From NCBI GenBank assembly GCA_964017155.1, contig OZ024861.1, forward strand, positions 16,529,283-16,593,282: DNA of 64,000 nt, in the 5' to 3' direction. The translations under genes and the position numbers were made by a program. Shown here piece after piece: positions 1 through 64,000 of the stretch (position 1 is the first letter of the stretch; each line of letters begins with the position of its first letter). The stretch comes from Oasisia sp. SBJ-2009. Its lineage: Eukaryota > Annelida > Polychaeta > Sabellida > Siboglinidae. The notes beneath the pieces were generated by a model. It made no database searches. It was not told where the DNA came from and saw only the letters and a program-made list of their open reading frames with translations.

Positions 1-53
<53 letters not shown>

Positions 54-79
54 ATATGTATATGTATATATGTATGTCA
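1..79. repeat. (TG)n microsatellite grading into TATG repeats
   Basis: The window opens inside a perfect TG dinucleotide run of about 50 bases that grades into imperfect TATG/TATA repeats. Open frames across it (CVCVCV) are artefacts of the repeat. Confidence 0.97.
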
Positions 80-1277
80 AGGATGGACTCGAAACGTTGG
101 ATTCCCATATCACAAATCTTTATTTACACAGAAGAAGAAGAAGACCCTGTAACCACCAAATATATGGGTTACACTCAAAACATATACAATAAATCACAGG
201 AACAACATCCACCAGCAAATATATACACAGTCCAACACAAGACTAACATTGTCATTAAGAAAATACATATCACTGATGTTTAGATGTTACACACAAGATA
301 TATACCATACAACACGGGAACAACATTAACCTGCAAATATATATACCGTCCGACATAGGACTAACCCTTGTCCTTACATCCCCATCGGAAAACACATTTA
401 AGATCATATAAAGTTAATCAGATATAAAGGATAATGAATATAAAAAGTCACTCTCAGTACCTGCCCACAATCAGGAATCAGGATAAAATGTGCACCATGG
501 CACATAACTGAGATACCGCAAGAACCCCTGCATCATGAAAGAAACGTACAATATAATTATGCATACACATATTAATGCAACACTAAATCGTCCCGACAAA
601 TTAAATACGATGACCAATTATTGCTCATGTAAACAGTGTCCGGATGCTGCCCCTAGCGACCACACCGTTACTACTACATCCGGGGCCTCACATGCCGCCA
701 TTTTGCATTTAAGGCAAAATAATTACGCAAAGTACAGAAAATACATAACCGTCTCAGTGGTGACTGACATAACATTATTGTGATACAATAGATTACTTAT
801 CCCACAGGGTACACATAAGTTACAATAGGATGAGGCTCTAACAATAAGCGAGCGTTCACGCTGGTGAACTATAAGTGTACTTAACACGAGGTCGAGGGAT
901 TGATTTGAAACCTAACACCCGTCGCAAATACTGCTAAATTCAATTCAGACAATTCTCACACCAAGTAATGCTCAATCATTACTCAAATCACTAGCCGTCA
1001 TAGTGACTACACAAGTAATTATAAAAGAGACATTAAAGCACTGGTACTTACAGGTAAAATCAAATCATGCTGCTACTCGAAAAACACGTGTGCCTGCTTT
1101 CACAGCGGCAATTCAAGTGCCCAATCCTTCCCGCGCAATCCAGATCCCGCACAGCTAATCAAACAACAACGCCCTCCACCGTTGATCACCACCAATCAAC
1201 CACCTCGTTAACCAACATGTGGCGCCACCACAAATAAGTAAAAATATACAAACAACGTCATGGCTGACCATGACATG

Positions 1278-1281
<4 letters not shown>
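80..1281. other. non-coding stretch, nothing recognised
   Basis: No exon, RNA gene or transposon domain could be supported here. The sequence is moderately AT-rich with stops in all frames apart from short chance ORFs. Confidence 0.6.

Positions 1282-1366
<85 letters not shown>
1282..1366. repeat. (TA)n microsatellite
   Basis: Perfect TA run of about 85 bases. Overlapping YIYIYI frames on both strands are artefacts. Confidence 0.97.
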
Positions 1367-1369
<3 letters not shown>

Positions 1370-1723
1370 AATCTTTCTAAATAAATCGTTGACAATGTCA
1401 GTGCTTCGTTTCGAGGTAGCGCACAATAATAGTCGTGCGTTCTAAATGTTTATGCCAGACATGCCACATGATACGGATTACCCGTATCCGATACGGATTT
1501 TGGCGGTTTTTAAAGTGATACGGCCGTACTCCATTTTGATACGCATTTTAACTAAATTTACGGAGACATTATTTTTAACCACATTATGTCCTTGTATGCG
1601 TCACAAAACTACAGCACAATGGAATAAACGTTTACTGTTAGTGACTAAGTAAATCGATTCGAAAAGAACGAACTAAACCACCGATTAGTTTATTGAAGCG
1701 CGTAATAGAAGGCGCGCTGGTAA

Positions 1724-2250
1724 ATGTGTTCTGACAACTGCTGCAGGTGGCTCACCGGGTGTGAAAGGGCGCGTGGCAGGCGCGTCACGATTACGAAAAG
1801 CAGTAGGCCTAGCTTCATTCTCATCATGTTTGGTGAAAGGATTGAAGCACATGGCTTCGCCAACACAATTCCAGTAAGGCGTGCAAGACAATCCTGCAGA
1901 ATGGCAGCTACATGCATGACTTCTGCAAGCTTTCCCGACCCTAGATACATTACATGGCATGTGATGGAAATGCAGCATATGTTGCCAGATGATGCCAAGA
2001 TGGATCTGTTAGTAGGTGCACATATGTGTTGTCATAGGCCAGGCATATGGAATTCTTTGTCTGCAGACCAGTTTGGAGAGCAAACATACATCAAGAAGGG
2101 TAAGATGCCTGGGGTTTGAAGGGATTAACCATGTCAGAAGACCAAGTGGCCATTTGGGTAGAGTCCTGCCCCGTCTTAATCAAAGACGGGGTAGGACGTG
2201 GCATCTTAGGCCATTCCGAGGGATATCATCAAGAAAGATGTAACTCAAGA
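1724..2250 (+). pseudogene. broken fragment of an unrecognised ORF
   Basis: An open frame from 1724 to 2119 contains the segment GIWNSLSADQFGEQTYIKKG and ends at a stop. The apparent continuation (MKGLTMSEDQVAIWVES, from 2116) is in a different frame, so the copy looks frameshifted. The wording resembles multi-copy invertebrate ORFs of unknown function, but I cannot name the family. A GGTAAGA string at the break could instead be a splice donor. No function is assigned. Confidence 0.35.
2163..2197. other. 15-bp stem, 5-base loop hairpin
   Basis: GTCCTGCCCCGTCTT is followed by the loop AATCA and then AAGACGGGGTAGGAC. All 15 pairs form if one G-U is allowed. It lies inside the broken ORF described at 1724-2250. 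Confidence 0.8.
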
Positions 2251-2624
2251 TCATGTTCAATGTATAATTATTATTATCGCATTGCTTTCCGTGATTTAGA
2301 ATTGATATTAAGAAACGGTTCAAACGTTTCATCACATGTACATGTATGTATACACTTGGTTATTGTGTTAGTATAGCTACTATGTTAGTAACTGGTGTGT
2401 TACTGAGCCAATGTATTCATGCACTCTAGAATAGTATGGTGTACAACACATGTATTATAGTTATTATATTAGCAGTTAGCTAATAGTTCGTAATTTCTGT
2501 TCGCAATTTGTACGGGTGTTATTAAACATTTGTAGTAAAAAGACACGTTGTCATCCATGACTATGCGGCCCGCGGTACACGGTAGTCGAATGGTCGCTCA
2601 TGACAGAGGCCGTACAAGTCAGAT

Positions 2625-2630
<6 letters not shown>

Positions 2631-2675
<45 letters not shown>

Positions 2676-2746
2676 TCTGTTTGTTTGTTTGTGCGCGTGC
2701 GCGTGTGTGTGTGCGTGCGCGTGCGTGTATGTGCGCGCGTGCTTTT
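2631..2746. repeat. (TG)n microsatellite with GCGTGT tail
   Basis: A perfect TG run (2631-2672) is followed by TTTG and GCGTG variants. It lies just upstream of the pyrimidine tract and splice acceptor of the HEPN exon. Confidence 0.95.
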
Positions 2747-2820
2747 GTGTAAACACACATTTGCCCAACAAGCATCACAGGTACTAGTACAGGTACTCAG
2801 TTTTCTCTTTTTTCTTTCAG

Positions 2821-3444
2821 TTTCAGAGTTAATAATCATGGCGGCATTGACGGCCGACGAAGAACGCTTCTACCGTCTCGTGCGCATCCTACTGGACGAC
2901 GTGCCAGATCAGCTTCGCCCTATGTTTAAAGCCAAATTCCAGGCATTCTTTAGATTTACGTGGGGTGACAACCGAATGTCAGGGGAATTCTTTGTAAGCA
3001 AGTTCAATTCAATGCATATGCCAAGATGGCGCCCCCCTCCACAGCACATCACCGACGTTATCAGACTCGGAGACACGGAACAGTTCGACCCCACAACGCT
3101 ATTCACCTGCCTACTGTTTTCCGGAACAGGGATTCTGGTGCCGACGCCCAGAAGTAATAATGCAAGATCCCCACCGATAGAAGACAGCGAACGTCTGGAT
3201 GAGTTGCGCATGATGCGAAACTTGTTTGCACATGCCGTATCAGCTTCAGAATCACAGACAGACTTCAACCAGAAATTGACGTCGTTGAACATCATCTATG
3301 CACAATTGCACTGGAACCCCACTTTGATGAGACAGTGGGCAAGAGACCCCGTTGTCACTGCAGAATACGTCCGTCTCCAACAACAGCTAGATACCGAAAG
3401 ACAGAGATATAGCGCACTTGACGCAATGGTACTAGCGTTGGCAG
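2821..3444 (+). CDS. exon 1 (coding) of a HEPN-domain protein, DZIP3-type
   Basis: A long pyrimidine tract ending TTTCTTTCAG gives a strong acceptor at 2820. The ATG at 2838 (context ATCATGG) opens 607 coding bases to a consensus donor CAG|GTATGT at 3445, in phase 1. Residues 10-160 read as a helical HEPN domain: an amphipathic start (ERFYRLVRILLDD), then FDPTTLFTCLL near residues 83-92, then RMMRNLFAHAV with R127 and H132. That matches the Rx4-6H motif that forms the catalytic pair of many HEPN ribonucleases. The order and spacing match the HEPN module known from vertebrate DZIP3 and expanded in molluscs and lancelets. The last 25 residues start a coiled coil that continues in the next exon. 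A 5' UTR exon upstream is implied but not identified. Nuclease activity is inference from the motif. Confidence 0.8.
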
Positions 3445-3887
3445 GTATGTATCGCGACATTTACACTAAATTATATTGATAGCTTATATCTAACACGCTT
3501 GAGACAGTGATACATTACATTGTGTGGGACGAAACAGACCATATGTCAGAAAATGCATGCCTTAAACCAACAGAAGGGTGGCGAAAGCGATGAACTGTGT
3601 CTTTGGATGACATGTTTCGTTGCAAGCAACTAATCTTTATAGAAACTGTCCAGATACTTTTAATTATGGTGTATGTTGCTGGTGTGTGTTCTGATTTTGC
3701 ATTGTTTTCAAGACGGGATTTGCCTCTTTTTAAGACATAATGACAACACTGCGTATTACAAAACCAGGCCAACATTTGTGTAATTGGGCTAGTTACCTGT
3801 CCTTTTTGTCTCACAAAATGCAAAAACAATCACCAAAATGTAGCTAGGTAATTGCTATAATTGTTCATTTTCTACGTGTAGCAATGT
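3445..3887. other. intron 1 start, nothing recognised
   Basis: Non-coding sequence between the HEPN exon donor and the 3' tail of the LINE that begins at 3888. Only short chance frames are present. Confidence 0.6.
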
Positions 3888-4250
3888 TTAATAATAATAA
3901 TAACAACACAAGTTTTATTGGCAACGCAACTGAGTTGGATTGACATTATACAATCACATACAATTAACGCATCAAAACATCATATAATATAAAATTATGT
4001 GATACCGCACATCATACCGTATTAATATACTTGTTTACTAGCAGTTGTATAAAACCCACGCTATAAACGAGTTACGGAATCTATTCGTTCTAGTAACTGG
4101 TAATGGGTACACATTTTCTTGTATAATATTATATCCCGTATGTCTTTTGTCAGGGAGCAGATCATTTAAGCTTTAAGTTGTGCCTAATTTAATGTTATCC
4201 AAAAAATATTTTGACAAATGCCGTCCCGTCTTACATTCAACGTATCCAGG

Positions 4251-5137
4251 TTAACACGTCTTTAAGAATCTCCGCGTAACCAAATCCAGGAAAAATACAT
4301 TGTAAGGCTCTTTTTTTATTACTTCAATATTGTCAGACAAATATTGGGGCAAGTTAGTGTGCCATATAGGACATATATATTCTAAAACTGGTCTTACCAC
4401 AATGACTACAGTAACATATACACTGACCAGACCTTTCTGTGTAATCCATGCATGCTTTAACTGATATAACATTTACAGTCGTTTACCGACCTTTTTCACA
4501 ATATCTTTCACGTGTGTGTTCCATGTCAGATCCTGAGAAATGGTCACACCTAACAGTTTGGCATGGCAAACTTGTGTTATATCCCTCCCATCAATCTTTA
4601 AATTCGAGATAGTGCTTCTGCAATTGCCATCTTGTGCAAAACTAATGATCATTTCTTTAAAGTTTTCCGAATTAATGTTGATAAAATTATATTTTGTCCA
4701 TCTAGCAGCAATATCAACTGACTCTTGTATAACAGATACACCCTTTCTGTCACATATTTCAAATAACGGACTGTCAACTACATGCTTATATAATGGATCA
4801 GTCGTTCTTAAATCGTTTACGTAAACAAGGAAACATTTAGGTACACACAATATTCCTTGCGGTATTCCCACATTAGGATGGCCAGAATGGGAATATTCAT
4901 TTCCAATTTTTACTCGTTGAGCTCTGTCTAATATAAATGTTGCCATCCATCTAAAATTATGTGCGGGCAACCGACACGACTGTAGCTTATTGAGTACCAA
5001 ATTATGATTAATAAGATCAAATGCTTTGCAAAAGTCTAGCATTACAACTCTGACATAATAATTCAATTTATCTGTCGCTTTATACCATACATGAACCAGT
5101 TCGACAAGAACGTCTGTTTTGGACGTTCCGCTAATTA
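4251..5137 (-). pseudogene. reverse transcriptase C-terminal half of the CR1-like LINE, copy 1
   Basis: Two abutting minus-strand frames (4473-5270 and 4251-4472) cover the RT palm after the insertion site through the thumb region (RPVLEYICPIWHTNLPQYLS). The catalytic aspartates expected at the YxDD box are not both kept (HVVDSPLF), so the enzyme would be dead. Confidence 0.85.
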
Positions 5138-5146
5138 GTCCTGGAC
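5138..5146. repeat. left 9-bp target-site duplication GTCCTGGAC
   Basis: GTCCTGGAC at 5138-5146 matches 7065-7073 exactly and abuts the terminal inverted repeats on both sides. Nine bases is the usual size for Mutator-like insertions. Confidence 0.8.
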
Positions 5147-5449
5147 CTGCCCTATAGGCCCGTAGACATTTCGGAGGTATCGAAGTTTGACTGTTGATTT
5201 GGATAATATATACATATGGCTTTAATATTCTACTAGGTGGAAATTTCAAAAACTGGGCATAACGAGGCAACGGCCATTTTTCAAAATGGCTGCCAAATTT
5301 AATATCCCCGTTAAAAAGGAAAAGAGTGAGGGATAAGTTCTTACTTGTTAATCACGAAAGTGGTGTAAACTTTCTGGATGCAAAGAGCATATTTGCGTAT
5401 AACGTCTTTGCTAGATGCGCATACTTGAGTACGTTTGAAAGTGTATTTG

Positions 5450-5450
<1 letters not shown>

Positions 5451-5491
<41 letters not shown>

Positions 5492-5507
5492 TATATATGT
5501 ATATATA

Positions 5508-5557
<50 letters not shown>

Positions 5558-5651
5558 CATACATATACAAACAAAATAATGGTCCTCCTCAAACTAAACC
5601 TAAGCATGATTTGTTCGTGGAAGCTTTGTCTTATTTAGATCCACTGATAAA

Positions 5652-5726
<75 letters not shown>

Positions 5727-5736
5727 TATATATATA

Positions 5737-5782
<46 letters not shown>
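5451..5782. repeat. (TA)n tracts flanking a 90-bp duplicated segment
   Basis: Three TA-rich tracts (about 5451-5503, 5510-5552 and 5656-5784) contain TATGCATA interruptions. The segment after each block (ACAAACAAAATAATGGTCC onward) is duplicated at 5567 and 5790, so the microsatellite and its flank were tandemly copied. Confidence 0.85.
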
Positions 5783-5790
<8 letters not shown>

Positions 5791-5802
5791 CAAACAAAAT
5801 AA

Positions 5803-6066
5803 TGGTCCTCCTCAAACTAAACCTAAACATGATTTGTTCGTGGAAGCTTTGTCTTATTTAGATCCACTGATCAAAGACGGCTATGGGTTGACAGTTACTG
5901 AAATTAAGGATTTCGTGTCCAGCTTAGCAGAGAATTATGATTCTGCGTTATACAACATATATTGTAAGATGCGTGCATTGTACAACTATAATGATACAAT
6001 TCAGTTCTGTCCTAGTTATCCATTCAATGTGCCCATGGAATATGCTTTTCATCAGATATTAGCGTA
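5803..6066 (+). pseudogene. unrecognised transposon-borne ORF, + copy
   Basis: The frame contains [19 protein letters not shown] and IQFCPSYP, ending at 6066. A related frame lies head-to-head on the minus strand at 6449-6670, and another is at 18329-18550. I do not recognise the family. Its location in the interior of the inverted-repeat element suggests it belongs to that element. Confidence 0.5.
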
Positions 6067-6448
6067 AAACGTACTGCAACAAAGATGAGAGAAATGAATG
6101 TTGTTATGTCGTGTGTGGAGATTATCAGACGTTGACAGGCGTCTTTTTTGCACCCTTGAATATTTGATAGCGCAATATGTAGTAGAGGCAACTGAGTTGA
6201 AGTTGCGTGTTAATAACGATCCACTCTATGTATGTAGTATTCTCTTTGTGGTCAACGTCGTCACCATGCGTCACTTCATCGTCACCACCATCAAGCATCA
6301 TACTCATCATTTCAATTTTAAACATACGAGATCTTTCAATGCCAAAGAGCGAGGCAAAGAAAGTCAGCAACTGATCTGACGTTTTCCCATGATTATTTCA
6401 CATCATAATCATCACTCCATTTTTCACCTATCTTGAAATCAACTTCCT

Positions 6449-6670
6449 TCAAAAGCCTCTCTGAGAATGTCTCTTTTCTACGACTCGATAACTAGGACAT
6501 AACTCAGTCATTTCACTGTAGTTGTCCAATAAATGTGTGTTTACATCTTTGTTGTATAACTCTGTATCATAACTAACTGCTAAACTGAACATGAAATCCT
6601 TAATTTCAGTAACTGTCAACCCATAGCCATCTTTGTACAAAGGATATAAATGAGACAAAGCCTCCATGAT
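6449..6670 (-). pseudogene. unrecognised transposon-borne ORF, inverted copy
   Basis: The minus-strand frame reads [19 protein letters not shown] and TELCPSYRV, about 74 residues. It is an inverted relative of the + strand frame at 5803-6066 and nearly the same as the one at 18329-18550. Confidence 0.5.
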
Positions 6671-7064
6671 TTAGTTTGAGGAGGACCATATTTTGTTTCT
6701 GACTGCCAACGTCAATAAAATTGCTCTAGGTGACGTAGTTTTTGAGATATCGGGACATTTGTATTCACGATCGCCATCTTTAAAAATATCGGAAATAAAT
6801 GTCATAGGATCCAGGTAATTATATATTTGAAATTGGAGTCTCCTGAAACATACATTGGCGTACCACAATTATTGCTTTGCGTGCCGTATTTATTAAGATA
6901 CGGGGATATTAAATTTGGCAGCCATTTTGAAACATGGCCGTCGCCACGTTATGCCCAGTTTTTGAAATTTCCATCTAGTAGAATATTAAAGCCATATGTA
7001 TATATTATCCTAATCAACAGTCAAACTTCGATACCTCCGAAATGTCTACCGGCCTATAAGGCAG

Positions 7065-7073
7065 GTCCTGGAC
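7065..7073. repeat. right 9-bp target-site duplication GTCCTGGAC
   Basis: Exact match to 5138-5146. Together they mark the insertion point in the LINE reverse transcriptase. Confidence 0.8.
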
Positions 7074-7328
7074 TAAATTCCTCCCAATTGCTTAGCATCA
7101 ATTTCACCTTCAATTGTTTCATCCACCCATTTCATTATTATTGATTCAAACACATTGGCAGCTATTGAAGTTAGTTAAATTCGTCTGATGTATTGTTCAA
7201 TCGACACAGGTGGGTTTGTTTTTTGGCAACAGTATTGGCCATTTTCCATTCCATATGGAGAACACATTCTCTTAGTGAATTGTTAAAAATAGCATTTAAT
7301 AGAGGGGCGAGAATATGTGCATGGTTTC

Positions 7329-8626
7329 TTATGCAGGAATGTTGTCAGTCCCAGTAGCCTTGTTGGCTTTAACACTCTCCAATGCTTTAAACGTAGTACA
7401 TACGCTTATCACATACTGATCCGGCAGTTCCTCGTTAACGGTGAACATCTTATGACTCTTATTTAACCGAGGCAAATGGTCACTCACAGACAAAAAGAAA
7501 TCATTTATTGTGTTGGCCAGTAGGCAGTAAGCCACACTCACCATCCGTTGTTTTGTTAGCTAGACCTTGCATGCATGAGTTACCATTTGTTTTTAATCCC
7601 ATTATTGTTTTCATATGGTTCCACCAATCGTGGGATCCCGATTCATGCATTGCTGCAATTTGTGTGTGGTTAAAATTATACTAATATTTCGAAGCGGCTC
7701 GATTGTCCTTATTACGCAATCATTTTGCTTGATTCAAATCACCACTCATGTGAGCTCGCTGTCTTTTACGTACTAAGTCTCTGAACCAGTCTGTGGCCCA
7801 TGGTTTATCAGCCGTATGCCTCGTAGCAATCTTAGTAGGAAAGCATATTTCCATCAGGTTGCAAATAACCGTTTGATAATATGAATACTGATCTGCACAT
7901 GAATCAAGCTTAAATAGGGGTTCCCATTTAACGGCTGATAAAGCCATATTGAATGTGTCTTTTTGATTTGGCCCCATACACCTTACGGTTAACCGTAACA
8001 CGCATCCAATATCAACTGACGTTTTTGCTTTGTGTTTAAGCAAAACCATGTTATGGTCCGATGACCCCCAGTTCGGAAATAGTAACAGGCGGGCTGTATA
8101 CCTCCTCCACATTCGTCCATATTTTGTATAATATTGCCTCTACACGTGTCACAACATTAACTACTTGGACAAATCTATAGTGTCTTTTCATAACGTTATC
8201 CCGCAACTGGTTGAAATCGCCAGTTATGATCACGCCACATTCTGGATGTTTGCGCATTACATTGTCAATGCTGGTGATTAAATGATCAAGTATTTTCAAA
8301 TACTCCGTCTTTGGAGTATAATATATACATGCTAACAATATACATGACAATTTTCGAGGCATTTTCTTTGGCATGACTTAATCCACATTACTTATACATC
8401 ATGAACCTCCATATCATTCAATCTCATACATTAAATAATTTATAATGTAGCAAGCTACACCACCAGCTCGTCCATGACCCATATCTATCCACTCCAAGCA
8501 AATCCCTTGCATAGCAAGGCTACTTGAATCCATATCGTATTTAAACCATGTCTCACTAACACATACAATTGAGACATCATGTGTTGCTACAGTTACATGC
8601 AATTTGTCCACTTTTTCACTGTTCAA
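7329..8626 (-). pseudogene. APE-type endonuclease and linker of the CR1-like LINE, copy 1
   Basis: The minus-strand frames carry the endonuclease signposts SIVCVSETWF, VIITGDFNQLRDN and SDHNMVLL, followed by the linker KANKATGTDNIPA that precedes RT in such elements. One-base differences shift the frame near 8090, so it is a pseudogene. Confidence 0.85.
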
Positions 8627-8784
8627 AGATCTGCATTTAAATTAATTAGGGAAGGCAGATCCCATTTGCGTATTTTGTCCGCTGTGGGATTCGGAACACA
8701 AAACCGTGTTGAATCAGAGCTCTCGGTTTGTGTGTTCATGAAACGTTCCATGGCCAGACCGTTTAGGCCGCCCATTTCCTAATA

Positions 8785-9787
8785 ATGTGTGTGATGCATT
8801 TCTTTATGTCCTCGTTCCCCGCACTGACGACACAACACTTTGTCAGGGTGTCTGTAGGTGGCAGTGACGTGGTTCGTCTCACCGCATTTGGCACACTTGC
8901 CAATCGACTTACGAGTACGACTTTTGACCACTGTCAATGTACTGTCAGGTGCCACTCGTTTGGCGATCGATCGTGGTTCGTGACACGCGTCGGAGTTGTT
9001 GTTGTTGGTGTTGGCGTTTGTAATGTTTCGGTGGCTGTTCTGGGAGAGACAGATTCAACAGCAACCGTCCAACTCCACTCTCAGATAGGTGCAGACCGTC
9101 TCTCTTTAAAGCTGCGTCGTCAACACCCCCGTTCCAGAATGTGAAATTTGCGTTGTTGACAAAGATATTGAGGTCGACTTCGTTGCACGCTTCTTTCACT
9201 TTCATGGCTCGACGCTTCGACGGCAGTATGCTGCTACGCTCACCGTAATGGTTGGTGTCAATGTTTTCGGCATCCGCAGTAGTTGCGCGATATTTTTTTG
9301 TTTTATGTTAGCAACACTCACGTCACTAGTTGTTTCGTGAGTACCACCAACGATGGATGATGATGTCGATGGTTTCCGTTTTAGCCGCGTCATCGACCAT
9401 TTGTTCGATATCGGCGAGAGTGGCGCCTGATTTCCTTCGAATTTTGATGGGGATGCCATTGAGCGTTTGATCAACGCGTACATCACGTAGCACGCTGTCC
9501 CCCACAAGCAATGCCACAGCCTGTGGTCTCCAATTGTTGGCGTAGGCATCTGGAAGATTGCTTGTCGCTATGTCTTTTCGCAGACCTCGGATTTCTTGGC
9601 TCTGATCACCCATCCAGGAGACAAGCTGCTGGTTCGTTCGTTCGAGTTTAACGACCAGCGACTCGAGCAGTTGTCTACATGTTGCCCTGTATTCCCCTGC
9701 ATCACCTTCTCCCAACCAGTCTCTTGCATTCGTCTTGTCGCCAGGTAAGAGTGGAAGGTCTCCTTTCCATCCATGGTCACTTAACAT
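8785..9787 (-). pseudogene. LINE ORF1 with SGNH-esterase domain and zinc knuckles, copy 1
   Basis: On the minus strand a coil (LLESLVVKLERTNQQL) leads into an SGNH-hydrolase-like domain: LLVGDSVLRDV (block I with the serine), GATLADIEQM, and DGLHLSESGVG (the DxxH block). It is followed by CAKCGETNHV- and CRQCGERGHKEMHH-type zinc knuckles. Esterase domains in ORF1 are known from CR1-like LINEs. Frameshifts separate the pieces; copy 2 (21958-22952) repeats the layout. Confidence 0.8.
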
Positions 9788-9846
9788 ATACCATGTTATC
9801 TTTCGAACGCTTAAGAGGCAGTTAAAATGGTAAATTAATTGTTTGT

Positions 9847-11085
9847 TGTCCGTCCGTCCGTCCGTCCGTCCGTCCGTCCGTCCGTCCGTCCGTCCGTCCG
9901 TCCGTCCGTCCGTCCGTCCGTCCGTCCGTCCGTCCGTCCGTCCGTCCGTCCGTCCGTCCGTCCGTCCGTCCGTCCGTCCGTCCGTCCGTCCGTCCGTCCG
10001 TCCGTCCGTCCGTCCGTCCGTCCGTCCGTCCGTCCGTCCGTCCGTCCGTCCGTCCGTCCGTCCGTCCGTCCGTCCGTCCGTCCGTCCGTCCGTCCGTCCG
10101 TCCGTCCGTCCGTCCGTCCGTCCGTCCGTCCGTCCGTCCGTCCGTCCGTCCGTCCGTCCGTCCGTCCGTCCGTCCGTCCGTCCGTCCGTCCGTCCGTCCG
10201 TCCGTCCGTGCGTCCGTGCGTCCGTGCGTCCGTGCGTCCGTGCGTCCGTGCGTCCGTGCGTCCGTGCGTCCGTGCGTCCGTGCGTCCGTGCGTCCGTGCG
10301 TCCGTGCGTCCGTGCGTCCGTGCGTCCGTTCGTCCGTGCGTCCGTGCGTCCGTGCGTCCGTGCGTCCGTGCGTCCGTGCGTCCGTGCGTCCGTGCGTCCG
10401 TGCGTCCGTGCGTCCGTGCGTCCGTGCGTCCGTGCGTCCGTGCGTCCGTGCGTCCGTGCGTCCGTGCGTCCGTGCGTCCGTGCGTCCGTGCGTCCGTGCG
10501 TCCGTGCGTCCGTGCGTCCGTGCGTCCGTGCGTCCGTGCGTCCGTGCGTCCGTGCGTCCGTGCGTCCGTGCGTCCGTGCGTCCGTGCGTCCGTGCGTCCG
10601 TGCGTCCGTGCGTCCGTGCGTCCGTGCGTCCGTGCGTCCGTGCGTCCGTGCGTCCGTGCGTCCGTGCGTCCGTGCGTCCGTGCGTCCGTGCGTCCGTGCG
10701 TCCGTGCGTCCGTGCGTCCGTGCGTCCGTGCGTCCGTGCGTCCGTGCGTCCGTGCGTCCGTGCGTCCGTGCGTCCGTGCGTCCGTGCGTCCGTGCGTCCG
10801 TGCGTCCGTGCGTCCGTGCGTCCGTGCGTCCGTGCGTCCGTGCGTCCGTGCGTCCGTGCGTCCGTGCGTCCGTGCGTCCGTGCGTCCGTGCGTCCGTCCG
10901 TGCGTCCGTCCGTGCGTCCGTCCGTCCGTCCGTCCGTCCGTCCGTCCGTCCGTCCGTCCGTCCGTCCGTCCGTCCGTCCGTCCGTCCGTCCGTCCGTCCG
11001 TCCGTCCGTCCGTCCGTCCGTCCGTCCGTCCGTCCGTCCGTCCGTCCGTCCGTCCGTCCGTCCGTCCGTCCGTTCGTCCGTTCGT
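9847..11085. repeat. (TCCG)n tetranucleotide array with an octamer zone, 1.24 kb
   Basis: About 1.24 kb of TCCG repeats. From about 10207 to 10914 the unit is the octamer TCCGTGCG, passing through a 12-mer form at its right edge before returning to plain TCCG. Open frames on both strands (PSVR, DGRT) are repeat artefacts. Confidence 0.97.
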
Positions 11086-11089
11086 ACCG

Positions 11090-12830
11090 CCCTGCTTATC
11101 AATGATACTATCCATGTATGTGAAAGTATCTATCTCCTCAGTTTCATTCCCCTCCAGTGTGACTGGCTCCGCGCTGGCTGCTTTTACCCTGAGGACCTTT
11201 GTCTTGCCTGTTGCCCACTCTTAAAGAGATTGCTGCCAGTTCACTGGTCTTCTCCTGCATCTGTTGATGGTGTGGGACAACTAGATCGTCGCCAAAGACC
11301 AGGTCTCCGAGTTATATCCACAGTGTCCACTAGATTCCATTTATTATCTGTCTTGTGCATGTCTACATAATCCAATTGATGACCAATAGGAAGAGGAATG
11401 GGGACAACAAGCAACCTTGTTTAACTGCGGTCTTCACTTCAAAACGCTTGGTTCTACACGAATTACTGTCTCCTTTCTTGGGAAGCTTTATGACCTATCC
11501 CTCTGTCCAGTCTGATGGCACCTCTTCCTTTTCCAAGGTCTTTGTAACAAGAAGGTACAGTAACTCCACATAGGTGTCGATGTCTGTCTTGTGTGCTTCT
11601 GCTGGAATGTCGTACGGTCCTGCTGTGTTACTATTCTTCAGCTGCTTTATGACCTCCTTATTTCGTCTTAGGTAGATTGATCACACGGGATGGGAGATCC
11701 ACGTCTGCTGCTGTATGACTGGCATGTTCAGTGGGTCAGGTCTGTTCTTCACAATATTCAGCCCATCTGTTGAACTGTTGCTCAGTTCCCGTGATGTCCC
11801 ATCGTGCCTTGTTTTTCACGGGTCGTTCTGGCTTGCTGTACTTACCTGCTAGTTTCCTGGTGGTGTCGTACAGCTGTCTCATATTTCTGCTGCCTGCTGC
11901 TTGTTCTGCTTCTTCTTCCAGACTGTTGAAGTAATTTCCTTTGTCAATTTTAACACTCTTCTTTGCCTCTACGTTGCTTTCTGTGTGCTCTTCCTGTGTG
12001 TGTGCCTTTGTCGCTGTTATTCGACTGTTGCTTACTGCTGATTTGTTCTCATACATCTCATTATGAGATTGATTAATCCCCTGGTTTTGTCGCGCCACTG
12101 AGCTTGATTTTCGAGGATATTGGCGCAAAAGAAGTTACTATTATTATTAGTATTATTATTATACCGCACCTAGATCCTGCGCCAGGTTTCTACTGTAATC
12201 CAAATCGTTCAGTTCCTGCTTCTTCGGGCCAACGACTTCTTGACAAGTTCAGGTCTGGTTCTTCTTCATGCTGCACTATTTGTAGCTTGTATTCCTCTCT
12301 TCCCTTTGGATATTTCAGAGGTTGCCATAGTACTGTCATCTGTTTGTTGCTGTCACCATCCAGTTTATCTTCAACTTGAGTTTCAGTCTGGCAATGAGTC
12401 GGTGGTGGTCGGATGCCACGTGCTCTTCCCCTGTCACTCTCATATCTTCAAATAACCTTCTAAATCTCTTTCCTATGCAATTGCAATCTATCTGGTTCTC
12501 TATCAAGTGATGAAGTAACACCCATGTGGTTTTGTGTATCATTTTATGTGTGAAAATGTGTCTCCGGTGACAATGTTGTTCAGTGCACATGTGTCCGCAA
12601 ATCTATCTACGTTCTCGTCCATCTCTCCAACACCATGGGTTCCCTTCACTTCTTCATATCGGTTATTGTCCATTCCTATCTTAGCACCGACATCTCCAGT
12701 GAAGATGGTCACATCCTTTTCTCTGCACTTTTCCAGGATGCTGTGTAATCTGCTGTAAAACTGGTCCTTGGTTTATTCTTCGTCAATGTTACTCGTTGGT
12801 GCAGTGGCGTAGCCAGGCTTTTGCATTGGA
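11090..12830 (-). mobile_element. second non-LTR retrotransposon type, fragmented
   Basis: In minus-strand order: endonuclease pieces near 12830-12340 (NQIDCNCI, HVASDHHRLIARLKLKLK), a linker (12128-11736, RQLYDTTRKLAGKYSKPERP), then RT remains (LVFGDDL from the FADD box, HHQQMQEKT) and the downstream stretch before the TCCG array. It corresponds to a widespread invertebrate endonuclease-RT LINE. Stops and deletions make it inactive. The TCCG array sits where the conserved DKQGGT segment ends. Confidence 0.75.
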
Positions 12831-12844
12831 GGGGGTCATCCGAC

Positions 12845-12890
12845 AATATATATATATATATATTATATACATACTGAATTACAGGTTTGA

Positions 12891-12946
<56 letters not shown>

Positions 12947-12962
12947 TGAGTTATGGGTTTGA

Positions 12963-13018
<56 letters not shown>

Positions 13019-13165
13019 CAGTAATGTGTCGTTTCTCTCTTATGTTCTAACTTTGACGCTGTATTTTGTAAAGTTACTTCTGTGAACGGGTTTGCTGAAC
13101 TCAGCTATATTGGTCAGTGAACGTCGCTGTTATATCTTTATTCATTTTAAGAGAGATGGGTTTGA

Positions 13166-13240
<75 letters not shown>
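12845..13240. repeat. compound (TA)n array with a GGGTTTGAATTATAATATA spacer
   Basis: Four TA runs, three of them preceded by a similar segment (GGTTTGAATTATAATATA at about 12882, 12956 and 13157). This shows that microsatellite and spacer were duplicated together. Confidence 0.85.
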
Positions 13241-13242
<2 letters not shown>

Positions 13243-13244
13243 TA

Positions 13245-13635
13245 TGCGCCAATTTAATGACATTTAGTTTTATTTATTTACACCTGATATAAACAACACC
13301 ACATATATATATATCAGTACATTTTCACAGCAAGCATGCCGGCCCCAACGGTATTGGTACTCAATACCTACATGACCTATTCCGCCTGAGTAAACCAGCT
13401 ATATTACAAATATTGGCTTAATCCGCCAGGGCGCCACTCACATTATTACATCACATAGGATCATTGTATGCGTCAAGTCACATACACACTCCTATGCAAA
13501 GCAACAATGCGAGATTAATATAGATTGAAATGGGCCAATTTAATTACATTTAGTTTTATTTATTTGTACATCAGGACAATGTCACAGCAAGCATACCGGC
13601 CCCAACGGTATTGGTACTCAATATCTACACGACTT
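13245..13635. repeat. imperfect direct repeat, about 290 bp apart
   Basis: A segment with ATTTAGTTTTATTTATTT and CCGGCCCCAACGGTATTGG occurs at 13245-13375 and again, diverged, at 13535-13635. The same pair is present in the second large copy (24510-24880). Confidence 0.75.
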
Positions 13636-14445
13636 AGACTTATTAACAACCACCAACACTAACTATACCAATATATACTTTATTTATAATTGAAACCATA
13701 TCGGTGGGGCCACCAGGTCAGCCCACATGTGACCGACGCCACACTACAAAAGGTGAGGGTGGGCAACTATACAAGTCTGGTGAAAAAATGCATACCGAGA
13801 ATAGTGTTCAAAAGCAAACCTAGAACTGTGCTATCCTAAGAATGTTCTTGTTGATATGGACTCATATTGGGTTCCAGAACAACGTCAGCTTGGTTGCCCA
13901 AACGGCATGTCATCAATTATCTGAGGGTTGTTTTCGTACACTCGGTGTTTCAGATAACCCCAGCTCTGTGGTGCATAAATCGGGCATATGGGGTGCTCAC
14001 TCAATGTCACACCTCCAATCGATGATTCGACCCCCGAACATCCATTAGTAACATTAGAGTGTCATTGGAAATGGGAGAGGTGGCCCCATCTTGCATCTAA
14101 TGATTCCTCTGCGTCGGTCCAATGGTGCTCACATTTTACTAAATACCACTAGGTAGCGCTCAGTGTTCACCATGACAGTCTGTCCGTTTTCGTCTTCGAA
14201 CCAAAATGTACCGAACATGCTGTGTTTTGAAATGGCCACACACGCTGTGCATTTCGTTTAATGAAAATACCCTAATTACAACCATGACCAAGGCAACCCT
14301 CATAGAGGAATGCTTTCATGTCAATGACAATTTCGCGTGCCGCTTGCACGTGTGCCTGCAACGCCTAGAGGATCATTTGGAACACATTTCAGACAGAACA
14401 TAAACGTTGGACCATTTGCTGTGGAATGATCGTGCGCAGAGAGAA

Positions 14446-15430
<985 letters not shown>

Positions 15431-15637
15431 ATACGTCTCAGCTACAGCTGCAACAACAACAGCAAGATAAAGCTGTGATTGAGTTGGAAAAGAAACAACA
15501 ACAGCTGCAAGCACACCAAGAACAAGCTGTGTCTCAGCTCCAAGAGCACCATCAAGCTCTGTCACAATTGCAGCACGAGCACGAACAACAGCAACACATA
15601 CTTCAAGCTCTGTCACAGCTGCCACAGGAAGCCAAAG
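15431..15637 (+). CDS. coiled-coil exon 2 of the HEPN gene
   Basis: The acceptor GAGTAGCAG ends at 15430 and the donor AAAG|GTATGT begins at 15638. The 207-bp exon is phase 1 at both ends; its first two bases (AT) complete a codon with the single G left by exon 1, giving Asp. It encodes 69 residues rich in Gln and Glu with heptad spacing of Leu (VIELEKKQQQLQAHQEQ), extending the coil begun at the end of exon 1. Probable role: oligomerisation next to the HEPN domain. The reading frame is open through the junction. An alternative acceptor CTCAG a few bases downstream would not fit phase 1. Confidence 0.7.
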
Positions 15638-16511
15638 GTATGTAGTGTCACATTCACAGTAACCTATGACACTAATGTCTCACACGGGCCACATTTTCAA
15701 AATCTCTTGAATATGAATATCACACAAATCATATTTGAGTATAACACAATAATGGAAATTGTGGAGATCCGTGTGAAATGTTTATTTATTATGGTTTATT
15801 TTAATTATGTTTAGTGTCTTGAATGAAGTGCAGCCATGGAGAAGTTTACATATTTTGTCTAGGTAAAAATAGATTGCTGAACTTTTGTCAGACTAGTTCG
15901 TGTTTATGTAAACAATTGTTTTACACATACATATACGTGAGTTTACCTTGCAGTCGTTGAGTCTTTCGTAAGCGAGTAGTAAAGTAGGGTTCTATGGGTA
16001 GGCAACTGGGTCGGTTCGAAGAAGCTGCAAGGTATATGTAAAGGTCAAAGGTTAGAGGTCACACAGCGCCTGGGCAGATAGGTGGCGAACTATGAAATTA
16101 GGTCAAAGGGCAAGTTGCGTTCTCCCAAAATTAATTCGTGTGTCTGATTTTAAGCTTAGAGCCCATGGCGGAGGAGTCATTAACTTCAGGATTAGGTCAA
16201 ATATCAAGGTTATAATTTGGTCAGGGTCAACATTGGGTCAAGATCATATGTCTAGATTATTTTCGGCACGTATGCTACTTACCTCACGTCCAGCACATAG
16301 GCAAGCCACTTACATATCATTGCGCATGCGCGGTGTTATATTTTATTTTTAGGTAAGACTGTCATCGATTTAGGTTAATGCGCAGTCAGTGTTATAGATT
16401 ATAATTGTCGTGATTAAATCATAGATAAACGTCATTGCGCTTGCGTAATGTCATATTGTCTATCTTACTGGTAACATGGGGTAAATCTATCAATACCACG
16501 TTCGACACCAT
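15638..16511. other. intron after coil exon 2
   Basis: No coding signal was seen. It contains a cluster of AGGTCA-like half sites (listed separately) and is about 98% like 26363-27242 by eye. It ends at the tandem-duplication junction at 16511/16512. Confidence 0.6.
16042..16112 (+). promoter_or_regulatory. cluster of AGGTCA half sites (DR1-like), copy 1
   Basis: AGGTCA-A-AGGTTA-G-AGGTCA at 16042-16061 and AGGTCA-A-AGGGCA at 16100-16112 have the spacing of DR1 nuclear-receptor sites (RXR/HNF4 type). Binding is unproven and the cluster may be chance in a repeat. Confidence 0.35.
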
Positions 16512-17265
16512 CTTACCACAATGACTACAGTAACATATACACTGACCAGACCTTTCTGTGTAATCCATGCATGCTTTAACTGATACAACATTTACAGTCG
16601 TTTACCGACCTTTTTCACAATATCTTTCACGTGTATGTTCCATGTCAGATCCTGAGAAATGGTCACACCTAACAGTTTGGCATGGCAAACTTGTGTTATA
16701 TCCCTCCCATCAATCTTTAAATTCGAGATAATGCTTCTGAAATTGCAATATTGTGCAAAACTAATGATCATTTCTTTTAATTGTTCCGAATTAGTTTTCA
16801 TAAAATTATGTTTTGTCCATCTAGCAGCAATATCAACTGACTCTTGTATAACATATACACCCTTTCTGTCACATATTTCAAATAACGGACTGTCAACTAC
16901 ATGCTTATATAATGGATCAGTCGTTCTTAAATCGTTTACGTAAACAAGGAAACATTTAGGTACAGACAATGTTCCTTTTGGTATTCCCCCATTAGGATGA
17001 CCAGAATGTGCATATTCATTTCCAAGTTTTACTCGTTGAGCTCCGTCTAATATAAATGTTGCCATACATCTAAAAATATGTGCGGGCAACCCACACGACT
17101 GTAGCTTATTTAGTACCAAATGATGATTAATAAGTTCAAATTCTTTGCAAAAGTCTAGCATTACAACTCTGACATAATAATTCAATTGATCTGTCGCTTT
17201 ATACCATATATGAACCAGTTCGACAAGAACGTCTGTTTTGGACGTTCCGCTAATTAGTCCTGGAC

Positions 17266-20234
17266 CTGCCCTATAGGCCCGTAGACATTTCGGAGGTATC
17301 GAAGTTTGACTGTTGATTTGGGTAATATATACATATGGCTTTAATATTCTACTAGGTGGACATTTCAAAAACTGGGCATAACGTGGCGAAGGCCATTTTT
17401 CAAAATGGCTGCCAAATTTAATATCCCCGTATCTTAATAAATACGGCACGCAAAGCAATAATTGTGGTATGCCAATGTATGTTTCAGGAGAGTCCAATTT
17501 CAAATATATGCAATTACCTGGCTCCAGTGGGATTTATTTCCGCCATTTCTAAAGATGGCGGTCGTAAATACAAATGTCCAAATATCTCAAAAACTACGTC
17601 ACCTACAGCAATTTTATTGACGTTGTTGTTGGATAGCTTGGTGGATAGCGATATCAAATATGTTATTTGTTACATTCAATAACATAACAATTCGCCCCAT
17701 TTTTAAAGATGGCGTCTGTCAAAGCCCATTATGTCCGTATTTAAGAAACACTGTTTTTAGATCCATCTTTCACCACATCTTAAGTGCTTCATGTCGTCGA
17801 AGGGTGTAGCAGATATACAGTGGATACCTGTTTAACCCACTGTTAACATTAGTTATAAGTTTGAGACGAGTTCAACGCCGTATATGATATGTTCCCTATT
17901 ATCGCTCAGTATACATGATATCATATGGCGAGACCATTAATCGATGTGTCATCTGTATATAACTAAATGCCAATATAATTCTGAATTTCATGTATGTTTG
18001 AAAAGTGTCATCACCAGAACACATTACAGATGGAAAGGTGCATGTGAAAAACATGTTTATAGGTTAAAGCCTGCATCACTCAGGCCAGGACTACCATCGA
18101 TCTATATAGATTATCAGGTACTGAGCAGTCAAATTATGTTTTGGTCAACGTCGTCACCATGCGTCACTTCATCCTCATCACCATCAAGCATCATACTCAT
18201 CATTTCAATTTTAAACATACGATATCTTTAAAGGCAAAGAAAGTCAGCAACTGATCTGACGTTTTCCCATGATTATTTCACATCATAATCATCACTCCAT
18301 TTTTCACCTATCTTGAAATCAACTTCCTTCAAAAGCCTATCTGAGAATGTCTGTTTTCTAAGACTCGATAACTAGGACATAACTCAGTCATTTCACTATA
18401 GTTGTCCAATAAATTTGTGTTTACATCTTTGTTGTATAACTCAGTATCATAATTAACTGCTAAACTGAACATGAAATCCTTAATTTCAGTAACTGTCAAC
18501 CCATAGCCATCTTTGTACAAAGGATATAAATGAGACAAAGCCTCCACGATTTAGTTTTAGGAGGACAATATTTTGTTTCTGACTGTCAGCAGCAAATACA
18601 CATTTCTAACAAATGCGTCATTAAAAAAATCTAATTGCATCTAGAAACTTCACTGTGCTTTCGTATTTACGCATTCTGAACTTTTCCCTCACTTTTTTCG
18701 TTTGTTCTCGAATCCTATCACTCCCACATATGGTACAATCAATGTATTCCGGATAAACACGGATCCTGGTAGGGAGAGCTTGTGCTACGTGTGGACATAT
18801 TGTTGGTTGCTTCTTATAGTTTGTTTATCTCACCAGTTACCCTGGGTTCCTCCTAAATAGGCCGGATATTGCGTATACCAGTTTATCGTTTATAACATAT
18901 GTATGGGCATTGTGATACTTGAATGCAGTCAGGTCCGATACTCTTTATTATTATGTTGTCAACAATGTCATTTTTGAGCTCTGCTACGTTACTGACACGT
19001 TTCCTGCTAGTCTCCCCACAATAAAGTAGCTCGACGGTCTTGCACAATATGTAAGTAATACATTAAGTTCAGGAGAGGCAGGAGCAGACTTGAAAATCCG
19101 AAGGTGAAATATCTCAAGTGATTATGTATTTTTGTCCATGGCCATGTTTATTTTCAATCATCTGAAATATGGTAAGACAAGAAACATAAAAGTTTGAAAT
19201 AATAATAGCTAGAGTAATGTACTTGTGTGTTGGTATATAATATAAATGTCTTCAATCAATGAGGCAACCTTGGCTTATTGTAAACAAATACCTCATTACT
19301 ACTTCTCTTTTGGGATAGTTATAACAGTGGGATATATCTCGTAGGCAATTCCACCTGGTTTAAAACATAATTTGAATGTTCAGTACTTGATAATCTATAT
19401 AGATCGATGGTAGTCCTGGCCTGAGTGATGCAGGCTTTAACCTATAAACATGTTTTTCACATGCACCTTTCCATCTGTAATGTGTTCTGGTGATGACACT
19501 TTTCAAACATACATGAAATTCAGAATTATATTGGCATTTGGTTATCTGCAGATGACACATCGATTAATGGTCTCGCCATACGATTTCATGTATACTGAGC
19601 GATAATAGGGAACATATCATATACGGCGTTGAACTCGTCTCAAACTTATAACTAATGTTAACAGTGGGTCAAACAGGTCTCCACTGCATATCTGTAACAC
19701 CCTACGACGACATGAAGCACTTAAGATGTGGTGAAAGATGGATCTAAAAACCGTATTTCTTAATTACGGACATAATGGGCTTTGACAGACGCCATCTTTA
19801 AAAATGGGGCGAATTGTTATGTTATTGAAGGTAACAAATAACATATTTAATATCGCTATCCACCAAGCTATTCAACAACGTCAATAAAATTGCTCTAGCT
19901 GACGTAGTTTTTGAGATATTGGGACATTTGTATTGACGACCGCCATCTTTAGAAATGGCGGAAATAAATACCATAGGAGCCAAGTAATTATATATTTGAA
20001 ATTGGAGTCTCCTGAAACATACATTGGCATACCACAATTATTGCTATGCGTGCCGTATTTATTAAGATACGGGGATATTGAATTTGGCAGCCATTTTGAA
20101 AAATGGCCGTCGCCACATTATGCCCAGTTTTATTAAATGTCCACCTAGTAGAATATTAAAGCCATATGTATATATTACCCAAATCAACAGTCAAACTTCG
20201 ATACCTTCGAAATGTCTACCGGCCTATAGGGCAG
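17266..20234. mobile_element. long-inverted-repeat (MULE/foldback-like) element, copy 2, more complete
   Basis: Terminal inverted repeats of about 870 bp: 17266-18141 against 19363-20234, with a 1.2-kb centre. Ends are CTGCCCTATAGG and CCTATAGGGCAG. Flanks are GTCCTGGAC (17257-17265) and GTCCTGAAC (20235-20243), one mismatch. The centre holds the unrecognised minus-strand ORF at 18329-18550. No transposase domain was recognised, so it is probably non-autonomous. Confidence 0.75.
18329..18550 (-). pseudogene. unrecognised transposon-borne ORF in the inverted-repeat element, copy 2
   Basis: Contains [19 protein letters not shown] and TELCPSYRV like 6449-6670. The surrounding centre (18142-19362) has no other recognisable coding segment. 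Confidence 0.5.
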
Positions 20235-20853
20235 GTCCTGAACTAAATTCCTCCCAATTGCTTAGCATCAATTTCACCTTCAATTGTTTCATCCACCCAT
20301 TTCATTATTATTGATTCAAACACATTGGCAGCTATTGAAGTTAGTGAAATTGGTCTGATGTATTTTTCAATCGACACAGGTGGGTTTGATTTTGGCAACA
20401 GTATTGGCCATTTTCAATTCCATCCATAAAGAGAACACATTCTCTTAGTGAATTGTTAAAAATAGCATTTAATAGAGGGGCGATAATATTTGCATGGTTT
20501 CTTATGCAGGAATGTTGTCAGTCCCAGTAGCCTTGTTGGCTTTAACATTCTCCAATGCTTTAAACGTAGTACATACGCTTATCACATACTGATCCGGCAG
20601 TTCCTCGTTAACGTTGAACATCTTGTGACTCTTATTTAACCGAGGCAAATGGTCACTCACAGACACAAAGAATTCATTTATTGTGTTGGACAGTAGGCAG
20701 TAAGTCACAATCACCATCCGTTGTTTTGTTAGCTAGACCTTGCATGCATGAGTTGCCATTTGTTTTAAGTCCCATTATTGTTTTCATATGGTTCCACCAA
20801 TCGTGGGATCCCGATTCATGCATTGCTGCAATTTGTGTGTGGTTAAAATTATA

Positions 20854-21799
20854 CTAATATTTCGAAGCGGCTCGATTGTCCTTATTACGCAATAATTTTG
20901 CTTGATTCAAATCACCACTCATGTGAGCTCGCTGTCTTTTACGTAATAAGTCTCTGAACCAGTCTGTGGCCCGTGGTTTATCAGCCGTATGCCTCGTAAC
21001 AATCTTAGTAGGAAAGCATATTTCCATCAGGTTGCAAATAACCGTTTGATAATATGAATACTGATCTGCACATGAATCAAGCTTAAATAGGGGTTCCCAT
21101 TTAACGGCTGATAAAGCCATATTGTATGTGTCTTTTTGATTTGGCCCCATACACCTTACGGTTAACCGTAACACGCATCCAATATCAACTGACGTTTTTG
21201 CTTTGTGTTTAAGCAAAACCATGTTATGGTCCGATGACCCCAGTTCGGAAATATTAACAGGCGGGCTGTATACCTCCTCCACATTCGTCCATATTTTGTA
21301 TAATATTGCCTCTACACGTGTCACAACATTAACTACTTGGACAAATCTATAGTGTCTTTTCATAACGTTATCCCGCAACTGGTTGAAATCGCCAGTTATG
21401 ATCACGCCACATTCTGGATGTTTGCGCATTACATTGTCAATGCTGGTGATTCAATGATCAAGTATTTTCAAATACTCCGTCTTTGGAGTATAATATATAC
21501 ATGCTAACAATATACATGACAATTTTCGAGGCATTTTCTTTGGCATGACCTTAATCCACATTACTTATACATCATGAACCTCCATATCATTCAATCTCAT
21601 ACATTAAATAATGTATAATGTAGCAAGCTACACCACCAGCTCGTCCATGACCCATATCTATCCTCTCCAAGCAAATCCCTTGCATAGCAAGGCTACTTGA
21701 ATCCATATAGTATTTAAACCATGTCTCACTAACACATACAATTGAGACATCATGTGTTGCTACAGTTACATGCAATTTGTCCACTTTTTCACTGTTCAA
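20854..21799 (-). pseudogene. APE-type endonuclease of the CR1-like LINE, copy 2
   Basis: The minus-strand frame 20854-21429 is open through GVIITGDFNQLRDN and LGSSDHNMVLLKHK, where copy 1 is frameshifted. The N-terminal part (VSIVCVSETWF) lies in the separate frame 21587-21799. It is inactive as part of a broken LINE. Confidence 0.85.
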
Positions 21800-21957
21800 A
21801 GATCTGCATTTAAATTAATTAGGGAAGGCAGATCCCATTTGCGTAGTTTGTCCGCTGTGGGATTCGGAACACAAAACCGTGTTGAATCAGAGCTCTCGGT
21901 TTGTGTGTTCATGAAACGTTCCATGGCCAGACCGTTTAGGCCGCCCATTTCCTAATC

Positions 21958-22952
21958 ATGTGTGTGATGCATTTCTTTATGTCCTCGTTCCCCGCACTGA
22001 CGACACAACACTTTGTCAGGGTGTCTGTAGGTGGCAGTGACGTGGTTCGTCTCACCGCATTTGGCACACTTGCCAATCGACTGACGAGTACGACGTTTGA
22101 CCACTGTCAATGTACTGTCAGGTGCCACTCGTTTGGCGATCGATCGTGGTTCGTGACACGCGTCGGTGTTGTTGTTGTTGGTGTTGGCGTTTGTAATGTT
22201 TCGGTGGCTGTTCTGGGAGAGACAGATTCAACAGCAACCGTCCAACTCCACTCTCAGATAGGTGCAGACCGTCTCTCTTTAAAGCTGCGTCGTCAACACC
22301 CCCGTTCCAGAATGTGAAATTTGCGTTGTTGACAAAGATATTGAGGTCGACTTCGTTGCACGCTTCTTTCACTTTCATGGCTCGACGCTTCGACGGCAGT
22401 ATGCTGCTACGCTCACCGTAATGGTTGGTGTCAAAGTTTTCGGCATCCGCAGTAGTTGCGCGATATTTTGTTGTTTTATGTTAGCAACACTCACGTCACT
22501 AGTTGTTTCGTGAGTACCACCAACGATGAATATTGTGTCGATGGTTTCCGTTTTAGCCGCGTAATCGACCATTTGTTCGATATCGGCTAGAGTGGCGCCT
22601 GATTTCCTTATAATTTTGATGGGGATGCCATTGGGCGTTTTATCAACGCGTACATCACGTAGCACGCTGTCCCCCACAAGCAATGTCACAGCCTGTGGTC
22701 TCCAATTGTTGGCGTAGGCGTCTGGAAGATTGCTTGTCGCTATGTCTTTTCGCAGACCTCGGATTTATTGGCTCTGCTCACCCATAAAGGAGACAAGCTG
22801 CTGGTTCGATCGTTCGAGTTTAACGACCAGCGACTCGAACAGTTTTCTACATGTTGCCCTGTATTCCCTTGCATCACCTTCTCCCAACCATTCTCTTGCA
22901 TGTGTCTTGTCGCCAGGTAAGAGTGGAATGTCTCCTTTCCATCAATGGTCAC
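21958..22952 (-). pseudogene. LINE ORF1 with SGNH-esterase domain and zinc knuckles, copy 2
   Basis: Frames 22740-22952, 22375-22689 and 22118-22378 give the coil, LLVGDSVLRDV, GATLADIEQM, TIFIVGGTHE and DGLHLSESG. The zinc knuckles (CAKCGETNHV, CRQCGERGHKEMHH) follow toward 21958. The IFIVGGTHE segment is clearer than in copy 1 and matches the third conserved block of SGNH hydrolases. Confidence 0.8.
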
Positions 22953-23019
22953 TTAACATATACCATGTTATCTTTCGAACGCTTAAGGGGCAGTTAAAAT
23001 GGTAAATTAATTGTTTGTT

Positions 23020-23749
23020 GTCCGTCCGTCCGTCCGTCCGTCCGTCCGTCCGTCCGTCCGTCCGTCCGTCCGTCCGTCCGTCCGTCCGTCCGTCCGTCCG
23101 TCCGTCCGTCCGTCCGTCCGTCCGTCCGTCCGTCCGTCCGTCCGTCCGTCCGTCCGTCCGTCCGTCCGTCCGTCCGTCCGTCCGTCCGTCCGTCCGTCCG
23201 TCCGTCCGTCCGTCCGTCCGTCCGTCCGTCCGTCCGTCCGTCCGTCCGTCCGTCCGTCCGTCCGTCCGTCCGTCCGTCCGTCCGTCCGTCCGTCCGTCCG
23301 TCCGTCCGTCCGTCCGTCCGTCCGTCCGTCCGTCCGTCCGTCCGTCCGTCCGTCCGTCCGTCCGTCCGTCCGTCCGTCCGTCCGTCCGTCCGTCCGTCCG
23401 TCCGTCCGTCCGTCCGTCCGTCCGTCCGTCCGTCCGTCCGTCCGTCCGTCCGTCCGTCCGTCCGTCCGTCCGTCCGTCCGTCCGTCCGTCCGTCCGTCCG
23501 TCCGTCCGTCCGTCCGTCCCTCCGTCCGTCCGTCCGTCCGTCCGTCCGTCCGTCCGTCCGTCCGACCGTCCGTCCGTCCGTCCGTCCGTCCGTCCGTCCG
23601 ACCGTCCGTCCGTCCGTCCGTCCGTCCGTCCGCCCGACCGTTCGTCCGTCTGTCCGCCCGACCGTTCGTCCGTCCGTTCGTCCGACCGTTCGTTCGTTCG
23701 TTCGTTCGTTCGTTCGTTCGTTCGTTCGTTCGTTCGTTCGTTCGTTCGT
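23020..23749. repeat. (TCCG)n array, copy 2, ending in (TTCG)n
   Basis: About 670 bp of nearly pure TCCG with scattered variants (ACCG, CCCT) toward the right, then about 16 TTCG units (23685-23749). It lacks the TCCGTGCG octamer zone of copy 1. Confidence 0.97.
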
Positions 23750-24000
23750 ACCGCCCTGCTTATCAGTGATACTATCCATGTATGTGAAAGTATCTGTCTC
23801 CTCAGTGTCATTCCCCTCCAGTGTGACTGGCTCCGCGCTGGCTGCTTTTACCCTGAGAACCTTTGTCTTGCCTGTATGCACCCACTCTTAAAGAGATTGC
23901 TGCCAGTTCACTGGTCTTCTCCTGCATCTGTTGATGGCGGCTGTGGGACAACTACATCGTCGGCAAAGACCAGGTCTTCGAGTTATATCCACAGTGTCCA
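23750..24000 (-). pseudogene. LINE RT fragment next to the TCCG array, copy 2
   Basis: The minus strand reads GKTKVLRVKAASAEPVTLEG and continues into DKQGGT just before the array. It corresponds to 11090-11340; the rest of that LINE is missing here. Confidence 0.75.
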
Positions 24001-24439
24001 CTTGATGACAGTGAAGCCGATACAGAAAAACAGCATATTTGACCCTAGTTGAGGGACAACTGTTATTATGAATCTTTAATAGCCATTACGAACCGCGCAC
24101 TTTGAGAATGATGACATTTTCGTTTCCTGTCATCTCTTGGGCTGTAGCCACCGACAGAAGTGGAGAATTCCTTAACTTAATCCTATTTGTATGATGACAG
24201 ATTTCTTTACGAAAGGGTAGTACTGGGAAGGAAAATCTTACAGATGAATCCTTATGCCCTCTACACTGTGTGGCTCTGTGAATCGAGCAGCCAGTTATTG
24301 GTCTTCCGTTCCTCGATATCCTAATTTTCCTGGCTACGCCATCGCGTTGGATGACGTTCATGTTAATTTTCTTTTTCTTTCTTCTGAATGATGCTGTGAT
24401 GATTCGCTTACGATCCTATCAATAGCCTCAGTTCTCAGT

Positions 24440-24440
<1 letters not shown>
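24001..24440. other. no gene recognised; segment unique to the second large copy
   Basis: This segment replaces the LINE pieces seen at 11340-12830 in the first copy. A 91-codon minus-strand frame (24086-24361) is not recognised and may be chance. Confidence 0.5.

Positions 24441-24443
<3 letters not shown>

Positions 24444-24507
<64 letters not shown>
24444..24507. repeat. (TA)n microsatellite
   Basis: TA run, followed by the same AAGTATGCGCCAATTTAATG boundary that follows the tract at 13240 in the first copy. Confidence 0.95.
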
Positions 24508-24509
<2 letters not shown>

Positions 24510-25079
24510 TATGCGCCAATTTAATGACATTTAGTTTTATTTATTTACACCTGATATAAACAACACCACAGATACATCAGTACATTTTCACACCAAGCAT
24601 GCCGGCCCCAACGGTATTGGTCCTCAATACCTACATGACCTATTCCGCCTGAGTATACCAGCTACATTACAAACATTGGCTTAATCCGCCAGATCGCCAA
24701 TCACAGTATTACATCACATAGGATCATTGTATGCGTCAAGTCACATACACCCTCCTATGCAAAGCAACAATGCGAGATTAATATAGATTGAAATGGGCCA
24801 ATTTAATTACATTTAGTTTTATTTATTTGTACATCAGGACAATGTCACAGCAAGCATACCGGCCCCAACGGTATTGATACTCAATATCTACACGACTTAG
24901 ACGTATTAACAACCACCAACACTAACTATACCAATATATACTTTATTTATAATTGAAACCATATCGGTGGGGCCACCAGGTCAGCCCACATGTGACCGAC
25001 ACCACATTAAAAAGGTGAGGTTGGGCAACTATACAAGTGTGGTGAAAGAAATGCATACCGAGAATAGTGTTCAAAAGCA

Positions 25080-25815
25080 AACCTAGAACTGTGCTATCCT
25101 AAGAATGGTCTTGTTGATATGGACTAATATTGGGTTCCAGAACAACGTCAGCTTGGTTGCCCAAACGGCATGTCATCAATTATCTGAGGGTTGTTTTCGT
25201 ACACTCGGTGTTTCAGATAACCCCAGCTCTGTGGTGCATAAATCGGGCATATGGGGTGCTCACTCAATGTCACACCTCCAATCGATGAGTCGACCCCCGA
25301 ACATCCATTTGTAACATTAGAGTGTCATTGGAAATGGGAGAGGTGGCCCCATCTTGCATCTAATGATTCCCCTGCGTCGGTCCAATGGTGCTCACATTTG
25401 ACTAAATACCACTAGGTAGCGCTCAGTGTTCACTATGACAGTCTGTCCGTTTTCATCTTCGGACCAAAATGGACCGAACATGCTGTGTTTTGAAATGGCC
25501 ACACACGCTGTGCATTTCGTTGAATGAAAATACCCTAATTACAACCATGACCAATGCAACCCTCATAGAGGAATGCTTTCATGTTAATGACAATTTCGCG
25601 TGCCGCTTGCACGTGTGCCTGCAACGCCAAGAGGATCATTTCGAACACATTTCAGACAGAACATCAACGTTGGACCATTTGACATATAAACTGGAAATGC
25701 TGTGGAATGATCGTGCGCAGAGAGAAGTTAATGTGCATCAAATAAGTAGTAATTCGTTTAATATATGGATAAGTTATTAGCGGCTTTGTGGGTGGCATTT
25801 TTTGGGTAACCCTGT
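25080..25815. pseudogene. rearranged mariner-type transposase remnant, copy 2
   Basis: Same inverted arrangement as 13840-14540. The plus-strand C-terminal piece is longer here (frame 25469-25780) because it lacks the stop seen in copy 1, and reads DNFACRLHVCLQRQEDHFE. Confidence 0.55.
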
Positions 25816-25923
25816 ACCTAATTCTAAGATAAGTGAATTTTAAGTATTTTTCAAGATATGACCGGTGACCATCTTAAATGTATGCAAATTAGCATAATTG
25901 CTCAAAGTTGTCGTTTGGACTTC

Positions 25924-25925
<2 letters not shown>

Positions 25926-25978
<53 letters not shown>

Positions 25979-26017
25979 ATTATATATGTTTATATAATAT
26001 GTATATATATATATATA

Positions 26018-26071
<54 letters not shown>
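25926..26071. repeat. (TA)n tract upstream of coil exon 3
   Basis: TA runs with TTATATATGTTTATATAA interruptions. It corresponds to 15191-15346. Confidence 0.95.
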
Positions 26072-26073
<2 letters not shown>

Positions 26074-26155
26074 CCTAGAGTGTATATATTACACACATAT
26101 TATTTCGCATAGAATGTTATGAGGAACAATATTTGGTCTTGCTTACGAGTAGCAG

Positions 26156-26362
26156 ATACGTCTCAGCTACAGCTGCAACAACAACAGCAAGATAAAGCTG
26201 TGATTGAGTTGGAAAAGAAACAACAACAGCTGCAAGCACACCAAGAACAAGCTGTGTCTCAGCTCCAAGAGCACCATCAAGCTCTGTCACAATTGCAGCA
26301 CGAGCACGAACAACAGCAACACATACTTCAAGCTCTGTCACAGCTGCCACAGGAAGCCAAAG
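26156..26362 (+). CDS. coiled-coil exon 3 of the HEPN gene (duplicate of exon 2)
   Basis: 207 bp, phase 1/1, with the same acceptor (GTAGCAG) and donor (AAAG|GTATGT) as 15431-15637. By eye it is identical in sequence, while the flanking introns differ at scattered positions. Because the exon is symmetric, inclusion of one or both copies keeps the frame and adds 69 or 138 coil residues. It may be included together with exon 2 or used alternatively. Confidence 0.68.
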
Positions 26363-26766
26363 GTATGTAGTGTCACATTCACAGTAACCTATGACACTAA
26401 TGTCTCACACGGGCCACATTTTCAAAATCTCTTGAATATGAATATCACACAAATCATATTTGAGTATAACACAATAATGGAAATTGTGGAGATCCGTGTG
26501 AAATGTTTATTTATTATGGTTTATTTTAATTATGTTTAGTGTCTTGAATGAAGTGCAGCCATGGAGAAGTTTACATATTTTGTCTAGGTAAAAATAGATT
26601 GCTGAACTTTTGTCAGACTAGTTCGTGTTTATGTAAACAATTGTTTTACACATACACATACGTGAGTTTACCTTGCAGTTGTTGAGTCTTTCGTAAGCGA
26701 GTAGCAAAGTAGGGTTCTATGGGTAGGCAACTGGGTCGGTTCGAAGAAGCTGCAAGGTAGATGTCA

Positions 26767-26837
26767 AGGTCAAAGGTCAGAGGTCACACAGCGCCTCGGC
26801 AGATAGGTGGCGAACTATGAAATTAGGTCAAAGGGCA
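26767..26837 (+). promoter_or_regulatory. cluster of AGGTCA half sites (DR1-like), copy 2
   Basis: Three perfect AGGTCA half sites each one base apart (26767, 26774, 26781), then AGGTCA-A-AGGGCA at 26825-26837. It is more perfect than copy 1. A nuclear-receptor site is possible; no binding evidence is available. Confidence 0.4.
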
Positions 26838-27496
26838 AGTTGCGTGAAAACGTTCTCCCAAAATTAATTCGTGTGTCTGATTTTAAACTTAGAGCCCATG
26901 GCGGAGGAGTCATTAACTTCAGGATTAGGTCAAATATCAAGGTTATAATTTGGTCAGGGTCAACATTTGGTCAAGATCATATGTCTAGATTATTTTCGGC
27001 ACGTATGCTACTTACCTCACGTCCAGCACATAGGCAAGCCACTTACATATCATTGCGCATGCGCGGTGTTATATTTTATGTTTAGGTAAGACTGTCATCG
27101 ATTTAGGTTAATGCGCAGTCAGTGTTATAGTTTATAATTGTCGTGATTGTATCATAGATAAACGTAATTGCGCTTGCGTAATGTCATATTGTCTATCTTA
27201 CTGGTAACATGGGGTAAATCTATCAATACCACGTTCGACACCATGTTCGGCACGTAGGCCACTTAAGTCACATCCCCAGGTATGCGACTTATGTACCTCA
27301 TTTGCGTATAGTGTGACTCCTAATTAACCTGTGATCTTGATCCGCTGCCAGGCAAACACACTCAGTAGTTTTGTCTTCATTGGTGCCAGTCATCATCACT
27401 ATTACCAACAAATTGTTGGAGGAAGGGGCAATGACATATTCTCTAAGGAGGCACCCGTTCACACATTATTAAAGAAGCCGTCTTTGGATCGTGACG

Positions 27497-27582
27497 TTAA
27501 CTATCGACTTAACTATCGACCCGTCGATAGTTAACTTAACTAACTATCGACCCGCTAGCACTTAACTATCGACCCGTTAGCA
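27497..27582. repeat. AACTATCGAC repeat cluster with a perfect 12-bp hairpin
   Basis: AACTATCGAC occurs five times in 86 bases. TTAACTATCGAC (27509-27520), CC, GTCGATAGTTAA (27523-27534) form a perfect 12-bp stem with a two-base loop. Confidence 0.85.
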
Positions 27583-28189
27583 CTCTCTCTCATATATCCA
27601 ATGTTATTGACAAGGTCGTTCTTAACTTCTAGGTTCTTAAGAGACTTGTTATATTTATGTATTTTAGCCTTCTATATTTTGTTTATTTATTATTTCTATT
27701 AGTCTGTTTATATCGCGCTTTGATAATGCAGAATTAGTTTTAGTCATTTGTTTAAGTAATTATATTTGAGTGATATCTACTATGTGTAGTCATAATCAGA
27801 GAATCACGATTTTATATTAAAAAGTTGGGATTGTTGTAACAATATAACCTAGTTTCCATCTCTAGAGTTGTTGGCCTAGCCAGAAATTACCATTAGGATT
27901 CATTCTTAGAAATGTACAGCCAATCCCTGTGGTTACTGGCATATTCGTGTAATTAATAAAACATGTGAAACTTAAATGCATTAAAATAAGACTTAATAAA
28001 AATATGTGTATATTCAAATACTAATCAAATTATACTATTCATACGATGTCACACATGTTTGTAAAATTGATGTCACAAATATTTGTAAGGTTACTAATGT
28101 GACATCTGTTTTATCCAGTTAATATCTTAAATGTTGTCCTAGTACAAACAACGCAATAATATGTGAATTGTAATATTTTTATATAACAG

Positions 28190-28386
28190 ATTCACAGGGA
28201 GACTCGTTTGAGCTGCAGGAGGAGAACGGTGAATCCGTCATGAGCTCAATTTGGATATTCGGCAAATGCACACACACTGGGATGCCTGGACGCCTATCCG
28301 TCAAACTGTTTCTGCCAACGATCCCCAAACAACTAGTAATTGTCGTAACAAATATTGTACTGTGCCACGTGACGATATCGAATTGA
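28190..28386 (+). CDS. terminal exon of the HEPN gene
   Basis: The acceptor TTTTTATATAACAG ends at 28189. The first two bases (AT) again complete a phase-1 codon to Asp. The exon then runs 64 codons to TGA at 28384, giving a 405-residue protein. It starts acidic (DSFELQEENGESV) and ends hydrophobic (QLVIVVTNIVLCHV), which could be a C-terminal membrane or packing segment. A polyadenylation signal follows 33 bases after the stop. The exon has no recognised domain; support is the matching phase, the acceptor and the poly(A) signal. Confidence 0.5.
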
Positions 28387-28418
28387 TCATAATCTCGGCC
28401 AAATCCAAACCACATTAA

Positions 28419-28424
28419 AATAAA
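28419..28424 (+). terminator. polyadenylation signal AATAAA
   Basis: Canonical AATAAA 33 bases after the predicted stop of the HEPN gene. A second AATAAA lies near 28480. Confidence 0.45.
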
Positions 28425-28734
28425 TAGATATTTACGAAATATTCTAAATCTGAACCACATACGTCAATAATGTTTGCCAATAAATTGGTATAAAAAGGGC
28501 AAATGTAAATATCGGATGTGGAAAACGTGCCTTGAGAAAACATCTGCAGCATATACTGTGCACGTGTTTTTGTTTGTCAAATCACAATTATATATGCTTT
28601 ATGCTCCTCTTATTATCTCCAACATGCTCTCGTGTCTCTAATGACCCTTTATCATATAAGATTATTACAACCATTTATGTGTGATTATGTGCATGCATTA
28701 TACGTGTATATACATTGTTGTTGATGTTATTCTT

Positions 28735-30570
28735 TACAGGTTTAGCTTTGATGCCAAATATACTTATTGATTTCTGGAATATAATTGTCAGAATGGGTGC
28801 TATTCTAGAGGCCATTTCTTTCATAATTCTGGCAGGAATGGTGTCTGAGCATTGGGTTGTATCTGGTTGTAAATCTTTCAGTAATTTCTCAACGCCTCTC
28901 ACTGTAATTTGGATTGAGGCATTGTGGGGATCGATTTTGGTTGGGGAGCTGGGGGAGGTTGGCCAGGTTTTCATTGGTGAACACAGACCGGAATTGGTTT
29001 GAGAGGATATCTGCATTGGATTAGCTATCTGTATGAAGGATGCCTTGGTGGGGGGATTGCTTTTCAGTTGTGCGTAAGATCTTTTCAGTATTCTGACTGG
29101 ATCTGCTTTTGGGTAGCTTTGCGGAATTTCCTAAATAATGTCCAATCAGTTTCTCCTTGGAAAGTCTTAGCTTTGTTGTACAGCCGTTGCTATTTAACTT
29201 TTTATTTGTTATGTCTTTAGTAATCCATGGGAGTGAGTATCGCTTCGATGAATACTTGAAGGGGATGAGTTGGTTCGTAATTTCCTGGAGGCCATGTTTG
29301 AAGAGATCGCAAAGTAGTTCTGGCGAGTCAGAGAGTGGGACTTGGTTTTGAATTGTGTTTCCTAGGTCCTGGAGTTCTTGATCAATGTGTTTCCATTCTG
29401 CCTTGTGGTATTTGAAAACTTTATAGGGAGGGGGAATACTTCTGGGGAAGTTTATGATAATGTTTAGTAAAGGGATAGTGTCATGGTCACTGAAGCCTGG
29501 TATGGTATGTGTGCTTTCTATGAGGGAGGGGTTGGTAGGGAGGACAAGTTCTAGGATGTTTTGCCTCTAGTAGGTTAATGGTTCCTGCACAGCTTGATGT
29601 AGGTGGAAGTCTTTGGTCATGTCTAGTAAGTTAGTAGATGTTTTGTCGTTGTCTGGGCAGGCTGAGGAGGTCCACTTAATTTTGGGACAGTTAAAATATC
29701 ACCAACTATCCATACATTGTGTTTTCCAAATTTACCAATTCTACTGATGGAGTTCTGTAGATGGTTCAGTCCTGTCTCGTCGGTTGGTGGTCGATAGAAG
29801 CTGCACATGCAAAGATCTGGGTTGTTTTGTGATTTAATTGTTCCCCAAATAAGTTCTCCATCAGTGTCTCGATCCGTTTGCATGGAAGAATTAATGCAGT
29901 TTTTAATAGCCAGGAGTACTACCCCACCTTTGGAGGATCGATCTTTTCTGTACACTGTGATTATCGGGTAAGATTTCTAAAGTTTCCATTTTCTTGTTTA
30001 GCCATGTTTTACATCCAAATGTAATATCAGGCTTTCTATTTTTTAGGCTATGAAAGTTTATAACAATGGCTCTTAAGTTGTTATTTTTGTTCCGACCTTT
30101 GATCTTTTCTCTCAAGGGGGCTCAGGTTTGGTTGTGCAAGTGGATGAGTGGGCTATAAGGCTTCCGTAGCTGGAAACTGAACTAAAGTGGAGGGAGTTTG
30201 AGTCATTGTCAGGGGAGGAGTATATGTATCTGTCACAGTCAGTGTCGTAGGGTGGGTCAAAGAATGTGCTTGGTCGGTTTGGCAGGCCACACCCAGGGCA
30301 GTACCAGGATATATTTTCTATATTGGTTTTGGTGCATTTTGTGTGAAACCATGTGTTACATGAGTCGCAGCATGTGGCTTTTTGGTAGGATGATACAGGT
30401 GTGTTGCATGTACCACAAGGGAATGTGATTGGGCCTGGATTTGTTGGGGTGTCACTTGCCAGTGCCAACAAGAGGATGCCTATATAAAGTCCGGTGAATT
30501 TGCCTGGTCGTGTTGCATAACGAAGTTGTCTGTGGGTGATCAAAAGAAAAGTCACCTACAACATCCTGCG
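28735..30570 (-). mobile_element. CR1-like LINE with 2A-like motif, PHD finger and endonuclease, truncated
   Basis: On the minus strand the ORF from 30555 starts with a hydrophobic stretch (LYIGILLLALASDTPTNPGP), then a PHD finger (CGTCNTPVSSYQKATCCDSC, NTWFHTKC, WYCPGCG). The endonuclease region follows (SSKGGVVLLAIKN, MCSFYRPP, WIVGD), then the linker (GVEKLLKDLQPDTTQCSDTI) at 29016-28740, where it stops before RT. PHD fingers are known in CR1-like elements. It has several frameshifts and is not functional. Confidence 0.85.
30430..30453 (-). other. 2A-like motif remnant in the CR1-like LINE
   Basis: Residues 35-42 of the ORF read DTPTNPGP after a hydrophobic helix. The NPGP and the Asp of the 2A consensus D(V/I)ExNPGP are kept, but the Glu is Pro. 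Ribosome-skipping 2A sequences at LINE N-termini are known; this copy is probably weakened. Confidence 0.5.
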
Positions 30571-32310
30571 TGCTTGACCCCTTACCTACATGGCTGTTAA
30601 AAGACATGAGTGATAACGTAGTACCATTCCAAAGACAACTCATCAATACTTCCATAGCATCTGGTGTTGTTCCGTGCTGCCTGAAACACGCCAATGACAC
30701 TCATGTGCCTAAGAAAGCCAATATCGATCAGGACAATATGAACAATTATCGACCAATATCAAACTTTCCTTTTGTATCAAAGCTACTCGAAAGATACGTT
30801 GCACGCTGCCTGCTTGATCACATGACTGCTAACAATCTCCTTGAAAGATATCAATCAGCATACAAATCTCACCACTCCACGGAAACTGCGCTTGTTCTTG
30901 TACAGAATGACACCGTTGGGGCACTTGGCCGGCGGGGTGGAGTAATTCTTACTCGAAATGTCGACTGCCTTCGATACAGTTAACCATGTAATACTCCTCA
31001 GCCGTTTAGAACATCAGTACGGGATGGTTGGCTCCGTGCTAGCATGGATACCATCATATCTAACCGATCGATCGCAGTGTGTTTATCTACAAGGTGGTGC
31101 TTCCAGCAAAACCGGCGTCGCTTGTGGCGTACCTCAAGGATCGGCGCTGGGACCTCTGTTGTTCTCTGCGTACACAGCTCCTATTGGTGATATTATTAGG
31201 AGGCACAATCTCGGCTTCCACCTATACGCTGATGATACCCAGCTATACATCAAATTTGATATGACAGAAATTAACGTGAATGACGAAAAACGGTCGCACT
31301 TGTGCTATCATCACGCAACAATCGAGCGAACCACAACATCACCGTGATCAAATTTGGCGACTGCGACATAACGCCAAGTACTACTGGCAGAAACATAGGG
31401 GGTATATTTGACACAGAAATGTCAATGGTCAGCCATGTTAAACATGTCTGCTGTACATCATACTAGCATCTAAGAAACATTGCGTCGATCCGATCATGTC
31501 TCTCCCAGAAAGCCGCCGTCCGCCTTGTATATTATCTTGTTATATCGAGAATTGACTACGCGAACTGTCTCCTGTATGATCTCCCCCAGTGCCTAATATC
31601 TAAGCTACAAATAGTCCAACACGCTGCCGCTAGACAAGTGGTCCGCTGCCACAGATGTGAACATATTACACCAGTTCTCATGAAACTACTCTGGCTCCCG
31701 GTGAAACAATGAGTGCAATACTTAATACTGCTACTGGGGTTTCATGCACAACATCGACTGGCGCCACCGTACATCACCGACCTGTTTGAACAAAGAGCTA
31801 CGAGAGTATTACGCTCAACGACAAACAATGACTTCTACGTGCCGCCATGTCGCAGCCGGTACGGTGATAGAATGTTCTCAGTAGCTGGTCCACGACTATG
31901 GAACTCTCTCCCTGCCGAGATGAAGAAAACTTGTTGCCTCGTGACTTTTAAAAGACAATTGTAAACACACCTATTCCGGGCAGTGTATGAAGTGTAGACA
32001 CTTGTCAGTTTATTTAATTTGTATTTAATTGTTATATATTTATTATCTTTTACATGTTTTACATTAATTTTTTCAAAATGTCATACTCATTATTTTATTA
32101 TCAATATAGCATTTATTTTAATAATTATATTTAACTAACTCATTTATTTTATTATTTATCACTATTACATTGTATACATATTTTAGGTATTTCATTTACC
32201 TTAACAAACTTAATATTATAATTCTACGACGCATGTATACACACTCATGTACAGCGCCTCCGAATGGATATTTCTAGATTGATGGCGCTTTATAAATGTT
32301 CTACTTCTTA
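30571..32310 (+). mobile_element. CR1/L2-type LINE, RT and 3' end, source of the array tail
   Basis: Truncated at the 5' end inside the RT region. Read on the plus strand: NNYRPISNFPFVSKLLERYV, STETALVLVQND, a frameshift near 30960, STAFDTVNHVILL, GVPQGSALGPLLFSAY, HLYADDTQLYIKF, and the C-terminal YGDRMFSVAGPRLWNSLPAE ending at 31962. A 3' UTR ends GGCGCTTTATAAATG plus TTATTA. The last about 530 bp recur in every unit of the myosin exon array. Confidence 0.88.
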
Positions 32311-32888
32311 TTATTAAGAAAATGCTTTTTAGAATATGATGTCTTTGGTAATTTCCTCAGTGTTGACTGGGACAGTCTAAGTATGATTGCTATACCAAGG
32401 AATACAAGCGGGGCTTGGAAATATGTCATTCTTGTTGTTGATTGTTTATATTGTAAGTGGATTATGTATGTCGTGTTTGAGACTGTTTTGTTTGTGTTGT
32501 GAATGGTTGGTCTATGTCGTAATTTTGGCGTGAGTTTCGGAGGGTAGAAAATCTGGTATTGGTGCTTTGGGATATCTGTTTACAATCACCAGGGTTGTGT
32601 TTGAATTTCTAACATTTTGGAGGCAAGATGATGATATGTTGAGGCAATCGGGTCGTGGGTTTAAGACAGGAAAAAAGGTTATTACTAAGCGCTTCCCTCA
32701 GGCAACCATCTTACCTCGCACGTGCGCACCCCCAAGAAGTGCTGATGTATTCGTTATGCCAGTCAGCACATCATTTGAATATAGCTATGACCATTAGTTT
32801 TAACTTTATGAGATGTGGATTGTGACTACCAGATATGGAGTTCAAGTTGTTTTGTCCCTGGTTTTGCACTGATGAACGTTGGTTGTAG

Positions 32889-33089
32889 GCGAGTCTGGGG
32901 TGTCCTGATCAGGAGGTCGTGGAGGAGGAGAAGAAACAGAAGTTGGAGGGACAGCACAAGAAGGAGCAGATCGAGAACGCGGAGGGGAAGCGTCAGGCGC
33001 CTGTAGACGAATCACAGTTTACGGATGAGATGTTCGATTTCATCGACACCCACGACAGTGTAAAAGATGGTACTTCCGCCGACTTCGAG
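32889..33089 (+). CDS. myosin VII tail exon, copy A (founder unit)
   Basis: Acceptor GGTTGTAG ends at 32888 and donor GAG|GTCAGG follows 33089; 201 bp, phase 0/0, 67 residues. The first half is a charged helix (EEEKKQKLEGQHKKEQIEN), the second the hinge leading to MyTH4 (PVDESQFTDEMFDFID). In class VII myosins the matching position reads xMVDKMFGFL before a Phe-Glu exon end. This copy has Ser for Arg at residue 2, Lys in THDSVKDG and Asp in TSADFE. Its surroundings (LINE tail upstream, CA repeat downstream) match the array unit, so it is the likely founder. Confidence 0.72.
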
Positions 33090-33408
33090 GTCAGGCTGTC
33101 GTTCTTTACCTTATTGGTTCAGATTGATGGACGGAGGATATATACCATTAGGACAGTTTTAGTTATACTTTTCATTGACAGGTAACACAATAAGGTATGC
33201 ATTTCTGCCAAAGCGTTAATATTTGCGGGACATGACCCAGATAGTTATGTTTCGCTCATGTGCAGAATATGCCAGTGCGACATAAAGCTGAAATTCAGGA
33301 GCCCAAAATGAATTTCTTTGCAACTAAAACATAACACAGATTTGTGTAATACAGAATGTCGGCAATAATAGACCTGACAGATACCTTGCTATCTTGGTAA
33401 TGTAATAC

Positions 33409-33542
33409 ACACACGCACGTACGCACGCATGCACGCACGCACATACTCTACACATACACACATATACACGCACACATATACAAACACGCACACATGTATA
33501 CACACACACATACACACATACACACGCACGCAAACACAAGAA
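33409..33542. repeat. (CA)n-rich tract with ACGC and CATA variants
   Basis: Imperfect CA/ACGC repeat. Its CACGTAC is the point where array units are joined to the LINE tail elsewhere; the same tract returns at 54348-54470 after the last unit. Confidence 0.9.
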
Positions 33543-33607
33543 CATGCATGATGTACTTTATAATAAATAGCCTTGTTGGAAAAAACAGTGAATTGATATA
33601 TATTTCG

Positions 33608-33710
33608 CCTGCGAGGTCAGGCTGTGGATGAGATGTCTGACTTCATCGACACGCACGACATTCTCGTTCTTTACCTTGTTGGGCCAAATTGATGGACGGA
33701 GACCATGTAC
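33608..33710 (+). pseudogene. decayed fragment of the myosin VII tail exon
   Basis: GATGAGATGTCTGACTTCAT followed by CGACACGCACGACATT matches the hinge half of the repeated exon, but the helix half is gone and the 3' end is fused to intron sequence. A similar remnant lies at 54510-54600. Confidence 0.7.
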
Positions 33711-34406
33711 CAATGGGGCATCTTAGTTATACAGATTTGATGATTTATAATTCCGTTTTTTGTTGATTTGTTCAGAAAAATAAACTTATAATTGAAAGGT
33801 AACATTATAAGTTGTTATGCATTCCTGCAAAATCAAATATTTTACGGGACATGACTCGAAAAGTTATTTTTGAGCACCTCAACAGAATATGCCAGTGTGA
33901 CATTGTGTTGAAAATCAGCCGCTGATATGTATTTATTTGCACTAAAAACATAAGACTAAGTTATGTCATTGAGAATGTCGGAAATGTTGACCAATAAATG
34001 TAGTCACTCGACAACACTGTTCTTTATCATACCACCCATTAATATCACTGAAACTAGCCTTTATACTTTTCTACTAACCCATTCTATTTTGGCACAGCCT
34101 CTCATGTGTATTGTAAGTATAAACAGCCTGGAAGCATTCAAAAATATCATCGAATAATTTAGCAATACATGATTTTACACAGCAAACAGTTAGAGATAAT
34201 ATTACATTTTGTTTATATATGTACAGGTTAGTTGTGTTTATAAATTACTTCATGTACATGCAAGTACAGTTCATGTTCGTCTGTGCATCACTACCTGTAC
34301 CGTCAACAAGTTGACGCTACATGGTGTATTGGAAGGACATATTTGAAAAGGTTTTGATATGGCACTAAAATGGACACACATCACATTATATTTAATAGTG
34401 TCCTCG

Positions 34407-34996
34407 CGAACGTACATACGGCGGGCGATCAAAAACACACTTCTACCCCTTAAGATATCTGCTGGGCCCAGTTTCATGAAGCCGTATAATGTTACGCACA
34501 ATTATGCGGTCTACTGGTCGCAGCTAACAGCGAACAGTCAATGCAGCTTACAGGCGGTTTCATGAGACCAATTTAGAATTCGCGCCACTAAATCGCCGTA
34601 GCATTGACCTAGTTAGGTTGCGGTGGGGAATCCCTGTATTTGTGATGTGTATGAACAACCTTTTTCTTTCTAGCTGCCTCCTGTGCCGTTCGCATAGCCA
34701 ATGGGAAGCTATGATGAATGTAAAGGATATACAGTGTAAACATAAAAAATTGTGTTGACAGTGGGCGTGTCGGGAGCATACCGTACATATTTCCATTTCG
34801 GGAGCATACCGTAAATATTTCAACTAACGTAAAGTTACGCTTACTAAATACATGGTGCAGCTAAGTGCAACTATGGAACAGACTCATGAAACGCAACAAG
34901 CACAACTTTGCGACGTTTTAGGTTTTCGACGGGTTATCGCCCGCTACGACGTCGTAAGTTCGCTCCATGAAACTGGGCCCAGAGCGATTAACTAGT
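34407..34996 (+). pseudogene. decayed MyTH4 exon, split by a MITE
   Basis: 34407-34456 (CGAACGTACATACGGCGGGC onward) matches the part of exon 55214-55426 coding TYIRRAIKDPLLPL. It resumes at 34981 (AGAGCGATTAACTAG) where the intact exon has GGTGATCAACTG. The 5' half is missing and the donor is changed to TGAAAA. It is the oldest-looking copy of the MyTH4 exon. Confidence 0.7.
34464..34980. mobile_element. MITE-like element with GGGCCCAGTTTCATGAAG ends
   Basis: 517 bp. The left end GGGCCCAGTTTCATGAAG is matched by the reverse complement of the right end (CTCCATGAAACTGGGCCC). Shorter internal inverted copies (GGTTTCATGAGACC, ACTCATGAAACGC) are present. There is no coding capacity, and it sits inside a decayed MyTH4 exon. 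Confidence 0.75.
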
Positions 34997-35169
34997 GAAA
35001 ATTTCGCATTTTAGGTCTGTGCAGATTTATTCATTATGTCAGACATTACAATGTTTGAATACAATACGTGTAGCTATGAACACTGTTTTTGTTTTATAAA
35101 ATGTGGGTTGTGACTACCAGATATGGAATGCTTCGTTCCTGTTTTTACACTGATGTGCTGTGGTTGTAG

Positions 35170-35367
35170 GCGTGGATGGCCCTCTTTGACATGGAGGTCG
35201 TGGAGGATGAAACCTTGCAGAACTTGGAGCAAAACAAGAAGGAACGGATCGAAGTCACAGAGCAGAAGCGTCAGGCGCCCGTTGATGAATCACAGGTTGT
35301 GCATGATATGTCTGACTTCATCGACACGCACGACATTGTAGAAGATGGTGCTTCCGCCGCCTTCGAG
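35170..35367 (+). CDS. myosin VII tail exon, copy B (most diverged)
   Basis: 198 bp, phase 0/0, 66 residues, with the same acceptor (GTGGTTGTAG) and donor (GAG|GTCAGG). The helix half is strongly changed (AWMALFDMEVVEDETLQNLE, then EQNKKERIEVTEQ), while the hinge is kept (APVDESQVVHDMSDFID, EDGASAAFE). Open frame despite divergence argues that it was under constraint for some time. The preceding intron end (CTGTTTTTACACTGATG) is also conserved. It belongs to an older duplication round than copies D-L. Confidence 0.65.
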
Positions 35368-36203
35368 GTCAGGCTCTCGTCCTTTACCTTCTTGGTTCAG
35401 ATTGATGGACGGAGGATATATATACCAATATGCCAGTACTAGGTTTACAGTTTTGATGATTTATAATTTAGATTTCGGTGATTTGGTAAGAAAAATAAAC
35501 TGTTCACTGAAAGGTAACATTATAAGGTATGCATTCTTGCCAACAAATATATGTTTTTGGGACATTAACCAGTTATTTTTTTGGCAACTGAAACATAACA
35601 CACATTTTTGTAATTGAGAATGTCGGTAATATTGACCTGACATATATCTTGCTGTCTTGGCTTTGTAATGCAAACTCGGACACACGCACGCAATAACGCA
35701 CGCACACATGCACACTACGCACAGAGCATGCATGGAGCACTTTAAAATAAATAGCCTTGTTTGAAAAACCAATGAATCGATATATGTTTCCTATAAATGT
35801 TGTAACTAGAAAACACTGCTTATTATCATACTATATATATATATGCTTTCAACAACCATGTATACTCTAGTCCCCAAAACCATTCTATTTTGGAACTCCC
35901 TTTCTCAATATATTATAAGCATAAACAGCCTGGATCCATTCAAAAATATAATCGACACGTAAATATTAAGATATAAGATTTTAGATCACGAAATGTTGTG
36001 GATATACTTGTGTATGTATTTACCCGTTACTTGTATTTAATAATTACTTACTGTAAATAAAACTACAGTTACAATTCGCTTATGCATCACTAAGTGTATC
36101 GTAAACAGGTGAGACTAAGTGGTGTATTGGAAGGAAATGTGTGAACACATGTGATAAACCAAAACTAAAAGGATACACATCACATCACATTTAATGGCGT
36201 CAT

Positions 36204-36341
36204 TAGTTTCTGGCAGTTCCTGAAGAAGTCGAGGATATTTCTAACAATATTAAGATCAGCAAGTTCGCGGCGTCCTACTTTCAGGGCGGTGCCTTGCACA
36301 AAGCCCCACTTATATCCCTTAAACATTAGAGCGATCAACTG
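36204..36341 (+). pseudogene. decayed MyTH4 exon, second copy
   Basis: Aligns along most of exon 55214-55426: segments match PISEELEDIS, SKFAA(N/S)YFQ, and the end ATCAACTG|GTGAAT keeps the donor position. A deletion removes the SHTYIRRAIKD part and the sequence ACATTAGAGC brings a stop, so it cannot be used. It also preserves the site that is occupied by the MITE in the copy at 34407-34996. Confidence 0.75.
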
Positions 36342-36513
36342 GTGAATATTTGCCCTTGATGTCTGTGCTGGTGTACCCATTATGCCAGGCAGTACACCAT
36401 TTTAATGAAGCTATGACTAGTGTCTTTATCTTCATAAGATGTGGATTGTGAATACAAGACATGGAAATAAAATGATTTGTACCTGTTTTTACACTGATGT
36501 ATGTTGGTTGCAG

Positions 36514-36735
<222 letters not shown>

Positions 36736-37257
36736 CAAGAACATGCATGGTGCACTTTATAATAAATAACCTTGTTGGAAAACCAATTAATCTTTTTTAT
36801 GTTTCATATAAATGTAGTCACTAGACAACATTGTTCCTTATCATACAATATCTCTCTCTTCACCTATGTACATTAATTCTGGGTACCAATCTGAATAATG
36901 TGTCGTCCACTATTTCCGAAAATAAAACTTGTTTAGTGGTAATGACATTCTAAGTTAAGAGTTCACAGTATGTAAAGTGCCTGAGGTAAGTGTTGATAAA
37001 TGTAGCTATGCACACATGTATTTCGATGACTCTGTTTTGGAACTTAAGCGATTTCTAAATTGTCCTTTGTCTTTCGAAAGAGATTCATTGGTTCCTTTTA
37101 TCTGGTGATTGCGTGCGAGGAAGTGAAAGGTTTGTTGTACTTGTTGTATCGCAAGCGCGTGTAGTAGGCTGAACGACAGATGTCAACTGCCAAACACGGA
37201 GGTCAATCAAAAGTAATTTCTTGTTCCTGTTCTGACGTTGATGTGTGTTGGTTGTAG

Positions 37258-37458
37258 GCGCGTCTGGGGTGCCCTGATCAGGAGGTTGTGGAGGAGGAGA
37301 AGAAGCAGAAGTTTGAGGGACAGCACAAGAAGGAGCAGATCGAGAAAGCGGAGAGGGAGCGTCACGCGCGCGTAGACGACTCGCAGATGGTGGACGATAT
37401 GTGTGGCTTCATCGACACCCACAGTATGGAAGACGGTGCCGCCCCAACTGCCTTCAAG
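37258..37458 (+). CDS. myosin VII tail exon, copy C
   Basis: 201 bp, phase 0/0. Residues: KKQKFEGQHKKEQIEKAERE, then ARVDDSQMVDDMCGFID and EDGAAPTAFK. QMVDDMCGF is the form closest to the MVDKMFGF of known MYO7 tails. The donor is AAG|GTATAT, unlike GAG|GTCAGG in all other copies, and the last residue is Lys rather than Glu. Copy C lacks the LINE-tail flank of the array and is probably one of the older copies. Confidence 0.72.
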
Positions 37459-38049
37459 GTATATATCTTGCTCTTCATCTTCTTGATTCACATTGATGGC
37501 TGGGGCTGTGTACCAACTTTCAGTTCTGGTTACACAATTTTGAAGATTCGTGTTCATTTTAGTTTTCAATAATGTTTTGATATTGATATTTTCAATAACT
37601 TATCCTTGAAAGGTAACTAAGTAAGTAGGTAAATATGTAAGTAATTCAGGTATTTATTTCCAACCACAACAATTAAAAATTAGCGCATATTATTGTTTTT
37701 GTTTAATGTTTAAACAAGCCTTTAATTAATTGTTTACATAATTTACATAATTTTGTGCAAGTATACTTTTAATATGCTAATTTGTTATAATACGTAGGCT
37801 TTGTACACTGTGTTGTAAAGTAATTTTTATATTCGTAACCTATTCTTTTCTTTTGTCGTGTAAGCACCCCTGAATCTACATAGTAGAGATATGTAATGTT
37901 GAAATAAAACTGATTTGATTAGTGAACAAATACAATTTGTTAAACAAAAACAACTGTAATTCCAACGAAAGATGTGCTATGAAGTGCCTACATGACGTAG
38001 TGTGTAGCCAGAGTCATTACAACATTATAAGATATGAATTTCTGCCATA
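37459..38049. other. intron after copy C, nothing recognised
   Basis: AT-rich, without exon signals, ending where a rearranged LINE fragment starts (38050). Confidence 0.6.
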
Positions 38050-38595
38050 TCGGTGCTGGGACCTCTGTTGTTCTCTGCGTACACAGCTCCTATCGGTGAT
38101 ATTATTAGGAGGCTGATGATACCCAGCTATACATCAAATTTGATATGACAGAAATTAACGTGAATGAAGAAAAACGGTCGCACTTGTGCTATCATCACGC
38201 AACAATCGAGCGAACCACAACATCACCGTGATCAAATTTGGCGACTGCGACATATCGCCAAGTCCTACTGGCAGAAACATAGGCGTTATATTTGACACAG
38301 AAATGCCAATGGTCAGCCAGCTATCGATAATTGACTACGCGAACTGTCTCATGTATGATCTCCCACAGTGCCTAATATCTTAGCTACAAATAGTCCAACA
38401 CGCTGCCGCTAGACTAGTGGTCCGCTGCCACAGTTGTGAACATATTACACCAGTTCTCAAGAAACTACTCTGGCTCCCGGTGAAACAACGAATGCAATAC
38501 TTAATACTGCTACTGGTGTTTCGTGCACAACATCGACTGGCGCCACCGTACATCACCGACCTGCTTGAACAAAGAGCTACGAGAGTATTACGCTG
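38050..38595 (+). mobile_element. deleted copy of the CR1/L2-type LINE 3' region
   Basis: Matches 31130-31820 of the LINE at 30571-32310 with internal deletions (RT after GCGCTGGGACCTC, loss of part of the palm). At 38595 it joins GGCGTGAGTTTCGGAGG of an array unit, skipping about 760 bp of the usual unit. It is the left border of the array. Confidence 0.8.
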
Positions 38596-38956
38596 GCGTG
38601 AGTTTCGGAGGGTAACAAATCTGGTATTGGTGCTTTGGGATATCTGTTTACAATCACCAGGGTTGTGTTTGAATTTCTAACATTTTGGAGGCAAGATGAT
38701 GATATGTTGAGGCAATCGGGTCGTGGGTTTAAGACAGGAAAAAAGGTTATTACTAAGCGCTTCCCTCAGCCAACCATCTTACCTCGCACGTGCGCACCCC
38801 CAAGAAGTGCTGATGTATTCGTTATGCCAGTCAGCACATCATTTGAATATAGCTATGACCATTGTTTTTAACTTCATAAGATGTGGATTGTGACAACCAG
38901 ATATGGAGTTCAAGTTGTTTTGTCCCTGTTTTTACACTGATGAACGTTGGCTGTAG

Positions 38957-39157
38957 GCGCGTCTGGGGTGCCATGATCAGGAGGTCGTGGAGGAGGAGAA
39001 GAAGCAGAAGTTGGAGGGACAGCACAAGAAGGAGCAGATCGAGAACGCGGATGGGGAGCGTCAGGCGCCTGTAGACGAATCACAGTTTACGGATGAGATG
39101 TCTGATTTCATCGACATCCACGACATTGTAGAAGATGGTGCTTCCGCCGCCTTCGAG
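38957..39157 (+). CDS. myosin VII tail exon, copy D
   Basis: 201 bp, phase 0/0. Like copy E but with CAT for CCT, changing Pro to His in ARLGCPDQ, and CTGTAG instead of TTGTAG at the acceptor. The hinge reads QFTDEMSDFIDIHDIVEDG. It is the first unit of the array; its upstream intron lacks the LINE 3' UTR owing to the deletion at 38595. Confidence 0.72.
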
Positions 39158-40609
39158 GTCAGGCTGTCGTTCTTTACCTTGTTGGTTCAGATTGATGGAC
39201 GGAGGATATATATACCAATAGGACAGTTTTAGTTATACTTTTCATTGAAAGGTAACACAATAAGGTATGCATTTCTGCCAAAGTGTTAATATTTGCGGGA
39301 CATGACCCAGGTAGTTATGTTTCGCTCATGTGCAGAATATGCCAGTGCGACATAAAGTTGAAATTCAGGAGCCCAAAATTGATTTCTTTGTAACTAAAAC
39401 ATAACACAGATTTGTGTAATACAGAATGCCGGCAATATAGACCTGACAGATACCTTGCTCTCTTGGTAATGTTAATACACACACGCACGTACATCACCGA
39501 CCTGCTTGAACAAAGAGCTACGAGAGTATTACGCTCAACGACAAACAATGACTTCTACGTGCCGCCATGTCGCAGCCGGTACGGTGATAGAATGTTCTCA
39601 GTAGCTGGGCATGCCTATGGAACTCTCTCCCTGCCGAGATGAAGAAAACCTGTTGCCTCGTGACTTTTAAAAGACCATTGAAAACACACCTATTCCGGGC
39701 CGTGTATGAAGTGTAGACACTTGTCAGTTTATTTAATTTGTATTTTATTTTTATCTATTTATTATCTTTTACATGTTTTACATTAATTTTTCAAAATGTC
39801 ATACTCATTATTTTATTATCAATATAGCATTTATTTTAATAATTATATTTAACTAAGTCATTTATTTTATTATTTATCACTATTACATTTTACACATATT
39901 TTAGGTATTTTATTTACCTTAACAAACTAAATATTATAATTCTACGACGCATGTATATATATTCATGTACAGCGCCTCCGAATGGATATTTCTATATTGA
40001 TGGCGCTTTATAAATGTTCTTCTTCTTATTATTATTAAGATAATGCTTTTAAGAATGTGATGTCTTTGGTAATTTCCTCAGTGTTGACTGGGACAGTCTA
40101 AGTATGATTGCTATACCATGGAATACAAGCGGGGCTAGGAAAGATGTCATTTTTATTGTTGATTGTTTATATTGTAAGTGGATTCTGTATGTCGTGTTTG
40201 AGACTGGTTTGTTTGTGTTGTGAATGGTTGGTCTATGTCGTAATTTTGGCGTGAGTTTCGGAGGGTAACAAATCTGGTATTGGTGCTTTGGGATATCTGT
40301 TTACAATCACCAGGGTTGTGTTTGAATTTCTAACATTTTGGAGGCAAGATGATGATATGTTGAGGCAATCGGGTCGTGGGTTTAAGACAGGAAAAAAGGT
40401 TATTACTAAGCGCTTCCCTCAGCCAACCATCTTACCTCGCACGTGCGCACCCCCAAGAAGTGCTGATGTATTCGTTATGCCAGTCAGCACATCATTTGAA
40501 TATAGCTATGACCATTGTTTTTAACTTCATAAGATGTGGATTGTGACAACCAGATATGGAGTTCAAGTTGTTTTGTCCCTGTTTTTACACTGATGAACGT
40601 TGGTTGTAG

Positions 40610-40810
40610 GCGCGTCTGGGGTGCCCTGATCAGGAGGTCGTGGAGGAGGAGAAGAAGCAGAAGTTGGAGGGACAGCACAAGAAGGAGCAGATCGAGAACG
40701 CGGATGGGGAGCGTCAGGCGCCTGTAGACGAATCACAGTTTACGGATGAGATGTCTGATTTCATCGACATCCACGACATTGTAGAAGATGGTGCTTCCGC
40801 CGCCTTCGAG
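40610..40810 (+). CDS. myosin VII tail exon, copy E
   Basis: 201 bp, phase 0/0. The flanks are almost identical to copy D over more than a kilobase, so D and E are a recent pair. It shows the array consensus: ARLGCPDQEVVEEEKKQKLE, QHKKEQIENADGERQ, APVDESQFTDEMSDFID. Confidence 0.72.
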
Positions 40811-42264
40811 GTCAGGCTGTCGTTCTTTACCTTGTTGGTTCAGATTGATGGACGGAGGATATATATACCAATAGGACAGTTTTAGTTATACTTTTCATTG
40901 AAAGGTAACACAATAAGGTATGCATTTCTGCCAAAGTGTTAATATTTGCGGGACATGACCCAGGTAGTTATGTTTCGCTCATGTGCAGAATATGCCAGTG
41001 CGACATAAAGTTGAAATTCAGGAGCCCAAAATTGATTTCTTTGTAACTAAAACATAACACAGATTTGTGTAATACAGAATGCCGGCAATATAGACCTGAC
41101 AGATACCTTGCTCTCTTGGTAATGTTAATACACACACGCACGTACATCACCGACCTGCTTGAACAAAGAGCTACGAGAGTATTACGCTCAACGACAAACA
41201 ATGACTTCTACGTGCCGCCATGTCGCAGCCGGTACGGTGATAGAATGTTCTCAGTAGCTGGTCCACGACTATGGAACTCTCTCCCTGCCGAGATGAAGAA
41301 AACTTGTTGCCTCGTGACTTTTAAAAGACAATTGTAAACACACCTATTCCGGGCAGTGTATGAAGTGTAGACACTTGTCAGTTTATTTAATTTGTATTTT
41401 ATTTTTATCTATTTATTATCTTTTACATGTTTTACATTAATTTTTCAAAATGTCATACTCATTATTTTATTATCAATATAGCATTTATTTTAATAATTAT
41501 ATTTAACTAAGTCATTTATTTTATTATTTATCACTATTACATTTTACACATATTTTAGGTATTTTATTTACCTTAACAAACTAAATATTATAATTCTACG
41601 ACGCATGTATATATATTCATGTACAGCGCCTCCGAATGGATATTTCTATATTGATGGCGCTTTATAAATGTTCTTCTTCTTATTATTATTAAGATAATGC
41701 TTTTAAGAATGTGATGTCTTTGGTAATTTCCTCAGTGTTGACTGGGACAGTCTAAGTATGATTGCTATACCATGGAATACAAGCGGGGCTAGGAAAGATG
41801 TCATTTTTATTGTTGATTGTTTATATTGTAAGTGGATTCTGTATGTCGTGTTTGAGACTGGTTTGTTTGTGTTGTGAATGGTTGGTCTATGTCGTAATTT
41901 TGGCGTGAGTTTCGGAGGGTAACAAATCTGGTATTGGTGCTTTGGGATATCGGTTTACAATCACCAGGGTTGTGTTTGAATTTCTAACATTTTGGAGGCA
42001 AGATGATGATATGTTGAGGCAATCGGGTCGTGGGTTTAAGACAGGAAAAAAGGTTATTACTAAGCGCTTCCCTCAGCCAGCCATCTTACCTCGCACGTGC
42101 GCACCCCCCAAGAAGTGCTGATGTATTCGTTATGCCAGTCAGCACATCATTTGAATATAGCTATGACCATTGGTTTTAACTTCATGAGATGTGGATTGTG
42201 ACTACCAGATATGGAGTTCAAGTTGTTTTGTCCCTGGTTTTACACTGATGAACGTTGGTTGTAG

Positions 42265-42465
42265 GCGCGTCTGGGGTGCCCTGATCAGGAGGTCGTGGAG
42301 GAGGAGAAGAAGCAGAAGTTGGAGGGACAGCACAAGAAGGAGCAGATCGAGAACGCGGATGGGGAGCGTCAGGCGCCTGTAGACGAATCACAGTGTACGG
42401 ATGAGATGTATGATTTCATCGACACCCACGACATTGTAGAAGATGGTACTTCCGCCGCCTTCGAG
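42265..42465 (+). CDS. myosin VII tail exon, copy F
   Basis: 201 bp, phase 0/0. The hinge differs: SQCTDEMYDFIDTHDIVEDG followed by TSAAFE. This is the only copy with Cys after Gln and Tyr before Asp. Confidence 0.72.
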
Positions 42466-43917
42466 GTCAGGCTGTCGTTCTTTACCTTATTGGTTCAGAT
42501 TGATGGACGGAGGATATATATACCAATAGGACAGTTTTAGTTATACTTTTCATTGAAAGGTAACACAATAAGGTATGCATTTCTGCCAAAGTGTTAATAT
42601 TTGCGGGACATGACCCAGATAGTTATGTTTCGCTCATGTGCAGAATATGCCAGTGCGACATAAAGTTGAAATTCAGGAGCCCAAAATGAATTTCTTTGCA
42701 ACTAAAACATAACACAGATTTGTGTAATACAGAATGCCGGCAATATAGACCTGACAGATACCTTGCTATCTTGGTAATGTAATACACACACGCACGTACA
42801 TCACCGACCTGCTTGAACAAAGAGCTACGAGAGTATTACGATCAACGACAAACAATGACTTATACGTGCCGCCATGCCGCAGCCGGTACGGTGATAGAAT
42901 GTTCTCAGTAGCTGGTCCACGACTATGGAACTCTCTCCCTGCCGAGATGAAGAAAACCTGTTGCCTCGTGACTTTTAAAAGACCATTGAAAACACACCTA
43001 TTCCGGGCCGTGTATGAAGTGTAGACACTTGTCAGTTTATTTAATTTGTATTTTATTTGTATCTATTTATTATCTTTTACATGTTTTACATTAATTTTTC
43101 AAAATGTCATACTCATTATTTTATTATCAATATAGCATTTATTTTAATAATTATATTTAACTAAGTCATTTATTTTATTATTTATCACTATTACATTTTA
43201 CACATATTTTAGGTATTTTATTTACCTTAACAAACTAAATATTATAATTCTACGACGCATGTATATATACTCATGTACAGCGCCTCCGAATGGATATTTC
43301 TATATTGATGGTGCTTTATAAATGTTCTTCTTATTATTATTATTAAGAGAATGCTTTTAAGAAAGTGATGTCTTTGGTAATTTCCTCAGTGTTGACTGGG
43401 ACAGTCTAAGTATGATTGCTATACCAAGGAATACAAGCGGGGCTTGGAAAGATGTCATTATTGTTGTTGATTGTTTATATTGTAAGTGGATTCTGTATGT
43501 CGTGTTTGAGACTGGTTTGTTTGTGTTGTGAATGGTTGGTCTATGTCGTAATTTTGGCGGGAGTTTCGGAGGGTAACAAATCTGGTATTGGTGCTTTGGG
43601 ATATCGATTTACAATCACCAGGGTTGTGTTTGAATGTCTAACATTTTGGAGGCAAGATGATGATATGTTGAGGCAATCGGGTCGTGGGTTTAAGACAGGA
43701 AAAAAGGTTATTACTAAGCGCTTCCCTCAGCCAGCCATCTTACCTCGCACGTGCGCACCCCCAAGAAGTGCTGATGTATTCGTTATGCCAGTCAGCACAT
43801 CATTTGAATATAGCTATGACCATTGGTTTTAACTTCATGAGATGTGGATTGTGACTACCAGATATGGAGTTCAAGTTGTTTTGTCCCTGTTTTTACACTG
43901 ATGAACGTTGGTTGTAG

Positions 43918-44118
43918 GCGCGTCTGGGGTGCCCTGATCAGGAGGTCGTGGAGGAGGAGAAGAAACAGAAGTTGGAGGGACAGCACAAGAAGGAGCAGAT
44001 CGAGAAGGCGGATGGGGAGCGTCAGGCGCCTGTAGACGAATCACAGTTTACGGATGAGATGTCTGATTTCATTGACATCCACGTCATTGTAGAAGATGGT
44101 GCTTCCGCCGCCTTCGAG
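43918..44118 (+). CDS. myosin VII tail exon, copy G
   Basis: 201 bp, phase 0/0. Replacements: QIEKADGER (Lys for Asn) in the helix and IDIHVIVEDG (Val for Asp) in the hinge. Confidence 0.72.
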
Positions 44119-45570
44119 GTCAGGCTGTCGTTCTTTACCTTATTGGTTCAGATTGATGGACGGAGGATATATATACCAATAGGACAGGTTTAGTTATTCT
44201 TTTCATTGAAAGGTAACACAATAAGGTATGCATTTCTGCCAAAGTGTTAATATTTGCGGGACATGACCCAGATAGTTATGTTTTGCTCATGTGCAGAATA
44301 TGCCAGTGCGACATAAAGTTGAAATTCAGGAGCCCAAAATTGATTTCTTTGTAACTAAAACATAACACAGATTTGTGTAATACAGAATGCCGGCAATATA
44401 GACCTGACAGATACCTTGCTCTCTTGGTAATGTAATACACACACGCACGTACATCACCGACCTGCTTGAACAAAGAGCTACGAGAGTATTACGCTCAACG
44501 ACAAACAATGACTTCTACGTGCCGCCATGTCGCAGCCGGTACGGTGATAGAATGTTCTCAGTAGCTGGTCCACGACTATGGAACTCTCTCCCTGCCGAGA
44601 TGAAGAAAACCTGTTGCCTCGTGTCTTTTAAAAGACCATTGAAAACACACCTACTCCGGGCCGTGTATAAAGTGTAGACACTTATCAGTTTATTTAATTT
44701 GTATTTTATTTTTATATATTTATTATCTTTTACATGTTTTACATTAATTTTTCAAAATGTCATACTCATTATTTTATTATCAATATAGCATTTATTTTAA
44801 TAATTATATTTAACTAAGTCATTTATTTTATTATTTATCACTATTACATTTTACACATATTTTAGGTATTTTATTTACCTTAACAAACTAAATATTATAA
44901 TTCTACGACGCATGTATATATATTCATGTACAGCGCCCCCGAATGGATATTTCTATATTGATGGCGCTTTATAAATGTTCTTCTTCTTATTATTATTAAG
45001 ATAATGCTTTTAAGAATGTGATGTCTTTGGTAATTTCCTCAGTGTTGACTGGGACAGTCTAAGTATGATTGTTATACCATGGAATACAAGCGGGGCTTGG
45101 AAAGATGTCATTCTTGTTGTTGATTGTCTATATTGTAAGTGGAGTATGTATGTCGTGTTTGAGACTGGTTTGTGTGTGTTGTGAATGGTTGGTCTATGAC
45201 GTAATTTTGGCGTGAGTTTCGGAGGGTAACAAATCTGGTATTGGTGCTTTGGGATATCGGTTTACAATCACCAGGGTTGTGTTTGAATTTCTAACATTTT
45301 GGAGGCAAGATGATGGTATGTTGAGGCAATCGCGTCGTGGGTTTAAGACAGGAAAAAAGGTTATTACTAAGCGCTTCCCTCAGCCAACCATCTTACGTCG
45401 CACGTGCGCACCCCCAAGAAGTGCTGATGTATTCGTTATGCCAGTCCGCACATCATTTGAATATAGCTATGACCATTGTTTTTAACTTCATAAGATGTGG
45501 ATTGTGACAACCAGATATGGAGTTCAAGTTGTTTTGTCCCTGTTTTTACACTGATGAACGTTGGTTGTAG

Positions 45571-45771
45571 GCGCGTCTGGGGTGCCCTGATCAGGAGGTC
45601 GTGGAGGAGGAGAAGAAACAGAAGTTGGAGGGACAGCACAAGAAGGAGCAGATCGAGAACGCGGATGGGGAGCGTCAGGCGCCTGTAGACGAATCACAGT
45701 TTACGGATGAGATGTCTGATTTCATCGACATCCACGACATTGTAGAAGATGGTGCTTCCGCCGCCTTCGAG
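45571..45771 (+). CDS. myosin VII tail exon, copy H
   Basis: 201 bp, phase 0/0, same protein as E. The intron after it carries marker changes (ATTGAAGGACGG, CCAATAGCACAG) shared with copies J and K. Confidence 0.72.
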
Positions 45772-47225
45772 GTCAGGCTGTCGTTCTTTACCTTATTGGT
45801 TCAGATTGAAGGACGGAGGATATATATACCAATAGCACAGTTTTAGTTATACTTTTCATTGAAAGGTAACACAATAAGGTATGCATTTCTGCCAAAGTGT
45901 TAATATTTGCGGGACATGACCCAGATAGTTATGTTTCGCTCATGTGCAGAATATGCCAGTGCGACATAAAGTTGAAATTCAGGAGCCCAAAATGAATTTC
46001 TTGGCAACTAAAGCATAACACAGATTTGTGTAATACAGAATGCCGGCAATATAGACCTGACAGATACCTTGCTCTCTTTGTAATGTAATACACACACGCA
46101 CGTAGATCACCGACCTGCTTGAACAAAGAGCTACGAGAGTATTACGCTCAACGACAAACAATGACTTCTACGTGCCGCCATGTCGCAGCCGGTACGGTGA
46201 TAGAATGTTCTCAGTAGCTGGTCCACGACTCTGGAACTCTCTCCCTGCCGAGATGAAGAAAACCTGTTGCCTCGTGACTTTTAAAAGACCATTGAAAACA
46301 CACCTATTCCGGGCCGTGTATGAAGTGTAGACACTTGTCAGTTTATTTAATTTGTATTTTATTTTTATCTATTTATTATCTTTTACATGTTTTACATTAA
46401 TTTTTCAAAATGTCATACTCATTATTTTATTATCAATATAGCATTTATTTTAATAATTATGTTTAACTAACTCATTTATTTTATATTATTTATCACTAAT
46501 ACATTTTACACATATTTTAGGTATTTTATTAACCTTAACAAACTTAATATTATAATTCTACGACGCATGTATACATACTCATGTACAGCGCCTCCGAATG
46601 GATATTTCTATATTGATGGCGCTTTATAAATGTTGTTCTTCTTACTATTATTAAGAGAATGCTTTTAAGAAAGTGATGTCTTTGGTAATTTCCTCAGTGT
46701 TGACTGGGACAGTCTAAGTATGATTGCTATACCAAGGAATACAAGCGGGGCTTGGAAAGATGTCATTCTTGTTGTTGATTGTTTATATTGTAAGTGGATT
46801 CTATATGTCGTGTTTGAGACTGTTTTGTTTGTGTTGTGAATGGTTGGTCTATGTCGTAATTTTGGCGTGAGTTTCGGAGGGTAACAAATCTGGTAATGGT
46901 GCTTTGGGATATCGGTTTACAATCACCAGGGTTGTGTTTGAATTTCTAACATTTTGGAGGCAAGATGATGATATGTTGAGGCAATCGGTTCGTGGGTTTA
47001 AGACAGGAAAAAAGGTTATTACTAAGCGCTCCCCTCAGCCAGCCATCTTACCTCGCACGTGCGCACCCCCAAGAAGTGCTGGTGTATTCGTTATGCCAGT
47101 CAGCACATCATTTGAATATAGCTATGACCATTGGTTTTAACTTCATAAGATGTGGATTGTGACTACCAGATATGGAGTTCAAGTTGTTTTGTCCCTGTTT
47201 TTACACTGATGAACGTTGGTTGTAG

Positions 47226-47426
47226 ACGCGTCTGGGGTGCCCTGATCAGGAGGTCGTGGAGGAGGAGAAGAAGCAGAAGTTGGAGGGACAGCACAAGAAG
47301 GAGCAGATCGAGAACGCGGATGGGGAGCGTCAGGCGCCTGTAGACGAATCACAGTTTACGGATGAGATGTCTGATTTCATCGACACCCACGACATTGTAG
47401 AAGATGGTACTTCCGCCGCCTTCGAG
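47226..47426 (+). CDS. myosin VII tail exon, copy I
   Basis: 201 bp, phase 0/0. The first codon is ACG (Thr) instead of GCG (Ala), just after the acceptor AG. Hinge IDTHDIVEDGTSAAFE. The downstream intron has a longer TATATATATA run shared with copy L. Confidence 0.72.
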
Positions 47427-48885
47427 GTCAGGCTGTCGTTCTTTACCTTATTGGTTCAGATTGATGGACGGAGGATATATATATATACCAATAGGACAGT
47501 TTTAGTTTTAGTTTTCATTGAAAGGTAACACAATAAGGTATGCATTTCTGCCAAAGTGTTAATATTTGCGGGACATGACCCAGATAGTTATGTTTCGCTC
47601 ATGTGCAGGATATGCCAGTGCGACATAAAGTTGAAATTCAGGAGCCCAAAATGAATTTCTTTGCAACTAAAACATAACACAGATTTGTGTAATACAGAAT
47701 GCCGGCAATATAGACCTGACAGATACCTTGCTCTCTTGGTAATGTAATACACACACGCACGTACATCACCGACCTGCTTGAACAAAGAGCTACGAGAGTA
47801 TTACGCTCAACCACAAACAATGACTTCTACGTGCCGCCATGTCGCAGCCGGTACGGTGATAGAATGTTCTCAGTAGCTGGTCCACGACTATGGAACTCTC
47901 TCCCTGCCGAGATGAAGAAAACCTGTTGCCTCGTGACTTTTAAAAGAACATTGAAAACACACCTATTCCGGGCCGTGTATGAAGTGTAGACACTTGTCAG
48001 TTTATTTAATTTGTATTTTATTTTTATCTATTTATTATCTTTTACATGTTTTACATTAATTTTTCAAAATGTCATACTCATTATTTTATTATCAATATAG
48101 CATTTATTTTAATAATTATGTTTAACTAAGTCATTTATTTTATTATTTATCACTATTACATTTTACACATATTTTAGGTATTTTATTTACCTTATCAAAC
48201 TTAATATTATAATTCTACGACGCATGTATATATACTCATGTACAGCGCCTCCGAATGGATATTTCTAAATTGATGGCGCTTTATAAATGTTCTTCTTCTT
48301 ATTATTATTATTAAGAGTATGCTTTTAAGAATGTGATGTCTTTGGTAATTTCCTCAGTTTTGACTGGGACAGTCTAAGTATGATTGCTATGCCAAGGAAT
48401 ACAAGCGGGGCTTGGAAATATGTCATTCTTGTTGTTGATTGTCTATTTTGTAAGTGGATTTTGTATGTCGTGTTTGAGACTGGTTTGTTTGTGTTGTGAA
48501 TGGTTGGTCTATGTCATAATTTTGGCGTGAGTTTCGGAGGGTAACAAATCTGGTATTGGTGCTTTGGGATATCGGTTTACAATCACCAGGGTTGTGTTTG
48601 AATTTCTAAAATTTTGGAGGCAAGATGATGATATGTTGAGGCAATCGGGTCGTGGGTTTAAGACAGGAAAAAAGGTTATTACTAAGCGCTTCCCTCAGCC
48701 AGCCATCTTACCTCGCACGTGCGCACCCCCAAGAAGTGCTGATGTATTCGTTATGCCAGTCAGCACATCATTTGAATATAGCTATGACCATTGTTTTTAA
48801 CTTCATAAGATGTGGATTGTGACAACCAGATATGGAGTTCAAGTTGTTTTGTCCCTGTTTTTACACTGATGAACGTTGGTTGTAG

Positions 48886-49086
48886 GCGCGTCTGGGGTGC
48901 CCTGATCAGGAGGTCGTGGAGGAGGAGAAGAAACAGAAGTTGGAGGGACAGCACAAGAAGGAGCAGATCGAGAACGCGGATGGGGAGCGTCAGGCGCCTG
49001 TAGACGAATCACAGTTTACGGATGAGATGTCTGATTTCATCGACATCCACGACATTGTAGAAGATGGTGCTTCCGCCGCCTTCGAG
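48886..49086 (+). CDS. myosin VII tail exon, copy J
   Basis: 201 bp, phase 0/0; protein as E. The upstream intron (TTTTGACTGGGACAGTC, GATTGTCTATTTTGTAAG) matches that of copy M, and the downstream intron matches H and K. Confidence 0.72.
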
Positions 49087-50542
49087 GTCAGGCTGTCGTT
49101 CTTTACCTTATTGGTTCAGATTGAAGGACGGAGGATATATATACCAATAGCACAGTTTTAGTTATACTTTTCATTGAAAGGTAACACAATAAGGTATGCA
49201 TTTCTGCCAAAGTGTTAATATTTGCGGGACATGACCCAGATAGTTATGTTTCGCTCATGTGCAGAATATGCCAGTGCGACATAAAGTTGAAATTCAGGAG
49301 CCCAAAATGAATTTCTTGGCAACTAAAGCATAACACAGATTTGTGTAATACAGAATGCCGGCAATATAGACCTGACAGATACCTTGCTCTCTTGGTAATG
49401 TAATACACACACGCACGTAGATCACCGACCTGCTTGAACAAAGAGCTACGAGAGTATTACGCTCAACGACAAACAATGACTTCTACGTGCCGCCATGTCG
49501 CAGCCGGTACGGTGATAGAATGTTCTCAGTAGCTGGTCCACGACTCTGGAACTCTCTCCCTGCCGAGATGAAGAAAACCTGTTGCCTCGTGACTTTTAAA
49601 AGACCATTGAAAACACACCTATTCCGGGCCGTGTATGAAGTGTAGACACTTGTCAGTTTATTTAATTTGTATTTTATTTTTATCTATTTATTATCTTTTA
49701 CATGTTTTACATTAATTTTTTTCAAAATGTCATACTCATTATTTTATTATCATTATAGCATTTATTTTAATAATTATATTTAACTAACTCATTTATTTTA
49801 TATTATTTATCACTATTACATTTTACACATATTTTAGGTATTTTATTTACCTTAAAAAACTTAATATTATAATTCTACGACGCATGTATACATACTCATG
49901 TACAGCGCCTACGAATGGATATTTCTATATTGATGGCGCTTTATAAATGTTCTTCTTATTATTATTATTAAGAGAATGCTTTTAAGAATGTGATGTCTTT
50001 GGTAATTTCCTCAGTGTTGACTGGGACAGTCTAAGTATGATTGCTATACCAAGGAATACAAGCGGGGCTTGGAAATATGTCATTCTTGTTGTTGGTTGTT
50101 TATATTGTAAGTGGATTCTATATGTCGTGTTTGAGACTGTTTTGTTTGTGTTGTGAATGGTTGGTCTATGTCGTAATTTTGGCGTGAGTTTCGGAGGGTA
50201 ACAAATCTGGTATTGGTGCTTTGGGATATCGGTTTACAATCACCAGGGTTGTGTTTGAATTTCTAAAATTTTGGAGGCAAGATGATGATATGTTGAGGCA
50301 ATCGGGTCGTGGGTTTAAGACAGGAAAAAAGGTTATTACTAAGCGCTTCCCTCAGCCAGCCATCTTACCTCGCACGTGCGCACCCCCAAGAAGTGCTGAT
50401 GTATTCGTTATGCCAGTCAGCACATCATTTGAATATAGCTATGACCATTGTTTTTAACTTCATAAGATGTGGATTGTGACAACCAGATATGGAGTTCAAG
50501 TTGTTTTGTCCCTGTTTTTACACTGATGAACGTTGGTTGTAG

Positions 50543-50743
50543 GCGCGTCTGGGGTGCCCTGATCAGGAGGTCGTGGAGGAGGAGAAGAAACAGAAGTTGG
50601 AGGGACAGCACAAGAAGGAGCAGATCGAGAACGCGGATGGGGAGCGTCAGGCGCCTGTAGACGAATCACAGTTTACGGATGAGATGTCTGATTTCATCGA
50701 CATCCACGACATTGTAGAAGATGGTGCTTCCGCCGCCTTCGAG
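50543..50743 (+). CDS. myosin VII tail exon, copy K
   Basis: 201 bp, phase 0/0; protein as E. It lies 4972 bp after copy H and shares H's downstream marker changes, as expected for a three-unit block duplication. Confidence 0.72.
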
Positions 50744-52198
50744 GTCAGGCTGTCGTTCTTTACCTTATTGGTTCAGATTGAAGGACGGAGGATATATATA
50801 CCAATAGCACAGTTTTAGTTATACTTTTCATTGAAAGGTAACACAATAAGGTATGCATTTCTGCCAAAGTGTTAATATTTGCGGGACATGACCCAGATAG
50901 TTATGTTTCGCTCATGTGCAGAATATGCCAGTGCGACATAAAGTTGAAATTCAGGAGCCCAAAATGAATTTCTTGGCAACTAAAGCATAACACAGATTTG
51001 TGTAATACAGAATGCCGGCAATATAGACCTGACAGATACCTTGCTCTCTTGGTAATGTTAATACACACACGCACGTACATCACCGACCTGCTTGAACAAA
51101 GAGCTACGAGAGTATTACGCCCAACGACAAACAATGACTTCTACGTGCCGCCATGTCGCAGCCGGTACGGTGATAGAATGTTCTCAGTAGCTGGTCCACG
51201 ACTCTGGAACTCTCTCCCTGCCGAGATGAAGAAAACCTGTTGCCTCGTGACTTTTAAAAGACCATTGAAAACACACCTATTCCGGGCCGTGTATGAAGTG
51301 TAGACACTTGTCAGTTTATTTAATTTGTATTTTATTTTTATCTATTTATTATCTTTTACATGTTTTACATTAATTTTTCAAAATGTCATACTCATTATTT
51401 TATTATCAATATAGCATTTATTTTAATAATTATGTTTAACTAACTCATTTATTTTATATTATTTATCACTAATACATTTTACACATATTTTAGGTATTTT
51501 ATTAACCTTAACAAACTTAATATTATAATTCTACGACGCATGTATACATACTCATGTACAGCGCCTCCGAATGGATATTTCTATATTGATGGCGCTTTAT
51601 AAATGTTCTTCTTCTTATTATTATTAAGAGAATGCTTTTAAGAAAGTGATGTCTTTGGTAATGTCCTCAGTGTTGACTGGGACAGACTAAGTATGATTGC
51701 TATACCAAGGAATACAAGCGGGGCTTGGAAAGATGTCATTCTTGTTGTTGATTGTTTATATTGTAAGTGGATTCTATATGTTGTGTTTGAGACTGTTTTT
51801 TTTGTGTTGTGAATGGTTGGTCTATGTCGTAATTTTGGCGTGAGTTTCGGAGGGTAACAAATCTGGTAATGGTGCTTTGGGATATCGGTTTACAATCACC
51901 AGGGTTGTGTTTGAATTTCTAACAGTTTGGAGGCAAGATGATGATATGTTGAGGCAATCGGTTCGTGGGTTTAAGACAGGAAAAAAGGTTATTACTAAGC
52001 GCTCCCCTCAGCCAGCCATCTTACCTCGCACGTGCGCACCCCCAAGAAGTGCTGGTGTATTCGTTATGCCAGGCAGCACATCATTTGAATATAGCTATGA
52101 CCATTGGTTTTAACTTCATAAGATGTGGATTGTGACTACCAGATATGGAGTTCAAGTTGTTTTGTCCCTGTTTTTACACTGATGAACGTTGGTTGTAG

Positions 52199-52399
52199 GC
52201 GCGTCTGGGGTGCCCTGATCAGGAGGTCGTGGAGGAGGAGAAGAAGCAGAAGTTGGAGGGACAACACAAGAAGGAGCAGATCGAGAACGCGGATGGGGAG
52301 CGTCAGGCGCCTGTAGACGAATCACAGTTTACGGATGAGATGTCTGATTTCATCGACACCCACGACATTGTAGAAGATGGTACTTCCGCCGCCTTCGAG
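52199..52399 (+). CDS. myosin VII tail exon, copy L
   Basis: 201 bp, phase 0/0; protein as copy I apart from the first codon (Ala here). It lies 4973 bp after I. Silent CAG-to-CAA change in the GQHKKEQ segment. Confidence 0.72.
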
Positions 52400-53858
52400 G
52401 TCAGGCTGTCGTTCTTTACCTTATTGGTTCAGATTGATGGACGGAGGATATATATATATACCAATAGGACAGTTTTAGTTTTAGTTTTCATTGAAAGGTA
52501 ACACAATAAGGTATGCATTTCTGCCAAAGTGTTAATATTTGCGGGACATGACCCAGATAGTTATGTTTCGCTCATGTGCAGGATATGCCAGTGCGACATA
52601 AAGTTGAAATTCAGGAGCCCAAAATTAATTTCTTTGCAACTAAAACATAACACAGATTTGTGTAATACAGAATGCCGGCAATATAGACCTGACAGATACC
52701 TTGCTCTCTTGGTAATGTAATACACACACGCACGTACATCACCGACCTGCTTGAACAAAGAGCTACGAGGGTGTTACGCTCAACCACAAACAATGACTTC
52801 TACGTGCCGCCATGTCGCAGCCGGTACGGTGATAGAATGTTCTCAGTAGCTGGTCCACGACTATGGAACTCTCTCCCTGCCGAGATGAAGAAAACCTGTT
52901 GCCTCGTGACTTTTAAAAGAACATTGAAAACACACCTATTCCGGGCCGTGTATGAAGTGTAGACACTTGTCAGTTTATTTAATTTGTATTTTATTTTTAT
53001 CTATTTATTATCTTTTACATGTTTTACATTAATTTTTCAAAATGTCATACTCATTATTTTATTATCAATATAGCATTTATTTTAATAATTATGTTTAACT
53101 AAGTCATTTATTTTATTATTTATCACTATTACATTTTACACATATTTTAGGTATTTTATTTACCTTATCAAACTTAATATTATAATTCTACGACGCATGT
53201 ATATATACTCATGTACAGCGCCTCCGAATGGATATTTCTAAATTGATGGCGCTTTATAAATGTTCTTCTTCTTATTATTATTATTAAGAGTATGCTTTTA
53301 AGAATGTGATGTCTTTGGTAATTTCCTCAGTTTTGACTGGGACAGTCTAAGTATGATTGCTATGCCAAGGAATACAAGCGGGGCTTGGAAATATGTCATT
53401 CTTGTTGTTGATTGTCTATTTTGTAAGTGGATTTTGTATGTCGTGTTTGAGACTGGTTTGTTTGTGTTGTGAATGGTTGGTCTATGTCGTAATTTTGGCG
53501 TGAGTTTCGGAGGGTAACAAATCTGGTATTGGTGCTTTGGGATATCTGTTTACAATCACCAGGGTTGTGTGTGAATTTCTAACATTTTGGAGGCAAGATG
53601 ATGATATGTTGAGGCAATCGGGTCGTGGGTTTAAGACAGGAAAAAAGGTTATTACTAAGCGCTCCCCTCAGCCAGCCATCTTACCTCGCACGTGCGCACC
53701 CCCAAGAAGTGCTGGTGTATTCGTTATGCCAGGCAGCACATCATTTGAATATAGCTATGACCATTGGTTTTAACTTCATAAGATGTGGATTGTGACTACC
53801 AGATATGGAGTTCAAGTTGTTTTGTCCCTGTTTTTACACTGATGAACGTTGGTTGTAG

Positions 53859-54059
53859 GCGCGTCTGGGGTGCCCTGATCAGGAGGTCGTGGAGGAGGAG
53901 AAGAAGCAGAAGTTGGAGGGACAGCACAAGAAGGAGCAGATCGAGAACGCGGATGGGGAGCGTCAGGCGCCTGTAGACGAATCACAGATGGTGGACGATA
54001 TGTGTGGCTTCATCGACACCCACGTCAGTGTAGAAGATGGTGCTTCCGCCGCCTTCGAG
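53859..54059 (+). CDS. myosin VII tail exon, copy M (last, nearest MyTH4)
   Basis: 201 bp, phase 0/0. The helix half equals the array consensus, but the hinge reads SQMVDDMCGFIDTHVSVEDG, the MYO7-like form seen in copy C. The end SAAFE joins in frame to DLEEGRR of the exon at 55214, reproducing the FE-DLE junction found in vertebrate MYO7A. It is the most likely constitutive exon; its 5' half was probably homogenised by conversion with the array. Confidence 0.78.
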
Positions 54060-54347
54060 GTCAGGCTGTCGTTCTTTACCTTGTTGGTTTACATTGAGGG
54101 ACGGAGGATATATATACCAATAGGACAGTTTTAGTTATACTTTTCATTGAAAGGTAACACAATAAGGTATGCATTTCTGCCAAAGTGTTAATATTTGCGG
54201 GACATGACTAGTTGAAAAGTTGATAAAGTTGAAATTCAGGAGCCCAAAATTAATTTCTTTGCAACTAAAACATAACACAGATTTGTGTATTAGAGAATGT
54301 CGGCAATATAGACCTGACAGATACCTTGCTCTCTTGGTAATGTAATA

Positions 54348-54470
54348 CACACACGCACGTACGCACGCATGCACGCACGCACACACACACTCTACACATA
54401 CACACATATACACGCACACATATACACACACGCACACACGCATACACATACACACGCACGCAAACACAAG
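54348..54470. repeat. (CA)n-rich tract after the array
   Basis: Same ACGCACGTACGCACGCATGC start as 33409-33542. It marks the right end of the array, where the original intron resumes. Confidence 0.9.
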
Positions 54471-54509
54471 AACATGCATGAAAAAACAGTGAATTGATTT
54501 AGATTTCGC

Positions 54510-54600
54510 CTGCGAAGTCAGGCTAAGGATGAGACGTCTGACTTCATCGACACGCACGACTTTCTCGTTATTTACCTTGTTGGGCCAAATTGATTGCCAC
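54510..54600 (+). pseudogene. decayed fragment of the myosin VII tail exon
   Basis: GATGAGACGTCTGACTTCAT plus CGACACGCACGAC, parallel to 33608-33710. It shows that the segment from LINE tail to this remnant was copied as a block. Confidence 0.65.
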
Positions 54601-54618
54601 CCTATACTGTACTGTAGG

Positions 54619-54966
54619 GAACCTGGAAATGTTTGGTCGTCTAAGGTTTTTTTGCTGAATCATATAGATTATGGGTCACTGAACTCAAATTCGTGGGATG
54701 GCAATGCGCCAGCCTTGGGCAACTCTTGGGAACCACAAAAATCCAAGATGGCAGCCGTGATCCTGATAAATTACAAAATGTGTTCATCTTTACACTACGT
54801 CATGCTAGGAACATAATTTGTGTATGTACACGCATGCTTTGAGGTACGAGGAATTCAATGGAACCGTTTATAATAATGTCCGACTATGTCCATGAGTTGA
54901 GTTCAGGGACACATAATCTATATGATTCAGCCAAAAAACCTTAGACGACCAAACATTTCCAGGTTC
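54619..54966. mobile_element. palindromic MITE-like element with ~55-bp inverted ends
   Basis: The left end GAACCTGGAAATGTTTGGTC continues to ATCATATAGATTATG and is matched in reverse complement by 54912-54966 with about one indel. Weaker pairing continues inward (TCACTGAACTCAA against TTGAGTTCAGGGA). 348 bp, no ORF. Confidence 0.8.
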
Positions 54967-55213
54967 ACAAAACGGCAACTCGACTATATGAATTTCTGCC
55001 AAACGGTTTAACATTGATGACCGTTTTGGCTTGTACGTAGACCATGTCAGTGCATGGTAATACTGGGGTCGCTGTGGTTCATCAGATAGGTGGTGTACTG
55101 GAAGGAGACATTTAAATATTCTTGGTAAAGCAATGCTTCATGGACACACGTCATAATTGATAGTGTCAGTAGCTTGTGGATCTGTCAACTGAAAACAATA
55201 CTCTTTCCTTCAG

Positions 55214-55426
55214 GATCTGGAGGAGGGCCGCAGGGCGGCGATCCGGGAAGGCGAGGCAGATATTCTCAGTGCCCGCCTGCCCATTTCCGAAGAACTTGAG
55301 GACATTTCCGTCTACAAGTTCAGCAAGTTCGCGGCGAACTACTTTCAGAGTAGTGCCTCGCACACGTACATACGGCGGGCGATCAAAGACCCACTTCTGC
55401 CCCTTAGAAATGAGGGTGATCAACTG
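55214..55426 (+). CDS. MYO7A: class VII myosin exon: start of first MyTH4 domain
   Basis: Acceptor TTTCCTTCAG ends at 55213 and donor CTG|GTGAGG follows 55426; 213 bp, phase 0/0, 71 residues. It reads DLEEGRRAAIREGEADILSA, then VYKFSKFAANYFQSSASHTY, IRRAIKDPLLPLRNEGDQL. The YKFxKFAxxYFQ and EGDQ-L/AAL signatures belong to the first MyTH4 domain of class VII myosins, the cargo-binding tail module of an actin motor used in stereocilia, microvilli and adhesion structures. It follows copy M by 1154 bp and is clearly intact. Whether it is orthologous to MYO7A or MYO7B cannot be settled from this piece. Confidence 0.85.
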
Positions 55427-55977
55427 GTGAGGCTTTCATTGTTTAGGTATGTTAATGATATGACATGATAACTTAAATTATATAAAAATAATATTAACAT
55501 GATATTAAAAATTATATTAAGCATAACAAAATGATATTAAAAATTATTATGTTGAGCTAAGATTTCACAATAAAAGAAGATTTGGTGTTCAGCTTTATCG
55601 ATCCGCTATTTGAGAACAGATACACCTACACTACACACGCGTACGGTCCGGCAACACCACCCAGCGTCAGAAAAAGAATAAACCCGCCAGAGTTTTGAAA
55701 ACAGCCAAGTTAACATTCCAAGGTCTCTACCGCTATGGTCTATTTTTCATTCCTGATAAGGCTGTTACAGCGGGGGATAAACACTATTTATAAAGCCATT
55801 GTTTTCTTACTGATGCTTCTAAGCCGTTTGTATGGAGATACTTTGTTCCGGGGCATGCTGTTCCGTATTGCAGGGTTTCCCAATCTGCCACCATACCTGC
55901 TCGGCTGCGCTGCTCGACCTCATCTTCCGTCGAAAGTAGAAAATCAGCTAGGAAGAAGACAAAGAAGATAACTACTG
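55427..55977. other. intron, nothing recognised before the LINE
   Basis: Contains AT-rich direct repeats (AAATTATATTAAGCATAACA-like, about 55490-55550) and no exon signal. Confidence 0.6.
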
Positions 55978-57886
55978 ACAATTGGACAATGGAACGTCAG
56001 GACTCTCCTCGACCGAGAAGGAGCTGACCGACCAGAAAGACGTACGGCACTAGTAGAAATGGAACTTGCCAAATACAACATCGACATTGCCGCCCTATAT
56101 GAAACAAGGTTCTCAGAGTCCTGGTAGTCTCGACGACTTGGAATACTCTTTCTTCTGGAGTGGCAAACCCGAAGGAGAAAGAAGGGAGGCAGGAGTGGGC
56201 TTTGCCATCAAAGAGAATATCGTCACAAAGCTGACAGAAATGCCACCGCCAGTAACTCACAGAATAATGACGATGAAACTACCTCTGAGCAAGGACAACT
56301 TTGCTATAATTATCAGCGTGTACGCTCCAACAATGACAAACCCAGATAAAAACAAGGAGGCCTTCCACAACCAGCTGGCAAGTGTGCTCAGTGGCATCCC
56401 TCGTACAGATAAGCTACTGCTGAGAGGAGACTTCAATGCGAGGATAGGAAGAGAAAATGACAAGTGGCCCTTGGTCATGGGCAAACATGGGATTGGGAAA
56501 TGCAACTGCAATGGCGAGCTTCTACTGGTCCTCTGCTCTGAGTTCGAACTGATAGTGACGAACACCATGTTCAAGCAGAAGGATGAACGCAAGACCACCT
56601 GGATGCATCCTCGTTCGAGACATTGGCATATGATCGACTTCATCATCACGACATCACGAGGTGTCGGGATAATATGGACATCCACAGTACCCGAGTCATG
56701 CGTGGAGCAAACTGCTGGACCGATCACCAGATGCTGATGTCAAAAGTGGCTTTCAGAATACGACAATAGCACAGCAGGCAAGGGAAAACTAAGCCGAACA
56801 AGCTGAACACTGCAAAACTAAGTACCACCAGCCATAGGGAGAGTTTTGAGCAGGAGATGGACAGTGCTCTCGCCCAGTGGGAGGAGAAGGAAAATTCAAC
56901 ACCAACCGAGGAATGGCCAGCTCTGCAGCAGGTCGTGTACAACACAGCCAAAACGTATCTTGGCAAGCCAGACAGAAAACACCAAGACTGGTTCGACCCC
57001 AACAACCAGGAGCTAAAGAAGAGACCAAGCCCACCAGAGAGTGTTGCAAACCAGGAGCACTAGATCAACCACTGCAGCATACAAAGATGCCTGCAGACTG
57101 CTAGAAAATCGCACCCGTGCACGGAAATCAAACTGATAGGCAGTGGAGCTGCAGAGAGCTGCTGACAGTAATAACACGAAGGGCTTCTACAATGGACTGA
57201 AGGAAGTGTGGGGACCCAAAAAGAAGGGACCTGTTCAACTGAAATCAACAGATGAAATGGAGACCTTCTCTGACAGCAAGAGAGTTGTGGCAAGATGGAG
57301 TGAACACTTCCAGAAGCTACTCAACGTCCCTGGCGACAGAGATCACGAAGCTCTGGACAACATCCCGCAGCGCATTGCGCAGGACCGACCACTGTACATG
57401 GTATTTGTCGACTTCAATAAGGCGTTCGATACAGTTGGGAGGACCGGGCTATGGCAGTTACTGAGGAAGTATGGCTGCCCAGAGAAGGTCACAACAATGA
57501 TCGAGGCACTACATTCTGGAATGATGGCGAATGTTAGTGTTGAAGGGGAAGTCTCGGAATCGTTCAGTGTCACAAATGGGGTCAAGCAAGGTTATGTACT
57601 GGCCCCCACGCTCTTCTCCATCTTCCTATCAGCAATGCTCGACGAGGCTTTCCGAAACGTCGGGGATGGCATTTACATACAGTCCAGACAGAGCGCTGAC
57701 CTATTCAACGTCGCACACTTCAGAGCAAAGACCAAGACTACTCGGATACTGATGAGAGAGCTGCTATTCGCAGATGACAGTGCACTGGTTGCACACTCTG
57801 CTGAAGAGATGCAGAAAATAGTGGATGCTTTCTCCGAAGCGTCAAAGAAGTTCGGCCTGAAGATTAACATCAAGAAGACTGAGGTG

Positions 57887-58666
57887 ATTCAAAAACGGAG
57901 GTAATCGTATACGGTTCAGCTCAATAGCTGAAGAAAATCACGCTGCAATCGTTACGTGTTGGTGACTGTGTGGTTAGGGTGACTGACTGTGTTCGAAATC
58001 TCGGTGTGCAGTTTGATGCTGAGATGACGATGGAGTCCCACGTGACTGCTGTATGCAAGTCAGCCATATTCCACCTCCGCAACATCTCGAGGATCAGACT
58101 GTATCTGACAGCAGCAGCGACAGAGCAAGTTGTTCATGCATTTGTCACAAGCAGACTGGATATTGGCAATGCACTGCTCTATCGACTGCCTCTGAAGCAA
58201 ACGCAACGGCTTCAGAAAATACAGAACTGGGCAGCCCGCTTGATCGACGGCGCTATGAGATATAGCCATGCTACACCGCTGCTAAAGAAGTTACACTGGC
58301 TGCCGATAGCGGTGCGAGTTAAGTTCAATATCCTGCTACTCACTCACCGAGCACTGAATGGCCAAGCGAATTGTACACTGTGTAAGCCGACGCCAGCCGG
58401 TTAGGTCGCTGCGCTCCAGCGAACACTGTTTATTGTGTGTGCCACGCACAAGGCGTCACTGGGGTGACAGGGCTTTCAGCGTGGCAGCCCCAAGCCTATG
58501 GAACGCACTACCGCATCATCTGACATTGTCATCTATGACCACTGCTGCATTTAAACTTAAATTAAAGACTTATTTATTTACAAGAACATTCTGTACAGCG
58601 CTGTGAGCAAGGAACGTTGGAACAGCGCTATAGAAATGTGACGATTATTATGATTTTGATTATGTG
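57887..58666 (+). mobile_element. CR1-type LINE 3' fragment nested in the LINE
   Basis: Interrupts the host LINE between KKTEV and LYQP. It encodes the CR1-type C-terminus (VRNLGVQFDAEMTMESHV, PLLKKLHWLPIAVRVKFNIL, GDRAFSVAAPSLWNALPHHL) and ends with a GCGCTATAGAAATG tail and TTATTATGATT. A GTG at both edges (57884-57886, 58664-58666) may be a very short target duplication. Confidence 0.85.
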
Positions 58667-59344
58667 CTATACCAACCCAACGCTACAAGAACCCGAGAGG
58701 GCGATATCATGGTTGATGGAAACAAGTTGAACTCTGTTCTAGCATTCACCTACCTCGGAAGCACTATATCAAGTGATGGGTGCATTGACGATGAAATACA
58801 TAGGAGGATAGCCATGGCTAGTGCATCTTTCGGCCGACTAGGCCAGATACTCTGGAACAACCCCCATGTGTCCATGCGGGTTAAAGGCAAGATATACCGT
58901 GCAATCGTGCTGTCCACCCTCCTATACGGAGCTGAGGCATGGACAGTGTACAGAGGACAAGTGAAAAAGCTGCACGCCTTCATGATGCGACATCTGCGTT
59001 TGATCATGAGGATAACCTAGATGGACAAAGTGACAAACAAGAAATAATTGAACGGACATGGCTGCCATCAATGGAAGATCTTCTGATCAGAAAGAATCTC
59101 CGGTGGACTGGACACCTCATGATGATGTCACTAGACAGGCTACCAAAGCACGTTCTCTACTCTCAACTGTCTTCTGGTCACAGAAAGAGAGGGCGCCCTC
59201 ATTTCCGATTCAAGGATACCATCAAGAGAAACCTGAAGATGAGAGACATAAAGATCAACTCATGGACATCACTCTCACAGCAGAGAGACAAATGGAAAGC
59301 AACAGTCAAGTGACGGAAGCAGTGTTTGTCGCTTCGCGATCGAC

Positions 59345-59347
59345 AGC

Positions 59348-59379
<32 letters not shown>
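59345..59379. repeat. (TGA)n microsatellite, LINE 3' tail
   Basis: About 11 ATG/TGA repeats directly after the end of the LINE ORF, as expected for a 3' tail of this element type. Confidence 0.9.
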
Positions 59380-59381
<2 letters not shown>

Positions 59382-59493
59382 GTTTGACCTTACTTTAACT
59401 TGTGTGAAAGTGGTTTTGGAATGTTCATGATAGAAAATACTTCACATAATCGTACTTATCAGCCTCTGTATGTACATTGCGTCTCTACTTTAG

Positions 59494-59589
<96 letters not shown>

Positions 59590-59719
59590 TAGATATGTTA
59601 TATAATGGCATGCACACTGCTACAAACAAATGTGTCGCGTAAGACAGTATATGACAGTTTATTGAAAACATTGTACTCATAACTCAGAACACTGACCGAA
59701 ACCTTAACACATGGCACTC

Positions 59720-62700
59720 TTCAGATTGCTCTGCACCCTGTGGCATTTGCCACAGGGATGTCCTTAATAACCATAAAGCAATCCATTGTGACCACTGCCA
59801 AAAATGGATACACACACAATGCTGTGCAATAGATGCCAGTTAATACAAACAACTAATACATTCTTCATGTTCCTGGGCCTGTCCTGACTGTAATAACTTC
59901 AACTTCACTAATTCCTTCTTCGAATATAACGAAATCCAGACCGCTAACCCTTTTGACCCCCTCAATGGTAACAATCATAACTCAAACGAAACAACTACAA
60001 GTAGTAATAACACAACCAATAACAAGAAAACCTATAAACAGAAGAAGAGACCAAACTTCAGGTGCATCCTCATAAACTGCCAAAGCATTAAGAATAAAGC
60101 TGCAGACATCGCAGTACTAAACGACATACATAACCTTGACATAATCAGTGCAACAGAGTCATGCTTAGATCCCTCAGTTAAAATGGAGAAATGTCCCCAG
60201 ACCACTTCAATGTATTTAGAAAAGACAGGGAAACAAGTACTACTGGAGGGGGGGGGGTATTCCAAATAGCCAAAGCTGATCTCATCACAAATCACCTAAC
60301 AAACTTAAACACTAACAGTGAGAGCATTTGGACAGAAACTGAAATAAAAGGAATGAAACCCATAGTCATATGCACCTTCTATCGTACCCCACATGACCCT
60401 CAAGTAACTCAAATTGAAGAACAAGAGCTATCTCTGTCTAAATTAGGAAACAAGATAAACACACATAATGTCATAATTACTGGCGATTTCAACCTTCCCA
60501 ACATAAACTGGGAAAATCATCATGTCACACCTAGCAGAGGATATAGTACAGTTGCTGCTAACAAACTACTCTCTCTCTTGTAGAGGAACATGGACTAATC
60601 CAACATATCGATGAACCAACACGTAAACAAGGAAATGCCAACAATATTCTAGATCTTGTCTTCACAAATAGACCTGGGTTAATAAAGAAACTAAACGTAG
60701 TAGACGGCATAGCAGACCATAGCACAGTTACCATTGATGTATATATCTCACCCAAGCGCAAACATCGCCCAAAACGTACAATTTTCATCATAAATAAAGC
60801 TGACCACCCGTACATCCAGAAATCTCTCGATGACTTCACACATGAATACTTCTCTCTAAACCAAAACATGACAGTCAATGACAAATGGAACCTTGTTTCA
60901 ACAAATATCATCAACATTATGAACCAATATGTACCATGCCGTCTTACAACTTCCAGATTCAACCTTCCCTGGTTCAGTAAAGACTTGAAAAAAATGTGCA
61001 AAAGAAAGAAACGATTATATAAGAAAGCAAAACGATCCAGAAATCCAGAAGACTGGCAAGAGTTATGTAACCTCAGGAAAGACATGCACACACACCTTCG
61101 TTCTGCTAGACTGTCCTACATAAATCAAATCCTAACAACTGCAATAACCGACAAACCGAAAGCATTCTGGAGTTTCATTTCCAAACTTAGACAAGATAAC
61201 CAGGGTATTGGGGTCCTCAAAATTGCGGGAAACATAATTAGCGATGACTAACAAAAAGCAGAAGCCTTAGGCAATCAGTTTAAAAGTGTCTTCACACATG
61301 AAGGAAATTCCAAGTTACCAAATCTAAATGACAGTCCACATGCAAAAATATCCAAACTAACAATTTCACTCAAAGGAGTACATGATCAACTATCAAAAAT
61401 TAACACCTCTAAATCACAAGGACCAGATGGCATTCCACCATGGTTTCTAAATAGATATGCCTCCCACCTAACGCCAATAATACATGATATCTTCCAATCA
61501 TCAGTTGACTCTGCTCTAGTCCCCAATGCATGGAAAAAAGCAAATATAACAGCAATTTTCAAGAAATGAAATAGGGCAGAAACTTCTAACTACATACCAA
61601 TATCCTTAACACCTGTGATTTCTAAACTTCTTGAACACATAATTCATAGCCGCATCATGAAATACCTTGAACAACATCACATCCTAACTGACCACCAACA
61701 TGGTTTTCGTGCAAAACGATCAACAGAAACTCAATTAATTCAAACTATCCATGACATAAGCAAATCCCTTGACGAAAAGAAAACTGTAGACATGGCCATT
61801 CTAGACTTCACTAAAGCATTCGATAAAGTTCCACATAAAATACAGATTCACAAACTAAAATACTATTGTATCACAGACCCAACATCATCATGGATAGAAA
61901 GCACCCTTACAGAAAGAACCCAACAGGTTGTAATAAATGGATCAGCATCCACACCCATTCAAGTCACCTCAGGGGTACCGCAAGGAACCGTACTGGGGCC
62001 CCTCTTTTTCCTACTATACATAAATGACCTACCCAATAATCTCACTTCAAATGTTCGCCTTTTTGCAGATGACTGCCTACTATATCTACCAGTTAAATCA
62101 TACAATGACACTTCTCTCCTCCAAAATAATGTACTCAAACTCGAGGAATGGCAAGACACTTGGCTTATGAAATTAAATCCCACCAAATGCTTCACAATGA
62201 CATTAGCCTCAAGAAAACCGACACCAAATCACTACACCTTCTGTAGCCAACAACTTACATCTGTTCAATCTCACTGTTATCTTGGTGTACAAATATCAAA
62301 TACTTTAAATTGGACAACACAATGCAACTAAGTCGCTAAGAAAGCACAACAGACACGAGGAGTCATTAGGAGAAATCTAAATCAATGCCCAACCCACATT
62401 AAATCTATAGCCTGCACAACCCTTGTCCGACCAATACTTGAATATGCGTCAGCAGCATGGGATCCACACTGCCTAAAACATATTAAAACCTTATAAATAA
62501 TTCAAAGACAAGCTGCCAGATTTTGCACACAAAACTATTTTAGAGAGCCAGGAACAGTTTCCCAACTTCTTAAAAACCTCCAATGGGACACCATTCAAAC
62601 AAGAAGAACAATAAAAGGACTTAGCATAATAACCTTATAGATATCCCGCTAGATCACTATATCCAACACAACACTAGATCCTCACGTAAACATGACAGTC

Positions 62701-62882
62701 AGTTCTTGCAAATTAGACACTCTGCAAACATATTTGGAAACAGCCTCTTCCGAACTACAATTACAGAATGGAATTCTCTGCCACCAAACACTGTCTCAAG
62801 TAAATAACTAAACTCATTTAAACTAATCCCAACGACCCACCATGCGCACTGGCGTGATGTGTCCCCAGGACAATTTGCCAGT
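59720..62882 (+). mobile_element. CR1-like LINE with PHD finger, endonuclease and RT, degenerate
   Basis: Plus strand: PHD-like CGICHRDVLNNHKAIHCDHC plus QKWIHTQC at 59740-59830 (a stop follows), then endonuclease (RCILINCQSIKNK, NVIITGDFNLPNINW, IADHSTVTIDV) and linker/N-terminal RT (60868-61251). RT at 61615-62331 has STETQLIQTIHDI, AILDFTKAFDKV, SGVPQGTVLGPLFFLLYIND and RLFADDCLLYLP. It ends with the CR1-type thumb (RPILEYASAAWDPH). Stops at 61251, 61569 and 62331 and frameshifts make it inactive. It lies in the next myosin intron. Confidence 0.88.
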
Positions 62883-63345
62883 AACATATACAGATACAGA
62901 TGTAGTCTGGAGGAATTTCGAGTTCAGGTGGAAATGTTGTACAGACTTTTTTGACGGTTGATTTGAGTTAATTATGGCCTCGGGTCATAATTTTCGGAGG
63001 GTGTGCAACATTTCGTGCGGTGGCATTTTTGCAAATCCAATATGGCCGCCATCGCTGACCGATATAATTAAAATGGCCATTACTCAGTTAATATTTGTGC
63101 TAGAGATGTAATGTCGGGCTCTATACCTAGGTGTTTAGGTACACGGAATCGAATGGACGGGTTATTTATATGATTCGACAAATGTGTCATCATAAAAATC
63201 CAAAATGGCAAGCAAAATACCCTATGAAATCACTGAACTCATGTTTTGACCTTTTGATGCAATTTGTAATAAACTGTCGTAGTACATACGGGTATGTGAA
63301 AGCTATCCAACTTTAATATGTTTCAACACATAATGTTCAACACTG
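62883..63345. other. non-coding, repeat-like with AATATGGCCGCCAT motifs
   Basis: Contains AAATCCAATATGGCCGCCAT and AAAATCCAAAATGGCAAGC; similar wording (AAAATCCAAGATGGCAGCC) is inside the MITE at 54619-54966. No exon was recognised. Confidence 0.5.
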
Positions 63346-64000
63346 TAGTGGCACAAGCAGAAAATCCACGGAAGATCTAGCATTTAGTAGTGTCTGCAAC
63401 AAAATGCTATATGATCGTAAAAATACATGGAGCTCGGTTGAGCGTTTTGCACTGTATGTAGACGAGGATGGTGCTTGCATGTACCGCAAAACATTGTTCA
63501 GAAAACTGAGTGAATATCACGGCGAAAATCTGTGAAAAAATGCCATGGGATTCAGAAGTGAATTGACGCAGTCATTGCACTTAGTAAAGAAAACTGATGA
63601 TGACGTAGAGTATTGCGTGGACAGAGTTGCATCGGCTGTGACCAATGAGTGCCTTGACATGAAAATAAAGAGAAACATATACCACATAAACATTGACAAG
63701 GAACTTGTGCATGAATGTGTTGGCAACATTATTGCTTAGATCTTGCAAATATATCAACCAAATTCGACAAAGAGCGGTGCTGGCAATGATGTTGATAGGG
63801 AACATTATATAACAAGGACAGTGTAGTCCCAACCAACAGATCTCCAAGTAGCATTAAGGGAACAATATCTTGATATCCGAGTTGTCCAAATACTCTGTGT
63901 GCTGCTCATACGATGAAGTTCGGCTGTTTCGGTACTCAGCAGCTGTCCATGTTGCACAGAGGTATGACGAAGTAGGGTTTGGGGTGTGTGATCGTGACAC
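63346..64000 (+). pseudogene. unrecognised ORF, interrupted, running to the window edge
   Basis: Plus-strand frames read WSSVERFALYVDEDGACMYR and KTLFRKLSEYHGENL, a stop at 63533, then GFRSELTQSLHLVKKTDDDV and ASAVTNECLDMKIKRN to a stop at 63739. The style resembles multi-copy invertebrate ORFs of transposon origin, but I cannot name the family. It lies within the presumed continuation of the myosin gene. Confidence 0.4.

Follow-up and report, generated by a model that had tools for sequence, protein, structure and literature searches.

The window analysed here, a 64,000-nucleotide stretch of the genome of Oasisia sp. SBJ-2009 (GCA_964017155.1, OZ024861.1; C8:16529283-16593282), probably lies within a 5'-truncated and apparently motorless vestimentiferan paralog of the class VII myosin gene MYO7, hereafter P1, which carries older types of one exon together with a recent tandem array of it. 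The genome is close to that of Ridgeia, and the class VII identity proposed in a first-pass annotation is upheld, as the array exon and the two exons that follow map onto residues 902-1068 of the Ridgeia MYO7 protein (902-968, 969-1039 and 1040-1068, respectively). Rfam at gathering scores and a tRNA scan gave no matches.

The same annotation treated this locus as a class VII myosin gene, but it is not the animal's main one. A collinear MYO7 gene (the main gene) lies on the same chromosome, 8.8 Mb from the window at C8:25.388-25.418 Mb, and carries a single 902-968 exon (C8:25397569-25397769; donor AAG|gtcagt), flanked by its two neighbour exons. Across the sequence read, from residue 334 to short of its far 3' end, the main gene keeps the collinear exon order and is open. 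There are 26 collinear matches, 19 of them at 93-100% identity to Ridgeia, a count made without the Capitella rows and without two weak matches (34-35%) that link tail pieces with the second MyTH4-FERM. The window locus is instead a truncated paralog in which no motor or IQ exon can be recognised and the SAH exon is reduced to a stub. That the window holds the animal's full-length myosin VII gene, complete with an exon array, finds some encouragement in the tail exons that stand in order after the array, but with a collinear one-exon MYO7 elsewhere and no head found at the window locus this reading is scarcely credible, and we reject it.

The exons of P1 were sought by a tblastn search in which the 1773-aa Ridgeia protein was compared with the 264 kb surrounding the window. 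Residues 1-896 have no match at E <= 0.001 within these 264 kb, which include 123 kb upstream of the array, nor any at E < 0.5 inside the window. The motor, IQ and SAH exons that precede the tail in a full-length class VII gene are not found within those 123 kb, a result to be read with the proviso that the E <= 0.001 cut-off could miss an SAH exon beyond the window if it were short and diverged; a motor head farther than 123 kb upstream of the array is possible. The SAH exon (residues 866-901) survives as a stub on the forward strand (37147-37180), recognised by alignment to the start of the main-gene exon; it consists of the first nucleotides only, has no preceding AG and reads into TAG. Complete MYO7 exons in P1 begin with the copies of the 902-968 exon. 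Beyond them, also on the forward strand and identified by tblastn, are the open MyTH4 exon (residues 969-1039; 55214-55426), with splice sites ttccttcag| and |gtgagg, and the exon for residues 1040-1068 (59494-59580), with further tail exons outside the window at C8:16600846-16625949. Each of the 11 tail exons up to residue 1655 keeps its AG and GT, and neither these exons nor copy C of the 902-968 exon (see below) have the frameshifts or stops of a pseudogene. Joined, the tail encodes MyTH4, FERM and SH3 domains in order, but the exon after SH3 (residues 1656-1697) contains two stops. P1 lacks the second MyTH4-FERM; within the sequence up to C8:16703282, later tail exons occur only on the other strand, in a further locus, P2. 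P1 resembles the tail half of MYO7A in its MyTH4, FERM and SH3 domains, and its exons are ordered and bounded as in the main gene, but it differs from MYO7A in having no motor or IQ exon found, an SAH stub, stops after SH3 and many copies of the hinge exon.

As first reported, this hinge exon, which precedes the first MyTH4 exon, is present in 13 in-frame copies between 32889 and 54059, all open and in phase 0/0, and each is flanked by AG on its 5' side and GT on its 3' side. The length of 67 residues given for every copy is correct for all except copy B, which has 66 codons. All 13 are on the forward strand: copy A (type 1, 67 codons; 32889-33089); copy B (type 2, a relative of P2_2; 35170-35367); copy C (37258-37458), the cognate exon of P1, with a dS of 0.16 to the main gene; and the array copies D (in a partial unit; 38957-39157), E (40610-40810), F (42265-42465), G (43918-44118), H (45571-45771), I (47226-47426), J (48886-49086), K (50543-50743), L (52199-52399) and M, the array's final copy (53859-54059). 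Donors read GAG|gtcagg in 12 copies and AAG|gtatat in copy C. Because E, H, J and K encode an identical protein, the 13 copies yield 10 different peptides. One stretch of copy M resembles copy C and is perhaps a gene-conversion tract. Not all copies have remained open, since broken pieces lie among and beyond those listed, likewise on the forward strand: a type-2 fragment (33618-33661), the beginning of an exon copy that a CA repeat truncates (36514-36533) and a further exon fragment (54516-54560). The suggestion that no myosin VII with such an array has been described agrees with the open-licence literature, where none was found among the matches listed.

The ten copies from 38957 to 53859 stand in head-to-tail units of ~1655 bp, of which the first is partial and the other nine are full; self-blast shows the units to be alike across their whole length, as in a tandem repeat. 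Divergence among the ten amounts to 0.2-4.2% of aligned sites, units D and M being compared across part of the unit only; tandem units so nearly identical over 1.65 kb are not due to chance. A progenitor-like unit, also found by self-blast (31768-33422, forward strand), comprises the 3' end of a non-LTR retrotransposon followed by intron sequence, then exon copy A, then further intron up to a CA-rich microsatellite, with RVT_1 immediately upstream of it (30540-31344). Long-unit tandem repeats form by unequal crossing-over, and the P1 units are like them in their similarity over exon and intron together, but differ in that every unit bears an open exon with splice sites. The 1.65-kb unit (retrotransposon 3' end, type-1 exon and CA microsatellite) has thus expanded to ten tandem copies inside the P1 intron. 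A join of the microsatellite with the retrotransposon end probably created the first extra unit, which unequal crossing-over would then have multiplied.

The array exon is conserved no better than its flanks: among E-L, 10 of 201 exon sites vary compared with 101 of 1446 flanking sites, the exon figure rising to 26 of 201 when A and M are added. The dN/dS comparison proposed in the first-pass annotation, run on D-L, gave 3 synonymous and 8 nonsynonymous changes, in line with neutrality (P 0.52). The older copies A, B and C do differ, and the ten-copy array is younger than the two older exon types. Both of these types precede the tail in P1, in P2 and in a third locus, P3; the divergent types have stayed open in P1 and P2 and partly so in P3. 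Five short indels recognised in them (3, 12, 15, 18 and 15 nt) are all multiples of three, a pattern with a chance probability of ~0.002, or ~0.007 if two of the indels are one event, though this test of the frame leans on copies that were recognised by being open, and broken pieces exist.

P3 is the sister locus of P1. The two share the order of their parts and are collinear upstream by blastn, though P3 has lost parts of two exons. The MYO7 SH3 exon (Ridgeia residues 1598-1649) has left a degenerate remnant, detected by tblastn on the forward strand (28180-28329), which lies upstream of the array although it belongs later in the protein, and its neighbourhood (26005-28759) is ~86% alike to P3 by blastn. 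Blocks from this remnant to the tail match P3 at only 67-78%, so the common layout may mask later rearrangement. Decayed MyTH4 exon remnants, detected by tblastn on the forward strand, accompany copies A (residues 969-1039; 34397-34452) and B (36210-36345, with a deletion and a stop).

Between P1 and the main gene, dS is 0.131 and dN 0.036, giving a w of 0.27 (0.19-0.40). Outside the stop-bearing exon, 2261 nt of P1 exon sequence contain two indels, one of 3 and one of 9 nt, neither of them frameshifting, while the P1 introns have 57 in 4979 nt, 40 of them frameshifting; with half of the indels assigned to the P1 side, ~9 exonic frameshifts would be expected under neutrality and none is seen. 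P3 has no indels in 1566 exon nt, leaving out two fused exons, as against 35 in 2415 intron nt, 25 of which shift the frame. Along the path between P1 and P3, 79 of 128 changes are nonsynonymous (P 0.003), and no frameshift is seen in 521 codons where ~19 would be expected. As frames have been kept far better than introns, the P1 and P3 tails most likely underwent translation during the greater part of their history, and judged by these sequence patterns they most likely behaved throughout that time as motorless tail genes; P1, with a motorless tail whose frame has been under selection, in this respect fits the description of a headless MyTH4-FERM myosin. We reject gene conversion limited to exons as an explanation for the intact frames, since dS (0.131 in P1, 0.114 in P3, the latter slightly low) roughly equals intron divergence (0.123 and 0.125, respectively).

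Could P1 nevertheless now be a pseudogene, and the array a passive repeat in which an exon lies by accident, neither spliced nor translated? We consider this unlikely, though several observations lean that way. No motor exons are found and only a stub of the SAH exon is present, decayed MyTH4 remnants lie next to copies A and B, the array exon varies as much as its flanks, and of 13 candidate proteins of 303-962 aa in the collection searched none holds the array exon at E <= 0.001. Furthermore, w on the P1 branch is ~0.37, an estimate based on 10 changes of each kind, synonymous and nonsynonymous, and w reaches 0.70 for copy C and 0.97 for tail exon 1267; these values, with the two stops, indicate that P1 may have died recently. 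Placement of changes on branches is uncertain, six nonsynonymous ones being put on the main-gene side because P1 and P2 share states. Against a dead locus are the intact frames alongside frameshifted introns, the w of 0.27 and like pattern in P3, and the splice sites kept in all 11 tail exons.

A cluster from which regulated splicing picks one copy, or a set number, is in our view still less likely. Phase-compatible copies with intact AG and GT are what tandem homologous exons should look like, and the open divergent types and three-fold indels also favour it. Yet the array copies are almost identical, four giving one protein rather than diverged variants kept distinct; their change looks neutral, their donors have shifted to gtcagg, no complete upstream MYO7 exon was found as a splice source, and the main gene manages with one copy. 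Dscam-like choice would gain little from copies so similar and changing as if neutral, and is unsupported by these sequences, while inclusion or skipping of copies without effect on the frame appears possible. As for false expansion during assembly, units D and E show only 2 differences across the 1000 sites compared, but most unit pairs differ by 1-4%, and the older A, B and C with the separate P2 and P3 copies show that the exon has multiplied in any case; an artefact is very improbable.

We thus favour a truncated paralog with older exon types and a young array. More weakly, P1 may make a tail-only protein, with splicing joining one or a few interchangeable copies to exon 55214 and skipping the rest; the N-terminal charged segment would then vary in length, without a choice among distinct variants. 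Two known systems offer comparisons. Headless myosin X (Hdl-Myo10), a motorless MyTH4-FERM tail that may negatively regulate the full-length protein (PMC6345916), is, like the putative P1 product, a MyTH4-FERM myosin tail without a motor, but it is an isoform of one gene, whereas P1 is a separate paralogous locus. Dscam1 and arthropod Mhc combine tandem exon duplication with mutually exclusive exons (PMC9013439, PMC2257972) and likewise have tandem, phase-compatible copies ahead of one constant exon, but the P1 array is near-identical, shows no selection for difference and sits in a truncated paralog. It is conceivable, if unlikely, that P1 and P3 are working motorless myosin VII tail genes, perhaps competitors of the full motor, and that in P1 unequal crossing-over in an expandable cassette-exon array provides an N-terminal arm tunable by copy number.

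If P1 is transcribed, it would represent a myosin VII gene that has no motor yet is under selection, and so a naturally occurring tail-only form of a hearing and vision motor. Its array, still young, would offer a view of an exon array starting, with recent copies beside two older in-frame types. If it is not transcribed, the locus would caution against taking every in-frame exon array for an exon-choice cluster.

Thirteen open copies of one exon, each of 66-67 codons and in phase 0/0 with AG on its 5' side and GT on its 3' side, lie at 32889..54059. We label them A to M. This is the number of in-frame copies claimed in the first-pass annotation, although its figure of 67 residues per copy fails for copy B, which has 66 codons. 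An additional copy at 36514 is interrupted by a CA repeat, and fragments of the exon lie near 33618 and near 54516. Copies D-M occupy ten units of about 1655 bp arranged head to tail, nine of them complete and one partial, at whose junctions a CA-rich microsatellite behind the exon is joined to a retrotransposon 3' end; the unit was probably amplified through unequal crossing-over. The annotation's assignment to a class VII myosin also stands: the exon at 55214 matches the structures of MYO7A and MYO7B, and against the closest protein, that of the vestimentiferan tubeworm Ridgeia piscesae (1773 aa; 89%), the array exon corresponds to residues 902-968 and the next exons to 969-1039 and 1040-1068.

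The animal's main MYO7 gene is located outside this locus. In the 764-Mb genome carrying the window (at C8:16529283-16593282), it lies at C8:25.388-25.418 Mb, collinear from residue 334 (the start of the DNA read) into the tail, and these 30 kb hold exactly one copy of exon 902-968. Of its 26 matches to the Ridgeia protein, 19 show 93-100% identity and several of the remaining seven extend into intron; some motor exons differ from Ridgeia.

Around the window, by comparison, residues 1-896 have no match at E <= 0.001 in 264 kb, and 5' of copy C there are intron pieces and a stub, running into TAG, of the SAH exon (residues 866-901). Copy C is the cognate exon of this truncated paralog, P1: 623 bp around it can be aligned with the main gene (81%), and measured against the main exon it has a dS of 0.16, where the other copies range from 0.43 to 1.1; in the tree, copy C and the main gene group together (0.998 support). 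Downstream, 11 tail exons run to residue 1655 with AG and GT retained, the last nine outside the window, and the joined tail has MyTH4, RA-like, FERM and SH3 domains (Pfam); the exon that follows, after SH3, has two stops. Within P1 introns, two non-LTR retrotransposons (56057-59310 and 59655-62804; RVT_1 matches, the endonuclease match being below its cut-off) flank the exon at 59494.

Elsewhere in the window, a segment of about 11-12 kb is duplicated in tandem (4392-16511 and 16511-27244; aligned pieces 89-97% alike) and includes a long minisatellite as well as parts of a retroelement-like frame. Long minisatellites at 9826-11367 and 22998-24049, open in several frames, look like repeats rather than genes. 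A 291-aa open frame at 2604-3476 has no Pfam match at E <= 0.01.

Genome-wide, the array exon has at least 19 matches at E <= 0.01, a lower bound that leaves the broken pieces outside the count; all are on C8 and none has stops. The window accounts for 13 of them, P3 for three, P2 for two and the main gene for one. P2 (C8:16646158-16657117, inverted) is a MYO7 tail copy that has been partly deleted; two open hinge exons, P2_1 and P2_2, precede one MyTH4 exon, and the 264-kb search (E <= 0.001) detected none of its exons for residues 1267-1637. Another MyTH4-exon fragment, of 36 residues, lies at C8:15157126-15157233. P3 (C8:25451293-25463888), about 34 kb past the last main-gene exon seen, is a second apparently motorless tail locus, in which one exon pair is fused in frame through a deletion. 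Its parts follow the order of P1: SH3 remnant, type-1 hinge exon (as copy A and the array), type-2 hinge exon (as copy B; its 5' half lost in P3), dead MyTH4 exon, truncated SAH exon, cognate 902 exon and live tail. Window 26005-28759 is collinear with P3 at about 86%, and, short pieces apart, the blocks after it match P3 in order at 67-78%. Given this shared order and collinearity, and no head exon at E <= 0.05 in the 14 kb before P3, the motorless layout would most simply be older than the P1-P3 split.

Have these tails been maintained by selection? P1 and the main gene differ by dS 0.131 and dN 0.036 (w, or dN/dS, 0.27 over 726 codons, taking in the stop-bearing exon), with w of single exons from 0.08 to 0.97. 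Copy C and the 11 tail exons, 2261 nt in all, carry two indels, one of 3 nt and one of 9 nt, against 57 in 4979 nt of introns, 40 of them frameshifting; about nine frameshifts are expected if P1 evolved neutrally from the split onwards and half of the indels fell on its side, and none is observed. In P3, with the fused pair left aside, 1566 nt of exon are free of indels, against 35 indels in 2415 nt of intron. Of the 128 changes on the path between P1 and P3, 79 are nonsynonymous (P 0.003). Exon-limited conversion is disfavoured because synonymous divergence (0.131 for P1, 0.114 for P3) about equals intron divergence (0.123 and 0.125). Counting against selection on P1 are the stops after SH3, the w of 0.70 for copy C and a P1-branch w of about 0.37, which comes from just 20 changes on a branch whose placement is uncertain because of P1-P2 sharing. 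P1 is most likely a motorless tail gene now, or was until lately.

The open frames of the young array are another matter. Only 0.78 frameshifts and 0.46 stops are predicted there, so openness is expected and by itself carries no information. The dN/dS comparison among copies proposed in the first-pass annotation, run on D-L, gave three synonymous and eight nonsynonymous changes, as neutral. Among E-L, variable sites number 10 of 201 in the exon and 101 of 1446 in the flanks; including A and M brings the exon count to 26 of 201. The last copy, M, contains a stretch resembling copy C. For the older types, in E, B, P2_1 and P2_2, 9.2 frameshifts are expected and none is observed, among recognisable copies only. 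The five short indels recognised in the older types (3, 12, 15, 18 and 15 nt) are all multiples of three; the two of 15 nt may go back to a single event, and the loss of the 5' half of P3_2 lies outside the count. P2_1, P2_2 and P3_1 retain the donor gtcagtct. In the tree B groups with P2_2 (0.88), P2_1 comes next, and A and E stand apart; the A and B blocks of the window each match the P2 arrangement.

No description of a myosin VII exon array was found in the open-licence literature searched, in line with the annotation's expectation. Tandem exon duplication is, in the excerpted text of PMC9013439 and PMC2257972, common and often linked to mutually exclusive choice, and a motorless P1 has a parallel in headless myosin X, a tail-only MyTH4-FERM isoform (PMC6345916, in excerpt). 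The MyTH4 exon adjoining the open copy is decayed in both the A block and the B block, which would be consistent with A and B being used together with the live exon at 55214; one or more copies may be spliced to that exon.
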